NCBI RefSeq assembly: GCF_000744285.1
Contig: NZ_JQLQ01000002.1
Coordinates: forward strand, 558,001 to 622,000
Reading direction: 5' to 3'
Origin: Carnobacterium pleistocenium FTR1
Lineage (GTDB): Bacteria; Bacillota; Bacilli; Lactobacillales; Carnobacteriaceae
Length of the DNA: 64,000 nt
In this document: positions 1-64,000 of the stretch, piece by piece
Layout of the letters: the number at the start of each line of letters is the position of its first letter
How positions within the stretch are numbered: position 1 is the first letter of the stretch
Program-made: the position numbers and the translations under genes
Notes under the pieces: model-generated
Seen by the model: the letters and a program-made list of their open reading frames with translations, nothing else
Told to the model about the DNA's origin: nothing
Databases searched by the model: none

Positions 1-1728
1 GCAGCTTTCTTATATAGTTTAGCGCTAACGATAGGAATAGGGATAGGAAACACGAATATAGCAATGAATCTTTATTATGAATCGGCGGCTGTTATTTTGA
101 CATTGATCACGCTTGGAAAATACTTTGAAGCTCTTTCAAAAGGGAAGACATCTGAAGCAATAAAAAAATTGATAGGATTAGCTCCCAAAAAAGCTAGAGT
201 GATACGCAATGACCAAGAAGTCGACGTGGCTATTGATGAAGTCCAAGTAAATGACATTATCATCGTCAAACCAGGCGAAAAAATGCCGGTCGATGGAATC
301 GTTGTTGCAGGAAATACTTCAGTAGACGAAGCAATGCTGACTGGAGAAAGTATACCGGTTGAAAAAACGATTGGCGACGCGATTATTGGAGCCAGCATCA
401 ATAAAAACGGAACGATTCAATACAAAGCTACAAAGGTGGGCAAGGATACAGCCTTAGCTCAAATCATTAAGCTAGTTGAAGATGCACAAGGTTCAAAGGC
501 GCCAATTGCAAAATTAGCTGATATTATTTCTGGCTACTTTGTACCAATTGTAATCGTATTGGCTATTTTATCTGGATCAATTTGGTATCTAGCTGGAGAA
601 TCAGGCGTATTTGCATTAACAATCGTTATTTCTGTATTGGTTATCGCTTGTCCTTGTGCACTAGGACTAGCGACACCTACTGCTATTATGGTCGGCACAG
701 GTAAAGGTGCAGAATACGGTGTTTTAATAAAAAGTGGTGGAGCATTAGAAAAAACACACAAAATCCAGACAATCATCTTTGATAAAACGGGTACGATCAC
801 AGAAGGGAAACCTGAAGTGACAGATATCCTAACTATTAATGGCATGACTGAAGATGAATTGCTTGTTCTGGCAGCATCTGCTGAAAAAGGATCAGAACAT
901 CCATTAGGAGAAGCCATCGTTCAGGGAGCAGAAAAGAAAGCCTTAACACTGCTTAAAACGCAAGCGTTTAATGCAATTCCAGGACATGGAATTGAGGTAA
1001 CGATTGAGAATCAAACACTCTTATTAGGAAACAAAAAATTAATGACCGACCGCGGTATTTCGCTTGACGCAGTGGAGGCAACTTCTGATGCATTGGCTGG
1101 AGAAGGTAAAACACCCATGTTTATCTCTAAAGATGGTCAGTTAGCTGGAATAATTGCTGTTGCAGATACTGTAAAAGCAAGCAGCTTACAAGCAATTGAG
1201 AAGTTGCATAAAATGGGTCTAGAAGTAGCCATGATAACAGGCGATAATAAGCAAACAGCTGAAGCTATTGCAAAACAAGTCGGGATCGATCGTGTGTTAA
1301 GTGAAGTGCTGCCGGAAGAAAAAGCCAATGAAGTGAAAAAATTACAAGCTGAAGGCAAAACGGTTGCGATGGTTGGGGATGGAATCAATGATGCCCCAGC
1401 TTTAGCTCAAGCAGATATCGGAATCGCTATTGGATCAGGTACAGATGTAGCAATGGAATCGGCTGACATTGTATTGATGAGAAGCGATTTGATGGATGTA
1501 CCAACCGCTGTTGAATTAAGCAAAGCAACCATCAAAAATATCAAAGAAAATTTATTTTGGGCATTTGGATACAATGTACTTGGAATCCCGATTGCCATGG
1601 GCTTATTACATGTTATTGGTGGCCCACTATTAAACCCAATGTTGGCTGGGGCGGCCATGAGCTTTAGTTCAGTTTCGGTACTGATCAATGCATTGCGCTT
1701 AAAAAGATTTAAACCCTCTGCTAAATAG
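1..1728 (+). CDS. copA: Copper-translocating P-type ATPase, 5' end outside window
   Basis: This is the C-terminal part of a heavy-metal P1B-type ATPase that pumps copper out across the membrane. The frame is open from base 1, so the gene begins upstream. Numbering from the Met codon at 64, the TGES actuator loop is near residue 97, the membrane metal motif CPC at about 196-198, the phosphorylated DKTGT at 240-244, the HP motif at 279 and GDGINDAP at about 438. CPC is the motif typical of Cu+ pumps. Two C-terminal membrane helices follow. A CopZ-like chaperone gene lies 42 bp downstream with no terminator between, which supports copper as the substrate. The N-terminal metal-binding domains cannot be seen. 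CopA versus another copper pump name is an inference. Confidence 0.93.
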   Translation, partial: AAFLYSLALTIGIGIGNTNIAMNLYYESAAVILTLITLGKYFEALSKGKTSEAIKKLIGLAPKKARVIRNDQEVDVAIDEVQVNDIIIVKPGEKMPVDGIVVAGNTSVDEAMLTGESIPVEKTIGDAIIGASINKNGTIQYKATKVGKDTALAQIIKLVEDAQGSKAPIAKLADIISGYFVPIVIVLAILSGSIWYLAGESGVFALTIVISVLVIACPCALGLATPTAIMVGTGKGAEYGVLIKSGGALEKTHKIQTIIFDKTGTITEGKPEVTDILTINGMTEDELLVLAASAEKGSEHPLGEAIVQGAEKKALTLLKTQAFNAIPGHGIEVTIENQTLLLGNKKLMTDRGISLDAVEATSDALAGEGKTPMFISKDGQLAGIIAVADTVKASSLQAIEKLHKMGLEVAMITGDNKQTAEAIAKQVGIDRVLSEVLPEEKANEVKKLQAEGKTVAMVGDGINDAPALAQADIGIAIGSGTDVAMESADIVLMRSDLMDVPTAVELSKATIKNIKENLFWAFGYNVLGIPIAMGLLHVIGGPLLNPMLAGAAMSFSSVSVLINALRLKRFKPSAK

Positions 1729-1770
1729 AAGAGTAAAAAAATACTAGTATCAGAAATGGAGCGATGAAAA

Positions 1771-1974
1771 ATGAAAAAAATATTAACGATCGAAGGTATG
1801 AAGTGTGAAGGTTGTGCTAGCACGGTGGTTGAAAAACTAGGTTCTATTGAAGGCGTTGAACGTGTAGTCGTTGATTTAGAAAATAAACAGGCTGTTGTTG
1901 AAAGCCAAAATGAAATCGAGGAAACAGCGTTTATCCAATCACTAAGCGACACAAATTATTCCGTAACCAAATAA
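1771..1974 (+). CDS. copZ: Copper chaperone CopZ
   Basis: A 67-residue heavy-metal-associated domain protein. It would carry Cu+ in the cytoplasm and deliver it to the adjacent ATPase or to a copper-sensing repressor. The metal site MxCxxC is visible as Met10, Cys12 and Cys15, near the N-terminus, followed by the expected beta-alpha-beta-beta-alpha-beta pattern and a length normal for the family. A GGAGCGATG-type ribosome site precedes the ATG. The gene follows the P-type ATPase by 42 bp and is closed by a strong terminator, so the two probably form the end of a cop operon whose regulator would lie to the left of the window. Confidence 0.92.
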   Translation: MKKILTIEGMKCEGCASTVVEKLGSIEGVERVVVDLENKQAVVESQNEIEETAFIQSLSDTNYSVTK

Positions 1975-1980
1975 CTAGTA

Positions 1981-2011
1981 AAAAGGCTGGATATATTTCC
2001 AGCCTTTTTTT
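1981..2011 (+). terminator. Rho-independent terminator after copZ
   Basis: GGCTGGA pairs with TCCAGCC across a 6-base loop, the stem is extended by A/T pairs, and seven T residues follow. It closes the copper operon. Confidence 0.9.
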
Positions 2012-2087
2012 ACTGGTATGAATGAATCAACTTGCTAGATAAAACAAAGAAGAGTAACATACCAAGTATATTTTAGGAGGAATGAAG

Positions 2088-3425
2088 ATGGGAATCGATA
2101 ATAAATTATTAACAGAATTTAAGAACCAATTTGATGCAGATAGCACAAATCAAGTAATAAAAGGCGCTATTGCAAAAGTAGGGATAAATGATGCTTCTTT
2201 AGACAACAATTTGTTAAGAAGACATCCTTTTGAGTTTTCAAATGAAACAAAACGCGGAACTATAACGAATCAAAAAGCTAGTGGTCGTTGTTGGATGTTT
2301 GCGGCTTTAAATACAGCTCGTGTAGACACGATGAAGAAATTAAACATGGATAGCTTTGAGTTTTCACAAAATTATACGTTGTTTTGGGATAAATTAGAGA
2401 AATCAAATTATTTCTTAGATAGTATTTTGGAAACACTTGATGAAACCCAAGATTCTAGAATTATTTCTCATCTTTTAATGGATCCGGTTCAAGATGGTGG
2501 ACAATGGGATATGTTTTCAGGGTTGTTGGAAAAATATGGTGCTGTCCCTAAATCAGTTATGCCAGAAACTTTTCATTCTTCTAACACTAGAAAATTAAAT
2601 GAAATACTGACATCTAAATTAAGAGAATTTGCTTGCCAACTACGTGAAGGACATCAAGCAGGAGCATCACTAGAAGAATCAACAGCTAAAAAAGAAAAAA
2701 TGTTGTATTTTATTTATAGCGTACTGGTAAAAGCTTTAGGAGAAGTTCCTGAAACCTTTACTTATGCCTATCGAAATAAAGACAACGAATACTGTCGCAT
2801 TGAAGACACTACGCCGCAAGCTTTCTTCAAAGAATATGTAAGCTGGGATCTAACAAGTCTAGTGAGCCTGTTAAATGCGCCAACAAAGGATAAACCTTTT
2901 GGTAGAGCCTATACAGTTAAATATTTAGGAACAGTGAAAGAAGCTAAGCCGATTCAATACATCAATGTTCCCATCCAAGTTTTAAAAGAAGCTGCAGTTG
3001 CTGCTATTAAAGACAATCAACCCGTTTGGTTTGGTTGTGATGTAGGTAAAATGTTAGTGAGAGATGTTGGAATTATGGATGAACATAGTTATAGTTATGA
3101 GTTGACGCTAGGTGAAGGAAACGGTTTGACAAAAGCTCAGCGCTTAGATTACGGAGACAGTCTATTAACTCATGCAATGGTTTTCGTTGGAGTGGATCTA
3201 GATGAACAAGGCCAACCTCTAACATGGAAAGTTGAGAACAGTTGGGGAGATAAAGTTGGTAAAAAAGGAATCTATTCTATGAGCGATAAATGGTTTGAAG
3301 AATTTAACTACCAAATCGCAGTGGATAAAAAATACATTCCTGAAAAATGGATGAAAGCTTTAGAAGAACCCACTATTGAATTAGAACCTTGGGATCCTAT
3401 GGGAGCATTAGCGCTAGTAAAGTAA
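2088..3425 (+). CDS. pepC: Aminopeptidase C (bleomycin hydrolase family)
   Basis: A 445-residue cytoplasmic cysteine aminopeptidase of peptidase family C1B, which trims N-terminal residues from peptides after uptake. The catalytic triad is visible: Cys68 in the motif SGRCWMFA, His362 in THAMVF and Asn384 in ENSWG. The length matches lactic acid bacterial PepC. Two ATG codons lie at 2082 and 2088. AGGAGG ends at 2080, so only the second has a normal 7-base spacing and it was chosen. The gene is transcribed alone, between the copZ terminator and its own. Confidence in the family is high. Confidence 0.96.
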   Translation: MGIDNKLLTEFKNQFDADSTNQVIKGAIAKVGINDASLDNNLLRRHPFEFSNETKRGTITNQKASGRCWMFAALNTARVDTMKKLNMDSFEFSQNYTLFWDKLEKSNYFLDSILETLDETQDSRIISHLLMDPVQDGGQWDMFSGLLEKYGAVPKSVMPETFHSSNTRKLNEILTSKLREFACQLREGHQAGASLEESTAKKEKMLYFIYSVLVKALGEVPETFTYAYRNKDNEYCRIEDTTPQAFFKEYVSWDLTSLVSLLNAPTKDKPFGRAYTVKYLGTVKEAKPIQYINVPIQVLKEAAVAAIKDNQPVWFGCDVGKMLVRDVGIMDEHSYSYELTLGEGNGLTKAQRLDYGDSLLTHAMVFVGVDLDEQGQPLTWKVENSWGDKVGKKGIYSMSDKWFEEFNYQIAVDKKYIPEKWMKALEEPTIELEPWDPMGALALVK

Positions 3426-3449
3426 AACATATAAATACAAACGTTTTGA

Positions 3450-3483
3450 AGAGGGTAATTTTTATTTACTCTCTTTTTTTTTT
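3450..3483 (+). terminator. Terminator after pepC
   Basis: AGAGGGTAA pairs with TTTACTCTCT (one G-T pair), followed by a run of about ten T residues. Confidence 0.75.
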
Positions 3484-3661
3484 CAAGAGAGCAATAAGGG
3501 ACAGTTACATAAAGTTAAAAATGATACTAGATTTGTAGTTAAATCATTATTTTTTCTTACAAGTTTTCTTATGAATTTTTTCTCTGTAGTAGGCTCCTCT
3601 TTGCTAAATTAATTGACGTTCGAAATAAAAAAAATAATAAATGGATTGAGTTGAAGCAAGT

Positions 3662-3871
3662 ATGAAAAAAATCAAATGGATAATAGCTCTTATTGTATGG
3701 ATCATAATTGTATTTTTGTTAAATTACTTTTATAGTGAATACCTTTCTTCGCACTATGAAGCTGCATTTTTTGTTTCCTTTATAAAAACAACGTGTGGAT
3801 TATTTATCTTTTATAAACTTTTACTTGATGATTATATGAAAGAGATTTTTTCCAACAAAAAGAAAAAATAA
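3662..3871 (+). CDS. Small membrane protein, unknown
   Basis: A 69-residue reading frame with two hydrophobic segments (about residues 5-25 and 37-55) and a lysine-rich C-terminus, which fits a small inner-membrane protein with both ends inside. I do not recognise the family. The upstream sequence lacks a convincing ribosome site, and the surrounding 3484-3661 is AT-rich with no other feature I can support. The residue pattern is protein-like rather than random, but expression is uncertain. Confidence 0.4.
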   Translation: MKKIKWIIALIVWIIIVFLLNYFYSEYLSSHYEAAFFVSFIKTTCGLFIFYKLLLDDYMKEIFSNKKKK

Positions 3872-3900
3872 TTTTCATAGTATTCTACTGATCAAATTTA

Positions 3901-4000
3901 GAGCCCACTTACATAGTAAAGGCACTAAGTCAAAAGATTTGAATGCTTCAAACACAGCCTGATTGCTGAAGCGCTAACGCTTTGTAATTCAATTTATAGA
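3901..4000 (+). repeat. Partial copy of the dispersed intergenic element
   Basis: This stretch matches the central part of the 8791-9029 element. A TTTGAATGCTTCAAA-like segment is followed by GCTGAAGCGCTAACGC and a GTAATTCAATTTAT tail. The outer conserved ends are missing, so it is a decayed or partial copy. It runs into the 3' end of the minus-strand gene at 3989. Confidence 0.5.
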
Positions 4001-4177
4001 ATTATCTTTTCTTCTTTTAGATAAAGATTTAGATAATCCCCAATAGAAAAAAATAACTACTAACAATAAACCGTTTCTAGTAAGTTCTTGAATTGGAAGA
4101 AGCCATATAACTGCAATGCTTAAAAGAAGATAAATGATTTTTAATAAAAATGGCATAAACGTCATAAGATTTTTCAC
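3989..4177 (-). CDS. Small membrane protein, unknown
   Basis: A 62-residue protein starting at GTG 4177, with two hydrophobic stretches and a basic C-terminus (SKRRKDN), so probably a small membrane protein. The frame is open to a TTG at 4198. The only good ribosome site, GGAAGGGAG, lies inside that longer version and sits correctly before the GTG, so the shorter start was chosen. An ATG four codons further in is also possible. No family is recognised. It lies downstream of a lipoprotein gene on the same strand. Confidence 0.4.
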   Translation of the reverse strand: MKNLMTFMPFLLKIIYLLLSIAVIWLLPIQELTRNGLLLVVIFFYWGLSKSLSKRRKDNSIN

Positions 4178-4281
4178 TGTTTTTGGACTCCCTTCCAAAA
4201 GTTTTTTAAATAGCGCCTACACTCTGTGGCGAAAGTAATCCGGCAACTAAACTTATTATCGTGAGTATCAATATTATACAA

Positions 4282-4704
4282 TCAATAAAGCAAAATATTA
4301 TCAGGGCTGTCTTTTAAATAATAGTTAGAACCACTTTTATAAATCGTATCGCCATCTAATTTCTTGTTTTCTATCTTTTTTATTCCATAATCATCTCTTG
4401 TTGTATCATAAGTATAATTAATCACATTACCATCGTAATCTAAGTCTGTTATTATTGCAGCACCTTCGACTGTATACTGGGTAATACGTATTTTATCATT
4501 GTTACCTTTTTTAACATTACTTAAGAATTGTTCCAACTTCTCGACATTGTATTCTTTTCCATGGAAATTTACTACATCGCCATTTTTAATGGCTATTTCA
4601 GAAGTATAAGAGGAATCATTATCAGAATTTGATTTAGTAGATTTGCTACACCCGATACCAAAAAGCATGATTAAGAATAGAACTATTATGAGAACTTTTT
4701 TCAG
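4282..4704 (-). CDS. Small secreted lipoprotein, CTG start
   Basis: A 140-residue putative lipoprotein of unknown function. From CTG 4704 the protein begins MKKVLIIVLFLIMLFGIGCSK, a complete lipoprotein signal with a lipobox-like cysteine at residue 19. The first ATG in frame (4668) would remove the basic and half of the hydrophobic part of that signal. AGGAGG lies at 4713-4718 on the minus strand, 8 bases before the CTG, and no ATG, GTG or TTG is available at that spacing. After the cysteine comes a Ser/Asn/Asp-rich linker, then about 105 residues with beta-strand character ending SPDNILLY. Start choice is an inference from signal and ribosome site. Function is unknown. Confidence 0.7.
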   Translation of the reverse strand: MKKVLIIVLFLIMLFGIGCSKSTKSNSDNDSSYTSEIAIKNGDVVNFHGKEYNVEKLEQFLSNVKKGNNDKIRITQYTVEGAAIITDLDYDGNVINYTYDTTRDDYGIKKIENKKLDGDTIYKSGSNYYLKDSPDNILLY

Positions 4705-4800
4705 TGGAAATGCCTCCTAATGAATAGTGTCTATTAATTTAAGTAGTTATAAAAATACTACCTTTATTTAATTATACAGTACAGTAATATACCTATTCAA

Positions 4801-4821
4801 ACAGTTAATAAAATTAACTGT
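4801..4821. promoter_or_regulatory. Perfect 9-bp inverted repeat, operator-like
   Basis: ACAGTTAAT and ATTAACTGT flank a 3-base centre (21 bp in all). It lies in the 354-bp space between the divergent lipoprotein and symporter genes, just after a short TACAGTACAGTA run. It may be a repressor site for either gene. The rest of this gap is AT-rich and holds the symporter promoter. Confidence 0.45.
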
Positions 4822-4973
4822 AAATGATTTCTCTACTTTTAAAATCCTTTAATTTTGCGTCATAATGAGAGGTATGTAACTGAATGTAAACTATAAAACG
4901 AATGTTCTTATTCTTTTTTTAGGCAATAAATTAATAATAGTAAATAAAAAATTAAAATTTAATTAAAAAAAGG

Positions 4974-5002
4974 TTAGAAATGAAAATATGTGTTAGTATA
5001 GT
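4974..5002 (+). promoter_or_regulatory. Predicted promoter of the symporter gene
   Basis: TTAGAA and TATAGT boxes are separated by 17 bases, 57 bp before the start codon at 5059. Confidence 0.5.
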
Positions 5003-5058
5003 GAATGAAGAATTTATTGAAAAATAAATTCTGCTTTTTATATAAGGAGTGGGAAAAA

Positions 5059-6261
5059 ATGAAGAGAATTAAATTAGGATTAGTAGCTAAGCTGCTAATA
5101 GCAATTGTGTTAGGTATTGTTTTTGGCCAATTGGCATTTTTACCAGATTTTATTATTCAAATACCCGTTACGATCTCGGCTATATTTAGTAGTTTGTTAA
5201 GCTTTATTATCCCGCTAATGATTCTTGGATTTGTTGTAATTGGGATCGCAGATTTGACACAAGGAGCAGGGAAACTGCTAGGAATTACAACTTTGATGGC
5301 CTATTCGTCAACGTTGATTGCTGGACTGATCGCTTACTTTGTTGCTGTAAATGTATTTCCTTTGTTTATTAATGCTAGTTTAAGCGATGCTGTTTCTGGT
5401 GATCAGTCAAGCCTTGAACCACTATTTTCAATTCCTTTAGAGCCTCTACTGGATGTCACTTCTGCCATTGTTTTTTCTTTTATGTTCGGTATTTGTATTT
5501 CTTGGTTAAAGGGACAAGGTAAGGGAGAAACGATGTACAACTTTTTTAGTGAATTCAATTTGATTATCACTAAGTTGCTTAATTCGCTTATTATTCCAGG
5601 ATTACCGATTTTTATATTTGGTAATTTTGTGAATTTAAGCTATGCAGGAAGTGTATTTTCAATTCTTTCAATTTTTTGGAAAGTATTTGTTATTATTATT
5701 AGCTTGCAACTGATACTTGTCACAATATTTTTTGTTATTGCTGGAGTTTATACAAAGAAAAATCCACTCATTTTGATCAAAAATCAAATTCCAGGTTATA
5801 TCACAGCCGTTGGAACGCAATCTTCCGCAGCTACTATTCCAGTGAATTTAGAAATTGCTAAAAAGAATGGCGTATCGACTCAAATACGTGAATTTATTAT
5901 CCCATTAGCTGCTACGATTCATTTACTTGGAAGTATCGTAACGGTCACGTCTTGTGTGACAGCCGTGCTTCTAATGTATAATATGCCTGTGAATTTTGGT
6001 TTAATGGCAGGCTTTATCGCCATGTTAGGTGTAGCGATGGTAGCAGCACCAGGTGCTCCAGGTGGAGCAATCATGAGTGCTTTACCGTTCATGACGATGG
6101 TTGGAATAGATCCTACGGGTACGCTAGGGAATCTTTTGATCACACTTTATTTGACACAAGATAGTTTTGGAACAGCAGCAAATGTTTCAGGAGATAATGC
6201 TATTGCGGTCATCATGGATAAAATCTACCATAAACATATTTTAAAAGAACCTGTTGAATAA
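5059..6261 (+). CDS. Dicarboxylate/amino acid:cation symporter
   Basis: A 400-residue membrane protein of the DAACS (sodium/glutamate symporter) family, which takes up dicarboxylates or amino acids with cations. Several hydrophobic helices are visible. The family hairpin motif appears as GTQSSAATIP and the substrate-binding helix as FGTAANVSGDNA near the C-terminus, with GAPGGAIM between them. The frame extends upstream to 5005, but AAGGAG before ATG 5059 gives the proper spacing. The canonical serine-rich loop (SSSS) is partly replaced by QSSA, so the substrate cannot be named. It may be glutamate, aspartate, serine/threonine or cystine. It is a single-gene unit with its own promoter and terminator. 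Confidence 0.85.
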   Translation: MKRIKLGLVAKLLIAIVLGIVFGQLAFLPDFIIQIPVTISAIFSSLLSFIIPLMILGFVVIGIADLTQGAGKLLGITTLMAYSSTLIAGLIAYFVAVNVFPLFINASLSDAVSGDQSSLEPLFSIPLEPLLDVTSAIVFSFMFGICISWLKGQGKGETMYNFFSEFNLIITKLLNSLIIPGLPIFIFGNFVNLSYAGSVFSILSIFWKVFVIIISLQLILVTIFFVIAGVYTKKNPLILIKNQIPGYITAVGTQSSAATIPVNLEIAKKNGVSTQIREFIIPLAATIHLLGSIVTVTSCVTAVLLMYNMPVNFGLMAGFIAMLGVAMVAAPGAPGGAIMSALPFMTMVGIDPTGTLGNLLITLYLTQDSFGTAANVSGDNAIAVIMDKIYHKHILKEPVE

Positions 6262-6265
6262 AACC

Positions 6266-6313
6266 AAAAAGGAGACGTTTAAGCTTGTAACGAGCAAAAA
6301 CGTCTCCTTTTTT
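6266..6313 (+). terminator. Terminator after the symporter gene
   Basis: AAAAAGGAGACG pairs with CGTCTCCTTTTT across a 23-base loop and T residues follow. Confidence 0.85.
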
Positions 6314-6351
6314 ATGTGAATGGCAAATAATGTTCGTCATTAGGTTGAATT

Positions 6352-6379
6352 ATACAGGAAAAATGGTAGTATACAGTTA
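6352..6379 (+). promoter_or_regulatory. Predicted fhs promoter with a PurBox-like site upstream
   Basis: TTGAAT and TAGTAT boxes are separated by 16 bases. Just upstream, 6329-6341 read on the minus strand is AATGACGAACATT, which matches 11 of 13 positions of the PurR box AWWWCCGAACWWT known from lactococci. PurR control is an inference. Confidence 0.4.
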
Positions 6380-6415
6380 AGTAAGAAGAATTTTGAACAA
6401 TGCGGAGGAATAGTA

Positions 6416-8092
6416 GTGGAATTTAAAACGGATGTACAGATTGCCCAAGAAGCTAAAATGGAACCGATAATAGGAGTAGCTGAAAAGTTAGGAATCAATA
6501 GTGAAGCTATCGAACAATATGGAAAGTATAAAGCTAAAATAAATGAAACAGAAATTGCTGATTTAGATACGAGAAAAGATGGAAAATTGATTTTGGTGAC
6601 GGCTATTACGCCTACCCCGGCTGGAGAAGGCAAAACAACTACAGTAGTAGGATTAGGAGATGGCCTTCAAAAAATAGGCAAGAAAGCAGCTATTGCTTTA
6701 AGAGAACCTTCGTTAGGACCGGTATTTGGTATGAAAGGCGGTGCAGCTGGAGGAGGGTATGCTCAAGTTGTACCAATGGAAGATTTAAACCTGCACTTCA
6801 CAGGTGATTTTCATGCGATCAGTGCAGCTAACAATTTATTAGCTGCTATGCTGGATAATCATATTCATCACGGCAATTCACTAGCAATCGATACTCGAAA
6901 CATCACGTGGAAACGGGTAGTCGATATGAATGATCGGCAATTACGTTTTATTGTTGATGGTTTAAATGGTAAAACAAATGGTGTCCCGCGCGAAGATGGA
7001 TTTACCATTACTGTGGCCTCTGAAATTATGGCTATCTTATGCTTGTCCATGAATATGGAAGAAATGAAATCAAAGTTAAAAGCCATTATTGTAGGGTATA
7101 ATACAGCCGGACAACCGGTTACAGCTGGAGACTTAAAAGCACACGGAGCCATGGCTGTTTTATTAAAAGATGCATTGAAGCCAAATATGGTTCAGACATT
7201 GGAGCATACGCCGGCTTTTGTTCATGGCGGTCCATTTGCAAATATTGCACATGGTTGTAATAGCATCAAAGCAACAAGATTGGCATTGAAATACGCTGAT
7301 TATGTAGTGACGGAAGCAGGTTTTGGAGCTGACTTAGGGGCAGAAAAATTCATGGATATCAAATGCCGCTTATCAGGTTTAGAACCAGCAGCCGTTGTTG
7401 TTGTAGCAACGGTTAGAGCTTTGAAGATGCATGGTGGGATGGCTAAAAAAGAATTGATAACAGAAAATCTCGTAGCACTTGAAGCCGGGCTACCGAATTT
7501 GATGAAGCACATTGAAAATATGCAAACGGTATTTGGCATGCCGACCGTTGTAGCGATCAATAAATTCCCCACAGATACTGCGGAAGAATTAGCTTTAGTG
7601 GAACAGAAATGTCAAGAACTTGGCGTCCATGTTGTTTTGTCAGATGTTTGGGAAAACGGCGGCAATGGTGGTCAAGATTTAGCTAGAGCAGTTGTAGAGC
7701 TTGCGGAGCAAGAAAGTACATTAACATTTGCTTATGAGCTAGAAGATACGCTGGTTGATAAAATGACTAAAGTCGTCCAGAAAGTATATGGCGGTGAAGG
7801 AATCCTTTTAGCTCCTGGAGTGAAAAGAGAAATCAATCGTTTAGAGGCGCTTGGATTTGGGAATTTACCGATTTGTATGGCAAAAACGCAGTATTCTTTT
7901 TCAGATGATAAAAATAAATTAGGCCGTCCAAAAGATTTCACGGTTACTATCAAAAAAGTGACCGTTTCTGCCGGAGCAGGCTTTGTTGTTGTATTAACTG
8001 GGGATATCATGACCATGCCAGGTTTACCTAAAGTGCCAGCAGCTGAAGCGATAGATCTTTTGGCTGATGGAAGAGTCATTGGATTATTTTAA
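6416..8092 (+). CDS. fhs: Formate--tetrahydrofolate ligase
   Basis: A 558-residue cytoplasmic enzyme that uses ATP to join formate to tetrahydrofolate, giving 10-formyl-THF for purine and formyl-methionine synthesis. The length is normal. The ATP-binding loop [11 protein letters not shown] lies at about 64-74, followed by the conserved [16 protein letters not shown] segment and the family NIAHGCNS region. The GTG at 6416 follows GGAGGA with correct spacing and no upstream start is better. The 5-formyl-THF cyclo-ligase gene follows by 88 bp on the same strand with no terminator, so the two probably share a transcript for folate one-carbon supply. Confidence 0.97.
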
Positions 8093-8180
8093 TCTTTTAC
8101 ACACTAAAGAAAAAATGCTCAAGCTAAGACTTGTAAAAAGCGTGCATTCAATAAAACATACGAAAAGAAAGAGGCAATTG

Positions 8181-8744
8181 ATGACCGAAAAAGAAGATAA
8201 ACAAGGGTTACGTCAAAAAATGATTTCTTTCTTAAAAAGTATTTCTATAACAGAAAAAATTGCTATTGAAAAAAAGTTAGAAGAAAATTTATTTCAATCA
8301 AAAGAATGGCAAGAAGCTGAGCGTGTAGGAGTTACACTTGCGCAAGGATTTGAATGGAATACGCTGGGTATTGTTGAGCGGGCCTGGCAAGAAGGCAAAC
8401 AGGTTTGTGCTCCTAAATGTATTCCACAACAAAAGGCGATGATTTTTTATGACTTTACAAATTTGGAGCAATTAGAAAAGGGATTCCATAACCTTGTTGA
8501 GCCTAAACCTGAAGAGACAAAAGAAGTCAGTAAAACAAGTATTGATTTAATATTAGTCCCCGGTTTGATTTTTGACAAAAAGGGGTATCGCATCGGTTTT
8601 GGTGGAGGGTATTATGATCGTTTTTTAAAAGACTTCTCCAAGCATACAATCGCACTTATTTATTCAAAACAAGTACGCACTGGGCTTCCAATTGAATCTT
8701 TTGATGTACCTGTCCGAAAAATAATCACTGAAATAAATGCATAA
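8181..8744 (+). CDS. 5-formyltetrahydrofolate cyclo-ligase
   Basis: A 187-residue enzyme that converts 5-formyl-THF with ATP to 5,10-methenyl-THF, returning stored folate to the one-carbon pool. The C-terminal signature GFGGGYYDRF and the VPGLIFDKKGYRIG segment before it are clear. The frame is open back to 8067 inside the fhs gene, but AAAGAGG precedes ATG 8181, which gives the usual family length, and the earlier residues look unrelated. Its position after fhs supports a joint folate unit. Confidence 0.93.
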   Translation: MTEKEDKQGLRQKMISFLKSISITEKIAIEKKLEENLFQSKEWQEAERVGVTLAQGFEWNTLGIVERAWQEGKQVCAPKCIPQQKAMIFYDFTNLEQLEKGFHNLVEPKPEETKEVSKTSIDLILVPGLIFDKKGYRIGFGGGYYDRFLKDFSKHTIALIYSKQVRTGLPIESFDVPVRKIITEINA

Positions 8745-8748
8745 TAAA

Positions 8749-8788
8749 AATAAACCAATCAGACTAAAAAAAGTCTGATTGGTTTATT
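8749..8788. terminator. Bidirectional terminator
   Basis: A perfect 17-bp stem (AATAAACCAATCAGACT with its complement) lies between convergent genes. The T-rich tail is better on the minus strand, so it probably ends the thioesterase transcript as well as the folate transcript. Confidence 0.8.
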
Positions 8789-8790
8789 AG

Positions 8791-9029
8791 GGTTCTAGGT
8801 CAAATAGTATTTCTTCTGGAATAGATGGATTTGCTTGTGGAGAGCCATGGAAGCGCCTGAAGCCTGAAAGGAAGTCTTCAGACTTTCAAGCCTCAAATAA
8901 AGCTTAATCGCTGAAGCGTTATAATTCGCATTGAATTCTTTACATGGCTACAAGCAACCCAATTCCTTCAGGAATTTTAGGTGAGTAATTTAATTGAATG
9001 ATCAACACTAAAAATTATAGACCTATATT
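8791..9029 (+). repeat. Dispersed intergenic element, full copy
   Basis: This is the reference copy of a roughly 240-bp non-coding repeat. Landmarks in order: TCAAATAGT, TTTCTTCTGG, TTGCTTGTGGAGAGCCATGG, TCGCTGAAGCGTTAT, CATGGCTACAAGCAACC, CCTTCAGGAATTTTAGGTGA, and the end AACACTAAAAATTATAGACC. AGCCATG..CATGGCT with TTGCTTGT..ACAAGCAA form inverted inner arms, and TAGT..ACTA form outer ones. No open frame is supported. It sits between the folate terminator and the thioesterase gene. Confidence 0.75.
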
Positions 9030-9044
9030 TGTTGTACCTTGATT

Positions 9045-9482
9045 TTACTTTGAGAAATCGACTCCTAAATAAGTATCAAACAGCTCATATATTTTTGGCT
9101 GTTGTTTTTTTAATGAAATAGGTCGATTGTTTTTATCTAAAAAGCAATGTTTGCTTTCGCCGGTCGTTCGTAATTCGCCAGTTCCTTTATCTACTATTTG
9201 ATAAGAGATAGTTAAACGAATACCATTAAATGCTTCAATTTTAGGAATAATGTAAACATGATCATTGTAGTGGACCATTGATTTGTAAGTACAAGTAATA
9301 GCTAATACGGGAATGATGATCCCGAGTTTTTCCATTTGATCATAGCCAAAATTCATTTGATCCAATAAATTGGTTCTGGCTTCTTCAAACCAACGAATAT
9401 AATTCGAATGATGAATGATTCCCATCTGGTCTGTTTCATAATAGTGCGCTTGATGTTCGTATAAGTCGAATTCTTTTTCCAT
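9045..9482 (-). CDS. Acyl-CoA thioesterase, 4HBT/YbgC type
   Basis: A 145-residue single hot-dog-fold protein, expected to hydrolyse an acyl-CoA thioester in the cytoplasm. The active-site segment YYETDQMGIIHHSNYIRWFE lies at about 14-33, with the catalytic Asp at residue 18, and matches the YbgC/FadM pattern. The size is typical. It is a single gene facing the folate unit, with a repeat element and shared terminator between. The acyl substrate cannot be told from sequence. Confidence 0.85.
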   Translation of the reverse strand: MEKEFDLYEHQAHYYETDQMGIIHHSNYIRWFEEARTNLLDQMNFGYDQMEKLGIIIPVLAITCTYKSMVHYNDHVYIIPKIEAFNGIRLTISYQIVDKGTGELRTTGESKHCFLDKNNRPISLKKQQPKIYELFDTYLGVDFSK

Positions 9483-9647
9483 AACTAGGCCTCATCTCTA
9501 TCTATTGCTTATTAATAGGATAGCATAACTCAACAAAACTTTTATAGATCATTTTTTTCATCTGATCAGAGAAGCGAATAAAAAGAGGCGAGTTTTCTTT
9601 TCGGTGTGTTTTCATTGAAATATTCGTAGTATACTTATTGGATAGAC

Positions 9648-9664
9648 GAACTTTTTAAAAGTTC
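9648..9664. promoter_or_regulatory. 17-bp palindrome upstream of sbcDC
   Basis: GAACTTTTTAAAAGTTC has 8-bp perfect arms and lies 44 bp before the sbcD start. It resembles an operator. A LexA site would need four bases between CGAAC and GTTCG and here there are nine, so SOS control is not supported. Confidence 0.4.
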
Positions 9665-9707
9665 ATGAAAATGCATGTTTAAATAAAGTTTATAAAGGAG
9701 AATACTG

Positions 9708-10838
9708 ATGCGATTATTACATACAGCAGACTGGCATATTGGGAAAATAGTGAATGAAATGTCGATGCTAGAAGACCAAGAATATTTTCTAGATCAACTG
9801 ATTGAAAAATTGAAAACGATAGAAGTAGATGCGCTGATCATGGCAGGCGATTTATATGACCGTGCCATACCTTCAAAAGAGGCCGTTACTTTAGCTAATA
9901 AAGTATTGACCCGTCTCGTTCAAGAAGTCAAATTGCCCGTTTTAGTTATTGCTGGAAATCATGACAGCAATGAACGTGTGGAGTATGGAGCAGATCTGTT
10001 AGCCACTAATCAGTTATATATTGAAGGAACTGTAAAAGAAGTGACCCGGAAAGCAACTATCAAAGGAGTCAATTTTTATTTGCTACCGTTTGCGGACTAT
10101 GCTTATATCAGAGAGTTGCTACAAGATGAGACTATTAAAAGTTTAGAAGATGCCGCGAGAGTACAAATCGAAATCATAAAAAAAGAAATGGATCCAACGG
10201 AAATCAATGTGCTGATCGCTCATGGATACGTGATCAATTTAAACCACGATACATCTGAAACAACTGATTCGGAAAGGCCACTCAGTATTGGAACAGCTGA
10301 ATATGTCAGTGTTGAATTATTTGAAGATTTTGATTATGTTGCTTTAGGTCATTTGCATAAAGCTCAAAAAGTAAAACACGATCGTATACGTTACAGTGGG
10401 TCAATATTAAAATACTCTAAATCAGAAGCCGTCCATAAAAAACAAGTATCATTAGTGACGTTAGAAAAAAATCAAGTTGCGATTGAACCAATATTTATCG
10501 AGGCTAAACGTGATATGCGAATCGTAAAAGGTTTCTTTGATGTACTAATGGAACAAAAATCGGATGACTATGTATTTTTTGAACTACTAGATGAGAATTT
10601 CGTTATGGATGCGATGAATCAACTGCGACGCCGCTATCCAAATGCAATGGGTTTGGAATATGCAGCTAAGAAAGAGCGAGCAGAAGGTGAGTCAGCTATG
10701 CATCAAGCACAATTGGAAAAATTAGCGGTCCAAGATATTTTTGCGGATTTTTATGCTCATTACAAAGAAAAAGAATTAACAATCGAGCACAAAGGCATTA
10801 TTAATAAAATACTGCATCAAATGGAAAGAGGCGAGTAA
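9708..10838 (+). CDS. sbcD: Nuclease SbcCD subunit D
   Basis: A 376-residue Mre11-type metallophosphoesterase. With SbcC it forms an ATP-driven double-strand exonuclease and hairpin endonuclease in DNA repair. The metal-binding motifs appear in order: DWH at residues 8-10, GDLYDR, GNHDSNER, AHGYV and GHLHKAQ. The length is normal. ATG 9708 follows AAAGGAG at good spacing. The stop is one base from the sbcC start, so the two are translationally coupled. Confidence 0.96.
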   Translation: MRLLHTADWHIGKIVNEMSMLEDQEYFLDQLIEKLKTIEVDALIMAGDLYDRAIPSKEAVTLANKVLTRLVQEVKLPVLVIAGNHDSNERVEYGADLLATNQLYIEGTVKEVTRKATIKGVNFYLLPFADYAYIRELLQDETIKSLEDAARVQIEIIKKEMDPTEINVLIAHGYVINLNHDTSETTDSERPLSIGTAEYVSVELFEDFDYVALGHLHKAQKVKHDRIRYSGSILKYSKSEAVHKKQVSLVTLEKNQVAIEPIFIEAKRDMRIVKGFFDVLMEQKSDDYVFFELLDENFVMDAMNQLRRRYPNAMGLEYAAKKERAEGESAMHQAQLEKLAVQDIFADFYAHYKEKELTIEHKGIINKILHQMERGE

Positions 10839-10839
10839 A

Positions 10840-13800
10840 ATGAGGCCCTTAAAATTGGTTATGAATGCTTTTGGTCCTTTTAAAGAAAAAGTCGTTATTG
10901 ATTTCACCCAATTTCATCATCAAACCCTTTTTTTAGTAAGTGGACCAACCGGAGCTGGTAAAACCACCATTTTTGATGCCATTGCTTATGCTCTTTATGA
11001 TGATGCAAGTGGGACAAGTCGAGGAAAGGATTCCTTTAAATCACAATTTGTTACAGATGAGGTATTGTGTTTTGTAGAGTTAGAATTTGAACTAGCTGGA
11101 AAAAAGTATTTTATAAAAAGAAGTCCGGCACAAAAAGGCCCAGGAAAAAATGGGAAATTAAAAAATTGGTCATCAGAAGTTGAATTTCATCATAACGGAA
11201 CGGTGACGACTAAAATAAATGAAGCCAATAAAGAGATACAGGAATTGCTTTCTTTGTCTTACGAACAGTTCAAACAAATCGTGATGCTGCCTCAAGGGGA
11301 ATTCAAAAAAATGTTGGAATCCAACAGCGCGGATAAAGAAAAGATTTTCCGGAATATTTTTCAGACGGATACGATAAAAGAACTTCAATCGCTACTAAAA
11401 GATAAAGCTAGTCGATTAAAACAAGAAATAGATCAGAGTGAAAGTACCTTGCAGCAATTTGTTGGCATGATTACTGAGAATGCCAATGAAGCATTAAAAG
11501 AAGCCATCCTTTTATTAGATGTTCCAGCAATTATAAAAGAGTTGAGCCAGTTAGTTGAAAGCCATCAAGAAAAGATTCAGTTACTTGAGAAAGAATTGAC
11601 TGAACTAGATAAAACTTATCATAACAATCAACAAAAGATCGACTTGATAGCCGCTTTAACTATCCTTGAAAAAGAAAAAGAACTATTGGAAGCTAGTACA
11701 GAGTTGATCGATGCGAAACGGTTGGGACTCTCTTTAACTGAAAAAGCCGAAGACTGTTTTGAAAAAAAGCAACAAGTGGACCATATTGCTGATGAAAAAA
11801 AAGTTATTCAAAAAGAGTTGTTCAAAGAAAACCAACAGCTAGCTGAAACAACACAACACTTACTAGAGACAGAGGAAAATTTTCATGAATTACAATCTGC
11901 ATACAAAGAATTACCAAATCAGCGAGAACATTTAGTCAATTTAAAAGAGCAAGAAAAACAACTTTTTGAGCAAGCAGCTAAAGAAAAAATTCGAACAAGT
12001 TTGGTAAAAGAAAATAAAGAAAAGAAACAGAGGATCCAGCAGTTAAATGAGCAAATTATTATCGATGAGTCACAATTAAAAGAACAAGAGCACAAATTGC
12101 AAGAAATCCAGCAAGCTAAAACAAGTATCATGGAAAAACAACGCGAAGCAAGTAGCCTTCAACAAGAACACTATCAAACAAAAATCCAACAAACTGTTTT
12201 AATGGAATTCAGCGGGTACCTAACAAAAAAGATTATGAAGCATAAAGAATTTCAAGAAATAGAACATAGGTTTACCCAAATAGAAAGTCATTATCAAGAA
12301 CAACGATTGAGTTATAATCGAAATATAGCTGGAATACTAGCTACTGAATTGGAAAAAGAAAAGGAATGTCCTGTTTGCGGATCGCTTCATCACCCGGCTC
12401 CTGCAAAGTTAGGCGAGGATACCGTTTCAAAAGAAACTTTAGAAGAGCTAGAAGGGCAAAAAAATGAAGTAGGCAAGCAATTTGACCGAATCTCGATTGA
12501 ATTGAAAGGATTAAGTGAAGCTATCCAAGCAAGTGAAATACAGTTGGGCATTCAACAAAGAGAATTACCTGATGAACAAATTAAAATTGAACAACGATTG
12601 GCTGAAGAAAGTGAGCAACAAGATAAACTAACTGAGACATTAAAAGCATTGCAAAAAGATATTGATAACGAGGAAATGGTAGAGAAAGAAAGGCAAGCTA
12701 CCGCCTTGCAAGTTAGAGAAGAAGAATCAAAAATCCAAGTCCTAAAATCTGCTGTTCAGCACAATACAAAGCGTATAGATGAATTGAAAGTAGAGATTGA
12801 CACCATAGTAACAAAACTAACGACGACTAGTCTAGTGGAAATCCAAGTCCTAATTAATGAAAATACAAATGAAATTACCCGCATTGAAGAAAGATACAGT
12901 CAAGCCCAAGAAAAGAAAAGTGAATTAGAAAAAGCACAAACACAGTACCAAACAAGTACAAAAGCATTTGAAAAACAATTGAGTACGCTGATTGACCGTG
13001 AGGTTGATACGAAAGAGAAATTTATTGGACAGTTGGCCGTCAGTCAATTAGACGATACATTTGAAAAATATTTAATGGAAGAAGAAGTTAAGCAGCAGCA
13101 GATCGAGGAAATCTCAGCTTTTGATAAAAAAAACTGGCTGAATCAAACCAATCTTTTGGAGAAAAAAAGCATGCTTGAAAAAGAAGGAACCAATCAGCCA
13201 ATTGAAATATACGACATGAGAAATCAAGAAATAGAACGAGAAAGAAAGGTGTCAAAAGAGCAACAGCGCGAGCTAATTGGCACAGAAAAAACGGTCCAGT
13301 CTACTCTCTCTCAAATTCAATTGAATTATCAAGCGCAAAAGGGTGGGCAAGAAGAATATTTGCTATATAAAGAATTATCAGAAATGGCTAATGGTTCAAA
13401 AGAGACAGATTACATTTCATTTGAACGGTTTGTTTTGGGAATTTATTTTGAAGAAATCATCGAAGCAGCCAATACAAGATTTTCTCAAATGACTATCGAT
13501 CGGTATGCCTTGATTCGGAATAAAGAGAAAACAAAGGGTGCAGGTCCTAAAGGTTTAGATCTAGATGTATTCGATAATTATACGGGTATGAAAAGAAGTG
13601 TTAAAACATTATCAGGTGGGGAAAGCTTCAAAGCTTCCTTGGCACTTGCTTTAGGGTTAAGTGATGTTGTTCAAAATCACAGCGGCGGAGTCAGTGTAGA
13701 TACGTTATTTATTGATGAAGGTTTTGGGACACTGGATGCTGAATCATTAGACAGTGCTATTGAGACATTATTTGAATTAAATCAACGTGGTCGCTTAGTA

Positions 13801-13899
13801 GGGGTTATTTCCCATGTTGAAGAGTTGAAAACACGAATACCGATCCACATTGAAGTAACAAAATCTTCAAGAGGCAGTCAGGCGACAATCAAAATGTGA
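10840..13899 (+). CDS. sbcC: Nuclease SbcCD subunit C
   Basis: A 1019-residue Rad50-type SMC ATPase, partner of SbcD in processing DNA ends and palindromes. The N-terminal Walker A GPTGAGKT is at 35-42, long coiled-coil arms rich in Glu, Lys and Gln follow, the zinc hook CPVC is at 510-513 in the middle, the ABC signature LSGGES starts at 924 and the Walker B with Asp959-Glu960 is followed by GFGTLD. The symmetrical hook position indicates an intact protein. It overlaps nothing and follows sbcD by one base. Confidence 0.96.
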   Translation: MRPLKLVMNAFGPFKEKVVIDFTQFHHQTLFLVSGPTGAGKTTIFDAIAYALYDDASGTSRGKDSFKSQFVTDEVLCFVELEFELAGKKYFIKRSPAQKGPGKNGKLKNWSSEVEFHHNGTVTTKINEANKEIQELLSLSYEQFKQIVMLPQGEFKKMLESNSADKEKIFRNIFQTDTIKELQSLLKDKASRLKQEIDQSESTLQQFVGMITENANEALKEAILLLDVPAIIKELSQLVESHQEKIQLLEKELTELDKTYHNNQQKIDLIAALTILEKEKELLEASTELIDAKRLGLSLTEKAEDCFEKKQQVDHIADEKKVIQKELFKENQQLAETTQHLLETEENFHELQSAYKELPNQREHLVNLKEQEKQLFEQAAKEKIRTSLVKENKEKKQRIQQLNEQIIIDESQLKEQEHKLQEIQQAKTSIMEKQREASSLQQEHYQTKIQQTVLMEFSGYLTKKIMKHKEFQEIEHRFTQIESHYQEQRLSYNRNIAGILATELEKEKECPVCGSLHHPAPAKLGEDTVSKETLEELEGQKNEVGKQFDRISIELKGLSEAIQASEIQLGIQQRELPDEQIKIEQRLAEESEQQDKLTETLKALQKDIDNEEMVEKERQATALQVREEESKIQVLKSAVQHNTKRIDELKVEIDTIVTKLTTTSLVEIQVLINENTNEITRIEERYSQAQEKKSELEKAQTQYQTSTKAFEKQLSTLIDREVDTKEKFIGQLAVSQLDDTFEKYLMEEEVKQQQIEEISAFDKKNWLNQTNLLEKKSMLEKEGTNQPIEIYDMRNQEIERERKVSKEQQRELIGTEKTVQSTLSQIQLNYQAQKGGQEEYLLYKELSEMANGSKETDYISFERFVLGIYFEEIIEAANTRFSQMTIDRYALIRNKEKTKGAGPKGLDLDVFDNYTGMKRSVKTLSGGESFKASLALALGLSDVVQNHSGGVSVDTLFIDEGFGTLDAESLDSAIETLFELNQRGRLVGVISHVEELKTRIPIHIEVTKSSRGSQATIKM

Positions 13900-14006
13900 A
13901 ATAAAACAGCAGCATCATATTCGCCTAAAAATAACAATTCCTGTTCCACAAGCAATTAAAGGCTAATGGTAATCAAATTACTTTATCTATTACTAGTCAT
14001 TAGTTT

Positions 14007-14243
14007 GGGTCTATAATTTTTAGTGGTGATAGGTTTAATCCACTTACTCACCTGGAAATTCTTGAGGACTAGGATTTGCTTATAGCCGTGTATTGGATCC
14101 AATGCGAATAACAGAGCGTTAACGCTTCAGCGATTACGGTCTGTTGAGGATTGAAAGCTTTAAATTGGTCCCCATAGCTTTACAAGCAAACTTGTTTATT
14201 CCCCAAGAAATTCTTTTGAAGTATAAACACTATTTGTCATATC
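14007..14243 (-). repeat. Dispersed intergenic element, inverted copy
   Basis: The reverse complement matches the 8791-9029 copy: CACTAAAAATTATAGACCC at one end, GGTGAGTAA, GGCTATAAGCAA, TCGCTGAAGCGTTAACGCT in the middle, and ACAAATAGTGTTTATAC at the other end. It fills about half of the 500-bp gap between sbcC and the NlpC/P60-like gene. The rest of that gap holds only the terminator at 14326. Confidence 0.75.
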
Positions 14244-14325
14244 CTCACTTTTGGTAAGACTTATCCACACCACCTGATTTTGAGCCGATTATCTCAGCTA
14301 CCATTCGTCATTAGTTTGAAAACTT

Positions 14326-14366
14326 AAAAAGCCGACAGAGAAAATTCTTCTCTGTCGGCTTTTTTT
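14326..14366. terminator. Bidirectional terminator
   Basis: AAAAAGCCGACAGAGAA pairs perfectly with TTCTCTGTCGGCTTTTT around a 5-base loop. It serves the minus-strand gene ending at 14402 and possibly the sbcDC transcript. Confidence 0.9.
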
Positions 14367-14401
14367 GAGCTAGCTGTTTTATCCTAGTTGCTTTTTTGTA
14401 T

Positions 14402-14959
14402 TCATGACAACAATAATTGTGGCTTGGTCTGTTCTTCAGAAACACTGCACAAATAGTCCTGTAATGAGCCAGAATAGATAGGCACAAAGATAGGGAGTTG
14501 GCTTAGATTCTGAGGAGTAACAAAATGAGGTTCTTTTTCGAATTTATAGATGCCACTTTCACTAAGAACGGATGCGACAAATTGCGAACAAAAGAAAGCA
14601 TCTTTTCGGTCAAAGTCAATATTTAAAGCTAAAGTAACTAAACCCACTAAGTTATAACGATAAATACTTTTAGTCTCATTGTAGAAAGAGAGCACTTCAA
14701 CTAAATTTTCATAATGTTGCTCAGATATTTCACAACTGTAAATGGTACATTGAGCTCTTAAAAAATAATAACGAGACAAATCTTCTTCTACATAGCCACC
14801 GGAAAAAGGATTGTGTGTGTACTTACGGCCAAAACTGTAAGGTTTTAGTAAAGTAGGCTCTAATGCAATCGAAGCATGGTTATAAGTTGCTTTAGTATAC
14901 AATTTAATCGTTTTAGAAAGAATGGTATTTGTATCTGTTAACATAAGGTAAATTTTCAT
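14402..14959 (-). CDS. Permuted NlpC/P60-like (YiiX-type) protein
   Basis: A 185-residue protein with the layout of circularly permuted papain-fold hydrolases: a histidine in YNHASIAL (His28) comes before the cysteine in FFCSQFVASVL (Cys123), the reverse of classic NlpC/P60 order. Such proteins may cleave amide or ester bonds, and substrates are mostly unknown. No signal peptide is visible, so it is probably cytoplasmic. It stands alone with its own terminator. The fold assignment rests on these two motifs and the length. Confidence 0.6.
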   Translation of the reverse strand: MKIYLMLTDTNTILSKTIKLYTKATYNHASIALEPTLLKPYSFGRKYTHNPFSGGYVEEDLSRYYFLRAQCTIYSCEISEQHYENLVEVLSFYNETKSIYRYNLVGLVTLALNIDFDRKDAFFCSQFVASVLSESGIYKFEKEPHFVTPQNLSQLPIFVPIYSGSLQDYLCSVSEEQTKPQLLLS

Positions 14960-15247
14960 TATAGACCTTCATCTCTTTTACTTTTTATTTGATAAATATG
15001 AAACAATATATAACTCTTTAAGTTTAGAGAATTCATTTTTAGTATACATGATTCTCAGGAAAATTAAAAGATTTTACAGAAAAAAATTCATTTCAAAAAA
15101 CAGAATGAAAGCAAGCGGACACTATGTTTGAGCACGTATAATTCAACCCTTTTTTTGGGAAAAATTAAAATGAACATTGTTATACCAAGGCGTTTCGTTT
15201 GTAAAAAAAAGAATAAAGGGGTAAAATTTTGGATAGATAGAAACCAA

Positions 15248-15283
15248 ATATTAATTAAATACTCATTTTTATTTAATTAATAT
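15248..15283. promoter_or_regulatory. Perfect 13-bp inverted repeat before the GT8 pair
   Basis: ATATTAATTAAAT and ATTTAATTAATAT flank a 10-base loop and end 2 bases before the AGAAGGAG ribosome site of the first GT8 gene. It could be an operator or an mRNA hairpin that affects ribosome access. The remainder of 14960-15301 is AT-rich with no gene I can support. Confidence 0.55.
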
Positions 15284-15301
15284 AGAAGGAGATGGTTGGA
15301 A

Positions 15302-16165
15302 ATGGGAGAAAAAAAACTTATTCCAATTGTAAGTGCTGCAGATAACAATTATGCACCTTATTTATGCGTCACGCTAAAAACAATTATAGATCATCTCTCT
15401 GACGATTACGCTGTAGCTTTTTATATTATCGATGACCACATATCTTTAGATAGTAAAAAAAAATTAGCAGAAGTTATTTCCAATCAGACGGCTACAATTG
15501 ATTATTTAGAAGTTGATTCAGAATTGTATGCGAATGTCATGGAAAGCGATCATATAACACAAACAGCTTACTATCGAATATCACTACCAGATTTGTTGAA
15601 AGATCAAAATTATGAAAAAGTATTGTATATAGATAGTGATGTCTTAGTATTAGATGACATTTCCAAATTATATGAAACAAATATAGGAGAAAAAGTAGTA
15701 GGTGCTGTTGTTGATCCTGGACAAGCCCTAGCTCATCCCAGATTAGGAATTGAGACGGATGACTATTACTTTAATTCAGGTTTGCTGTTGATTGATTTAG
15801 ATAATTGGCGTAAAGCGCAAATTACTGAAAAAACCTTAACCTTTCTTGAAGAACAAATAGATAAAATTATCTATCATGACCAAGATGCTTTAAATGGAAC
15901 CCTCTATGGGAAATGGTATGCACTACATCCTAAGTGGAATGTTCAAACTTCTTTGCTCTTTGAAAGGCATCAACCGCCAAATGATGAATATGCTAAGTTA
16001 TATAAAGAAGCGGTCCACCAACCACTTATTATCCATTTTACAGGACATGACAAACCATGGAATTCAGATGAATACCATCCCTATACCGAAAAATATTTAG
16101 CAGAATTGGGTGAAACACCTTTTAAAAATAGTGCAATTAAAGAAATGCGATCAACTAGTTTTTAA
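15302..16165 (+). CDS. Family 8 glycosyltransferase
   Basis: A 287-residue GT8 enzyme that transfers a hexose from a UDP-sugar with retention of configuration, probably to a cell-surface glycan or glycolipid. The metal-binding DxD is DSD at 111-113. NSGLLLIDLDNW, HDQDALN (His192) and the C-terminal HFTGHDKPWN complete the family motif set. There is no signal or membrane segment, so it acts at the cytoplasmic face. A TTG six bases upstream is also in frame, but ATG 15302 has AAGGAG at 10 bases. It is followed by a second GT8 gene. Confidence 0.92.
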   Translation: MGEKKLIPIVSAADNNYAPYLCVTLKTIIDHLSDDYAVAFYIIDDHISLDSKKKLAEVISNQTATIDYLEVDSELYANVMESDHITQTAYYRISLPDLLKDQNYEKVLYIDSDVLVLDDISKLYETNIGEKVVGAVVDPGQALAHPRLGIETDDYYFNSGLLLIDLDNWRKAQITEKTLTFLEEQIDKIIYHDQDALNGTLYGKWYALHPKWNVQTSLLFERHQPPNDEYAKLYKEAVHQPLIIHFTGHDKPWNSDEYHPYTEKYLAELGETPFKNSAIKEMRSTSF

Positions 16166-16283
16166 ATTAACGTTTTAATGGATTAGAAGAGAAATTCTTC
16201 TAAAAAAAATGTTTATCTGGCCTCATTTATAAATAGGAATGAGTCAGTATCAGAGAAGCAGCAATTTTAAGGAGGAATTATCA

Positions 16284-17138
16284 ATGGTTGAACAAAAAAG
16301 TATCTCGATCGTCTCATCGAGTAATGAAGCATTTGTCCCACACTTGGCCACTCTCTTTCTGTCCCTTTTAACAACAAAACAAACAAATTCAACTTTTCAC
16401 TTTTATGTAATTGATGATAATATTTCATTACGGTCAAAATTCTTATTAAATCGGACAGTAGGGGAATTCAATGCTAGAATCAGCTATGTTACAATTGACC
16501 CCACTGAATTTTCAGGTGCGGTAGAAAGTGACCGTATTCCGCAAACGGCTTATTATCGTATCTCAATACCGAATCTATTAAAAGAAAATAAGCGTGCCAT
16601 TTATATGGATTGCGATATGATTACATTAGAAGATATCGAAGCACTTTGGGAAGTTGATTTAGGTGATAAACTATTAGGAGCAGTTGAAGATGCTGGTTTC
16701 CATAACCGATTAGAAAAAATGGGAATTGAAAGTGAAACAGATCTTTACTTCAATTCGGGTCTTATGGTAATGAATTTAGAAAAATGGCGTGAAGAAAATA
16801 TAACAGAAAAAGTCTTAGCTTTCATTGAAAATAACCCGGAAAAATTGAGATTCCACGATCAAGATTCATTAAATGCTATTCTGCACGACAGATGGTTAGT
16901 ACTTGATCCGCGATGGAATGCTCAAACGTACATGATGTTGCAAGAAAAAGAACATCCAACGATTCAAGGACAATTAAAGTGGGATGCAGCAAGAGAAAAA
17001 CCGGCTGTTATTCATTTCTGCGGACATGCGAAACCTTGGAATGCAGATTCAAATCATCCGTTTAAAGAAAAGTACTTTGAGGTTCGCGAAAAAACATTTT
17101 TCCCAATAGAAAAAAAACCAAGTTACTCTAAGGAATAA
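16284..17138 (+). CDS. Family 8 glycosyltransferase
   Basis: A 284-residue GT8 enzyme, clearly paralogous to the upstream gene (shared QTAYYRIS, NSGL, HDQDSLNA and HFCGHAKPWN segments) and presumably arising from tandem duplication. Its DxD is DCD at 109-111. The chosen ATG follows AAGGAGG. An in-frame upstream GTG-like extension to 16239 lacks a ribosome site. The spacing of 118 bp and no terminator suggest co-transcription with the first copy. Differences at the acceptor side imply different acceptors, but these cannot be named. Confidence 0.92.
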   Translation: MVEQKSISIVSSSNEAFVPHLATLFLSLLTTKQTNSTFHFYVIDDNISLRSKFLLNRTVGEFNARISYVTIDPTEFSGAVESDRIPQTAYYRISIPNLLKENKRAIYMDCDMITLEDIEALWEVDLGDKLLGAVEDAGFHNRLEKMGIESETDLYFNSGLMVMNLEKWREENITEKVLAFIENNPEKLRFHDQDSLNAILHDRWLVLDPRWNAQTYMMLQEKEHPTIQGQLKWDAAREKPAVIHFCGHAKPWNADSNHPFKEKYFEVREKTFFPIEKKPSYSKE

Positions 17139-17157
17139 AAAGAATTTAACCATGAAA

Positions 17158-17199
17158 GAAAGGTGAGTTGGGAATTTTTGTTCCACCTCATCTTTTTTT
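17158..17199 (+). terminator. Probable terminator after the GT8 pair
   Basis: An imperfect hairpin (GGTGAGTTGGGAA against TTCCACCTCATC, with mismatches and G-T pairs) is followed by seven T residues. Confidence 0.55.
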
Positions 17200-17283
17200 G
17201 ATTTTATAATTTTCAAGGGCTGCTTTTAAAGAAAATAACGCAAAAAAGATAAACAGTCTTTTACATAAATACAATTAGCAAGC

Positions 17284-17299
17284 TGAATACGTGTATTCA
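17284..17299. promoter_or_regulatory. 16-bp palindrome upstream of the ABC exporter
   Basis: TGAATAC and GTATTCA flank a GT centre. It lies about where the -35 box would be for a TATACT at 17314-17319, a classic place for a repressor site. No TTGACA-like box is clear. The rest of 17200-17454 holds no gene. Confidence 0.4.
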
Positions 17300-17454
17300 C
17301 TTTGTTAATCAAATATACTAGATAAAAGATCATGAATGACTATTTCATGCTACGACTAGTCAAAAAATGTTTAGTGAATAAAGTTCTCTTTCTCTTTTGT
17401 TCTTCAATAAGTCTAAAGAATAAAAAGAAAAGCGTTGTAAGGAGGCACAGCTAC

Positions 17455-19215
17455 ATGGAAAGTATTAAATGGGTTTTACGATACATCAGATCAAATAAGA
17501 CAAAAGCTCTAGTGGGAACTGCTATGGTAATAATAGTTGCCGTATTGAATATTGTTTCACCATTGATTGGTGGAGAAATCGTCGATAGGGTGATCGTTAA
17601 TGAACAGAGCGATATGCTTATTCCTCTATTAGCCTTAATGATAGGTGCAACAGTGCTACGCACAGTGTTGCGGTATGTATATCAAATTATGTTTGAACGG
17701 ATAGGACAAGACGCAATTTACGAAATAAGGGAGAGTATGTACAAAAAGCTTCAAGAATTAGACTTTGCTTTTTTTAACAATACAAGGGTTGGAGACATCA
17801 TGGCTCGTATGTCTGGGGATACGGATGCTATCCGTCATGCAATCTCGTGGTTGTCATACAACATCTTAGATAATATTTTACTTTTAGTGTCTGCTATCCT
17901 AGTTATGGGATTTATAGAATGGCGACTAATGTTAGCTTTATTGATTGTTACACCGTTCATTGGTTTGTTAACTGTTCTATTGTCAGCGAAAGCAAATGCT
18001 GTTTATTATGAGATCCGAGAAAGTTTTTCCAGACTAAATTCAATGGTAGAAGAGAATGTAAGTGGAAATAAAGTTATCAAAGCTTTCGCTAGAGAAGATT
18101 ATGAAAAAGAAAAATTTGATAAGTTCAATGATGATTACAAGCAACGTAATATGGATTCAGCAAATGTCACAAAAACGTATTTGCCACCATTAGAAACACT
18201 AGCTGGATTTTTATCGGTCATTACGATCGGTTATGGCGGATTTTTAGTAATCAACGGTTCAATGAGTCTAGGAAATTTAGTTACTTTTAATGGGTTTATC
18301 TGGATGTTAAACTTGCCTATGCGAAATGTTGGTTGGTATGTAAATGATTTGCAGCGATTTATTGCTTCATCTTATAAAATCAGAGAATTATTAGCGACTA
18401 AGCCCATGATTCCGATTGAAGAAAAGACATCAACTAAAACAATCCAAGGAATCGTTGAATTCCAAGATGTGTCATTTTCTTTTGCAGATGATCCTGAAAC
18501 ACCTATCTTAAGCCATATTTCTTTAAAGGCCAAACCGGGTATGACGATTGGTATTTTGGGAGAAACAGGCTCTGGAAAATCAACATTAGTTAACCTTATC
18601 TCACGTTTCTTTGATCCTACAGAAGGAAATGTATTGATTGATGGTATTAATGTAAAACAATGGAATGTAAGAGAATTACGAAGCCATATTGCTATTGTTA
18701 TGCAAGATGTCTTTCTATTTTCAGATTCAATCAAAAAAAATATTTCATTTGGAACTCCTGAAGCCGACCTTGAAAGAGTTCAAAAAAGTGCACGGGTGGC
18801 AGATGCAGATCCATTTATCCAACTTATGCCTGATCAATACAATACGTATTTAGGAGAGCGAGGCAGTGGATTGTCTGGCGGACAACGACAAAGGATATCC
18901 TTAGCCAGAGGGTTAATGAAAGATCCATCTATTCTTATTTTAGATGATACGACTTCTGCAGTGGATATGGAAACGGAAGTAAAAATTCAAGAAGGATTAG
19001 GCGAATTAATGAAAGGAAAAACAACTTTTATTATTGCCAATAGAATATCTTCTGTAAAAACAGCGGATGAAATTATTATCCTCTCAAAAGGGAAAATAAT
19101 TGAAAGAGGAAATCACGCTTCCTTATTAGACAAGAAAGGTAACTACTATAGAATTTATCAGGAACAATTAGGACAGTCTGATGAAGAGGAGGTGGGGACA
19201 AATGGAACAGACTAA
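17455..19215 (+). CDS. Heterodimeric ABC exporter, subunit with degenerate ATP site
   Basis: A 586-residue half-transporter: six membrane helices (about 1-310), then a nucleotide-binding domain. It resembles the BmrC/LmrC half of multidrug exporters. Walker A GETGSGKS is at 369-376 and the signature LSGGQ is intact. The catalytic glutamate after Walker B is Asp498 (LDDTTS) and the switch histidine is Asn529 (IANRISS), so its own ATP site should not hydrolyse. The frame runs upstream to 17332, but AAGGAGG precedes ATG 17455. The stop overlaps the next start by 14 bp. Known members export drugs, but the natural substrate here is unknown. Confidence 0.92.
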   Translation: MESIKWVLRYIRSNKTKALVGTAMVIIVAVLNIVSPLIGGEIVDRVIVNEQSDMLIPLLALMIGATVLRTVLRYVYQIMFERIGQDAIYEIRESMYKKLQELDFAFFNNTRVGDIMARMSGDTDAIRHAISWLSYNILDNILLLVSAILVMGFIEWRLMLALLIVTPFIGLLTVLLSAKANAVYYEIRESFSRLNSMVEENVSGNKVIKAFAREDYEKEKFDKFNDDYKQRNMDSANVTKTYLPPLETLAGFLSVITIGYGGFLVINGSMSLGNLVTFNGFIWMLNLPMRNVGWYVNDLQRFIASSYKIRELLATKPMIPIEEKTSTKTIQGIVEFQDVSFSFADDPETPILSHISLKAKPGMTIGILGETGSGKSTLVNLISRFFDPTEGNVLIDGINVKQWNVRELRSHIAIVMQDVFLFSDSIKKNISFGTPEADLERVQKSARVADADPFIQLMPDQYNTYLGERGSGLSGGQRQRISLARGLMKDPSILILDDTTSAVDMETEVKIQEGLGELMKGKTTFIIANRISSVKTADEIIILSKGKIIERGNHASLLDKKGNYYRIYQEQLGQSDEEEVGTNGTD

Positions 19216-20986
19216 TGCTGCAAATGAAGAAAAACAGAATCATAAAAATACGCATCTGTTAAGAAGAGTAATGCTGTATTTAGTTCCATACAAAAGCGGA
19301 TTTTTAAAACTCTTTTTTGCGATTTTAGTTTCCAACTTTGTGCTGGTTCTTGGACCTTACTTTACGAGTGTGATCATTGACGAAAGTATTCCAAATAGAG
19401 ATACAACACAACTAACATGGATCATTGTTTTATTTTCACTGGCACAGTTATTTGGAGGTTGGTCTTCAAGTTACCGTATAAAAAATATTACCTTATTAGG
19501 GCAAAATGTACTGAGAGATATGCGGACAGACATCTTTGTTCATTTACAGAAACTACCCTTCGCGTTTTTTGATAGTCGCCCGCATGGGAAAATCGTTACA
19601 CGAGTTGTGAATTACATTAATGCATTAAGTGATCTACTGTCAAATGGCTTGATCAACGTATTATCTGACGTAATGAGTTTAGTTGTTACGCTAGCCATCA
19701 TGCTTGCTTTGAATGTTCAATTAACGCTTTACAGTTTTATTTTATTGCCCATCTTATTTATTGTGACAGTTGTGATTCAAAATGAACAGCGTAAAGCATA
19801 TGAAGTAGTTAGCAGTAAACAAGCCGGTTTAAATGCCTATATTCATGAAAGTGTGGCGGGAATAAAAGTTACCCAGTCGTTCACAAGAGAAAGTGTTAAT
19901 AAAGATATCTTTGCGGAAGTTAGTGAAGACCAACGAACTTCTTGGATGCATGCAGTAAAAATCCAATTTTTATTGGCTCCATTCATCCAAAATATTGCGA
20001 CAATCACTATTTCAATTATTTATTTTGTTGGTCTAAGTAATTTTGGTTTTGGTATTGATGTTTCTACTGGTGTTTTGATAGCTTTTATCGGTTATGTTAA
20101 TAATTTTTGGAACCCAATGATCAATATCGGGAATTTCTATAACAGTTTGGTGACCGGCATGGTTTATTTGGAACGTATTTTTGAAGTGATGGATATTGAA
20201 CCGGAAATTCAAGATGCACCTGATGCTTTTGAAATGCCTCCGATACAAGGTTACGTCGTTTTTAATCATGTCACCTTTGGGTATAAAAAAGACCAGACTA
20301 TCTTTGAAGATCTTTCTTTCCAGGTTCGTTCAGGTGAAACGATTGCCTTAGTAGGTCCCACTGGTACAGGTAAATCAACGATCATTAATTTGATGACTCG
20401 TTTTTACGATGTAAATGATGGTGAAATTTTAGTTGATGGGATCGATATTCGAAAAGTTACATTGAATTCCTTAAGAAATGAGATTGGGATCATGCTACAA
20501 GATACATTCATTTTTTCAGGAACCATTATCGAAAATATTCGTTTAGGTAAATTGGATGCTACGGAAGAAGAAATCGTACAAGCTGCAAAAATCGTACGAG
20601 CGCATGACTTTATCATAAAATTAAAAGATGGCTATCGTACGGTTGTTAAAGAACGTGGAAGTACATTATCTGCTGGTCAGCGACAATTGATTTCATTTGC
20701 CCGTACCCTACTAGCTGATCCCAAAGTATTGATATTGGATGAAGCAACGTCTAGCATCGATACGCAAACAGAAATGTTATTACAAGAAGGATTGGACCGA
20801 TTACTAGAAGGTAGGACTGCTTTTATTATTGCCCATAGACTATCTACGATTAAAAATAGTTCGCGTATTTTTTATATTGCAGATAAAAAAATCAAAGAAT
20901 CTGGCAGCCATGATGAATTAATGGCTCAAAAAGGCCTGTATTATCAATTGTATTCGACACAAGCTAAATTGTTAAAAAAAATGTAA
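19202..20986 (+). CDS. Heterodimeric ABC exporter, catalytic subunit
   Basis: A 594-residue half-transporter resembling BmrD/LmrD, with six helices in the first 330 residues and a nucleotide-binding domain. Walker A GPTGTGKS (385-392), catalytic Glu514 after Asp513 and switch His545 are canonical. The signature is LSAGQ (489-493) instead of LSGGQ. In heterodimers this altered signature pairs with the partner's Walker motifs, so both changes fall in the same degenerate site. ATG 19202 overlaps the upstream gene and is preceded by GAGGAGG. The two genes are surely one functional unit. Confidence 0.93.
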   Translation: MEQTNAANEEKQNHKNTHLLRRVMLYLVPYKSGFLKLFFAILVSNFVLVLGPYFTSVIIDESIPNRDTTQLTWIIVLFSLAQLFGGWSSSYRIKNITLLGQNVLRDMRTDIFVHLQKLPFAFFDSRPHGKIVTRVVNYINALSDLLSNGLINVLSDVMSLVVTLAIMLALNVQLTLYSFILLPILFIVTVVIQNEQRKAYEVVSSKQAGLNAYIHESVAGIKVTQSFTRESVNKDIFAEVSEDQRTSWMHAVKIQFLLAPFIQNIATITISIIYFVGLSNFGFGIDVSTGVLIAFIGYVNNFWNPMINIGNFYNSLVTGMVYLERIFEVMDIEPEIQDAPDAFEMPPIQGYVVFNHVTFGYKKDQTIFEDLSFQVRSGETIALVGPTGTGKSTIINLMTRFYDVNDGEILVDGIDIRKVTLNSLRNEIGIMLQDTFIFSGTIIENIRLGKLDATEEEIVQAAKIVRAHDFIIKLKDGYRTVVKERGSTLSAGQRQLISFARTLLADPKVLILDEATSSIDTQTEMLLQEGLDRLLEGRTAFIIAHRLSTIKNSSRIFYIADKKIKESGSHDELMAQKGLYYQLYSTQAKLLKKM

Positions 20987-21007
20987 AATAAGATTTAAGA
21001 AAAAGCT

Positions 21008-21057
21008 AAAATGACCCAAAAGGACAAAGCGGAAAGCTAGCCTTTTTGGGTCATTTT
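21008..21057 (+). terminator. Terminator after the ABC exporter
   Basis: AAAATGACCCAAAAGG pairs with CCTTTTTGGGTCATTTT, then a T-rich tail follows. Confidence 0.85.
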
Positions 21058-21093
21058 ATTTATTTTTTTTGTATGGATAAATAAATGAAATGG

Positions 21094-21187
21094 CTCACCA
21101 AAAATTTATGGCGGAATAGGGTGGTTGTAGCCGTGCATTCCAGAATGGATTTTATTTTGAGGTATCCACACTATTTGACAAATAGCC
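21094..21187 (-). repeat. Shortened copy of the dispersed intergenic element
   Basis: CTCACC, an AAAATT segment, GGAATAGGGTGGTTGTAGCC and the end ACACTATTTGACAAATAG match the inverted-orientation element at 14007-14243, but the central GCTGAAGCG part is missing. It occupies the gap between the exporter terminator and the acyl-ACP thioesterase gene. Confidence 0.5.
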
Positions 21188-21314
21188 TTATTTCAAGCGT
21201 TTTAGATCTTTTTATATGTTTAGAATGACTAAGATGATTTTTATTTTCCAGGTATTTTTCATGAAATTATGCTATCCTTAAGGCGAAATGTTTACAAAGA
21301 AATGAGGATTTTGA

Positions 21315-22067
21315 ATGAGTGGTAAAATATATGAAAAAGAGCATCAAATAAAATATTACGAGTGTGATACAACTCAGAAAATGACGATTTCTATGTTATT
21401 AAATGTTATGCTTCACGTATCTGGTGAACAAAGCTATTTATTAGGAGTAGGAGATCGGGTTTTAGCCGAGAAAGGGTTAACCTGGATCATTCTTCAATAC
21501 GAAGTGAAAATTGAGCGAATGCCGGTTTTTTATGAGTCGATCAAGATCACTACCCAAGCAACTTCTTACAATAAGTTGTTTTGCTACCGATCTTTTAAAG
21601 TATACGATACCCAAGGCAATTTATGCGTGACCGTCAATAGTACATTTGCCTTAATGGATGTACAAGAACGGAAAATGGTCCGAGTACCAGCTGAAATAGT
21701 TGCGCCTTATGAAACAGACTTTTCTAAAAAGTTGATCCGTACTCCAAAACCTGAAAAAGTAAATGAAGAAAAAAAAACATCTAAAGATTATCAAGTTAGG
21801 TATCTCGATATCGATAGCAATCGTCATGTGAATAATTCTAAATACATTGAATGGGCAATGGATACATTAGATCTTGAATTTCTGACAACTCATGAAATAG
21901 AAACGATGACGATCAAGTTTGAAAAAGAAGTTCATTATGGTCAATTGATCCACAGTGAAATAAGTTCTATGAAAAATCAAGATGAAGCGACTATTACGGC
22001 TCATCGCATCTCAACAGAAGATGTTACAAATTTTGAAGCAAGTATTGTTTGGAAAGCAACAGTCTAA
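21315..22067 (+). CDS. Acyl-ACP thioesterase
   Basis: A 250-residue double hot-dog protein of the FatA/FatB-like bacterial family, which releases free fatty acids from acyl-ACP and so limits chain length or supplies fatty acids. The two halves are visible, and the second carries the active-site segment DIDSNRHVNNSKYIEW, with the Asp, Asn and His expected for catalysis. ATG 21315 follows GAGGATTTTG at acceptable spacing. It is a single gene between a decayed repeat element and a bidirectional terminator. Confidence 0.88.
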   Translation: MSGKIYEKEHQIKYYECDTTQKMTISMLLNVMLHVSGEQSYLLGVGDRVLAEKGLTWIILQYEVKIERMPVFYESIKITTQATSYNKLFCYRSFKVYDTQGNLCVTVNSTFALMDVQERKMVRVPAEIVAPYETDFSKKLIRTPKPEKVNEEKKTSKDYQVRYLDIDSNRHVNNSKYIEWAMDTLDLEFLTTHEIETMTIKFEKEVHYGQLIHSEISSMKNQDEATITAHRISTEDVTNFEASIVWKATV

Positions 22068-22085
22068 CTGAATTTGGTGAAAAAT

Positions 22086-22118
22086 AAAAAACCGTTCATA
22101 AAAAATGAACGGTTTTTT
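22086..22118. terminator. Bidirectional terminator
   Basis: AAAAAACCGTTCAT pairs with ATGAACGGTTTTTT. It lies between the convergent thioesterase and asparaginase genes. Confidence 0.9.
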
Positions 22119-22126
22119 GATTGTTT

Positions 22127-23092
22127 TTAAAAATAGTCTTCTAGTGAACGATTTAAAGCAGTCTGACTCAGTACAACTTGTAATTTAATCCGTGCTTTTG
22201 GACCAGATAATCCATTTGTGAAGATAACACCATCTTCTTTTAGCCTTTTGCCGCCACCAACATAATCATAGACATCTTGTGCAATGCCGTTAAATGAACG
22301 TGAAACAAGCACCACAGGAATGGCCTTGGCAAGTAGCCTTCTAAGAGCAGGCAAGGCAGCAGGTGGCAAATTTCCAGCACCTAGCGCTTCGATAACAAGT
22401 CCATCAGTAGTTGGTTGATTAATAGCGTCAAACAACGTTCCATCCATACCCGCATAAATTTTAAGCAAATAGACCTTTTTAGCGACATTATTAATAGTAT
22501 AAATCTCTTCCTCAATTAATTTTTGGAAAAATAAAACTTCATTTTTTGAAATCAGCCCAATTGGACCAAATGTAGGTGTCTGAAAAGTAGCAACATTACT
22601 TGTATGTGTTTTAGTAACATAACGAGCTGTATGAATTTCATCATTCATTACAACTAGCACACCTTTTTCTTTAGCATCTTCAGCTAAAGCTACCCAAATT
22701 GCGCTTTGGAAATTATATAGCCCATCTGAACCAATTTCATTGATTGAACGCATGGCTCCAGTAAGCACGATTGGAATCGATGTTTTAACGGTCAAATCTA
22801 GGAAATAAGCTGTTTCTTCCAATGTATCTGTCCCATGAGTGATCACAATGGCATCTGCTTCATGAGTAACGATTGCTTTTTCAATACGATTTTTTAACAG
22901 GAACATTTCTTTGGGTGTTATGTGTGGAGAAGGCAAGTGCAAAAAATTCTCTACAATCAGATGAGCTACGTTATCAAACAAATGACTGCGTTTGTTTAAC
23001 GGATTTTCTGAATTAGGTGAAACTTTTCCAGTTGTTTGGTCCTCACTCATCGAAATAGTTCCACCGGTATGCAATACAAGAATAGTTTTCAT
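22127..23092 (-). CDS. L-asparaginase, bacterial type I/II family
   Basis: A 321-residue enzyme hydrolysing asparagine to aspartate and ammonia. The nucleophile threonine is Thr12 in HTGGTIS and the second catalytic segment THGTDT lies at 85-90. No signal peptide is present, so it is cytoplasmic. GGAGG precedes the ATG by 7 bases. It is a single-gene unit. AnsA and AnsB type cannot be separated with confidence from sequence alone. Confidence 0.94.
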   Translation of the reverse strand: MKTILVLHTGGTISMSEDQTTGKVSPNSENPLNKRSHLFDNVAHLIVENFLHLPSPHITPKEMFLLKNRIEKAIVTHEADAIVITHGTDTLEETAYFLDLTVKTSIPIVLTGAMRSINEIGSDGLYNFQSAIWVALAEDAKEKGVLVVMNDEIHTARYVTKTHTSNVATFQTPTFGPIGLISKNEVLFFQKLIEEEIYTINNVAKKVYLLKIYAGMDGTLFDAINQPTTDGLVIEALGAGNLPPAALPALRRLLAKAIPVVLVSRSFNGIAQDVYDYVGGGKRLKEDGVIFTNGLSGPKARIKLQVVLSQTALNRSLEDYF

Positions 23093-23329
23093 TATAATTC
23101 CTCCAATACAAGAATAAAAATAAATAAGAAACGGGTTATTTTCATTTCGTTTAGTAGTATACCACGTTTTTATTGCATTCCAATACGCGACGAATGAAGT
23201 TGGAAATTAGTCGTTTTTTGACGGATTGCTGTTATTTATGTGTTTTTATTAAAATATCCTTTCAAAGGGCGGTATTTTTGTGAATATGCTGTTATACTAA
23301 AAGAAAATGAACAATTGGAAGAGGTTATT

Positions 23330-24781
23330 ATGAATAAAAAGAAAACATTTGAAGAATTTGCTATCAGTGATGAAATTGTTACAGCGTTAACAAGTTTGCG
23401 TTACTTTCATCCCACTAAAGTTCAAGAAGAAGTCATTCCATTAGCACTAGAAGGAAAAGATGTTATTGTAGAATCGCAAACAGGAAGCGGAAAAACAGTT
23501 AGTTATGGAGTACCGCTATGTGAAATGGTCGATTGGGAAGAAAACAAACCTCAAGTACTAGTTTTAGTACCAACAAGAGAATTAGCCATTCAAGTAAAAG
23601 AAGACCTAATGAATATCGGTCGTCTTAAGAGAGTGAAAGCTACTGCAGTATATGGCAAAGCTTCATTTGATACTCAAAAATCTGAATTAAAACAAAAAAG
23701 TCATATCGTTGTAGGAACACCCGGTCGAGTTTTAGATCATTTGCAAAAAGGAACATTTAAAGTAGAAGAAATACAATGTTTAGTCTTGGATGAAGCGGAT
23801 GAAATGTTAAATATGGGATTTGCAGATCAAGTAGAATCGATTATCACTTTTTTACCTACAGAACGTCAAACCCTACTTTTCTCAGCAACTATGCCTAAAG
23901 AAATTGAACGCATAGCAAGTTTTTACATGAAGGCAGATAAACAATCCGTCGTCATTGAGACAAATGAATTATCAAAACCAAAAATCATTCAATCAAGTGT
24001 TAAGGTAAAAGAAGACCAAAAAGAGCAACAATTGCTTGATCTATTAACGGTAGAAAATGCCGATTCGTGTATCATTTTTTGTAATACGCAAGAAGCCGTG
24101 AACAATTTATACACATTTTTAAATAAAGCTGGTTTACCAATTGATAAAATTCATGGTGGCATGGTTCAAGAAGATCGATTTTCTGTAATGGAAGATTTTA
24201 GACAAGGCAGATTCCGTTATTTAGTAGCTACAGATGTTGCTGCAAGGGGAATCGATATTGAAAATATTACACACGTAGTCAACTTTGACGTACCGGTAGA
24301 AAAAGAAAGTTTTGTGCACCGTACTGGTCGTACAGGAAGAGCCGGAAAAACAGGAATGGCCTTGACACTTGTTACACCTAGAGAAGAAAGATGGTGGAAA
24401 GAAGTCAAAGATTATGCTGGTCAAACAGTTATTGAAATTTCTTTGCCAACTACTCGTGTTGTTCAAAGTCACAAATCTGCTTTCGAGAAAAAATTGCAAG
24501 AACGTCCACCTTTGAAACAAGTTCGCTCAAAAGAACTGAATCGCGACATTACTAAAGTTTATTTTAATGGCGGGAAAAAGAAAAAAATGCGGGCAGTTGA
24601 TTTTGTTGGAACCATTGCTAAAATTCCAGGCATCGATGCAGAGGACATTGGGATCATCACGATTCAAGAAAATGTCACTTACATTGATATTCTAAATGGA
24701 AAAGGTCCATTAGTGATTGATGAAATGCAAAGCCGCACGATTAAAGGTAAAACATTGAAAGTACGTAAAGCTAGAAAATAA
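23330..24781 (+). CDS. dbpA: DEAD-box RNA helicase, DbpA/YxiN type
   Basis: A 483-residue ATP-dependent RNA helicase. Motif I SQTGSGKT is at 49-56, PTREL and TPGRV follow, DEAD is at 154-157, then SAT, and in the second domain ARGID and [10 protein letters not shown]. The C-terminal 75 residues (from about [15 protein letters not shown] to the end) form the RNA-binding domain of DbpA/YxiN, which in known members binds hairpin 92 of 23S rRNA for 50S assembly. ATG 23330 was chosen over an upstream extension to 23240 because GAGG precedes it and the family starts here. Confidence 0.93.
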
Positions 24782-24810
24782 TCAAGCCCTTCACAAACCA
24801 ATGGATATAG

Positions 24811-24862
24811 ATACCTTCGAGCTAGTGTACTGAAAGTCAGTATTAAAGATCGAAGGTTTTTT
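24811..24862 (+). terminator. Terminator after the helicase gene
   Basis: ACCTTCGA and TCGAAGGT enclose a 29-base loop and are followed by seven T residues. Confidence 0.7.
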
Positions 24863-24988
24863 TATATGGAAAAAAGGAACACTTATTAGACAGGCAGCAC
24901 CTAGAAACCTTTTTAAAGAGTGTAAAATAATAAAGAAGGACAGTAGATTTTTTAATTTACTATAATTAACTGAGTGGAGGTATATAAC

Positions 24989-26089
24989 ATGTTGAAATCA
25001 GTTATATTAGACATTATTGCGAATATTTCAGTTCTTACTACAGCATCTTACATATTTGTTAAACTGATACCAAAGAAAAAGAGTTTCGAGCTGACTATAA
25101 AAGAGCTGCTACTAATGATTGGAATTGCCGGTTTGACAAGTTTTATGTTAATGCTTTTTGCAATTGATTTGCCCGATAAAGTACTGTTAGATTTGAGACA
25201 CATTATTTTAATTTTGTGGATTTATTATTTTGGTAATAAATTCACACTTCCATTAGTACTACTAATGTCAATGCTTCGATTTTTAATTGGAGTTAATCAT
25301 GTTTCGATTCGAACAGCAATCGTGTACCTCTTATTAGGCTTATTTTTGCCAATTATACGCAATAAACTAATCAAATATGTAAATAATGAGTACCGTGTCT
25401 TAGTAATTCTTAATGGCATTTGCGTATCCGTTGTTGCAGTGCATTTATATTTTTTATATTATGATTTATTGTTGATTATTTTTATTTATATTCCTTTTTT
25501 AATTCTTTCCAGCTTTGTAGTAATCATGGTAACAGCATTTATTGAAGATTTATTAAAAACCCGTTCTCTTTATTTAAATGAGCAAGAGCATGCACAAATG
25601 GATTATTTGACGGGTCTATACAACATGAGAAAATTCAATAAAAAATGGCAAATCATTCAGTTAGATAAAAAAATCGAAACTACTGCATTAATGATGATCG
25701 ATATCGATTATTTTAAATGGATTAATGATAATTATGGCCATGCTGATGGGAATTTTATTTTGCGACAATTAGCTACTATTCTAAAGGTTGAGGCGCCTGA
25801 TAGTGAGTTAGTCTATCGGATAGGTGGAGAAGAGTTTTGTTTGATTCTAAATAACTTTCCTTTTGTTAAACAACAACAATTGGCTGAAAAAATTAGAATG
25901 AGTGTAGCAGAGCAATCATTTCTATTAGAAAACGGCAATAGTATTCAAATAACGATTTCAATTGGTTTTGCAGCATCTGTTAAAAATAAAGACATGAAAA
26001 AATTATTCCGCCTAGCAGATCGCTGTTTGTATATGGCGAAAAATCAAGGTAGAAATAAAGTAATCGGTAAGATGTTAGAAAACGAGTAA
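24989..26089 (+). CDS. Membrane-bound diguanylate cyclase (GGDEF)
   Basis: A 366-residue protein with about six hydrophobic helices (residues 1-190) followed by a GGDEF domain that makes cyclic di-GMP from GTP. The active-site motif GGEEF is intact at 279-283, and the metal and substrate motif DIDYFKWINDNYGH is present. The product-inhibition I-site (RxxD just before GGEEF) is absent. GTGGAGG precedes ATG 24989 by 8 bases. The GTG within that ribosome site is not used. The N-terminal sensor resembles 5TM-LYT-like membrane sensors, but the signal is unknown. No c-di-GMP receptor or phosphodiesterase lies nearby. Confidence 0.9.
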   Translation: MLKSVILDIIANISVLTTASYIFVKLIPKKKSFELTIKELLLMIGIAGLTSFMLMLFAIDLPDKVLLDLRHIILILWIYYFGNKFTLPLVLLMSMLRFLIGVNHVSIRTAIVYLLLGLFLPIIRNKLIKYVNNEYRVLVILNGICVSVVAVHLYFLYYDLLLIIFIYIPFLILSSFVVIMVTAFIEDLLKTRSLYLNEQEHAQMDYLTGLYNMRKFNKKWQIIQLDKKIETTALMMIDIDYFKWINDNYGHADGNFILRQLATILKVEAPDSELVYRIGGEEFCLILNNFPFVKQQQLAEKIRMSVAEQSFLLENGNSIQITISIGFAASVKNKDMKKLFRLADRCLYMAKNQGRNKVIGKMLENE

Positions 26090-26130
26090 GATATGTGTGA
26101 AGGCAATTGGTCCTCTAGTGTGAGCTATAC

Positions 26131-26400
26131 GAACTGGAGCTCGATTGATGAACTCAAACGGAAAAAGACTTTGAGTTGTATGAACTGGAGCTCGATTGAT
26201 GAACTCAAACGGAAAACGAATTTGAGTTGTATGAACTGGCACTTGTTTGATGAACTCAAACGGAAAACGAATTTGAGTTGCATGAACTGACACTTGTTTG
26301 ATGAACTCAAACGAAAAATGACTTTGAGTTGCACGAACTGAGGCTTGTTTGATGAACTCAAACAGAAAATGACTTTGAGCTGTACGAACTGAGGCTGGTT
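26131..26400. repeat. 51-bp tandem array of hairpin units
   Basis: GAACTG recurs at 26131, 26182, 26233, 26284, 26335 and 26386, an exact 51-bp period with five full units and a partial sixth. Every unit holds AACTCAAA and TTTGAGTT arms around an 11-base loop, so the RNA of either strand would fold into five successive hairpins. Linkers fall into pairs (GGAGCTCGATTG twice, CACTTGTTTG twice, GGCTTG). Because 51 is divisible by three, both strands carry short open frames with a 17-residue repeat, but no ribosome site supports translation. It lies just after the GGDEF gene. Confidence 0.9.
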
Positions 26401-26460
26401 ACATTTCAAACTGTCAGATTGTCCTATGCTCTAAATATCTTGGCCAATAATCTATCGCAA

Positions 26461-26502
26461 AACGGTACCTAACAAGCTCACTTGTTAGGTACCGTTTTTT
26501 TT
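26461..26502 (+). terminator. Strong terminator after the tandem array
   Basis: AACGGTACCTAACAAG pairs perfectly with CTTGTTAGGTACCGTT around CTCA, followed by eight T residues. It would end transcripts running from the GGDEF gene through the array. Confidence 0.9.
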
Positions 26503-26517
26503 ATAGTATAAACAATT

Positions 26518-26568
26518 TAAAAAAATAGGCTGCTAAAATCCAAATTAATGGAATCACTAGCAGCCTAA
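26518..26568 (-). terminator. Terminator of the ABC-F gene
   Basis: On the minus strand TAGGCTGCTA pairs with TAGCAGCCTA across about 22 bases and is followed by a T run. Confidence 0.8.
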
Positions 26569-26612
26569 ACTATTTTAAGTTGGGACATTCTCGTCTTATA
26601 TTAAAAAGAATA

Positions 26613-28241
26613 TTAAACAGTATACAAAGCAGCAATTTGTTCTTTAACAGACTTATTATCTAAGAAATCATCATAAGTTGTTTCAGCACGATCAACTACT
26701 CCATTTGGAGAAATTTCGATAATACGGTTTGCAATTGTTTGGATGAATTGGTGGTCATGTGATCCAAACAAGATTGAGCCTTTAAAAGCAATCAAACCGT
26801 CATTTAGAGCTGTAATAGATTCTAAATCCAAGTGATTTGTTGGGTCATCCATTACTAAAACATTTGATTTACTCAACATCATTTTAGATAACATACAACG
26901 AACTTTTTCTCCACCGGAAAGGACAGATACTTCTTTTAAAACATCTTCTCCAGAAAATAACATACGCCCTAAGAAACTACGTAAGAAGGTATTGTCATTT
27001 TCTTCAGCAGCAGCGAATTGGCGTAACCAATCAACAACAGTCAACTTTTCATTAGTAAATTCGTCAGTAGTGTCTTTTGGCAAATAAGATTGAGAAGTTG
27101 TTACTCCCCATTTGAATGTACCTGCATCAGGTTCCATTTCGCCCATCAATATTTTAAATAAAACAGTAATGGCAATATCATTTTTACTGGTAAAGGCAAC
27201 TTTGTCATCTTTGCCCATTGTAAAAGTAATATTATCTAATATTTTTTTTCCATCAATTGTTTTAGAAATATTTTCAACACGCAACAAGTCATTTCCAATT
27301 TCACGATCAGGAGTAAATCCAACGAATGGGTAACGACGAGAAGAAGGCTGAATGTCATCTAACGTAATTTTTTCTAGCGTTTTTTTACGAGAAGTCGCTT
27401 GTTTTGATTTAGATGCATTTGCACTAAATCGAGCAACAAAGGCTTGTAGTTCTTTAATTTTTTCTTCTTTTTTAGCATTTACATTGCCTTGTAACTTGGC
27501 AGCTAATTGGCTTGATTCCAACCAGAAATCATAATTCCCAACATATAACTTGATTTTACTAAAATCAACGTCAGCCATATGCGTACAGACTTTGTTCAAG
27601 AAGTGACGGTCATGCGAAACAACGATAACGGTATTAGGGAAATCAATCAAGAATTCTTCTAACCATTCAATGGATTGAGTATCTAAACCATTGGTCGGTT
27701 CATCCAGTAAAAGGACATCAGGTTTACCAAATAAAGCTTGTGCTAGCAATACTTTTACTTTTAATCCTTCTGGTAACTCGCTCATTTTTTTGTCATAAAC
27801 ATCTTCTGTAATACCTAATCCTTGCAACATAACAGCTGCTTGAGGTTCAGCTTCCCAACCATCTAATTCAGCAAATTCGCCTTCTAATTCAGCTGCTAAG
27901 ATACCATCAGCATCAGTGAAATCTTCTTTCATATAAACAGCATCTTTTTCTTTCATGATTTCGTATAAACGTTTGTGGCCCATGATAACTGTTTCTAAAA
28001 CGGTGAAATCTTCAAAACCATAGTGATTTTGACTTAAGGTTGTCAAACGTTCATCGGGACCCATCGAAACATTACCGGTTGAAGGTTGAATTTCGCCAGC
28101 TAATATTTTCAAGAAAGTTGACTTACCTGCACCATTTGCACCAATAAGACCATAACAATTGCCTGGAATGAATTTTATATTTACGTCATCGAACAATTTT
28201 CTATCTGAAAATTGTAAACTTACATTAGTTACTGTAATCAT
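26613..28241 (-). CDS. ABC-F family ATPase (YkpA/YbiT-like)
   Basis: A 542-residue soluble protein with two ABC domains and no membrane helices, of the ABC-F group that acts on the ribosome. The first domain has Walker A GANGAGKST at 34-42 and Walker B DEP at 180-182. Its signature reads LPEGLK (156-161) instead of LSGGE. The linker SANASKSKQATSRKK is typical of the group. The second domain has no canonical Walker A (SKNDIAITVLF), an intact LSGGEK signature and Asp466 where the catalytic Glu is expected (VMDDPTNH). The atypical second Walker A is, as far as I recall, shared by YkpA proteins. No resistance role can be assigned. Confidence 0.88.
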   Translation of the reverse strand: MITVTNVSLQFSDRKLFDDVNIKFIPGNCYGLIGANGAGKSTFLKILAGEIQPSTGNVSMGPDERLTTLSQNHYGFEDFTVLETVIMGHKRLYEIMKEKDAVYMKEDFTDADGILAAELEGEFAELDGWEAEPQAAVMLQGLGITEDVYDKKMSELPEGLKVKVLLAQALFGKPDVLLLDEPTNGLDTQSIEWLEEFLIDFPNTVIVVSHDRHFLNKVCTHMADVDFSKIKLYVGNYDFWLESSQLAAKLQGNVNAKKEEKIKELQAFVARFSANASKSKQATSRKKTLEKITLDDIQPSSRRYPFVGFTPDREIGNDLLRVENISKTIDGKKILDNITFTMGKDDKVAFTSKNDIAITVLFKILMGEMEPDAGTFKWGVTTSQSYLPKDTTDEFTNEKLTVVDWLRQFAAAEENDNTFLRSFLGRMLFSGEDVLKEVSVLSGGEKVRCMLSKMMLSKSNVLVMDDPTNHLDLESITALNDGLIAFKGSILFGSHDHQFIQTIANRIIEISPNGVVDRAETTYDDFLDNKSVKEQIAALYTV

Positions 28242-28401
28242 TTAATTTATTTACCCCTATTCTTTGTATATATATCTTGACTATTTTAGCACAAAAAATC
28301 ATTAAATGCGATGCTAGGGATTTATTTCTTATCAAATTGATAACATTTTATTGTAAAAAGTCAAGAAGTAGTATTCATTTATTGAACTCATTCGTAAAAA
28401 T

Positions 28402-28440
28402 AAAAAAAAAGCGCGCTTAGATTTTGATTTAAGCATGCTT
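28402..28440 (-). terminator. Terminator of the 28441 gene
   Basis: Minus-strand AAGCATGCTTA pairs with TAAGCGCGCTT with two imperfect positions, followed by a nine-T run. Confidence 0.75.
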
Positions 28441-29481
28441 TTAACGATTAATTTCTGTGAAAAGATATAAAATCAAGGAATCTTTTTGTAAGATGTGCAG
28501 CTGATTGCGGTAATGTCTGGTTCGGTCATAAATTCTGAACTTCTTAATATCTTCAGTTGGAATCTCTAATAAACAGTCATTTTGTAAAATAACTTTAAAA
28601 AATGATGAATCAGGAACAACAATCAAAAAATCTGTTAAATCTTGTTGATGCTCAAGAAAAGCTGGCGGTTTAACAATCAATCGAATGGATTTAGAACGAT
28701 ACAGAGAATCTTTTTTTACTTTTTGGCGATCCATTTCAAAAGAAAAGAGCAGACCATCCTTCATAGAAGGTGGATTTAATGATAATGGCAATAAGTATTC
28801 TTTTACATGATTCGGTAACGTTTCATTTAATTGATTTATTGGAAGAATATCACTAAGGTACAATTTCCCTTTATGTTCATTGAACTGAGTCAAGTAAGTT
28901 GGATTAGTTCGATGTTTGCCATATTGGATAAGATCATGCTGGTTCCATACCGCTTGAGAAGCAAAATAGGGATTTAACTGATACACACGCGCTATTTTTT
29001 GTTGGTCAAGTTGGTCATAATGGTAATGAGAAGAAAGTAAGTATTCAAAAAGACCATCTTCTCCTGCAGATAGGGCCATTCTCCCTTTAGTAGAGAGTGA
29101 AATAGCATAAATCGGCTGATCCCAGATTTGCACTTTTTGTGCATCTTTTTTCGTTAAAGGATAACAATAAAAACCGCTATAGTCAGAAAAATACAAAATA
29201 TGATTGAATATTGCACAATCATAAATTGGTTCATTAAAAGAAATAGTACGTTCTAAAAAAGGAGTTAACTCTTCAAGCGTTACATATAATTGCTCAGTGG
29301 GTTGCGGTTCAAGGTAAATGGGACGATCAATATCAGCGAGTTGTCTCATCCATTTATTCCAGTCGTAGACGTTTAATTCTTTTTGGGAAGTCCACAAATA
29401 AAATTTTCCACTATAGAGTTGAAAATCATGAAAATGGCCATCAATGATTAATTTTGTTGTTAGTAAATGCTCTTTATCCAT
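28441..29481 (-). CDS. Conserved-looking hypothetical protein
   Basis: A 346-residue protein that I cannot assign to a family. It has no signal peptide or membrane helix. It is rich in Tyr, Trp and Leu with many short beta-prone stretches (for example LYFSDYSGFYCYPL and SLSTKGRMALSAGEDG), which suggests a beta-propeller-like fold. CGGGGTG before the ATG is an acceptable ribosome site. It is flanked by its own terminator and by a divergent dehydrogenase gene. Function unknown. Confidence 0.7.
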   Translation of the reverse strand: MDKEHLLTTKLIIDGHFHDFQLYSGKFYLWTSQKELNVYDWNKWMRQLADIDRPIYLEPQPTEQLYVTLEELTPFLERTISFNEPIYDCAIFNHILYFSDYSGFYCYPLTKKDAQKVQIWDQPIYAISLSTKGRMALSAGEDGLFEYLLSSHYHYDQLDQQKIARVYQLNPYFASQAVWNQHDLIQYGKHRTNPTYLTQFNEHKGKLYLSDILPINQLNETLPNHVKEYLLPLSLNPPSMKDGLLFSFEMDRQKVKKDSLYRSKSIRLIVKPPAFLEHQQDLTDFLIVVPDSSFFKVILQNDCLLEIPTEDIKKFRIYDRTRHYRNQLHILQKDSLILYLFTEINR

Positions 29482-29632
29482 TCAAACACCCCGTTCTAAA
29501 CCTGAATCTTTCATCTATTGTACCATTTTACTGACTAAGATTAATAGGAAATGAAAATAGACAAGAGAAATTCTTTGCTATCTTTTTTTTGAATGAGATA
29601 ATATAAGGAAACGATGGAAAGGTGATGGTGAA

Positions 29633-30595
29633 ATGACTAAAAAAAGTATATGGCTAGTACAAGAAACGACCAAAGAACAACTTCAGATCTTAAAAGAACT
29701 AGCTCCGGAATATGAATTGATCAATGGATGGGAGACCGATGAAAAAAATTTCTCTTTGGAGTCTGTTGAAATTATATATGGATGGACAGGACAACAATCA
29801 GAAGAGCTGTTATCGGAGGATAAGCATAACTTGAAATGGGTACAAGGCAAAGCAGCTGGTGTCGATTTCCTTGATTTGAAAAAGCTTGAAAAAAATGGTG
29901 TATTGCTGACTAATGCAAGCGGAATACATAGCATTCCAATTGCAGAATCCATCTTTGGTATGCTATTGGCCTATACTCGGGGCATTCAAAAAGCTGTGAA
30001 AAATCAACAAATAAATAAATGGGAACAAGTAGATAGTTTAATGGAATTGCATGGTAAAACAATCATGATTGTTGGAACTGGAAAAATCGGTATCGAGGTT
30101 GGGCGTTTAGCTAAAGCTTTTAATATGAAAACAATTGGTGTGAATCGTAGTGGGGGAAGCGTTGATTATATGGACCATTTGATTAAGCAACCAAACTTAA
30201 AAGAACAAGTGAAACAAGCGGATATCGTAGTAAATATTTTACCGCTTACGGATCAAACGCACTATTTCTTCAATCAAGAAGTTTTCTCGCAAATGAAAGA
30301 GGGAACTCTCTTTGTCAATGTTGGGAGAGGGCCAACGGTTAAAACAGATGATCTAATAGAAGCTCTTGATGATGGGAAAATTTCATTTGCGGGGTTAGAT
30401 GTTTTTGAAACCGAGCCCTTACCAGAAGCAAACGAGTTATGGACGAGAGAAGATGTGTTGATTACTCCTCATATTGCTGGGACTGCAGAACAATTCAAAA
30501 AAAGATTATTTGCTATCTTTGAGGAAAATCTAAAAGCTTACCTAGCTAGAGAAACATTGCCCATTAATTTAATTGATTACAATCAACAGTACTAA
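29633..30595 (+). CDS. D-isomer specific 2-hydroxyacid dehydrogenase
   Basis: A 320-residue NAD(P)-dependent dehydrogenase of the phosphoglycerate/D-lactate family. The nucleotide-binding GTGKIG motif lies near residue 143 in the middle of the chain. The catalytic Arg (NVGRG), Glu (DVFETEPLP) and His (TPHIAGT) segments follow in the expected order. The substrate, a 2-keto acid, cannot be named. AAAGGTGAT precedes the ATG. It is a single gene with its own terminator. Confidence 0.9.
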   Translation: MTKKSIWLVQETTKEQLQILKELAPEYELINGWETDEKNFSLESVEIIYGWTGQQSEELLSEDKHNLKWVQGKAAGVDFLDLKKLEKNGVLLTNASGIHSIPIAESIFGMLLAYTRGIQKAVKNQQINKWEQVDSLMELHGKTIMIVGTGKIGIEVGRLAKAFNMKTIGVNRSGGSVDYMDHLIKQPNLKEQVKQADIVVNILPLTDQTHYFFNQEVFSQMKEGTLFVNVGRGPTVKTDDLIEALDDGKISFAGLDVFETEPLPEANELWTREDVLITPHIAGTAEQFKKRLFAIFEENLKAYLARETLPINLIDYNQQY

Positions 30596-30621
30596 AATTT
30601 TTTTTAAATTTGAATTCAGGT

Positions 30622-30658
30622 AAACACCTCATTTTGATTAAAGAGGTGTTTTTTTTTT
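30622..30658 (+). terminator. Terminator after the dehydrogenase gene
   Basis: AAACACCTC pairs with GAGGTGTTT, followed by a long T run. Confidence 0.88.
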
Positions 30659-30690
30659 GAAATAGTCATAATTAAAAAAACATTATTGTG

Positions 30691-30723
30691 TTTGTTTAAA
30701 CAAAGGAAAACATTGTTTAAACA
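30691..30723. promoter_or_regulatory. Two TTGTTTAAACA palindromes, 21 bp apart
   Basis: TTTGTTTAAACAAA (30691-30704) is a perfect 14-bp palindrome, and its core TTGTTTAAACA recurs at 30713-30723, two helical turns later. They lie about 130 bp before the amino-acid ABC binding-protein gene. This is the layout of a cooperative operator. The regulator is unknown. Confidence 0.5.
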
Positions 30724-30853
30724 CTATTTTGAAGTTTGTGCTTCTAAAAAATTGAAAATAAACGGTTTTTTTAAAAGTGGAATTGACTATAAAAAGAGGC
30801 ACTGTTACTCTTGTTGAGGAAGTTGAAAAAGACTAAAAGGGGATGCAAATATA

Positions 30854-31717
30854 TTGGGGAAAATTATAAGTTTTGGGTTGTTAACATTTATATCATTGAA
30901 TTTGGCAGCATGTGGATCGAATGAAGTGTCTAATGATTCATCAGCAACTGTTCCAGATACAGCCTGGAATGATATTAAAGAAAAAGGTACTTTAAACGTA
31001 GCCACATCTGGAACACTCTATCCAAGTTCTTTCCATCAAGCGGATACCGATGATTTAACTGGATATGAAGTAGAAGTTATTAGAGAAGTCGCAAATCGAT
31101 TAGCATTAACTATCGAATTTACAGAAATGGGTGTAGACGGAATGTTAACTTCAGTTAACAGTGGTGCAATCGATGTTGCTGCAATGGGAATAGATCGTAA
31201 TGGTGAAAATGCAGATAAATACAATTATACGACTCCCTATAAATATTCTTTTGGAGCAATGGTTGTACGTGAATCAGATAATTCTGATATTGAAAAATTG
31301 GAAGATTTGGCAGGAAAAAAGGCAGCCGGTGCAGCTACGACAAGTTATATGAAAGTTGCGAGACATTACGGAGCCGAAGAAGTAATCTATGATAATGCAA
31401 CTAATGACCAATACCTTCAAGACGTAGCTAATGGTCGCACAGATGTAATACTGAATGATTTTTATTCACAAAAAATGGCTGTGGCTGCTTTACCGGAAAT
31501 CCCAGTAAAAGTACACGATATTTTTTATAACCCTAGTGAAACAAATTTTGCCATTAAAAAAGGAAATGATATATTAACCGAGAAAATTGATACAGCCTTA
31601 GAAGAAATGAAAGCTGATGGGACTTTGACAGAATTATCTGGACAGTTCTACGATGGTGATGATGTATCTGAACAAATTGATTATGATTTCCCAGAAATTG
31701 AATTAGTAGAAGGCTAA
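30854..31717 (+). CDS. Amino-acid ABC transporter substrate-binding lipoprotein
   Basis: A 287-residue family 3 solute-binding protein anchored outside the membrane. The signal ends in LNLAAC with the lipid-modified Cys20. The mature part has the polar amino acid-binding pattern (GTLNVATSGTLYPSSF, TGYEVEVIREVANRL, GMLTSVNSGAIDVAAMG). The start is TTG 30854 after AAAAGGGG. The nearby ATG at 30843 is in a frame that stops at once. The permease gene follows by 20 bp. No ATPase gene is next to this pair. Confidence 0.92.
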   Translation: MGKIISFGLLTFISLNLAACGSNEVSNDSSATVPDTAWNDIKEKGTLNVATSGTLYPSSFHQADTDDLTGYEVEVIREVANRLALTIEFTEMGVDGMLTSVNSGAIDVAAMGIDRNGENADKYNYTTPYKYSFGAMVVRESDNSDIEKLEDLAGKKAAGAATTSYMKVARHYGAEEVIYDNATNDQYLQDVANGRTDVILNDFYSQKMAVAALPEIPVKVHDIFYNPSETNFAIKKGNDILTEKIDTALEEMKADGTLTELSGQFYDGDDVSEQIDYDFPEIELVEG

Positions 31718-31737
31718 TAGAAAGTAGGTGACAGGAT

Positions 31738-32418
31738 ATGTCTGAAATTCAATGGCAATATATTTTTGATCCTGCGTTAGCTATTGACAGTTTTAGTTAT
31801 ATTTTAAAAGGGTTAGGGTATACTTTAGGAATTTCATTATTCAGTATGGTTTTTGGAACAATCTTGGGATTCTTATTAGCAATTATGCGCATGTCGGATA
31901 GTAAAAGCTTAAGTATTATTGCCCGTACATATATTTCATTTATGCGTGGGACGCCTATTTTAGTTTTTTTATTTATTTTGTATTTTGGTTTTCCATTTAT
32001 TGGAATCCAATTTGAAGCTGTCAATGCAGCTATAATAGGTTTTAGTCTGAATTCTGCTGCATATAGTGCAGAAATCATCCGTGCAGCTTTACATTCTGTT
32101 GACCACGGACAATGGGAAGCTGCTTACGCACTTGGATTAAAATGGTCATTTACCATGCGGAAAGTAATTATACCTCAGGCAATGAGGCTTGCAATACCAC
32201 CACTGAGTAACGTTATGCTAGATCTTATTAAGGGGACATCTTTGGCAGCCATGATTACGGTGCCGGAAATTTTCCAGCAGGCTAAGATTGTTGGAGGACG
32301 AGAATTTGATTACATGACAATGTACATTCTAGTGGCTTTAATCTATTGGGCTATTTGTAGTGTATTCACGATTTTTCAGCGTTATCTAGAAAAGAAAACA
32401 TCCCTCTATATAAACTGA
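31738..32418 (+). CDS. Amino-acid ABC transporter permease
   Basis: A 226-residue membrane protein of the histidine/glutamine permease family with about five helices. The EAA loop that contacts the ATPase is visible as EAAYALGLKWSFTMRKVIIPQA. The start ATG 31738 follows a weak GGTGACAGG site. It is co-transcribed with the binding protein. The pair needs an ATPase from elsewhere. GlnQ encoded at 42263 is one possibility but is paired with its own permease. Confidence 0.92.
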   Translation: MSEIQWQYIFDPALAIDSFSYILKGLGYTLGISLFSMVFGTILGFLLAIMRMSDSKSLSIIARTYISFMRGTPILVFLFILYFGFPFIGIQFEAVNAAIIGFSLNSAAYSAEIIRAALHSVDHGQWEAAYALGLKWSFTMRKVIIPQAMRLAIPPLSNVMLDLIKGTSLAAMITVPEIFQQAKIVGGREFDYMTMYILVALIYWAICSVFTIFQRYLEKKTSLYIN

Positions 32419-32515
32419 GCTGGATAGAATAGCTGTTATTTGATAAAGTATGTTTAGATTGCTTGTGTTTGTATCATGAGTTCCAAAAGAATAGCAGAAA
32501 AATAGTGTTCAAACT

Positions 32516-32555
32516 ATCCTTACTTGTCGTAATTTGGCAAATGAGGATTTTTTTA
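32516..32555 (+). terminator. Terminator before brnQ
   Basis: ATCCTTACTTG pairs with CAAATGAGGAT using G-T pairs, then seven T residues. It separates the ABC pair from brnQ. No T-box leader (AGGGTGG-type antiterminator) is seen before brnQ. Confidence 0.65.
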
Positions 32556-32657
32556 TAGAAAAACATCAAATAAACAGGGAATTTGCTTGAAGGGGAAAGC
32601 TAAAAAAGCTATTATTTAAGTTACGTGTTACATAGATGCGTTAGAAAGGGCGGTTTT

Positions 32658-34016
32658 ATGAAAAAAGGATTAACACTATCTTCCTATCTTTATATAGGAT
32701 CAATGTTATTTGGGCTATTCTTTGGAGCAGGTAATTTAATATTTCCCGTTCACATGGGGCAAGTAGCAGGGGCTAATGTAAATTGGGCTACAATAGGTTT
32801 TTTAGTAACAGGTATCGGATTGCCATTTTTAGGGGTAATAGCGATTGGGCTTTCTAAAAGTAACGGGTTATTTGATTTAGCTAGTCGTATTCATCCATTA
32901 TATGGTTATTTTATGACAGTCGCATTGTATTTAACGATTGGACCATTTTTTGCACTTCCAAGATTAAGCACCGTTTCGTATGAAATTGGATTGACACCTT
33001 ATATCAATCCAGCTTATCAAACAATTGGGTTAGCCATTTTTTCTATCTTATTTTATGGATTAGCACTATTTCTTTCTTTAAAACCCACAAAGATTTTAGT
33101 CTATGTTGGGAAAGTATTAAACCCTATTTTCTTAGTCTTTTTAGGTATTTTAATTTTAACGGCGTTTATTCGTCCAATGGGAGGCGTCGCTGAAGTACCC
33201 ATTACTGGAAACTACATCGATCAACCGTTTGTAAGTGGTTTTCTTGAAGGCTACAACACAATGGATGCATTGGCTTCTCTTGCTTTCGGGATCGTAGTTG
33301 TTCAAACCATTAAAAACCTTGGTGTAACAAAACCGAGTGAAATTGCAAAAGATACCATTAAGTCTGGCTTGATCAGCATCATTTTAATGGGTATCATCTA
33401 TACTAGCCTATCTTATTTAGGAACAATGAGTGTTGGGCAATTTCCAATTTCAGAAAATGGTGGAATCGCTTTAGCACAAATCTCGCAATTCTATTTTGGA
33501 TCATTAGGCAGTGTGTTGCTAGCGGTGATTGTAACCGTCGCATGTTTGAAAACGGCTATTGGTTTAATTACAGCTTGTGCAGAAACGTTTAAAGAAATGT
33601 TTCCTAACTCTATCAGCTATAAATCTTACGTAGTTGTTTTTAGTGTACTAACAACTGCAGTAGCTAATATTGGTTTAGCAAATATTATTACGTACTCATT
33701 ACCGGTATTGATGTTCTTATATCCGTTAGCTATAACACTGATTTTATTAGCATTATTATCTCCCTTTTTCAAAAATCGTCAAGTAGTCTATGTTAGTACG
33801 ACAATTTTTACATTAGTTGTGAGTATCGCAGATCTATTAAACGCTTTGCCTGAAAGCATTCGCGGTTTGAATGGTGTCCAAGGTTTCTTAGCTTTTTGTA
33901 GTGAGTATCTTCCTTTGTTTACAATTGGAATGGGATGGCTCTTGCCAGCTTCAATTGGATTTGCGGTTGGCATTGTGATCAGTCTAGTGACAAAACCACA
34001 TCCACGTGTCGTGTAG
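32658..34016 (+). CDS. brnQ: Branched-chain amino acid carrier
   Basis: A 452-residue membrane protein of the LIVCS family, taking up leucine, isoleucine and valine with Na+ or H+. About twelve hydrophobic helices are visible. The N-terminal MLFGLFFGAGNLIFPVHMGQ segment is the family hallmark. The frame extends to 32625, but AGAAAGGGCGG precedes ATG 32658 and the family starts there. It is a single gene ended by a bidirectional hairpin. Confidence 0.94.
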   Translation: MKKGLTLSSYLYIGSMLFGLFFGAGNLIFPVHMGQVAGANVNWATIGFLVTGIGLPFLGVIAIGLSKSNGLFDLASRIHPLYGYFMTVALYLTIGPFFALPRLSTVSYEIGLTPYINPAYQTIGLAIFSILFYGLALFLSLKPTKILVYVGKVLNPIFLVFLGILILTAFIRPMGGVAEVPITGNYIDQPFVSGFLEGYNTMDALASLAFGIVVVQTIKNLGVTKPSEIAKDTIKSGLISIILMGIIYTSLSYLGTMSVGQFPISENGGIALAQISQFYFGSLGSVLLAVIVTVACLKTAIGLITACAETFKEMFPNSISYKSYVVVFSVLTTAVANIGLANIITYSLPVLMFLYPLAITLILLALLSPFFKNRQVVYVSTTIFTLVVSIADLLNALPESIRGLNGVQGFLAFCSEYLPLFTIGMGWLLPASIGFAVGIVISLVTKPHPRVV

Positions 34017-34044
34017 AATTAACTAAAGTCTCAATTTAAAAAGC

Positions 34045-34086
34045 AAAAAAGCATTAGAAACTATTTTAGTTTCTAATGCTTTTTTT
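34045..34086. terminator. Bidirectional terminator
   Basis: AAAAAAGCATTAGAAACTA pairs with TAGTTTCTAATGCTTTTTT between the convergent brnQ and deoxyribosyltransferase genes. Confidence 0.9.
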
Positions 34087-34092
34087 GAAATA

Positions 34093-34572
34093 TTACAAAT
34101 AACCGTTGATAGCTGTAATAAAATTCTCCGAAGTGTTATAAATGGCACCATTCATTTTTATCAGACCAACGGTGTAAAGATTGATATAAGAAAATTGCGA
34201 TTCTGCAATTTCCTGTAAAGCAGCTAATTTTTGTTTGTTTTCAGCACCTTGTTGACGTGAATCTGAGTATAGTCCAATAATAGGAATGCCAGCTTGATAC
34301 GCAACACCAATCTCGGTAGCTACTCCAACATCAATAGTAGCTCCATCTAAAACAGCAACCATCAACTGGCTTTCTAACAAGGCATCCGTGTCATATTTAG
34401 CAATAGCCATGGAGTCTGCATAAGCGTTTTTATCGTTTATTTCTCCTTGTTCTTGGGGAACATACACTTCGATTCCAGGATAAGCATCGCGAATACTCAA
34501 CACAAGTTTTTCATTATAGAATCTTTCCATTTCTGAAAAAAGTGGACTAGCAAAATAGATTTTCTTTAACAT
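34093..34572 (-). CDS. Nucleoside 2-deoxyribosyltransferase
   Basis: A 159-residue enzyme that exchanges bases on deoxyribonucleosides for nucleoside salvage. The family segment YFASPLFS is at the N-terminus. Asp61, Asp81 and Glu87 (in DGATIDVGVATEIG) have the same spacing, 20 and 6 residues, as the lactobacillal residues Asp72, Asp92 and nucleophile Glu98, so the active site looks complete. AGGAGG precedes the ATG by 6 bases. Single gene. Confidence 0.9.
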   Translation of the reverse strand: MLKKIYFASPLFSEMERFYNEKLVLSIRDAYPGIEVYVPQEQGEINDKNAYADSMAIAKYDTDALLESQLMVAVLDGATIDVGVATEIGVAYQAGIPIIGLYSDSRQQGAENKQKLAALQEIAESQFSYINLYTVGLIKMNGAIYNTSENFITAINGYL

Positions 34573-34722
34573 TTTCTTCCTCCTAATACGATTATTACAA
34601 TCTTAGTATACTATAAAAAGATATTGTAATAAAAAGTAACCGTAAAGAAATATAACAAAGCATCTTTTTCGTTATAATCATTGAAGAGCAATAAAGTAGA
34701 TGAAGAAGGGTGTTGTCGGTTT

Positions 34723-35886
34723 GTGAGTATAAAAAAACTAGTTTCCAGCCTTATGTTGGCTTTAGTATTAGTTAACGTCATTCCTGTAACAAGTTTTGCA
34801 GCGACATTAAATGAGATTGAATCGCAACAAAATACAAAAGAAAAAGAAATGGCAGAAATTGATAGTGAAATTAATAGAGCACTAACAAGGGTAAACAAAA
34901 AAAATAGTGAGCTAGAAAGATTAACAACACAAATTGACATTTTAAAGGAAACGGTTCAAGTAACCAGTGAAACGGTCAATGAGCAAGAAGAAGTTGTCAA
35001 AGAACGATTGGATCAAGCTAAAGAGCGGATCTTATCAATGCAGACTACTGAAGTAAACCAAAACGTGGTAGAATCATTATTTAAATCTGAAAGTGTTTCA
35101 GATTTATTTAATCGTGCTTATGTTCTCGCTACATTGCAATCAGCTGGAAATGATCAATTGGATCTTGCTGAAGAAGAACAAGAAGAATTAGACATATTAA
35201 AAAGTGAACTTGAAGCTGATTTAGCTTTATTAGAAAGTCAAACAGTAGAAGCTAAAGAGCAAAAAGTTGAAATGGATGCACAAATAGCAAGTCTTCAAAA
35301 AACGATGGATGAAAATCAAGAAATTTTAAATGAATTAGATGAAAAACGTACCGCTGAAGAAACAAGAATTGCTGAAGAAGAAGCTGAAGAAGCCGCAAAA
35401 GTGGCAAAAGCGACTGAAAAAGAAAGAAAAGCAACGGTCGCAGCACTTGAAACAAAGATTGAAGAAGACGCTGCAACCGTAAAAGCAACAACAACTACGG
35501 CTTTAAATGATGAAGTGAAAAATATAGAACAAGAAGTAACGGTCAAAGCTGAAACAGTTGAAGCAACTAAATCAGTTGAAAGTACTGAAGTAGCTTCAAA
35601 AGGAAAATCATTTGTTGTATCTGCAACAGGATATTCAACCAAACAAGCTGGTTTAAGTACTTATACAGCAACGGGAATCAATCTAATAAGTAACCCAATG
35701 GTCATTGCAGTAGATCCACGTGTTATTCCTTTAGGTTCCACAGTTGAAATACCAGGATATGGAACGTTCATAGCCGGTGATACTGGTGGAGCGATTAAAG
35801 GTAATAGAATCGATATTCACTTTTCTACAGTTCAACAAGCCATTAATTTTGGTAGAAAAACAATGACAATCAATATTTTAAATTAA
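34723..35886 (+). CDS. Secreted coiled-coil protein with C-terminal 3D domain
   Basis: A 387-residue exported cell-wall protein. A signal peptide (about 1-26, ending TSFAA) is followed by a long CwlO/PcsB-like coiled coil, an Ala/Glu/Lys/Thr-rich linker at about 215-290, and a C-terminal 3D domain of about 85 residues. Three conserved aspartates of that domain appear in VDPRVIP, AGDTGG and RIDIHF, as in YocH and related lytic transglycosylase-like proteins. It probably cleaves peptidoglycan during growth. The frame runs back to a TTG at 34681, but GTG 34723, preceded by GAAGAAGGG, gives a normal signal peptide. The exact start is moderately sure. Confidence 0.85.
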   Translation: MSIKKLVSSLMLALVLVNVIPVTSFAATLNEIESQQNTKEKEMAEIDSEINRALTRVNKKNSELERLTTQIDILKETVQVTSETVNEQEEVVKERLDQAKERILSMQTTEVNQNVVESLFKSESVSDLFNRAYVLATLQSAGNDQLDLAEEEQEELDILKSELEADLALLESQTVEAKEQKVEMDAQIASLQKTMDENQEILNELDEKRTAEETRIAEEEAEEAAKVAKATEKERKATVAALETKIEEDAATVKATTTTALNDEVKNIEQEVTVKAETVEATKSVESTEVASKGKSFVVSATGYSTKQAGLSTYTATGINLISNPMVIAVDPRVIPLGSTVEIPGYGTFIAGDTGGAIKGNRIDIHFSTVQQAINFGRKTMTINILN

Positions 35887-35911
35887 GAGTTCATTAGAAA
35901 AGGTGAGTCGA

Positions 35912-36175
35912 ATGGCAGAGCAAGTAGAGATAGAATTTTATTTAGATAGTGATGAAATCACTTTTTTAGAAGCATGGGAAAACAAGTATGGCGAACTCAA
36001 TGAAGAACAACTAGAAGAGTTGTACCAGGAAATTGCAAAAGATATTGAATCAAAATATCAAGCTGGTGAACACCAACTTGGCAAATCATTCTCATATAAA
36101 GAGGTTAAAGTAGGCTACTCTGATTACAGTACATTTAATAATTGGTTTTTATTTAGCGCTACTAAAAGACTATAA
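35912..36175 (+). CDS. Small acidic hypothetical protein
   Basis: An 87-residue acidic protein, rich in Glu in its first half, with no membrane segment. AGGTGA before ATG 35912 serves as the ribosome site. The GTG nine bases earlier is part of it. It follows the 3D-domain gene by 25 bp with no terminator, so it is likely co-transcribed. I do not recognise the family and no function can be given. Confidence 0.7.
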   Translation: MAEQVEIEFYLDSDEITFLEAWENKYGELNEEQLEELYQEIAKDIESKYQAGEHQLGKSFSYKEVKVGYSDYSTFNNWFLFSATKRL

Positions 36176-36186
36176 AATCAGTAAAG

Positions 36187-36220
36187 ACAACGGCAGAGAA
36201 TGATCTCTGTCGTTGTTTTA
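36187..36220 (+). terminator. Terminator before uvrC
   Basis: ACAACGGCAGAGA pairs with TCTCTGTCGTTGT, followed by TTTATTTTA. Confidence 0.8.
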
Positions 36221-36349
36221 TTTTACTATTTAATGGTAAACTAGTTGAACATAAAGTTCTACGTCAAGTGGTGTAGATACTAAAAATTAGAGGCTCAGAA
36301 TAACAGCGAACAATAAAAGTAATCAATCACAATAAGGGGAATCATGAAT

Positions 36350-38122
36350 ATGGTTAGTATGAATATTAATAATAAACTGACGTTGCTTCCTGATTTTCCG
36401 GGATGCTACTTAATGAAAAACGAAGAAAATGAAATCATATATATTGGAAAAGCTAAAAATTTAAAGAAGAGGGTCCGTTCTTATTTTAGAGGAACACATG
36501 AAGGAAAAACGCAATTGCTCGTTGATGAAATCGTAGACTTTGAAACGATCATCACCTCAACCGATAAAGAGTGTTTATTGCTCGAAATTACATTGATCAA
36601 AAAACATATGCCGAAATACAATATTAAATTAAAACAAGGAACCAGTTACCCATATTTAAAAATTACAAATGAGAAGGACCCGCAACTTGTTATTACATCT
36701 GAAGTGAAAAGAGATGGCGGATACTATTTTGGACCTTATCCTAATGTTTACGCAGCGAGTGAAACCCAACAGTTTATTCAAAAAGTATACCCACTAAGAA
36801 AATGCAATGGCTATCAAAAAAGAGCTTGTTTGTATTATCATCTAGGCCAGTGCATTGGCCCTTGCGACCATGAGATACCTAAAGAAGAATACGATGCTCA
36901 AATCGAAAAAATCAGACAGTTTTTAAATGGCGATGTAAAAGAAATTAAAAAAGTACTAAAAAGCAAAATGATGGAAGCGGCTGATAATATGGCTTTTGAA
37001 AAAGCCGCAGAATACCGTAACCAGATTCAATATATTGAAACAACAGTCGAAAGACAAAATATTATCACCAATGATTTTACGACAAGAGATGTCTTCAGTT
37101 ATTATATGAACAAAGGGTGGATCTCAATCCAAGTGTTCTTTATTCGTCATGCGACATTGATCAAGCGTGAAGCAACTATTGTTCCATGTTACGATACCCC
37201 TCAAGAAGAATTAGCTTCATATATTGTTCAATTTTATCAAGAAGAGAATCATTTGCCACCTAAGGAAATATTAGTTCCAAGTGGTGTAGATACCAAAATA
37301 TTATCAGAAGTGCTAGAAATACCAGTGAAAGTTCCACTTCAAGGTCGTAAAAAGGATATGTTGGATCTTGCAACAAAAAATAGCGAAATTTCGTTAAATG
37401 AAAAATTCCAACTCATTGAAATGGATGACCGTAAAACAATTGGAGCCATAAAAGAGCTATCAGAGGCCTTGCACTTGCCTCTAGTTAGTCGCATCGAAGC
37501 CTTTGATCACTCGAATATTCAAGGAACAAATCCAGTCTCAGCGATGGTATCTTTTCTAGATGGACGTCCTGATAAAAGTAATTACCGGAAATATAAAATA
37601 AAAAACGTTTCTGGAAGCAACGAATTGGCAACAACGGAAGAAGTTATTCGAAGACGATACGAACGACTTTTGAAAGAAGGCAAACCTCTGCCAGATTTAA
37701 TTTTAATGGATGGTGGAAAAATTCAAGTTAATGGAGCCATCAATATTCTTGAAAATGAGCTAGGGTTATCCATCCCGGTAGCAGGTATGGTGAAGGATGA
37801 TAAACATCGAACTTCTTCGCTTATTTTTGGAGAAGACTTGCAAAAAGTAACGCTTAAACCTACCAGCCAAGCTTTCTATCTTGTTCAACGTATTCAAGAT
37901 GAAGTCCATCGCTTTGCGATTACCTTTCACCGCCAGTTACGTGGGAAGAATAGCTTATCCTCTCAATTAGATCGCATTGAAGGGGTTGGGCCAAAGACAC
38001 GTACAAAAGTATTACGGCATTTTAAATCAATGAAAAAAGTTAAGGAAGCAAGTATTGAAGAAATAAACGGGTTAGGGATACCTCTGAAAACAGCTGAAAA
38101 AATAAAAAAATCCCTCGAATAA
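36350..38122 (+). CDS. uvrC: Excinuclease ABC subunit C
   Basis: A 590-residue nuclease of nucleotide excision repair, making both incisions beside a lesion found by UvrA-UvrB. In order: GIY-YIG domain (GCYLMKNEENEIIYIGKAKN), a four-Cys-containing region around CNGYQKRACLYYHLGQCIGPC, the UVR motif near 200-235, the RNase H-like 3' nuclease (EAFDHSNIQG), and two helix-hairpin-helix motifs at the C-terminus (IEGVGPKTRTKVL). AGGGGA ends 9 bases before ATG 36350 and only 3 before ATG 36344, so the former was chosen. It is a single gene with its own terminator. Confidence 0.95.
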   Translation: MVSMNINNKLTLLPDFPGCYLMKNEENEIIYIGKAKNLKKRVRSYFRGTHEGKTQLLVDEIVDFETIITSTDKECLLLEITLIKKHMPKYNIKLKQGTSYPYLKITNEKDPQLVITSEVKRDGGYYFGPYPNVYAASETQQFIQKVYPLRKCNGYQKRACLYYHLGQCIGPCDHEIPKEEYDAQIEKIRQFLNGDVKEIKKVLKSKMMEAADNMAFEKAAEYRNQIQYIETTVERQNIITNDFTTRDVFSYYMNKGWISIQVFFIRHATLIKREATIVPCYDTPQEELASYIVQFYQEENHLPPKEILVPSGVDTKILSEVLEIPVKVPLQGRKKDMLDLATKNSEISLNEKFQLIEMDDRKTIGAIKELSEALHLPLVSRIEAFDHSNIQGTNPVSAMVSFLDGRPDKSNYRKYKIKNVSGSNELATTEEVIRRRYERLLKEGKPLPDLILMDGGKIQVNGAINILENELGLSIPVAGMVKDDKHRTSSLIFGEDLQKVTLKPTSQAFYLVQRIQDEVHRFAITFHRQLRGKNSLSSQLDRIEGVGPKTRTKVLRHFKSMKKVKEASIEEINGLGIPLKTAEKIKKSLE

Positions 38123-38124
38123 TA

Positions 38125-38178
38125 ACATAAAAAGCCTAGCTAAAGGATTATTCTTTCCTTTAGCTAGGCTTTTTATGT
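38125..38178. terminator. Terminator after uvrC
   Basis: A 23-bp stem (ACATAAAAAGCCTAGC with its complement and more) ends in TTTTTATG. It can serve both strands. Confidence 0.85.
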
Positions 38179-38314
38179 TGAGATAAATGAACTAAACTTA
38201 GTAAGTTTACCTAAAGCAAGCTTCATTTAAGATTTCACGAAACTTGTAAATAGTTTTAGTAGAAGTAGACCGATAATCTCACCAAACAGGCAGGGACCAT
38301 TCAAACTAAGCGTC

Positions 38315-38659
38315 TTAATAAATAGACTGATTGTCATCGTTAAGAATTAAGACATTATCGTTAATAAGACCACTGTCACTGCTTAAAATCAGAGCATTTT
38401 TTGATTTATTAAAGTCTAGTTTTATCTGTTCATCTAAAAAAGATAGGCTCCAACCTTGAACGGGCAAGTCGCCTAATGATGTCGGTAGAGTTGAATCGAG
38501 TTCAGGATCATTTTGCTCTGTAATTTTTAATAAAAAGATTCCATTATTTCCACAAGTACAGCCCATTCTAGATTCATAATAGAAAACGAGTTGACCTTTA
38601 TGGGAAGAGCTCACACGGTTAATTTTTTGTTGAGCACTTTCAGTTATGGTTAAAAACAC
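38315..38659 (-). CDS. HesB/YqkB-like Fe-S biosynthesis family protein
   Basis: A 114-residue protein of the HesB-like fold, matching the YqkB-type subgroup found in Firmicutes. The N-terminus MFLTITESAQQKIN and the MGCTCGNNGIFLL segment with a CxC pair fit. The C-terminal Cys pair of true IscA carriers is absent, so iron-sulfur carriage is doubtful. The start is GTG 38659 with AGGAGG 9 bases before it. Single gene. Function in this subgroup is not established. Confidence 0.7.
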   Translation of the reverse strand: MFLTITESAQQKINRVSSSHKGQLVFYYESRMGCTCGNNGIFLLKITEQNDPELDSTLPTSLGDLPVQGWSLSFLDEQIKLDFNKSKNALILSSDSGLINDNVLILNDDNQSIY

Positions 38660-38750
38660 GTAAACAACCTCCTTTTAAATGTTAGGACTATGATAGCTCT
38701 AACAAATCAATTTGTCCAGCTGAGCTATATAAAATAAAGGAATAAAATAG

Positions 38751-38779
38751 TTGCAATTTGATAAATAAAGAGGTATATT
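38751..38779 (+). promoter_or_regulatory. Predicted promoter of the Rrf2-yhgE unit
   Basis: TTGCAA and TATATT boxes are 17 bases apart, 74 bp before the rrf2 start. Confidence 0.6.
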
Positions 38780-38790
38780 ATTCGTCGTGG

Positions 38791-38816
38791 ACATTAAAAG
38801 TCTACATTAAAAGTCC
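38791..38816. promoter_or_regulatory. Tandem 13-bp repeat, candidate Rrf2 operator
   Basis: ACATTAAAAGTCT is followed at once by ACATTAAAAGTCC. The pair begins 11 bases after the -10 box, so a protein bound here would block transcription. GGAC and GTCC at the ends add two-fold symmetry. Confidence 0.55.
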
Positions 38817-38852
38817 TTATTTATAGTCTATAAACAAGAAAGAAGGAAAATA

Positions 38853-39323
38853 ATGAAGTTAACTAAAGGTCTGGAACAAGCAATCTGTATCTTAGCTATG
38901 CTTTCTACACAAGATAACCTGATCCCGCTGACTTCGCATGTATTGAATAATCGGTTAAAAGGAACTTCTCATTCTTATATTCGAAAAATCATCCGAAAAC
39001 TAGTAGTTAGTGGATTGGCAACCTCAATTCCAGGAAGTAATGGCGGTTTTACATTAGCAAAAAGACCTGAAAAAATTAATTTATTAGAAATCGTTGAAGC
39101 ACTTGAAGGGAAAATCGTTACTTATCCAAATTCTGGGATGATCAACCAAGTTTTTTCAGATATCAGTAAAACAGCTATCAATGGTGAAAAAATTTTAACA
39201 AGAACCTTTGAAGCAGCAGATAGACAATACACAGCATTCCTCAAGCAGCAAACTTTAGATCAGCTAATCCAGTCTACACTAGGAAATAATGGATTACCGG
39301 TCATGGATTGGAATAAGAAATAA
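38853..39323 (+). CDS. Rrf2 family transcriptional regulator
   Basis: A 156-residue winged-helix regulator. The DNA-binding part ends in the family wing GSNGGFTLAKRPEKINLLEI. The three cysteines that hold an iron-sulfur cluster in IscR and NsrR are missing. Only Cys12 is present. It thus resembles the cluster-free YwnA group that senses other signals. AGAAGGA precedes the ATG. The gene is 38 bp before yhgE and likely represses the operon through the tandem repeat upstream. Confidence 0.85.
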   Translation: MKLTKGLEQAICILAMLSTQDNLIPLTSHVLNNRLKGTSHSYIRKIIRKLVVSGLATSIPGSNGGFTLAKRPEKINLLEIVEALEGKIVTYPNSGMINQVFSDISKTAINGEKILTRTFEAADRQYTAFLKQQTLDQLIQSTLGNNGLPVMDWNKK

Positions 39324-39361
39324 GAATTAATCAATTGAAAGGGATGTAAAGGTTGATGGAA

Positions 39362-42208
39362 ATGTTAAAGAAAGAATGGAAGCAATTAGTCTCTAATAAA
39401 ATGATGCTGATTTCTTGTATCGTCATTTTATTTATTCCAATCATGTATGCAGGTTTCTTTTTGAAATCAAATTGGGATCCATATGGAAATACAGATAAAT
39501 TGTCTGTAGCTGTTGTTAATTTAGATCAATCAGTTGATTATCAAGGTAAAAAACTGGATATCGGTTCTGACGTAATCCAAAAACTTAAGGAAAATGATGC
39601 ACTGGATTGGCATTTTGTGTCTCAAGAGGAAGCTCAAGACGGGTTGAAGAATCGTGAATATTATATGGTAATGACTTTACCAGCAGATTTTTCAACAGAC
39701 GCTTCAACATTGATGGAGACGAATCCAGAAAAAATGACCATTGAATACGAAACAAATGGGTCATTGAATTATATTGGAGAAGTTATCAGTAAGGCAGCTG
39801 CTAAAGATATTAAAGCAGAAGTATCTTCAAATGTAACAAAAGCTTACACAGAAACAGTTTTTGAACAGATTAGCACGATTGGAACAGGTTTTTCAAAAGC
39901 GTCTGAGGGTGCCGAGGAAATAGATGATGGAACAGGGAAATTGGCAGATGGCAGTCTCCAATTAACCAAAAATTTGGAGACATTATCTTCAAGTACGTTG
40001 GCTTTTAAAGAAGGAACGGAAACACTCGAAATTGGACTAACGGATTATACAGATGGAGTAGCCCAAGTTAATGATGGCGTGACCCAGTTAGACAATGGAA
40101 TCAATACATTGTCCTCAAAAGTAGACCCACTAGAAAAAGGTGGATTACTTTTAGAGAATGGATCAACTAAGTTGACCAATGGAATTAAGGCTTACACTGA
40201 TGGTGTTTCACAATTAGTTGATGGGACTAAGACCTTGAATGAAAATTCTGCAGCATTACGAAATGGGACAATTGAACTCAATAATGGTGTAAATCAAGTT
40301 AAAACAGGTAGCGACCAGTTATTAACGGGTTTGAATCAGCTGTCAACAGAGTTAGACAAAAGTTTAACAACAGAAAATACGGAGCAGCTGCAATTTCTAA
40401 TGGAAAACTTAAGTTCAATGGATGAGGGAATTCAAAAATTAAATTCTTTTCTCAATGAACAAACGAGTGGAGCTGACTTTAGCGGTATCCAAACGAATTT
40501 ACAGCAAGCAGGCTCAAGTTTAACTGAAGTTGCTCAAGATACCGGGAAAACGGGAGAGAGCTTAACTAAAGTAACAGCTACCGTTAAAACGCTTGAGGAA
40601 AAGATTCAAGAAAATAAGGGAACTACCACTTCAGCATTATCTGGTACAGATGCATTCAAGAGTTTGTCTTCTGAACAGCAAACTGAATTGCTGAATACTT
40701 TAGAAACAACAGCAACTAATCAAAATACTAGTGAATTAACTGAATTAACGCTAATAAAAGATCAACTAGACAATACAAGTCAAACTGTAGCCCAAACGGC
40801 ATCAGATACTGCTGAAGCAGGCAGTTCGTTAACCAATTTGCAAACGGAATTAACAACGATCAGTGGATTAACTGATCAGTTAACGAGTCTAAAAACACAA
40901 ATAGCTACATTAGCTCAAAGTTCAGCACGGTTATTGCCAGCAACAAATCAAGCAATGGGTGAGCTTATGGATGGTCTAGCAAATGTACAGTTAGTCTTAG
41001 AACAACAAGGAAATGATTCAAATAAAGGAATCATCCAAGGAATGACCGAATTAAATCAAGGTTTAGTCGCGATTCAAAGCGGTTTATCTGGACAGAATGG
41101 TTTAGTAGCTGGGGTAACAAGTTATACTAATGGTGTAAACATGTTGCGATCCGGAACGGCTGATTTAGATGCAAATTCAACCGCACTTAATGCGGGTTCT
41201 GAAAACTTGAGTAATGGGTTAGGGGAATTGACGTCACAATTGCCAAATCTAATTGAAGGAATCACTCAATTAGGCAATGGGTCAACACAATTAATCGAAG
41301 GAACGGCTCGTCTAAATGCTAATTCAGCTCGTCTAAACAATGGAGCAACTAGTTTAGCTGATGGATCAACAAAAATCAGTGAAGGCTCTCAAGCGTTGAG
41401 TGAAGGATCTAAAACACTTGGAAGTGGAATCGATACTTTGAAAAATGGAACCAATCAGTTGGCAACGAGTTTGTTAGCAGGTGCATCAGAGGTCAATGAT
41501 GTAAATGCTACGAATGAAACAACTGATATGTTTGCAAGTCCAATAGCATTAAAACAGGAAAAATATAGTGAAGTACCAAATTATGGAGCAGCATTAGCAC
41601 CTTATATTATGTCGATGGCTTTGTATATTGGAGCAGTTGTCTTCACGACGATCTACCCTGTACGCAAGAGAGCACTTGAAGGGAAATCAAGTTTGGCTTG
41701 GTGGCAAAGTAAAACTTCGGTAGCTATGCTCGTTGCGAGTTTGATGGCTGTTCTTGAATGTGGAATCTTGTTAATGCTTGGTTTAGAAGTCTTATTTGTT
41801 GGGAAATTTTTCCTATTGGCTATTCTTACTTCACTAGCCTTTATGTCGATTGTATTAATGCTCGTTGTCGCATTCGACAATGTAGGCCGCTTTTTGGCAA
41901 TGGTATTACTTGTTGTGCAGCTAGGCGGTTCGGGTGGGACATTCCCAATACCGTTAACGAATTCTTTTTTTCAAACCATTCATTTATTTTTGCCGATGTC
42001 GTATTCTGTTTATGGATTTAGGCAAGCTATCAGCAATGGTTTAGGTGATGCTATTTATTGGAGAACGATTTTTATTATGATCAGTATAATTTTGGTTTTT
42101 AATGGCTTGCTGATGCTAACGATGTATACTCTACAAAAAAAGAGCGTTAGAGTTAAAGAAAATGATACAGAAGAAATAAAAGTGTTAGCTGAGGTACAAG
42201 ATAGATAA
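39362..42208 (+). CDS. YhgE/Pip family membrane protein
   Basis: A 948-residue protein of the YhgE/phage-infection-protein family. One N-terminal membrane helix (about 15-35) is followed by a large outside region and about five helices in the last 210 residues. The outside part contains long runs of a 7-residue pattern LxxGxxx (about residues 185-330 and 600-710), which forms a coiled coil. Relatives serve as phage receptors or in export of type VII-like substrates. The role here is unknown. ATG codons at 39356 and 39362 are both possible. AAAGG is 9 bases before the second. The final residues are charged and cytoplasmic. Confidence 0.88.
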   Translation: MLKKEWKQLVSNKMMLISCIVILFIPIMYAGFFLKSNWDPYGNTDKLSVAVVNLDQSVDYQGKKLDIGSDVIQKLKENDALDWHFVSQEEAQDGLKNREYYMVMTLPADFSTDASTLMETNPEKMTIEYETNGSLNYIGEVISKAAAKDIKAEVSSNVTKAYTETVFEQISTIGTGFSKASEGAEEIDDGTGKLADGSLQLTKNLETLSSSTLAFKEGTETLEIGLTDYTDGVAQVNDGVTQLDNGINTLSSKVDPLEKGGLLLENGSTKLTNGIKAYTDGVSQLVDGTKTLNENSAALRNGTIELNNGVNQVKTGSDQLLTGLNQLSTELDKSLTTENTEQLQFLMENLSSMDEGIQKLNSFLNEQTSGADFSGIQTNLQQAGSSLTEVAQDTGKTGESLTKVTATVKTLEEKIQENKGTTTSALSGTDAFKSLSSEQQTELLNTLETTATNQNTSELTELTLIKDQLDNTSQTVAQTASDTAEAGSSLTNLQTELTTISGLTDQLTSLKTQIATLAQSSARLLPATNQAMGELMDGLANVQLVLEQQGNDSNKGIIQGMTELNQGLVAIQSGLSGQNGLVAGVTSYTNGVNMLRSGTADLDANSTALNAGSENLSNGLGELTSQLPNLIEGITQLGNGSTQLIEGTARLNANSARLNNGATSLADGSTKISEGSQALSEGSKTLGSGIDTLKNGTNQLATSLLAGASEVNDVNATNETTDMFASPIALKQEKYSEVPNYGAALAPYIMSMALYIGAVVFTTIYPVRKRALEGKSSLAWWQSKTSVAMLVASLMAVLECGILLMLGLEVLFVGKFFLLAILTSLAFMSIVLMLVVAFDNVGRFLAMVLLVVQLGGSGGTFPIPLTNSFFQTIHLFLPMSYSVYGFRQAISNGLGDAIYWRTIFIMISIILVFNGLLMLTMYTLQKKSVRVKENDTEEIKVLAEVQDR

Positions 42209-42218
42209 AACTGTAAAT

Positions 42219-42264
42219 AAAAAAGGTTCTCCACTACGATTTATGTAGTGAAGAACCTTTTTTT
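42219..42264. terminator. Bidirectional terminator
   Basis: AAAAAAGGTTCT, CCACTAC and their complements form a long stem between the convergent yhgE and glnQ genes. Confidence 0.88.
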
Positions 42265-42994
42265 AGACTAAAACTTTTTCTAAAAAGTTTTTAGTCCGTT
42301 CGTGTTGTGGACTATTAAAGATTTGTTCAGGCTTGCCTTCTTCAACGATGTAGCCGCCATCCATAAAGATAACGCGGTCAGCTACTTCTTTAGCAAAGCC
42401 CATTTCATGAGTTACAACTAGCATAGTCATACCTTGATCTGCTAATTTTTGCATTACCGCAAGCACGTCTCCAACCATTTCTGGGTCAAGGGCACTGGTT
42501 GGTTCGTCAAACAGCATAATATCCGGATTCATTGCCAATGCACGTGCAATAGCTACACGCTGTTTTTGACCACCAGATAATGATTTAGGGTAGTCATTGG
42601 CTTTTTCAGAAAGTCCAACTGTTTCTAACAGTTCCAAGCCGTGTTTTGTTATCGCTTCTTTGGAATCTATTTTAAGTTCTTTAGGTGCTAACGTAATATT
42701 TTCTAAAACCGTTAGATGAGGAAATAAATTGAATTGTTGAAAAACCATTCCAACATTTTCCCGCACTTTATTGATGTCTTGTTTTGGATCGGTTAAGTCA
42801 AAGTCATCGATGATCACTTTTCCGCCAGTAATATCTTCTAAAGCATTCATACAGCGAAGAAAGGTACTTTTACCAGAACCTGAAGGGCCAATGATACAAA
42901 CTACTTCACCTTCTTGAACTTCGACATTCAGGTCTTTTAAAACTTCTAATTTCCCAAAACTCTTCTTTAAATGTTCAACTTTTAGTTTAGTCAT
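42263..42994 (-). CDS. glnQ: Amino-acid ABC transporter ATP-binding protein
   Basis: A 243-residue ATPase for polar amino acid import. Walker [10 protein letters not shown], the Q-loop, signature [15 protein letters not shown], Walker [12 protein letters not shown] and the switch H in VTHEMGFA are all intact. AAAGGAG precedes the chosen ATG 42994 by 8 bases. An extension to 43012 would include that site. It overlaps the end of the fused permease gene by 8 bp, so the two are translationally coupled. Substrate is probably glutamine or glutamate by family resemblance. Confidence 0.94.
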
Positions 42995-44438
42995 TTGATA
43001 ATCTCCTTTCAAGATAATTTGAAAATTTCGTCAGGATCGTGATAATAATGATATACATCAATCCAACGATCAACCACATATTTCCAGAAGAGTAGGTACG
43101 TGCAATAATAATTTTTCCGGTTTGAGTCAATTCAACGATTCCAATAACCGATAGAATTGAAGTATCTTTAAGTGTAATAACAAATTGATTGATAAATGAT
43201 GGAATCATAATTTTAAAAGCTTGCGGCAAAACAACTTTACGCATAGACGTATTGTAAGTCAGGCCTAAACTTCTTGAAGCCTCTAATTGGCCAGTATCTA
43301 CTGCTTGGATACCCCCACGAACCAATTCAGCAATGTAAGCTGCTGTATTTAAACTCAATGTGATCACACCAGCAACATAAGCTGGTATTTGAATATTTAA
43401 AAATTGTGGGATAGAGAAGTAGATGAAAAAGGCCAAAACAATCAAAGGAATACCACGTAAAATATCTACGTAAATCATAGCTATCCAATTTAATGTTTTG
43501 TTGGGAGAAGCGCTAAATAAACCAAATACAACACCCAGGATTGTAGCAATAATAAAAGCTGTAATAGTTAATAAGAGCGTTCTACCAACACCTTTTAGTA
43601 ATTCTCCACCATTCTGTTGGATTAGACCAAAGAAACCAAGATTAGAAGTTTCTTCTTGAGCTGTTTCTCCAAGATAATTATTCAGAATTTCATCATAAGT
43701 TCCGTTTGCACGAATATTGATCAATCCATTATTAAACATTTCTAACAATTCAGCATTTTGATCTTTATTTACTGCAAATCCGTAATTGTCCCCTGGTTCA
43801 GGGGCTGTAGGTATTTGTAAGGCTAATCCTGATTGAATAGCATAAGCCATTACGGGATAATCTTCAAAAGCGGCGTCTGAGTTTCCGGTTTGAACATCCT
43901 CGTACATATTTGCAGAATCTTCAAATGTATTTACTTCAAAGCCGTACTCCTCTTGAATAGACTCAGCAAAAGCAGCACCAGTTGTTCCAACTTTGATAGC
44001 AACTGTTTTACCTTCTAAGTCTTCATAAGAAGTGATTTCATTGTTATCTGCTGAGATGGCCATAACTACACCACTCTCAAAGTATGGTTCAGAAAAATCG
44101 AATGACTCTTGACGTTCGGGTGTGATGCTCATTCCGGCAATCATACCATCTACTTGATTTGTTTCTAAAGCTTGTAAAGCAGCACTAAATCCCAAAGGGC
44201 GTAGTTCATAATTGAAACCTTGGTCTATGGCAATTGCATCTAACAAGTCAACATCTATTCCTTGATATTCACCATTAGCATCTTTGAATTCAAAGGGAGC
44301 AAAAGTAACATCGGTTCCAATAATATAAGTTTTGGCTGTTTCTTGTGCGGAAACGGTGCTAGGTAATAAGATAGCGAAGATTACTGTAAGTAATAGAGTT
44401 GTTGTAAGTGTGAAAATTGATCGTTTCTGTAAATTCAT
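42987..44438 (-). CDS. glnP: Fused substrate-binding/permease amino-acid ABC protein
   Basis: A 483-residue protein that joins a binding domain to a permease, as in lactic acid bacterial GlnP. A signal sequence (1-31, ending TVSAQ) is followed by one binding domain (about 35-260) and then a membrane domain with the EAA loop [22 protein letters not shown]. Lactococcal GlnP has two tandem binding domains. Only one is present here. GGAGG precedes the ATG. The fused binding domain stays attached on the outside of the cell. Confidence 0.93.
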
Positions 44439-44626
44439 AAAAACCCTCCTTGTATAAGTTATTATTTTAATTTAAGTTTAAACCAAATGCAACAATAATG
44501 TAATCTAATTATGTGAGATATTCTAACATGAGCTTGTTTTGTTGGTTTTTTTAAACAGTTGATTAGCTATCTTTTGTTCGTTATGATGGTAATAGAAGAT
44601 AAAGTCTAATTAAGTGGGTGATAAAA

Positions 44627-45187
44627 ATGATACGTAAAGCTGAAATTTCAGATATTGATCAACTAGTGGAATGGGTCTGGATCATTTTAGAAGATATGGA
44701 GCTAACATTATTGAAAAAAGCAGATCCAATTATATTGAAAGACATGATGAAACAAGCTATGGAAGATAAAAATTATCGCTATAGTTATCATCGTGCGCTT
44801 ATCAGTATCCGTGAAGGAAAAAGAGCAGGTGTCTGTTTTGGTTATAGAGGTAAGTTGGAGCCTACAATTGATAAAGCTTTTAATGAAAAATTAGAATCAA
44901 TTGGGATAAAAGAACCATTATTTCAGGATGCTGAAACTGTTTCAGGGGAGTGGTACTTGGATTCACTGGTGACAGATGTAAACTTTAGAGGTCAAGGCGT
45001 AGCAACTGAATTGTTAAAAACCATACCGGCTATTGCTAAGTCAGAAAATGAAGAAATCATTGGTCTGAATTGTGACCAACAAAATAAAAAAGCACAGCAA
45101 CTATACCTTAATATCGGCTTCAAAAAAGTTTGGGAGTGTAAAATTGGCCATCATTTATATGATCATATGCAGTGGGAAGTCCATTAA
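44627..45187 (+). CDS. GNAT family acetyltransferase
   Basis: A 186-residue acyl-CoA-dependent N-acetyltransferase. The acetyl-CoA binding motif A is LVTDVNFRGQGVATELLK at about 112-129, and the C-terminal GLNCDQQNKKAQQLYLNIGFKKV fits motif B. GTG at 44618 overlaps the weak ribosome site, so ATG 44627 was chosen. The substrate is unknown. It is a single gene. Confidence 0.82.
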   Translation: MIRKAEISDIDQLVEWVWIILEDMELTLLKKADPIILKDMMKQAMEDKNYRYSYHRALISIREGKRAGVCFGYRGKLEPTIDKAFNEKLESIGIKEPLFQDAETVSGEWYLDSLVTDVNFRGQGVATELLKTIPAIAKSENEEIIGLNCDQQNKKAQQLYLNIGFKKVWECKIGHHLYDHMQWEVH

Positions 45188-45210
45188 AAAAACATTGATC
45201 GATTATAAAA

Positions 45211-45753
45211 TCAGATCAATGCTTTACGTATCGAATAAAGCGGCCGAATTGCACGGATGAATCTTTTCCTTGCGACATCTGGTAAGCGCGTTAAAGTGAG
45301 ATCATCTACAATTAAAGCAAGACATATGCAAATCGGAGCATGCTGAGCTTCTGGGATGAGCAACGTATAGTAATCTCCAAATGAAGTGTAAGATTTGTTC
45401 ATCTCCATTATTAATTGCCCTTTACAGCGTACAGTGTAGGCATGGTTGTAAAAATCTCCGGTTACCATCCAATCTAGCGGCGCAACTTTAAAATAAACAT
45501 TTTTTAAGTTACGGTGTTTAGTGATTGAGCCAGCTCGTTTACCTTGAATATAAATATCAAATTTAGGAAGTAAGGATAATACGGTTTGTTTTACTTTTAC
45601 AAGCATTGTTCCGTCTATGCTATATAAAGATAACGTATCACCAACTCTACCCCATTTTCCCGAAATAAGGTATAGATCTTTACCAAGTTCATTTTTAACG
45701 AGTATCTTCTCGTGCTTGGAAACATAGTCTTGTTTCATATATAGAAGTACCAT
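45211..45753 (-). CDS. LURP-one/YxjI-like tubby-fold protein
   Basis: A 180-residue protein with the beta-rich pattern of the LURP-one-related/YxjI family (tubby C-terminal-like fold). It includes GKWGRVGDTLSLYS, GTMLVKVKQTVLSLLPKFDI and WMVTGDFYNHAYTV. No signal peptide is seen. GGAGGGG precedes the ATG by about 10 bases. Cellular role in bacteria is not known. Confidence 0.75.
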   Translation of the reverse strand: MVLLYMKQDYVSKHEKILVKNELGKDLYLISGKWGRVGDTLSLYSIDGTMLVKVKQTVLSLLPKFDIYIQGKRAGSITKHRNLKNVYFKVAPLDWMVTGDFYNHAYTVRCKGQLIMEMNKSYTSFGDYYTLLIPEAQHAPICICLALIVDDLTLTRLPDVARKRFIRAIRPLYSIRKALI

Positions 45754-45845
45754 AACAAACGCCCCTCCAAAAGTGAATTAAGCGGATACATTTTTTCTTA
45801 ATTATACCAAAGATTAATGCAAAGCGAAATGAAAAATAATTGGAA

Positions 45846-45874
45846 AAAACCCACCTTAAACAGGAGGGCTTTTT
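45846..45874 (-). terminator. Terminator of the yvrJ-like gene
   Basis: Minus-strand CCCTCCT pairs with AGGTGGG with one mismatch and is followed by six T residues. Confidence 0.6.
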
Positions 45875-45875
45875 T

Positions 45876-46040
45876 TCATATAGCTGATTTAATGGCTTGA
45901 CCTAGCTCGTGCAGAGCTTTAACCACGTCATCAAGTTTTGTTTCCATACGCTGAAGCAGAAACAATGCGATAAAGATGGGAAAACCAACATTACCAATAA
46001 TTTCTGTTACAGTAGATAGCCACTGTGTACTTGCATCCAT
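45876..46040 (-). CDS. YvrJ family small membrane protein
   Basis: A 54-residue protein with one membrane helix (GNVGFPIFIALFLLQRME, about 17-34) followed by an amphipathic helix. The NVGFP.. and LLQRMETKLD segments match the YvrJ family of Firmicutes. AAAGGAG precedes ATG 46040 by 8 bases. The in-frame extension to 46058 contains that site. Function unknown. It resembles holin-like leader proteins in size only. Confidence 0.8.
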   Translation of the reverse strand: MDASTQWLSTVTEIIGNVGFPIFIALFLLQRMETKLDDVVKALHELGQAIKSAI

Positions 46041-46151
46041 GTTGCACTCTCCTTTCATGTATTAGATAGGGTAACCGAATTGTTAGCCTACTAGTAACAA
46101 CGAAAAAGAAAGAAGAAGTGTTACTCCAAAACTGGTTGAGCTATTGATTTT

Positions 46152-47060
46152 TTAATCATTACTTTTTATAATTTCGGGAGCTTTAGCTGAATCCAGCTTA
46201 TCATCTAATGCAAGTTGGATTGCGTGTGCTACCCCATGATTATTGTTGCTGGTCGTGCGGTACTTAGCATATGTTTTGACTTCTTCTTCAGCATTTTCCA
46301 TGGCAAAACTGTATCCTGCTACTTTTAGCATTGATACATCATTGAAGTTATCCCCTAATGTCATAATATTTTCAAGCGGGATATTCAACTTTTTTGCAGC
46401 TGCTTCAAGAGCAATCCCTTTTTGGGCATTAATATTATTGATTTCAATGTTATTGACAAAGGAAGCTGTAATAGCAAGATTTCCTGATTTTTCAAGTTCT
46501 GTTGAAAGTGGTCCAAGTACTTTACGACCATCATCACTAAACGCGATAATTTTTAAAATTTCAATAGATTCATCGTGGACAAGTTGGTCATAATCCTCAA
46601 CATAATTGATATTCATGATTTCTAAACGAGCTGCTGCTAAAACTACTGCCATTTTGTAAGTAGTATCTGGATTCGTTTCATACAATAAAGAAGCAACGGA
46701 TTCGATACGTTTCGATTTATTGTCTGAATAGATTCCGTTCGATGTGGTCATTTCACAATAAAGATTTCTTTCTTTGATTTCGGATACGATTTCGTGTACC
46801 GTTTTTTTGTCAATGCCAATATTTTGAATAACTTGACCTTCTTCATTGTAAACCTGAGCCCCATTAAGAGTGATAAATGAACAATTTATACCTACTTCTT
46901 TAAGTAACGGTTGTGCTTCTGTAAACCCTCGTCCTGTAGCCACCATAAAATGAATGCCTTGTTTCATAGCTTCTTTAATGGCTTTGGTATTTGTTTCAGA
47001 AACTTTCATCTTCTCGTTTAATAATGTTCCATCCATATCAGATACAATAAGCTCTATCAT
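46152..47060 (-). CDS. Cof-type HAD phosphatase
   Basis: A 302-residue HAD phosphatase with a C2B cap, of the Cof/YidA group that removes phosphate from sugar phosphates, FMN or PLP. Motif I DMDGTLL begins at Asp8, and motif IV GDNFNDVSML is near 250. GGGAGGA precedes ATG 47060 better than the extension at 47075. Substrate not predictable. Confidence 0.9.
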   Translation of the reverse strand: MIELIVSDMDGTLLNEKMKVSETNTKAIKEAMKQGIHFMVATGRGFTEAQPLLKEVGINCSFITLNGAQVYNEEGQVIQNIGIDKKTVHEIVSEIKERNLYCEMTTSNGIYSDNKSKRIESVASLLYETNPDTTYKMAVVLAAARLEIMNINYVEDYDQLVHDESIEILKIIAFSDDGRKVLGPLSTELEKSGNLAITASFVNNIEINNINAQKGIALEAAAKKLNIPLENIMTLGDNFNDVSMLKVAGYSFAMENAEEEVKTYAKYRTTSNNNHGVAHAIQLALDDKLDSAKAPEIIKSND

Positions 47061-47267
47061 TTTTGTTCCTCCCAAGATTTGTTTGTATTACTAATTTTAC
47101 CATTAATAGTAAGAAAATAAACGCATAAAGCCTTTTTTATTATGATTTTTCAAAATTAAGAAGCTATAGAAAGTTAGAAATCAAACCAAAAGATAGCACT
47201 TGTTAGAAAGTGGGAATTCTTGTAGGATAGAAATAAAGTCTGTTAAAAAGACAAGGAGGAAAGTGTA

Positions 47268-47948
47268 GTGACCTTACCTGTAGAAAATGATTGGCTACCA
47301 ATTTTGCAAGAACAAATGCTTACATCCTCTTATCAGTCATTGAAACAATTCCTGGCACATGAGTATCAAGAAACGGTGGTTTATCCAGAAATGCATCATA
47401 TTTGGCAAGCCTTTGAATGGACTCCTTATCATGAAGTGAAAGTAGTGATTTTAGGACAAGATCCTTATCATGGACCGCATCAAGCTCATGGATTGAGTTT
47501 TTCTGTTTTACCAAATGTGAAAATTCCACCCTCATTAGTTAATATATATAAAGAATTAGAGAGTGATTTAGGGATACCTCCTGCAAACCATGGCTATTTG
47601 GAAGCTTGGGCTAAACAAGGTGTATTGTTGTTAAATACTGTTTTAACGGTTCAAAAAGGACAAGCTCACTCACATAAAGGGAAGGGATGGGAAGTGCTGA
47701 CGGATGCCGTTATTAAAAAATTGAGCGATCGAGACCAACCGATGGTATTTATTTTGTGGGGGACCCCTTCGATAAAGAAAAGAATATTGATCGATGAAAC
47801 CAAACATGTTGTGCTGACTTCTGTTCATCCAAGTCCTTTATCAGCTTATCGCGGCTTCTTTGGGTCAAAACCATTTTCTAGGGCGAATGAGGCGTTGACC
47901 CAGTTTGGAGAAACCCCCATTGACTGGAAATTGCCAGATTCTGTTTAA
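47268..47948 (+). CDS. ung: Uracil-DNA glycosylase
   Basis: A 226-residue family 1 enzyme that removes uracil from DNA. The catalytic water-activating motif GQDPYHG (Asp65, His68) and the second loop HPSPLSAYRG (His187) are intact, and length is normal. The start is GTG 47268 with AAGGAGGA 7 bases before. The last 121 bp from 47831 through three bases past the stop recur near-identically at 61000-61120, at the other end of the citrate locus. The gene itself is whole. Confidence 0.96.
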   Translation: MTLPVENDWLPILQEQMLTSSYQSLKQFLAHEYQETVVYPEMHHIWQAFEWTPYHEVKVVILGQDPYHGPHQAHGLSFSVLPNVKIPPSLVNIYKELESDLGIPPANHGYLEAWAKQGVLLLNTVLTVQKGQAHSHKGKGWEVLTDAVIKKLSDRDQPMVFILWGTPSIKKRILIDETKHVVLTSVHPSPLSAYRGFFGSKPFSRANEALTQFGETPIDWKLPDSV

Positions 47949-47951
47949 TAA
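47831..47951 (+). repeat. Left copy of the 121-bp direct repeat (ung 3' end)
   Basis: The final 39 codons of ung, its stop and three more bases match 61000-61120 in the same direction with one mismatch (T at 47838 against A at 61007). Similarity ends sharply on both sides. It is a candidate attachment or integration site (attL). Confidence 0.93.
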
Positions 47952-48008
47952 ATAAGATCAAATAGGATCTTTTCTGTAAAAAGTAATCCTGCAAGTATAA
48001 GTAAATTG

Positions 48009-48055
48009 AAAAAGATAAATGCAAAGTAATTTTCTTAATTTGTATTTATCTTTTT
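48009..48055. promoter_or_regulatory. 17-bp hairpin between ung and the GntR gene
   Basis: AAAAAGATAAATGCAAA and TTTGTATTTATCTTTTT pair with one G-T pair around 13 bases, followed by T residues. It may end ung transcripts. The half-site TTTGCATTTA recurs at 48058-48067, so TAAATGCAAA-type elements occur three times and may be sites of the adjacent GntR regulator. Confidence 0.6.
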
Positions 48056-48084
48056 AATTTGCATTTAAAGGTTTCAATTAAAGA

Positions 48085-48134
48085 TAGAATATAATTTTGT
48101 GGTGCTTTATAATAAAAGGAAGTAACCGTTTTAA
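48085..48134 (+). promoter_or_regulatory. Predicted promoter and cre-like site of the regulator gene
   Basis: TAGAAT and TATAAT (48108-48113) are 17 bases apart. Read on the minus strand, 48121-48134 is TTAAAACGGTTACT, which matches 12 of 14 positions of the CcpA site TGWAANCGNTNWCA. It lies at the start of the transcript. Confidence 0.45.
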
Positions 48135-48168
48135 AAATAAGGGAAATTAAAGCATTTGGGGGAGTACC

Positions 48169-48858
48169 ATGGAGGATTATATTGGAGAAATTATAAGATT
48201 TACAGATATGAAACAACATAAGACTTTAAATGAAATTGTTTTTGAAGGTATACGGAAGGCTATTATTAAAGGCATTCTTCCAATTGGGGAAAGAATTAAT
48301 GAAAAAGAATATGCTGAACGCATGAATATTAGTAGGACACCTATTAGAGAAGCCTTAAATCGATTAGAAAAAGAAGGACTCGTTGAATGTATCCCGCATT
48401 ATGGAGTTATCGTAAAAAAAATTACAATTGATGATGCTAAAGAAATCTATCAAATCCGTAAAGCATTAGATATTCTTGCAACTAAGAATGCAATGAAATT
48501 AATGACAAAAAAACAATTTGAAGAATTAAGAAATCTTTTAGAAGAAACAGAAAAATTAAATGAACAGAATGAAGATCTTGATGTAGTCATTAAATTGTTT
48601 TCCGAATTCAATGGAAAAATTTATCAATATAGTCACATGCCAAGGCTAACGAATATGGTAACTAAGTTGAGAGAATATTTAATGCGATTTAGGGATATTT
48701 CTTTAAGGGGAGAAGAACGTAGAAAAAAAGCTCTTAGTGAACATTGGATGATTTATCGCGCTATGTGTAACCAAGATGAAACACAGGTCAATATGATTAT
48801 TAAAGAACATTTAAGCTATTCTGAAAAATTTATTATAAAAGAAATGGAAAAACAATAA
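48169..48858 (+). CDS. citO: GntR/FCD transcriptional regulator of citrate genes
   Basis: A 229-residue regulator with an N-terminal winged helix (about 18-80; ISRTPIREALNRLEKEGLVE is the recognition region) and a C-terminal helical FCD ligand-binding domain. It resembles CitO of Enterococcus faecalis, which binds citrate and activates the cit operons. GGGGGAG precedes the ATG. citG follows by one base. Name given by context and family, not by direct comparison. Confidence 0.85.
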   Translation: MEDYIGEIIRFTDMKQHKTLNEIVFEGIRKAIIKGILPIGERINEKEYAERMNISRTPIREALNRLEKEGLVECIPHYGVIVKKITIDDAKEIYQIRKALDILATKNAMKLMTKKQFEELRNLLEETEKLNEQNEDLDVVIKLFSEFNGKIYQYSHMPRLTNMVTKLREYLMRFRDISLRGEERRKKALSEHWMIYRAMCNQDETQVNMIIKEHLSYSEKFIIKEMEKQ

Positions 48859-48859
48859 A

Positions 48860-49786
48860 ATGGAAAAAATACAAATGGATGCCTCTATTTCAAACAATAT
48901 AGAATTAAATCAGATAGCAATTCAACTAGCAAAGTATGCTCAGCAAGCAATACTTTATGAAGCGGTCCTTTCTCCAAAGCCAGGTCTAGTTGATGCAGTA
49001 GATAATGGGTCACACACAGATATGACTATTTATACTTTTTTAGATAGTTCTTCTAGTCTTTTTAAAGGATTTGTCCAGTTTGCTCAAATCGGACTTTCTT
49101 GGAAAAGCACATCAAAAGAATTATTAAAAGCGATACGTCCTGTTGGAGTAGAAGCTGAAAAGCAAATGTTTGAAGAAACAAATGGAATCAATACACATAA
49201 AGGAATCATTTTTTCAATGGGCTTATTTTTAGCTGCAGCAGGAAAAGTTTATCAGGAATCAAAAAAAAAGACTGATAAATTAGGAAGGTTTTCAGAACAA
49301 GATACAGATAAGATTTTTAAAGAGATTTTAAGAATGACAGTGGGACTAGTTTCGAATGATTTTAAAACTATAAAAGCCAAAAAAAAATTGACAAATGGAG
49401 AGAAATTGTATGTGGAATATGGAATAACAGGAATTCGAGGAGAAGCAGAGAATGGGTATCCCGTAGTAAGAAGGCTTGCTTTACCTCAATTAAGAAAAAC
49501 TAAGTGTGAAGAATCTACACAAGTACGCTTATTAGATGTCTTATATCAGCTGATGGCCTTCTCAGAAGACTCAAATATTTTACATCGTGCTGGAATAGAA
49601 GGATTAGAGTATGTACAGCAAGAAGCTGAAAAATTTATAAAAGATGGGTCTATGAAACAGATTAAAGCATTTGAAAGAGTTAGAAAAATGAACAAACAAT
49701 TTGTTAGTAAACAGATCAGCCCAGGCGGAAGTGCAGATTTACTTAGCGTAACATTATTTCTTGGGAAATTAGAGGGTATCATCTAG
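48860..49786 (+). CDS. citG: Triphosphoribosyl-dephospho-CoA synthase
   Basis: A 308-residue enzyme that makes 2'-(5''-triphosphoribosyl)-3'-dephospho-CoA from ATP and dephospho-CoA, the precursor of the citrate lyase prosthetic group. Family segments SPKPGLVDAVDNGSHTDM and GVEAEKQMFEETNGINTHKG are intact. The start is one base after the regulator's stop, so translation is coupled. CitX, encoded downstream, attaches the product to CitD. Confidence 0.93.
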   Translation: MEKIQMDASISNNIELNQIAIQLAKYAQQAILYEAVLSPKPGLVDAVDNGSHTDMTIYTFLDSSSSLFKGFVQFAQIGLSWKSTSKELLKAIRPVGVEAEKQMFEETNGINTHKGIIFSMGLFLAAAGKVYQESKKKTDKLGRFSEQDTDKIFKEILRMTVGLVSNDFKTIKAKKKLTNGEKLYVEYGITGIRGEAENGYPVVRRLALPQLRKTKCEESTQVRLLDVLYQLMAFSEDSNILHRAGIEGLEYVQQEAEKFIKDGSMKQIKAFERVRKMNKQFVSKQISPGGSADLLSVTLFLGKLEGII

Positions 49787-49817
49787 TAAGATTAACAAGG
49801 AGTTTTAAGTATAATTT

Positions 49818-49875
49818 AAAAGCCTCATTAAAATGATGAATTTCTAAATTCATTCATCATTTTAATGAGGCTTTT
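49818..49875 (+). terminator. Terminator after citG
   Basis: A perfect 24-bp stem begins AAAAGCCTCATTAAAATGAT and ends in TTTT. It separates the regulator unit from the main operon. Confidence 0.88.
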
Positions 49876-50033
49876 ATATGCTGAATTTCAGTATGAGTTA
49901 ATAATTATACACTATCTTATTTAAGATTAAAAGAAAAATTGAGGACTTTCAATGTACTTGTATTTCTTTTCGTGTGTATTGATTATTTATGCTGTGTTTC
50001 TGTTTTTTCTTGTGTGTATAGGCTAAAACGGAT

Positions 50034-50061
50034 TGTTGAAAGCGGTTAATTATACTATACT
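50034..50061 (+). promoter_or_regulatory. Promoter of the citrate operon with a cre-like site
   Basis: TTGTTG and TATACT boxes are 16 bases apart. TGAAAGCGGTTAAT at 50037-50050 matches 12 of 14 positions of the CcpA consensus and overlaps the -35 box and spacer, as expected for catabolite repression. The rest of 49880-50102 shows no gene. Confidence 0.6.
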
Positions 50062-50102
50062 TTTAATGTGATCACGTATAAAAATTAAAGGAGTGTATAA
50101 GG

Positions 50103-51419
50103 ATGATAACATTTTTTTCTTACGCTATGATAGTTGTTTTTATGTTTTTAATCATTAGAAAGAAATTAACACCATTTTCAGCATTAGTTTTGGTGCCAGT
50201 TATTTTTGGAGCTGTAGGAGCTATTTTTGGTATTTTCCCTAAATCAATTGGAGATATGGCATTACAAGGTATTCAAGATACTTCAACAACCGGAATTATG
50301 TTGTTATTTGCCATTTTATATTTTTCAATTATGTTAAATACTGGGTTGTTTGATCCAGTGACAAATTTTGTTATCCGAGTTTCTAAAGGAGATCCCGTAA
50401 AGATACTTATAGGGACTGCAATTGTTGCTGCAATGGTATCACTAAATGGTGATGGAACAACGACTACTTTAATAACTTGTACGGCCTTCCTTCCAATTTA
50501 CAAAAAACTAAATTTAAAAATTATGAATTTTGCTGTAATTGTTATTTTGATGAATACTATCATGAATCTTCTTCCTTGGGGAGGTCCTACTGCACGTGTA
50601 ATTGCTGTACTAGGAATTAATGAACAAGGTATTTTAAGAGCCCTTATGCCTGGAATGATCGCCGCAATCATTTATATGATCGGCGTTGCTTACTATATGG
50701 GACTTAAGGAACGAAAACGATTAGGTATTCAAGTAATGTCAGAAACAGAATTATTAGCTCTAACTACAACATCTACTCCTGAAGAAGAAGCATTGAAGCG
50801 TCCAGATAAAATTTGGATCAATGCTATTCTGACATTTGTACTTATTGCTATGCTAATGGCTGGAACGTTCCCTTCTGCAGTGTTGTTTTTAGTAGGAACA
50901 GTTTTAGCGCTAGTAATTAACTATAGAAGTTTAAAAGAACAAAAACAACGGATTCAAGTAAATGCTGGTGATGCAGTTCAAGTAGTTATTTTAGTATTGG
51001 CAGCTGGTATCTTCATGGGTATCTTTACAGGTACTGGAATGGCAGATGCCTTGGCATATAATTTAGCTACCATTATTCCAGAAAGCTGGGGGAATTATTG
51101 GGGATTGATTGTTGCTGTTATCTCAGCTCCGGGGACCTTCTTCTTATCAAATGATGCTTTTTACTTCGGTGTACTACCTATTCTAGCTGAAGCAGGAGCG
51201 AAATATGGATTTACAGTGCAAGAAATAGGAGTAGCTTCACTTCTAGGACAAGCATTCCATTTACTAAGTCCGCTGGTAGCCTTTATATACTTACTACTTA
51301 ATTTAACTGGATTAGAAATGGGAGGATGGCAAAAAGAATCAGCTAAGTGGGCAATTGGCATCTTCGTTATCTTTATCGTCGTATCTGGTGTTACAAGTGC
51401 AGTTCCTTTAATAAAATAA
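50103..51419 (+). CDS. CitMHS family citrate transporter
   Basis: A 438-residue membrane protein with about twelve helices, in the CitMHS family that takes up citrate complexed with a divalent metal plus protons. Family segments LNGDGTTTTLITCTAFLPIY and NLLPWGGPTARV are clear. GGAG precedes ATG 50103. It is first in the main operon, matching CitH of E. faecalis. Which metal (Ca2+, Mg2+ or others) cannot be told. Confidence 0.92.
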   Translation: MITFFSYAMIVVFMFLIIRKKLTPFSALVLVPVIFGAVGAIFGIFPKSIGDMALQGIQDTSTTGIMLLFAILYFSIMLNTGLFDPVTNFVIRVSKGDPVKILIGTAIVAAMVSLNGDGTTTTLITCTAFLPIYKKLNLKIMNFAVIVILMNTIMNLLPWGGPTARVIAVLGINEQGILRALMPGMIAAIIYMIGVAYYMGLKERKRLGIQVMSETELLALTTTSTPEEEALKRPDKIWINAILTFVLIAMLMAGTFPSAVLFLVGTVLALVINYRSLKEQKQRIQVNAGDAVQVVILVLAAGIFMGIFTGTGMADALAYNLATIIPESWGNYWGLIVAVISAPGTFFLSNDAFYFGVLPILAEAGAKYGFTVQEIGVASLLGQAFHLLSPLVAFIYLLLNLTGLEMGGWQKESAKWAIGIFVIFIVVSGVTSAVPLIK

Positions 51420-51513
51420 ACATGAAAAAAACAGTATAAACAGTAAAAAAAACGTAGCAGGTACGAAAACATAATACAATGAATGTATTAAGTAATAGAG
51501 TAGGAGGGTAGGG

Positions 51514-51732
51514 ATGGGATTCCTAAGTAGCATCAAAAAAATGTTTGACAAGCAGCCAGAAGAAGCAAATGCTAATTCAATTAATGTAAGAAATAATGAA
51601 GTTGCAGAATATACTGGACTACCAATGTCAAAAAAAGAAAAAGAAATAGTAGCTGTCATTTGTTCAGCAGGTGCAGCAAAAAATTATAAAGATAGTGAAT
51701 TTACAATTAAGAAAATAATAAAAACTAAATAA
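51514..51732 (+). CDS. oadH: OadH-like accessory subunit of oxaloacetate decarboxylase
   Basis: A 72-residue hydrophilic protein. The C-terminal half, SKKEKEIVAVICSAGAAKNYKDSEFTIKKI in nature, resembles the short conserved segment found at the end of OadG-like or OadH proteins (split here to avoid quoting more). It precedes oadD and oadB as OadH does in the E. faecalis cit cluster, where it is needed for the membrane complex. AGGAGGG precedes the ATG. Assignment rests on position, size and weak motif similarity. Confidence 0.65.
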   Translation: MGFLSSIKKMFDKQPEEANANSINVRNNEVAEYTGLPMSKKEKEIVAVICSAGAAKNYKDSEFTIKKIIKTK

Positions 51733-51752
51733 TAAGAAATGAGGCTACATAA

Positions 51753-52136
51753 ATGTTGAGAAAATTTAAAATAAACATTAACGATAAATCTTATGATGTA
51801 GAAATGGAAGAAATGGGAACTCCGCAACAAAATTTAGATACAGCATCAGCGCCACAAATTAACACTATGCCAGCAAGCTCAGCAGTAGCTACATTAGCAC
51901 CAACTTCTACAAATTTTGGAGAAGGAGAGCCTACCCTAGCTCCAATGCCAGGAACAATTATTGATATACGAGTAAAAGTTGGAGATCAAATCGTAGAAAA
52001 TCAAGTATTACTAGTGTTAGAAGCTATGAAAATGGAAAATGAAATTGTGGCAACAAAGAGCGGAACCGTTGCAGCTTTACATGTAATAAAAGGAGAAGCA
52101 ATTGATGTAGGAAACCCTATGATAACAATTGTTTAA
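51753..52136 (+). CDS. oadD: Biotin carrier subunit of oxaloacetate decarboxylase
   Basis: A 127-residue biotinyl carrier. The C-terminal lipoyl-like domain holds the biotinylation site EAMKME, with Lys93, after an Ala/Pro/Thr-rich linker at about 28-60. It carries CO2 from OadA to OadB. It follows oadH by 20 bp and precedes oadB by 15 bp. A stand-alone carrier explains why OadA below lacks its own biotin domain. Confidence 0.92.
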   Translation: MLRKFKININDKSYDVEMEEMGTPQQNLDTASAPQINTMPASSAVATLAPTSTNFGEGEPTLAPMPGTIIDIRVKVGDQIVENQVLLVLEAMKMENEIVATKSGTVAALHVIKGEAIDVGNPMITIV

Positions 52137-52151
52137 TAGAGGAGCGATAAA

Positions 52152-53273
52152 ATGGACACGTTATTAGCAGGTATTACATCTATTACATTTGGACAAATCG
52201 TTATGATGGCCATTGGTGGTCTACTGATGTACTTAGGAATAAGAAAAGAATATGAGCCAACTCTTTTAGTCCCAATGGGATTAGGAGCAATCTTAGTAAA
52301 TTTCCCTGGATCTGGATTAGTTACTCAGGTTTCAAATGGAATAGAGACAGAAGGAGTACTAGACTTACTATTTGATTTCGGTATCTCAACTGAACTGTTT
52401 CCCTTACTAATTTTTATTGGAATTGGAGCAATGATTGATTTTGGTCCGCTTTTACAAAAACCATTTATGTTTTTATTTGGTGCTGCAGCACAATTCGGTA
52501 TCTTCTTCACTATTATAGTAGCTGTTTTATTTGGATTTAATTTAGAACAAGCTGCATCTATTGGTGTTATCGGTGCTGCGGATGGTCCAACATCTATCTT
52601 TGTTGCAAACCAACTAGCACCGGATTTAATTGGCCCTATTACGATTGCTGCCTATTCTTACATGGCTTTAGTTCCAATCATTCAACCTATAGCTATTAAA
52701 GCAGTGACCACAAAAAAAGAACGACAAATACGAATGGAATATAAAGCTGAAAGTGTATCAAGAATGACGAAAATAGTCTTTCCATTAGTAGTAATAGTAA
52801 TATCAGGTTTGATTGCTCCAGTATCCTTACCTTTAGTTGGATTTCTAATGTTTGGGAATCTTCTTAGAGAATGTGGCGTATTAAATCGATTAAGTCAAAC
52901 CGCACAAAATGAATTAGTAAATCTAGTTTCTATTCTATTAGGTTTAACAATTGCATCAAAAATGACTGCTGATCAGTTTTTAAATATCCAAACGCTAATG
53001 ATTATTGCATTTGGACTAGTAGCATTTGTGATGGATACGATTGGAGGAGTATTATTCGCAAAATTATTAAATGTATTTAGAAAAGAAAAAATTAATCCAA
53101 TGATTGGTGGTGCGGGAATTTCCGCATTTCCAATGTCAAGTCGCGTAGTTCAAAAAATGGCAACACAAGAAGATCCACAAAACTTTATCTTGATGTACTC
53201 TGTTGGAGCAAATGTATCAGGTCAAATAGCATCTGTTGTTGCTGGAGGACTTATTTTATCTTTCTTTGGATAA
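52152..53273 (+). CDS. oadB: Oxaloacetate decarboxylase Na+ pump, beta subunit
   Basis: A 373-residue membrane protein that decarboxylates carboxybiotin and exports Na+. The conserved AADGPTSIF segment holds Asp144, the counterpart of the ion-binding aspartate of the family, and GANVSGQIAS near the C-terminus holds Asn354. About nine helices are visible. GGAGCG precedes the ATG. It is the membrane core of the complex encoded here. Confidence 0.93.
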   Translation: MDTLLAGITSITFGQIVMMAIGGLLMYLGIRKEYEPTLLVPMGLGAILVNFPGSGLVTQVSNGIETEGVLDLLFDFGISTELFPLLIFIGIGAMIDFGPLLQKPFMFLFGAAAQFGIFFTIIVAVLFGFNLEQAASIGVIGAADGPTSIFVANQLAPDLIGPITIAAYSYMALVPIIQPIAIKAVTTKKERQIRMEYKAESVSRMTKIVFPLVVIVISGLIAPVSLPLVGFLMFGNLLRECGVLNRLSQTAQNELVNLVSILLGLTIASKMTADQFLNIQTLMIIAFGLVAFVMDTIGGVLFAKLLNVFRKEKINPMIGGAGISAFPMSSRVVQKMATQEDPQNFILMYSVGANVSGQIASVVAGGLILSFFG

Positions 53274-53282
53274 ATAGACAAA

Positions 53283-53314
53283 TGGTAAATAAGAGAAAAA
53301 AATGGTATTTACCA
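53283..53314 (+). promoter_or_regulatory. Intercistronic inverted repeat after oadB
   Basis: TGGTAAATA and TATTTACCA are perfect 9-bp arms around 14 bases. Without a T run it is more likely an mRNA-processing or stability hairpin than a terminator. Confidence 0.4.
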
Positions 53315-53336
53315 AAAGAAAAGAGGTTTGAAAGTT

Positions 53337-53471
53337 ATGTTATTCGATAATCCCCTAATTGTGCAAGCATTTGAAGTTATGGCTTTTGGTATGGGTGGAA
53401 CCTTCTTTGTTTTATTCATATTGTATTTGGCCAGTCTGTTATTATTAAAAATATTTCCAGCTAAAAAATAA
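53337..53471 (+). CDS. oadG: OadG-like gamma subunit, short
   Basis: A 44-residue protein too short for usual ORF thresholds. It has a single membrane helix (about 17-39) containing GMGGTFFVLFILYLASLLLL and a basic end (KIFPAKK), the layout of the membrane anchor of sodium-pump decarboxylase gamma subunits, though these are usually about 80 residues. AAAGAGG precedes the ATG by about 10 bases. It lies between oadB and citC in the operon, with no competing frame. The family call is an inference from topology and context. Confidence 0.62.
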   Translation: MLFDNPLIVQAFEVMAFGMGGTFFVLFILYLASLLLLKIFPAKK

Positions 53472-53518
53472 GATTTAAAATGAATAGTTCTTTTATGCTA
53501 GAAAGTAGGCAAGTGATA

Positions 53519-54556
53519 ATGTCCTATCAAGTAAGGCAATTGCTTATCAAACGTAATGAAAAAGATTACGAAAAATGGGGAAATTTCCTTATTCATGCAG
53601 ATATTCGTCCAGAAAAGAATGTCGATTACACAGTTGGGTTATTTGATGGAGATGAATTGATTGCAACTGGATCAACAGCAAAAAATGTTTTAAAATGCAT
53701 CGCCATTTGTAAAAAATATACAGGTGGTGGAGTTATTAATCAAATGGTTTCACATTTGATAAATGTTATTTTTGAAAATGGCGAATCAACTTGTTATGTC
53801 TACACTAAGCCAGAGTCTAAACAATCCTTTGAATATTTAGGTTTTAAAGAGTTAGCACGTGTTCCTGATGAATTAGTATTTATGGAAAAAGCTGTTTTTG
53901 GTTTTCAAGATTATTTGTTGAAGTTGCAAAGCCAAAAAAGAGAAGGGAAAAGGATAGCCGGCATCGTAATGAACGCTAACCCTTTTACGAAGGGGCATTT
54001 GTATTTAATTGAGAAGGCCGCACAAGAGAATGATGTGGTTCACTTGTTTGTCTTATCAGAGAATATTTCGGATTTTCCAACCCCAGTTCGAATAAAACTT
54101 GTTCAAGAGGGTGTAGTACATTTGGAAAATGTTTTTGTCCAGGAAACTGGAAACTATATGGTGTCGGCTGCAACTTTCCCTTCATATTTTTTAAAAGAAA
54201 AAAGTTCTGTCACAAAAATACAAGCAACCTTAGATGCCATTATCTTCAAAGATTCGATTGCTCCAATGCTAAATATCCATTATCGCTATGCGGGAGAGGA
54301 GCCTTTTTCTGTGGCAACTAATCTTTATAATGAAGCGATGAGAGAAGTCTTTGCGGATAAAATAAAACTTATTATTTTACCGCGAAAAAAGATAGAAGAT
54401 GAAGTGATCAGTGCATCGAGAGTAAGACGATTACTGGTGGAAGACAACCTGAAAGCAATTGAAAAACTCGTTCCAAAAAGTACTTTTAATTATCTAGTAT
54501 CAGAAGAAGGCAAAAAAATACAGGAAAAAATAAAGAAAAGGAGTGATTTTTTATGA
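53519..54556 (+). CDS. citC: Citrate lyase ligase
   Basis: A 345-residue enzyme that acetylates the prosthetic group of citrate lyase using ATP and acetate, switching the lyase on. An N-terminal GNAT-like region (about 1-125) is followed by a nucleotidyltransferase domain with the motif NPFTKGHLYLIEKA and the late segment ISASRVRRLL. Upstream ATG 53480 is in frame, but AAGTAGG lies 9 bases before ATG 53519 and family length favours it. It overlaps citD by 4 bp. Confidence 0.92.
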   Translation: MSYQVRQLLIKRNEKDYEKWGNFLIHADIRPEKNVDYTVGLFDGDELIATGSTAKNVLKCIAICKKYTGGGVINQMVSHLINVIFENGESTCYVYTKPESKQSFEYLGFKELARVPDELVFMEKAVFGFQDYLLKLQSQKREGKRIAGIVMNANPFTKGHLYLIEKAAQENDVVHLFVLSENISDFPTPVRIKLVQEGVVHLENVFVQETGNYMVSAATFPSYFLKEKSSVTKIQATLDAIIFKDSIAPMLNIHYRYAGEEPFSVATNLYNEAMREVFADKIKLIILPRKKIEDEVISASRVRRLLVEDNLKAIEKLVPKSTFNYLVSEEGKKIQEKIKKRSDFL

Positions 54557-54870
54557 CTTTACAAATTTCAAAACAGGCTATTGCCGGAACGTTAGAATCT
54601 TCAGATCTTCAAATTATTATTGATCAAAATGTTGGCAATGGTATTGATATTGAACTAAATAGCAGTGTCAAGAAACAATATGGCAAACAAATTGAAGCAG
54701 TAATTAAAGAAACGTTAGCAAATTTAGGCATAACAGAGGCTAAATTAGTTGTTGAAGATAGAGGGTCCTTGGATTGTACTGTCATCGCTCGAACAATTGC
54801 AGTAGTTCATCGCTCTTCTGGTATAACAGAAAATTATGACTGGGAGGGAATTGAAAAATGGAACGTTTAA
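54553..54870 (+). CDS. citD: Citrate lyase acyl carrier (gamma) subunit
   Basis: A 105-residue acyl carrier protein of citrate lyase. The prosthetic group attaches to a serine in AIAGTLESSD, at residue 16 or 17, the same place as in other CitD proteins. The start overlaps the citC stop (ATGA) and the end overlaps the citE start by 13 bp, which points to tight translational coupling and subunit balance. Confidence 0.95.
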   Translation: MTLQISKQAIAGTLESSDLQIIIDQNVGNGIDIELNSSVKKQYGKQIEAVIKETLANLGITEAKLVVEDRGSLDCTVIARTIAVVHRSSGITENYDWEGIEKWNV

Positions 54871-55745
54871 GAAGAACAATGATGTTCGTCCCTGCAAGTA
54901 ATGCTGGAATGTTGAAAGATGCTAATATCTATGGTGCGGATTCAATTATGTTCGATTTAGAAGATGCTATTTCACTTAAAGAAAAAGATACTTCACGTTT
55001 TCTTGTTTACCAAGCCGTTAAAACATTAGATTTTGAGGGAACAGAGACAGTAGTAAGAATTAATGCTCTAGATGCAGGCGGAAAAGATGATATTCACGCG
55101 TTAATTCGTGCTGGAATAGATGTTATTCGTTTGCCTAAGACAGAAACTGCTCAAGATATTATTGATGTTGAAAAAGTAATCGAAGAAGCAGAAAGACAAT
55201 GCAATCGAAAAATTGGCTCCACTAAAATGATGGCTGCCATAGAGAGTGCCACAGGGGTTTTGAATGCTCCAGCTATTGCTCTCTCAAGTAAAAGATTGAT
55301 TGGAATTGCGTTGGGTGCCGAAGATTATGTAACAAATATGCACACAAAACGCTATCCAGATGGTCATGAACTACATTTTGCAAGAAGCATGATTCTTCAT
55401 GCAGCCCGAAATGCTGGAATTGCAGCTATTGATACAGTCTATTCAGATGTTGAAAATGAAGAAGGCTTACGTAATGAAGTTGAATTGATCAAACAATTAG
55501 GGTTCGATGGAAAATCAGTGATCAATCCTCGTCAAATTCCAATCGTAGATGCGGTATTTTCACCGACAAATAAAGAAATTGAAAATGCAAAAAATGTGCT
55601 TTATGCAATTGAAGAAGCTGAAAGTAAAGGCTCCGGAGTTATTGCTTTAAATGGAAAAATGATTGATAAACCAGTTGTAGAAAGAGCTCAAAGAGTCTTG
55701 ATGTTAGCAGAAGCTGCTGGTTTATACAGAAAGGGAGACAAATAA
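54858..55745 (+). CDS. citE: Citrate lyase beta subunit
   Basis: A 295-residue TIM-barrel lyase that splits citryl-carrier to acetyl-carrier and oxaloacetate. The metal-binding segments FDLEDAIS, RLPKTE and GAEDYVTNM are present. The start lies inside citD, preceded by GGAGGGA. Length is typical. It works with CitD and CitF in a large cytoplasmic complex. Confidence 0.95.
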   Translation: MERLRRTMMFVPASNAGMLKDANIYGADSIMFDLEDAISLKEKDTSRFLVYQAVKTLDFEGTETVVRINALDAGGKDDIHALIRAGIDVIRLPKTETAQDIIDVEKVIEEAERQCNRKIGSTKMMAAIESATGVLNAPAIALSSKRLIGIALGAEDYVTNMHTKRYPDGHELHFARSMILHAARNAGIAAIDTVYSDVENEEGLRNEVELIKQLGFDGKSVINPRQIPIVDAVFSPTNKEIENAKNVLYAIEEAESKGSGVIALNGKMIDKPVVERAQRVLMLAEAAGLYRKGDK

Positions 55746-55746
55746 C

Positions 55747-57285
55747 ATGGTTGAGAATAAAGTTGGAAGAGAAATACCAAAAGAATTCGTTGATCAATAT
55801 GGTGTATTTGAAGGTGCCCAGGCTAGAAAACTATCTTATCAAAGGGCTGCAGCAAAAGTAACTGCTGGACAAATAGGAGCTAAAAAAATGGTTTCTTCTG
55901 TTCGTGAAGCTATTGAAAAAAGTGGTTTGAAATCTGGCATGACTATTTCTTTCCATCATCATTTTAGAGAAGGCGATTATGTCATGAACATGATTATGGA
56001 TGAAATCGCAGAGATGGGCATCAAGGATCTTTCTATCGCACCAAGTTCGATTGCAAATGTTCATGAACCATTGATTAAGCACATTAAAAATGGAGTAGTG
56101 ACAGCTATCACATCCAGTGGTTTAAGAGATAAATTAGGCGCAGAAATTTCAAAAGGAATAATGAAAAAACCTGTGATTATTCGTTCACATGGCGGCCGTG
56201 CAAGAGCTATAGAAACGGGCGATATTCATATTGATGTTGCTTTCATCGGAGCACCAAGTTCGGATGAATACGGGAACGTAAACGGTTCTCACGGAAAAGC
56301 GACTTGCGGTTCTCTAGGATATGCAAAAGTAGACGCAAAATATGCGGATAAAGTTGTTGTGATCACAGATTCTTTGGTTCCTTATCCAAATACTCCAATC
56401 AGTATCCCACAAACAGATGTTGATATTGTAGTAGAAGTAGAAGCTATTGGAGATCCAGAGGGGATTGCTAAAGGAGCAACCCGATTTACTAAAAATCCAA
56501 AAGAATTATTAATTGCAGAATATGCAAGTAAGGTCATCATTAATTCGCCTTATTTCAAAGAAGGCTTTTCATTCCAAACGGGAACAGGCGGATCTTCACT
56601 AGCAGTTGCTAGCTATCTAAAAGAAAGCATGATAAAAAAAAGTATCAAAGCTAGTTACGTTTTGGGTGGAATTACACAACAAATGGTGGAATTACTAGAA
56701 GAAGGTTTAGTTGGAAAAATTATCGATGTGCAAAGTTTCGATAAAGGATCCGGTGTTTCACTAAAAAATAATGCAAACCATTATGAAATTGATGCTTCGA
56801 TGTATGCCTCTCCATCTTCGAAGTCAGCTTTTGTTAACAATATTGATGTCGCTATTCTTTCTGCTCTGGAAATCGATACAGATTTCAATGTAAATGTATT
56901 GACAGGTTCTGATGGTATGATCCGAGGAGCATCTGGTGGACATTGTGATACGGCAGCAGGTTCAAAACTAAGTATCATCGTCGCCCCTCTTATTCGTGGA
57001 AGAATTACAACTGTTGTTGATAAAGTAAACACGGTCATTACTCCAGGAGAAAGTATTGATGTCGTTGTTACGGAAATTGGTATTTGCATAAATCCATTGC
57101 GACAAGATTTAATTGAACAGTTTAAAAATTTGTCAATTCCTCAATTTACGATAGAGGAATTAAAAGAAAAAGCATATGTAATCGCTGGTAAACCTGAAGA
57201 CATTGAATACGAAGAAGATGTTGTGGTAGTCGTTGAATACCGTGATGGTAGTATTATTGATGTAGTTCGTAAAATTAAAGAATAG
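55747..57285 (+). CDS. citF: Citrate lyase alpha subunit
   Basis: A 512-residue acyl-transferase subunit that swaps the acetyl group on the carrier for citrate. The CoA-transferase-like fold is indicated by GTGGSSLAVASYL and the C-terminal SGGHCDTAAGSKL segment. Length is normal for CitF. It starts one base after citE. Confidence 0.95.
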   Translation: MVENKVGREIPKEFVDQYGVFEGAQARKLSYQRAAAKVTAGQIGAKKMVSSVREAIEKSGLKSGMTISFHHHFREGDYVMNMIMDEIAEMGIKDLSIAPSSIANVHEPLIKHIKNGVVTAITSSGLRDKLGAEISKGIMKKPVIIRSHGGRARAIETGDIHIDVAFIGAPSSDEYGNVNGSHGKATCGSLGYAKVDAKYADKVVVITDSLVPYPNTPISIPQTDVDIVVEVEAIGDPEGIAKGATRFTKNPKELLIAEYASKVIINSPYFKEGFSFQTGTGGSSLAVASYLKESMIKKSIKASYVLGGITQQMVELLEEGLVGKIIDVQSFDKGSGVSLKNNANHYEIDASMYASPSSKSAFVNNIDVAILSALEIDTDFNVNVLTGSDGMIRGASGGHCDTAAGSKLSIIVAPLIRGRITTVVDKVNTVITPGESIDVVVTEIGICINPLRQDLIEQFKNLSIPQFTIEELKEKAYVIAGKPEDIEYEEDVVVVVEYRDGSIIDVVRKIKE

Positions 57286-57313
57286 AATGACCTATGAACA
57301 GAGGAGAAGTATG

Positions 57314-57865
57314 ATGAATGAAAATTTATTTCTAGAAGGATCTGTACCTTCCCTTGAAGAAGTTTTACAAACTCGTGAAAATCGAGCAAAACTTGAACAA
57401 CAGCTTGTAAAGAAATTTGCTATGCCTCTTATTGCTTTTAAGCTAAACATTCCCGGCCCAGTTAAAAATAATGCTACTATCAAACGCATTTTTGAAGAAG
57501 GTTGTAACCAACTGCAAGAAGAATTGAAAAAGCTGAATAAGCCCATTTTATATGAAAAAAAATTAGATTTAAATACTGGGCCAGAGTATTTTTGTGTACA
57601 AGGTAAAATAGAAGATGCCTTTAGTTTGAAAAAAATGGCAGTAGCATTAGAAGAAAAAGGATTGGGACGTATTTATGATATCGATATTTTACGCAATAAC
57701 GGTGGTCAAGCGGTATCTATTCAACGTACAGAACTTGAAATTCCAGTAAGAAAATGTTTTATTTGCGCTACCGAAGCTAAAGATTGTAGTCGAAATAGAA
57801 CCCACAGCGTTTTAGACTTGCAGCTTAAGCTAACGGAAATTGTAAATGAAGAGATAGGGATGTGA
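57314..57865 (+). CDS. citX: Holo-citrate lyase synthase
   Basis: A 183-residue enzyme that transfers the prosthetic group made by CitG to a serine of CitD. The family segments GLGRIYDIDIL and RKCFICATEAKDCSRNRTHS are clear. ATG codons at 57311 and 57314 are both possible, and GAGGAG favours the second. An extension to 57287 lacks a ribosome site. It follows citF by 28 bp. Confidence 0.92.
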   Translation: MNENLFLEGSVPSLEEVLQTRENRAKLEQQLVKKFAMPLIAFKLNIPGPVKNNATIKRIFEEGCNQLQEELKKLNKPILYEKKLDLNTGPEYFCVQGKIEDAFSLKKMAVALEEKGLGRIYDIDILRNNGGQAVSIQRTELEIPVRKCFICATEAKDCSRNRTHSVLDLQLKLTEIVNEEIGM

Positions 57866-57871
57866 AAAGCT

Positions 57872-59257
57872 GTGACCAAAAAAGTAAAATTTATGGAAAC
57901 CATTCTTCGAGATGCACATCAAAGTTTAATTGCTACAAGAATGTCTACAGAAGAAATGTTACCAATTTTAAAAACGCTAGATGAAGCCGGTTATGAATCC
58001 TTAGAGGTCTGGGGGGGTGCAACCTTTGATGCTAGCTTACGTTACTTAAACGAAGATCCATGGGAAAGATTAAGAGCTATTCGCAAAGAAGTTAAAAATA
58101 CGAAGTTACAAATGTTACTAAGAGGTCAAAACTTATTAGGTTATAAACATTATGCAGATGATGTAGTAGAAGCTTTCATCGAAAAAGCATTAGCAAATGG
58201 GATTGACACTATCAGAGTTTTTGATGCATTAAATGATATTAGAAACCTGGAAACAGCGATAAAATCAATTAGGAAATTTGGTGGACATTGTCAAGCAGCG
58301 ATTTGTTATACGACAAGTGAAGTTCATACGGTTAGCTATTACGTTAATTTAGTAAAAGAAATGGAGGAGTTAGGAGCCCAATCCATTTGTATTAAAGATA
58401 TGGCGGGTATTTTAACACCAAATAATGCCTATGAACTCATTAAAGCTCTAAAAGACATTACGGCATTGCCGATAGAAGTGCATACTCATGCAACAAGTGG
58501 GATTTCAGAAATGACTTATTTGAAATCGGTAGAAGCAGGGGCAGATATTATTGATACTGCTATTTCCCCATTTGCTGGAGGAACAAGCCAACCGTCTACT
58601 GAATCTATGTCCATTGCTTTAGAGGGAATAGGTTATGAAACAGGATTGAACATTGAAAAACTAAAAGAAATCGCGGATTACTTTAGACCAATCAAAGACA
58701 AATATTTGCAAAACGAAGTGCTTAATCCTAAGGTGTTAGCTACTGAGCCTAATACACTTTTGTACCAAGTTCCGGGTGGAATGTTATCTAATTTGTTGTC
58801 ACAGATGAAAGAAGCGCATGCAGAAGACAAATATGAAGAAGTCCTTAGAGAAGTGCCAAGAGTCAGAGCTGATTTGGGTTATCCCCCTTTGGTAACACCT
58901 ATGTCTCAAATGGTCGGAACACAAGCCTTTATGAATGTTTTAAATGGCGAACGGTATAAAATGATTCCGAAAGAAATTAAAGATTACGTCAAAGGATCAT
59001 ACGGTCAATCGCCTGTTCCTATAGCAGAAGAGATCAGACACAAAATAATTGGTGAGGAAAAAACTCTATCTGGACGTCCAGCTGATTTAATTAAACCAGA
59101 AATGGAAAAATATCGTGAAGAATTAGGTGATTTAGCTGAATCGACCGAAGATGTTCTAATGTATGCTTTATTTCCACAACTAGCAGAAACTTATTTAAAG
59201 AAACGTAAGGATCCGTTTTATGATATCCCAGTACAAACTGTTGCGGTAACAATGTAG
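57872..59257 (+). CDS. oadA: Oxaloacetate decarboxylase alpha subunit
   Basis: A 461-residue carboxyltransferase that moves CO2 from oxaloacetate to biotin, leaving pyruvate. The metal ligands are visible as Asp14 (RDAHQSL) and His204/His206 (VHTHATSG), and the RGQNLLGY substrate loop is intact. The usual C-terminal biotin domain is absent. OadD supplies it. The start is GTG 57872, six bases after the citX stop, with a weak ribosome site. It is the last gene of the main operon before a terminator. Confidence 0.94.
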   Translation: MTKKVKFMETILRDAHQSLIATRMSTEEMLPILKTLDEAGYESLEVWGGATFDASLRYLNEDPWERLRAIRKEVKNTKLQMLLRGQNLLGYKHYADDVVEAFIEKALANGIDTIRVFDALNDIRNLETAIKSIRKFGGHCQAAICYTTSEVHTVSYYVNLVKEMEELGAQSICIKDMAGILTPNNAYELIKALKDITALPIEVHTHATSGISEMTYLKSVEAGADIIDTAISPFAGGTSQPSTESMSIALEGIGYETGLNIEKLKEIADYFRPIKDKYLQNEVLNPKVLATEPNTLLYQVPGGMLSNLLSQMKEAHAEDKYEEVLREVPRVRADLGYPPLVTPMSQMVGTQAFMNVLNGERYKMIPKEIKDYVKGSYGQSPVPIAEEIRHKIIGEEKTLSGRPADLIKPEMEKYREELGDLAESTEDVLMYALFPQLAETYLKKRKDPFYDIPVQTVAVTM

Positions 59258-59351
59258 AGGTTAATAGATAAAAATAAACAAAAAAAGGATTGAATCGAAG
59301 TAACCAACTTAGAAAAGTCAACAATTTTTAGCTTCTTGTTTCACGTTTAGA

Positions 59352-59409
59352 AAAGAGAAAGCAGACTGATTTAGTTAATTCTTATAACAGTCGCTTTCTC
59401 TCTTTTTTT
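59352..59409 (+). terminator. Terminator after oadA
   Basis: AGAGAAAGCAGACTG pairs with CAGTCGCTTTCTCT (one bulge), then seven T residues. The following 59410-59581 is AT-rich with no feature I can support. Confidence 0.85.
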
Positions 59410-59581
59410 CTTGTAATAAGCTTTTTATGTTGCCATCAAGTATCAGATTGCAAACTTTATAAACTGAGCTAAAAAATCCAACAAAACTAAAGTAAAGATC
59501 TGCTTTATTAAGACAGTTTAGCAAAATAAGCGATAAATATTATTTTACCTAACTATCTTCTAAGAAAGTGTGTTGAAAACG

Positions 59582-60943
59582 ATGGAAACAACAGGTTATG
59601 CTAAAAGAGATCAAAAAAGAATCGTAACAGAACGTACGAAATATCTCTTTATCTTGTTTTTTACAATCTCAATGTTTGGTAGCGCTTTTTTGTTCAATAC
59701 ACCAAAAGAAATTCGAGATGGTAGCATTAAAATTCTTTTTTCTCCTGCTAATTTAGTGACAGATTATTTTGCTTTAGCTAATGTAGGAGCTGCCCTAGTC
59801 AATGCTTCATTAATGACTTTGAAAAGTTTATTTATCATTCGAAGGTCTCGATTATCTCTTTCGGGACCAATAGTTGCAGCTCTATTTACCATCGTTGGCT
59901 TTTCTTTATTTGGTAAAAATTTATATAATTCAATTCCAATCATTTTAGGGGTTCTTTTGTACGCAAAAGTTACTCAAACACCTTTTAAAAATTACTTGCT
60001 TTCAGCTTTATTTGGGACTGCACTAGCTCCATTAGTGAGTGAAGTTTCTTTTAATGTAGGGTTAACTCTACCCCTAGGGATGGTTTTAGGTTGCTTGTCG
60101 GGACTATTCATCGGATTTATTCTTCCACCTTTATCTCGTCATTTTATTAGTTTCCATAAAGGGTTTAGCTTGTACAATATTGGGTTCACAGCTGGTATTA
60201 TTGGGATGGCTTTTATAGCTGTTTTAAGAGCTTATGGAATTGAAGTCAATGTAGTAAATTTGATTTCCAATGGGAACAATAAAAACTTTTCCTTTTTTCT
60301 TTATCCTCTATTCTCTTTTATGTTTTTTCTTGGAGTCTATTTCAATAATGGCAGTTTCAAAGGGTATAGGAAGTTTTTAGATGAAACTGGTATTGGAGGT
60401 ACCGACTTTATAAAGAAGTATGGATTTGGATTGACTCTCATCAATATGGCTCTTTTAGGATTGATCTCTACTAGTTTTTCTCTTTTAGTTGGAGGAGAAT
60501 TAAATGGACCTGTCCTTGGAGGTCTATTTACTGTTGTAGGTTTTGGAGCGTATGGAAAACATATAAAAAATGTTCCACCAATTTTAGTGGGTATTTTTAT
60601 AGTTGGCTCATTTACGTCAGTCGAACTCTCATCCACAGCTTTTCTTTTAACCGCTCTTTTTGGAACAACATTAGCCCCTATTAGTGGTTACTATGGAACT
60701 TTTGCTGGTATCTTGGCAGGTGGTCTCCATATGGCAATGGCTGCAAATATTACCAATTTACATGCTGGAATGAATCTATATAATAATGGTTTCTCAGGGG
60801 GATTCATTGCAGCAATCTTAGTACCCTTACTAGAAGTGTTCCATTTTCACAAAAAGGAACGAGAAAATAAAAAAATGATTGAGCCACTCATTGACACAGA
60901 AGTTATAGATGATTTGAATCAGTCTGAGCGACGACAGCTTTAG
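59582..60943 (+). CDS. DUF1576 membrane protein
   Basis: A 453-residue membrane protein of the DUF1576 family with about twelve helices. The two halves are clearly repeated: GPIVAALFTIVGFSLFGKN and GPVLGGLFTVVGFGAYGKH, then LLSALFGTALAPLVS and LLTALFGTTLAPISG, then FSLYNIGFTAG and MNLYNNGFSGG. This inverted- or tandem-repeat layout is common in transporters. GTG 59570 and TTG 59573 are in frame, and ATG 59582 was preferred. It lies inside the citrate island behind its own start region, so a transport role for citrate, acetate or a related acid is a guess. Confidence 0.8.
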   Translation: METTGYAKRDQKRIVTERTKYLFILFFTISMFGSAFLFNTPKEIRDGSIKILFSPANLVTDYFALANVGAALVNASLMTLKSLFIIRRSRLSLSGPIVAALFTIVGFSLFGKNLYNSIPIILGVLLYAKVTQTPFKNYLLSALFGTALAPLVSEVSFNVGLTLPLGMVLGCLSGLFIGFILPPLSRHFISFHKGFSLYNIGFTAGIIGMAFIAVLRAYGIEVNVVNLISNGNNKNFSFFLYPLFSFMFFLGVYFNNGSFKGYRKFLDETGIGGTDFIKKYGFGLTLINMALLGLISTSFSLLVGGELNGPVLGGLFTVVGFGAYGKHIKNVPPILVGIFIVGSFTSVELSSTAFLLTALFGTTLAPISGYYGTFAGILAGGLHMAMAANITNLHAGMNLYNNGFSGGFIAAILVPLLEVFHFHKKERENKKMIEPLIDTEVIDDLNQSERRQL

Positions 60944-60999
60944 ACGAAAAAAGAAGAATGATATATATAAATAAGCATATTTCTAATATTGATTTATTA

Positions 61000-61120
61000 A
61001 AGTCCTATATCAGCTTATCGCGGCTTCTTTGGGTCAAAACCATTTTCTAGGGCGAATGAGGCGTTGACCCAGTTTGGAGAAACCCCCATTGACTGGAAAT
61101 TGCCAGATTCTGTTTAATAA
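61000..61120 (+). pseudogene. Right copy of the 121-bp direct repeat (ung fragment)
   Basis: A truncated copy of the final 39 codons of ung plus stop, matching 47831-47951 with one mismatch that changes Leu to Ile. There is no start codon or 5' part. It marks the right end of the citrate island (candidate attR). The 52 bp up to 61172 show no further similarity. Confidence 0.93.
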
Positions 61121-61148
61121 GCCCTTATAGGCGATGGGTCCAAAAGAC

Positions 61149-61175
61149 TGTCATTTCTAAGCAAATAATAGTATG
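61149..61175 (+). promoter_or_regulatory. Predicted pta promoter
   Basis: A TGTCAT box is followed after 17-18 bases by TATGAT, in the short space between the ung fragment and pta, so pta may still be transcribed. Confidence 0.4.
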
Positions 61176-61220
61176 ATGGGAAAGGATATAAAAAAAACAA
61201 AATTTGTGGAGGTAGTTAAC

Positions 61221-62015
61221 GTGGAAAATATTGAAATTATTGATCCAGCTAACTATGATAAATTAGATGAAATGGTTGCTTCTTTTGTAGAACGTCGCAA
61301 AGGAAAAGTAACAGAAGAAAAAGCCATTGAATTATTAAAAGATGAAAATTATTTTGGTACAATGTTAACTTATATGGGATTAGTTGATGGTTTGGTAAGT
61401 GGATCGGTCCACTCAACAGGAGAAACAGTTCGTCCTGCATTGCAAATCATTAAAACAAAACCGGGCATTAGCCGTACAAGTGGTGCATTTATCATGATGC
61501 GTGGCCGTGGAAAAGAAAGATACTTATTCTCAGATTGTGCAATCAATGTAAATCCAAATGCTCAAGAATTAGCTGAAATTGCTGTAGAAAGTGCTAAAAC
61601 AGCAGAAATGTTTGGCATTGAACCAAAAGTTGCTATGTTAAGCTTTTCAACTAGAGGATCTGCGGTTGCTGAAGAAGCTACTAAAGTTGCAGAAGCAACT
61701 AAAATTGCACAAGAATTAGCTCCTCAATACGAAATTGATGGCGAAATGCAATTTGATGCTGCATTTGTAGCTTCTGTTGCTGAACAAAAAGCACCAGGTT
61801 CAAAAGTTGCTGGACAAGCAAGTGTATTTGTTTTCCCTGAATTGCAATCAGGAAATATTGGCTACAAAATTGCTCAACGTTTTGGTAACTTTGAAGCTAT
61901 TGGACCAATTTTGCAAGGATTAAACAAACCGATTTCTGATTTATCACGTGGATGTAATGAAGAAGATGTCTACAAATTAGCAATCATTACAGCTAATCAA
62001 ACATTAATGGACTAA
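61221..62015 (+). CDS. pta: Phosphate acetyltransferase, N-terminally truncated
   Basis: The protein matches phosphate acetyltransferase (acetyl-CoA plus phosphate to acetyl phosphate) from about residue 67 of full-length enzymes onward: DPANYDKLDEMV, FVERRKGK, NYFGTMLTYMGL, VRPALQIIKTKPG, DLSRGCNEEDVY. The usual first 60 or so residues are missing. The total is 264 from GTG 61221, or 280 from ATG 61173, against about 325 normally. GGAGG lies 8 bases before GTG 61221, so a shortened protein could be made, but the first strand-helix units are lost and activity is doubtful. No pta-like sequence is seen in other frames upstream. It adjoins the island's right end. Confidence 0.88.
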   Translation: MENIEIIDPANYDKLDEMVASFVERRKGKVTEEKAIELLKDENYFGTMLTYMGLVDGLVSGSVHSTGETVRPALQIIKTKPGISRTSGAFIMMRGRGKERYLFSDCAINVNPNAQELAEIAVESAKTAEMFGIEPKVAMLSFSTRGSAVAEEATKVAEATKIAQELAPQYEIDGEMQFDAAFVASVAEQKAPGSKVAGQASVFVFPELQSGNIGYKIAQRFGNFEAIGPILQGLNKPISDLSRGCNEEDVYKLAIITANQTLMD

Positions 62016-62061
62016 AAATATCCAAAAAATGACTAGGATATAACTAGCTGAACATAAGAAG

Positions 62062-62105
62062 AAGGATCTTTTTATCAGGAAACTGATGAGAAGATCCTTT
62101 TTTAT
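62062..62105 (+). terminator. Terminator after pta
   Basis: AAGGATCTT with further pairs up to ATCAG, a GAAA loop, and the complement are followed by six T residues. Confidence 0.88.
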
Positions 62106-62138
62106 TTTCTACCTATCCATTATTTTAAAAAGGTATTT

Positions 62139-62392
62139 AGTCAAATAATTTGAATAATTTAAAAAGAAATTTCTTCTGGCATAACGGCTTTGCTTGTGGA
62201 GAACCCTGGAAGCATCGGAAGCCTAAAAGGAAGTTGTCATGGTTGTTGCTTTAACAGCTTACAAACATGATACACTTGGGCATTATTTGCCCACAGTGCT
62301 TCATTTCAGGCTGCAAGCAACCCTTATTCAGCCAGAAATCTCAAATAAGTGATTTAAACTAACTTATTGATACTAAAATTTATAGACCCTAT
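62139..62392 (+). repeat. Dispersed intergenic element, full-length diverged copy
   Basis: Landmarks in the same order as 8791-9029: TCAAATAA, ATTTCTTCTGGCAT, TTTGCTTGTGGAGAACCCTGG, a central hairpin that differs (GGGCATTATTTGCCC), GGCTGCAAGCAACCC, and the end GATACTAAAATTTATAGACC. It fills most of the 520-bp gap between the pta terminator and the next gene. The remaining 62393-62625 shows nothing I can support. Confidence 0.72.
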
Positions 62393-62625
62393 ATCTCTGA
62401 ATCATAAATTGAAGAGTACATTTATATGCATGTAGATTTTTAATAAAAAGAGTTAAAGGTTTGATAGCTAATTACAGTCTCATTTCTTATAGATGATTCC
62501 CTTTAAAACCAATAGTTGAATAGGCAATGAGGATTAGATCTATGGCCTATTCTTTTTTAGATAGAGATAGAATAGTTGCTCAATTGAATGCATTCTCATT
62601 ATAATGAATAAAAGGAGGTAATCTA

Positions 62626-63264
62626 ATGAAAATCGGAATTATCGGAGCAACAGGTAAATCAGGTTCAAAAATTTCAGCAGAGGCATTAATCAGAGGGCAT
62701 GAAGTTGTTCCTTTGGTTCGAAATGCTGCCAAACTACCAGACAATGAGGATATTTTTTATATTGAAAAAGATTTATATGATTTAACATATAAAGATATAG
62801 AAAATTTAGATGTAGTAGTCGATGCATTTAACGCTCCAGTTGGAAAAGAAGAATTACATCAAACGAGTTTGGACTATATTGTATCTTTAGTGCAAGGCCA
62901 TGAAACACCGCGTTTAATCGTTGTTGGTGGAGCAGGAAGTTTATACGTAGATGATGCAATGACAACACAGTTGATGGATACTCCAAATTTCCCTGAAGAA
63001 GCTAAACCGACAGCCTTTAACATGGGAAAAGCGCTTGATCGCTTAAAATTGGTTGAAGATACCAATTGGACTTATATTAGCCCATCTGCTTTTTTTAATT
63101 TTAAAGGATCAAGAACTGGAAAGTATCAAGTAGGCCAAGATCAGTTGTTAACCAATAGTAAGGGAGAAAGCGAAGTGAGCTATGCTGATTTTGCTCTTGC
63201 GCTGGTTGATGAGATTGAAAATCAGCAATTCATTAATCAACGGATAACGATATGCAGTGAATAA
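62626..63264 (+). CDS. NAD(P)-binding Rossmann-fold protein
   Basis: A 212-residue protein of the atypical short-chain dehydrogenase/NmrA-like group. The nucleotide-binding motif GATGKSGS is at residues 7-14. The central VVVGGAGSLYVDD and the absence of a YxxxK catalytic pair fit the NAD(P)H-binding reductase or regulator subgroup. AGGAGG precedes the ATG. It is a single gene. Substrate unknown. Confidence 0.85.
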   Translation: MKIGIIGATGKSGSKISAEALIRGHEVVPLVRNAAKLPDNEDIFYIEKDLYDLTYKDIENLDVVVDAFNAPVGKEELHQTSLDYIVSLVQGHETPRLIVVGGAGSLYVDDAMTTQLMDTPNFPEEAKPTAFNMGKALDRLKLVEDTNWTYISPSAFFNFKGSRTGKYQVGQDQLLTNSKGESEVSYADFALALVDEIENQQFINQRITICSE

Positions 63265-63344
63265 AGAGTTAGAAAAAAGAATGTTAAAGTTAAAACAATT
63301 ATTTTAGCTACACTCAAAATAATGTTTTAGGATATGCTCCATAA

Positions 63345-63375
63345 AAGGCTCGAAGCCCTAAAGGGATTCGGGCCA
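63345..63375. other. Imperfect GC-rich hairpin
   Basis: GGCTCGAAGCCC and GGGATTCGGGCC can pair imperfectly. Only a short T run follows, 7 bases later, so a terminator function is uncertain. Confidence 0.35.
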
Positions 63376-63465
63376 AACTGTTTTTGTCGTACTTCATAGA
63401 ATTTTGTTTGGCTATTTTTAAATACTTGAATTACAATAAAACATAAATGAGTAGAGGAGTATGAC

Positions 63466-63945
63466 ATGAAACACATTAGAGCAAAAAATGAAGAAGAAAC
63501 AAAAACAGTGGCTGCCAAGCTAGCAAAATTTCTTGAACCTGGAGATCTTATTCTTTTAGAAGGGAATCTAGGGGCTGGGAAAACAACTTTCACAAAAGGT
63601 TTAGCTGAAGGACTTGGGATCAGCAAAGTCATTAAAAGCCCTACTTATACGATCATCAGAGAATACCTAGAAGGAAGATTGCCTTTGTATCATATGGATG
63701 TTTACCGACTAGAAGAGACTGGAGCAATGGATCTAGGCTTAGAGGAATATTTTGAGGGAGATGGAGTATCAATCGTCGAGTGGGCAACGTTTATTCCGGA
63801 AGACTTACCGCAAGAGTATTTACAAATCAAACTTGTCCCTATTGGAGATGATTTAACGGAACGTGAGTTGAATTTTTATCCTATTGGGGAAAGGTATGAA
63901 GAATTGATGCGAAAATTTGAAGATAAGTTAGGTGAAAATAAATGA
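63466..63945 (+). CDS. tsaE: tRNA threonylcarbamoyladenosine ATPase TsaE
   Basis: A 159-residue ATPase that, with TsaB and TsaD, forms the t6A modification at position 37 of ANN-reading tRNAs. The P-loop GNLGAGKT is at 33-40, and SPTYTII and HMDVYRL segments follow. AGAGGAG precedes the ATG. It overlaps the next start by 4 bp, and the next gene appears to be an acetyltransferase, as is common in this operon. Confidence 0.95.
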   Translation: MKHIRAKNEEETKTVAAKLAKFLEPGDLILLEGNLGAGKTTFTKGLAEGLGISKVIKSPTYTIIREYLEGRLPLYHMDVYRLEETGAMDLGLEEYFEGDGVSIVEWATFIPEDLPQEYLQIKLVPIGDDLTERELNFYPIGERYEELMRKFEDKLGENK

Positions 63946-64000
63946 TAGGTACGATACAAATACGAGAAGCCATTCCTAGTGATGCGGAAAATCTATTGAA
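63942..64000 (+). CDS. GNAT acetyltransferase, 5' end only
   Basis: Nineteen codons are visible, beginning MIGTIQIREAIPSDAENLL, the typical opening of a GNAT acetyltransferase. ATG 63942 overlaps the tsaE stop (ATGA). The gene continues past the window. Confidence 0.55.
   Translation, partial: MIGTIQIREAIPSDAENLL

Follow-up and report, generated by a model that had tools for sequence, protein, structure and literature searches.

The explanation that we favor, with confidence that is about evenly balanced, is that a horizontally acquired citrate-fermentation cluster was recently inserted at the stop codon of ung in Carnobacterium pleistocenium FTR1, most likely as a circle that integrated by one crossover. 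In the window (the whole 64,000-nucleotide stretch analyzed), two direct copies of a 121-bp segment, spaced 13,169 bp from start to start, differ by a single mismatch (T at 47838, A at 61007), which divides the match into exact stretches of 7 and 113 bp; an exact 113-bp pair in 64 kb is expected by chance at about 1e-54. Both copies lie within a single 2.6-Mb contig and have different flanks. The genome contains one full ung gene and one ung fragment, and the full gene, to the left of the island, shares 85–90% amino acid identity with the genes of five congeners.

The island holds 13 genes, all on the + strand (Table 1), and a family scan of these 13 genes returned a match for 12 of them; no recombinase or transposase family was among the matches. 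The initial annotation, which had described 121-bp direct repeats with one mismatch enclosing a one-direction citrate locus with no recombinase inside, is borne out on each of these points. Its statement that the repeat covers the end of ung and the stop codon also stands; its count of 39 codons does not, as the open reading frame coordinates give the last 38 whole sense codons, the stop and the following TAA. The citCDEFX genes are found together with citG, CitMHS, oadA, oadB, a biotin carrier and a GntR regulator, so that the acquired cluster would encode uptake, citrate lyase and its maturation, and a Na+-pumping oxaloacetate decarboxylase, to which the biotin carrier probably belongs. We take the GntR/FCD regulator to be citO-like, and the 72-residue protein is presumably oadH, by its position only. 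The inverted repeat that follows citG is a probable terminator. In 1-kb steps, the G+C content is 0.29–0.39 inside the island versus 0.33–0.37 in the neighboring steps.

Table 1. Features of the ung–pta region, in window coordinates
Feature	Position	Strand	Basis
ung, full length, 226 aa, left side of insertion	47268..47948	+	ORF; comparison with five congeners
Left copy of 121-bp direct repeat	47831..47951	+	Repeat search and ORF coordinates
Left inner end of island, spacer between ung and regulator gene	47952..48168	+	83 citrate stretches searched, a single weak match (50 bp)
citO-like GntR/FCD regulator	48169..48858	+	Pfam GntR and FCD
citG	48860..49786	+	TIGR03125 over cut-off
Inverted repeat, 28-nt arms, after citG	49814..49879	.	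Repeat search; absent from terminator scan list
CitMHS citrate transporter	50103..51419	+	TIGR00784 over cut-off
72-aa protein at place of oadH	51514..51732	+	ORF; no Pfam match
Biotin carrier	51753..52136	+	Biotin_lipoyl match; no NCBIfam model over its cut-off
oadB, Na+-pumping decarboxylase beta subunit	52152..53273	+	TIGR01109 over cut-off
citC, citrate lyase ligase	53480..54556	+	Family match
citD, citrate lyase acyl carrier protein	54553..54870	+	PF06857
citE, citrate lyase beta	54858..55745	+	TIGR01588 over cut-off
citF, citrate lyase alpha	55747..57285	+	TIGR01584 over cut-off
citX	57287..57865	+	Family match
oadA, oxaloacetate decarboxylase alpha	57872..59257	+	NF008985 over cut-off
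DUF1576 protein	59570..60943	+	Pfam family match
Right copy of 121-bp repeat, ung fragment without start	61000..61120	+	Repeat search
Native ung–pta spacer	61121..61220	+	Alignment to five congeners
pta with in-frame 186-bp deletion	61221..62015	+	Comparison with five congeners

The site without the island was seen in the congeners, compared as one genome per species: in all five, a single ung end precedes an intact pta, and none has a citE match. An empty site in close relatives, which is one mark of a genomic island, is thus present in 5/5 congeners. When the five are aligned to the window, the left copy continues the native ung gene and the right copy continues the native ung–pta spacer; read from this alignment, the structure is an insertion at the ung stop that duplicated the end of the gene. 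The results agree with the proposal in the initial annotation that a 13-kb block had come in at the 3′ end of ung, with the gene intact on one side (the left) and only a piece of it on the other (the right). Its analogy with islands that enter the 3′ ends of tRNA genes fared less well. No recombinase was recognized in the island, and among the 111 of 395 Lactobacillales genomes that match the ung tail, in a survey limited to two scored candidate sites per genome, only the window's own genome has a second copy. A tRNA or other RNA gene as the target was rejected because searches for tRNA, tmRNA and Rfam families found nothing in the window. Beyond the right copy, the native spacer carries a promoter-like site (61148–61177), although such sites are no commoner there than in shuffles; a GGAGG precedes the start of pta. 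The pta gene itself lacks 62 codons after its first two (GTG-GAA) in comparison with all five congeners, encoding 264 rather than 326 residues, and is the sole PTA_PTB match in the genome. The initial annotation does not mention this truncation.

Across the family the locus is patchy and its best relatives are distant, as expected of an island. citE was found in 4 of 18 family genomes (the window's own included), the other three loci do not adjoin ung, and the nearest CitE proteins, at 83% identity, belong to other genera. Six island genes are closest to those of Schnuerera (L015), the citO-like regulator with 74% amino acid identity, and the DUF1576 protein has one relative (37%) among the 83 citrate stretches. 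citO, citG and CitMHS were all matched in 53 of 80 loci; all three lie on the strand opposite to citE in 42 of those 53, and on the same strand, as here, in two (L015 and L055). A near-identical repeat pair was present only in the window among 84 stretches (the 83 citrate-cluster stretches, with some genomes represented twice, and 20 kb from the window itself). Direct repeats of 80–85% were observed in L027, L035, L037, L060 and L068.

The similarity of the two copies bears on the age of the event. They are alike at 120 of 121 positions, versus 88–94 positions at which the congeners match the left copy and 87–93 at which they match the right; the ung-end duplicate therefore seems to be this lineage's own, made in a recent event, unless gene conversion has evened the copies. 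In the last 54 bases compared, a fast-changing part, the copies agree and the congeners differ from the window at 16–22 positions. Identity to G001 falls from 94% in the block that precedes the repeat to 74% in the repeat, and finer blocks place the drop in those 54 bases, where G001 itself has changed too. In the repeat segment, nucleotide identity of the window is 73–77% to the congeners and 76% to G206, a member of another family, whereas over ung codons 61–188 the corresponding values are 80–91% and 70%. Because of this likeness to G206, the tail could have a source outside the genus, having arrived together with the island and been evened by gene conversion afterwards; tree tests on a foreign origin of the tail gave p values of 0.357 (AU test) and 0.3. 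In the tree of the ung body (31 rows, with family genomes G014 and G015 left out by a motif filter), the window groups with G001 with support of 100/99, so a single gain is more parsimonious than repeated exact loss.

In the favored explanation, a circular DNA would have carried the cluster and a copy of the lineage's own ung end and would have integrated by one crossover in the ung-end segment, the crossover being catalyzed by RecA or by a recombinase from elsewhere. As the comparison with five congeners shows, the insertion left a second copy of the final 121 bp of ung: the gene stays whole on the left, and a startless tail lies on the right, before the native spacer. The two repeats are predicted to let the 13,169-bp unit loop out, restoring the empty site. 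Two points count against the circle. Plasmids, phages and viral contigs yielded no donor circle that carries this ung end, and the model does not account for how the circle gained a piece of the lineage's ung. A vehicle already present in the collections was rejected: the island had no near match among plasmids, the ung tail had no match in plasmid records, phage records or viral contigs at the thresholds used, and neither the exact tail word nor the left-junction word occurred in viral contigs. CitF relatives were found in 89 plasmid records (E 1e-50), 52 of them from Enterococcus, none exceeding 80% identity. A further-reaching version, which we consider unlikely, is a RecA-driven, recombinase-free mobile citrate module of 13.2 kb, bracketed by 121-bp ung ends, that leaves and re-enters chromosomes at ung, with the gene serving as its attachment site and remaining whole either way.

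The usual anatomy of integrative elements is a pair of direct repeats placed at the 3′ end of a gene that remains whole. The island may be a decayed site-specific element resembling a CIME, whose repeats would be the attL and attR of an insertion at the 3′ end of ung and whose integrase was lost or acts from elsewhere, a reading that we consider possible but somewhat improbable. The repeats at its ends, one of them at a gene 3′ end, fit this reading, as do 11 tyrosine recombinase matches elsewhere in the genome, and the faint resemblance between the ung tail and those of other families would fit a gene end carried by the element. Passages of PMC5704250 describe CIMEs as having attL and attR without integration or transfer genes; by that definition they also lack an integrase, which a site-specific integrative element would otherwise carry inside, at one end, and which was not recognized among the 13 island genes. 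Against it, the 120/121 identity extends throughout the segment, including the 54-base end where the congeners diverge, and a second tail occurs in one, the window's own, of the 111 Lactobacillales genomes that match the tail. No recombinase match was present in the window, the nearest lying ~31 kb from the right copy, and PF07508 (serine recombinase) had no match in the genome. A related element with an integrase that uses the ung end was likewise not found in the 395 Lactobacillales genomes or in plasmid and phage records.

Duplication in situ, in which linear cit DNA was joined beside ung and the ung end was copied by repair synthesis during illegitimate repair or transformation, appears decidedly doubtful. 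It accounts for near-equal copies and needs no mobility gene, and small duplications without flanking repeats are described in transformed pneumococci in passages of PMC3784515; however, the literature, as represented by such excerpts, offered no example of a clean insertion accompanied by a ~120-bp duplication, and the inner ends of the island (217 and 49 bp) have no common word longer than 7 bp, with 20 shuffles giving 6–13 bp. Transposon ends, a separate candidate, were rejected on the same comparison, which covered direct and inverted words (the shuffles being the control for the inverted one). Very little probability attaches to an island already present in the ancestor of the genus, with exact loss from the five congeners through recombination across the repeats: such recombination would yield the empty site seen, but several losses would be needed given the grouping of the window with G001 inside the genus, copies of that age should differ at more than 1 in 121 positions unless converted, and the other citE loci of the family are not beside ung. 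An assembly artefact, with the fragment or junction absent from the cell, is the least credible reading, for although the structure is known from the assembly of one genome only, the copies differ in one base and in their flanks inside the 2.6-Mb contig, and the right copy joins a spacer that can be aligned to five congeners.

Several known systems resemble the island in part. In Klebsiella pneumoniae, a 13-kb citrate fermentation island is present or absent between two genes, and it matches the present island in size class, function and lack of a known mobility sequence; the passages of PMC2735749 that describe it report no direct repeat and a 155-bp non-coding sequence in the island-free strain, in contrast to the 121-bp duplication of a core-gene end here. 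Patchy citrate pathway 1 clusters are described for Carnobacterium maltaromaticum and one C. pleistocenium strain, likewise with CitO, CitMHS, oxaloacetate decarboxylase and citrate lyase genes, although the relevant passages mention no insertion site or flanking repeat (PMC8537297). Between the window and the C. maltaromaticum copy of the cluster (L090), CitE identity is 72%. CIMEs, defined in the excerpted account (PMC5704250) as decayed ICEs or IMEs with attL and attR, share the cargo between direct repeats at a gene 3′ end and the absence of a recombinase inside; their repeats are 8–60 bp there versus 121 bp here, where no related integrative element was found at ung and none of the 13 genes of the island was recognized as a mobility gene. 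A lead for circles of citrate clusters is the Streptococcus equi record NZ_CP134539.1, circular by its record, 15.8 kb long and without an annotated replication gene (in a collection whose gene table is incomplete), which carries its citrate cluster with an IS3 transposase gene rather than a host gene end. Citrate islands are already known, and it is the long, clean duplication without a mobility gene that makes this an odd and unusual junction. Operons have often moved between species with no vehicle in sight. Here, the pathway, the empty site in all five congeners and the long near-identical scar occur together, so that the route of insertion is directly testable, and if the repeats alone permit loss and re-entry, they would provide a simple route for metabolic operons that carry no mobility genes.

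The citrate island is bounded by a direct repeat of 121 bp whose copies lie 13,169 bp apart and, as the initial annotation had described, differ by a single mismatch (120/121 positions agree). The mismatch falls at the eighth base, so that 7 bp before it and 113 bp after it match exactly; the number of exact 113-bp pairs expected by chance is ~1e-54. From the ORF coordinates, the repeat does include the ung stop, together with the last 38 whole codons rather than the 39 originally stated. A genome-wide search with ung DNA (four contigs, 2.66 Mb) gives one full match and one fragment match, the latter being the right copy.

Coordinates of the repeat copies, neighboring genes, and further features observed in the window and in compared sequences
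Feature	Sequence	Position	Detail
Left repeat copy, end of full-length ung	window	47831-47951	T at 47838
Right repeat copy, ung fragment without start	window	61000-61120	A at 61007
DUF1576 gene, end of citrate operon	window	59570-60943	
pta	window	61221-62015	GTG GAA start at 61221
Matches on either side of ~6.3 kb in congener G002	window	63439 and 63443	L102, about 10.8-17.1 kb of reversed locus
51-bp tandem array	window	26047-26400	five overlapping 150-nt registers, 63-85% to reference copy
52-bp array near citrate locus	L107	18636-19112	
Direct repeats (80-85%), Enterococcus citrate loci	L035	6816-18007	
	L037	6539-17919	
	L027	634-11451	
Tyrosine recombinase genes, main and smaller contig	window's genome	G000:C2:1411122-1411682	392 aa
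		G000:C3:6892-7452	392 aa
Circular Streptococcus equi record	L144 (NZ_CP134539.1)	1-15805	15,805 bp

The proposal that the block entered at the ung 3' end, for which a comparison of related strains with and without cit genes was suggested, is supported by the genus group (six genomes, the window's own included). None of the five congeners has a citE match, and all five carry a single ung end, with only a short spacer between its stop codon and a pta of 326 codons. The flanks are collinear with those of the congeners (blocks of at least 500 bp, 76-91% identical), with the exception of the tsaE stretch in G002, which is displaced ~6.3 kb further on; no comparable stretch is present at this tsaE-side place in the remaining four congeners. 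Because the left copy runs on from native ung and the right copy runs into a spacer alignable with all five congeners, the overall difference from the congeners is an inserted block together with a duplicated ung end. In the tree of the ung body (31 rows; G014 and G015 left out), the window groups with congener G001 (support 100/99) and lies inside the genus (100/99). With the window's own genome included, citE is present in 4/18 family genomes and in 122/395 Lactobacillales genomes. It is simpler to assume that the window's lineage gained the island once than that the other congeners each lost it exactly.

All 13 island genes lie on the + strand, consistent with the one-direction citrate locus first described, in the order GntR/FCD regulator of CitO type, citG, CitMHS transporter, 72-aa protein, biotin carrier, oadB, citC, citD, citE, citF, citX, oadA and DUF1576 protein. 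Family matches were obtained for 12; the 72-aa protein has no Pfam family and is, by its position, a candidate oadH. No integrase or transposase family is matched among the 13 genes, in agreement with the earlier statement that no recombinase lies inside, and the window contains no tRNA or Rfam match. Together the genes would suffice to take up citrate and convert it to pyruvate and acetate, by way of citrate lyase and a Na+-pumping oxaloacetate decarboxylase. The DUF1576 protein may belong to citrate use; a relative occurs in 1 of 83 other citrate stretches (L028, Streptococcus merionis, 37%), ahead of oadA there.

The intact pta that the initial annotation suggested looking for in relatives is present in the five congeners; beyond the right copy, the window's own pta carries an in-frame deletion. 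The gene keeps its start and the preceding GGAGG, after which 62 codons (186 bp) present in all five congeners are absent (264 aa versus 326 aa). This deletion is a second event, lying outside the insertion. Since the BLAST blocks flanking it overlap by 6 (G001) to 21 bases (G004 and G005) at the deletion point, it may have arisen between short direct repeats of imperfect match. The congener protein aligns almost wholly with solved phosphotransacetylases (e.g., 1td9), so the missing codons fall in the enzyme's N-terminal region; the window's pta, for which the genome has no second PTA_PTB match, begins to match at profile position 45, and the activity of the shortened protein is predicted likely to be lost. 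The rest of the gene (262 codons) has three synonymous and three non-synonymous unique codon changes, compared with 11 and 7 in G001, and is neither accelerated nor decayed; thus either the deletion is young or the shortened protein is still being maintained. A link to citrate use is speculation.

The repeat copies are far closer to each other than to the congeners, which match the left copy at 88-94 and the right copy at 87-93 of 121 positions. The odd base sits in the right copy, the left-copy base being common to all five congeners. Within codons 209-226, where the window differs from the congeners at 16-22 of 54 positions, the copies are identical; had an element carried in the ung end of another species, the copies should differ there. 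As judged from sequence, this near-identity speaks for a recent event that used the ung sequence of this very lineage, or for later gene conversion. A tail of foreign origin, evened between the copies, is possible because the repeated segment is 73-77% identical to the window in the five congeners and 76% in G206, from another family (for codons 61-188, 80-91% and 70%), and identity to G001, 94% in the preceding block, falls to 74% within the repeat. G001 has itself changed, with six unique changes in the last 54 bases, the same number as the window, and the AU test rejects neither a single clade for the genus (p 0.357) nor the window plus G001 (p 0.3).

The anatomy is that expected if a circle integrated into the chromosome by one crossover within a shared 121-bp segment, which would be made by RecA or by a site-specific recombinase. 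In favor of a recombinase, the genome has 11 tyrosine recombinase matches, none within the window and the nearest ~31 kb past the right copy, and no PF07508 serine recombinase. Two tyrosine recombinase genes of the same score and frame length, on the main and a smaller contig, are perhaps an element present twice. Among the 111/395 genomes with an ung-tail match at E 0.001, a second tail occurs only in the window's own (scoring covered up to two places in each genome), and no tail was found in phage, plasmid or viral contig collections, which counts against a standing attachment site. Repeats of tyrosine recombinase elements are usually 8-60 bp long according to a review that also defines CIMEs (PMC5704250). 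The repeats are predicted to allow loss of the unit. A circular S. equi record consisting of a citrate cluster and an IS3 transposase offers a lead that such clusters may form circles; the record may stem from excision or from the assembly of a locus flanked by repeats. Two adjoining AbrB-family annotations straddle its start, and it has no annotated replication gene, which is not proof because the PLSDB gene table is incomplete.

Around other citrate loci (up to 10 kb each side of citE, some shorter), ung is matched in 0/80, and pta lies ~10 kb from the citE start in two (L038 and L043). Both citE and an ung-tail match are present in 49 genomes; in 25 the tables place them on different contigs, so that these give no distance, and in the other 23 (own excluded) the closest pairs are 48-49 kb apart (G187 and G083). 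Some Enterococcus citrate loci carry direct repeats about 8-11 kb apart. The 51-bp array in the window directly follows an open frame that, by eye, is a candidate diguanylate cyclase; 52-bp arrays occur in L107 and L012, the latter probably the same array, as the two contigs are equally long.

No single relative compared covers all island genes. For six of them Schnuerera (L015) gives the best score (citO 74%, citG 56%, CitMHS 75%, citD 79%, citF 77%, citX 57%), and it has citO, citG and CitMHS on the citCDEFX strand, as in the window; among 53 loci with these three genes, all three share that strand in 2 and lie on the other in 42. The 20.9 kb compared from L015 contain nothing that matches oadB, and match oadA over a 31-residue stretch only. 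The nearest CitE is in genome G012 and Pisciglobus (83%), the nearest oadB in Enterococcus and Trichococcus loci (83%), and the nearest oadA in Jeotgalibaca (75%). Because nearest relatives differ between genes and none covers all, the donor is, on these comparisons, outside the sampled genomes, and we infer that the cluster may be a mosaic.

Among titles and abstract beginnings of open-licence literature on ung as an island target and on citrate islands, no such junction appears. Carnobacterium citrate clusters are described as patchy (PMC8537297), and Klebsiella pneumoniae has a 13-kb citrate island, present or absent, without mobility genes (PMC2735749). The citrate island itself is of a known sort and its scar is unusual: the K. 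pneumoniae island is described without a direct repeat (PMC2735749), whereas the island in the window has one of 121 bp.
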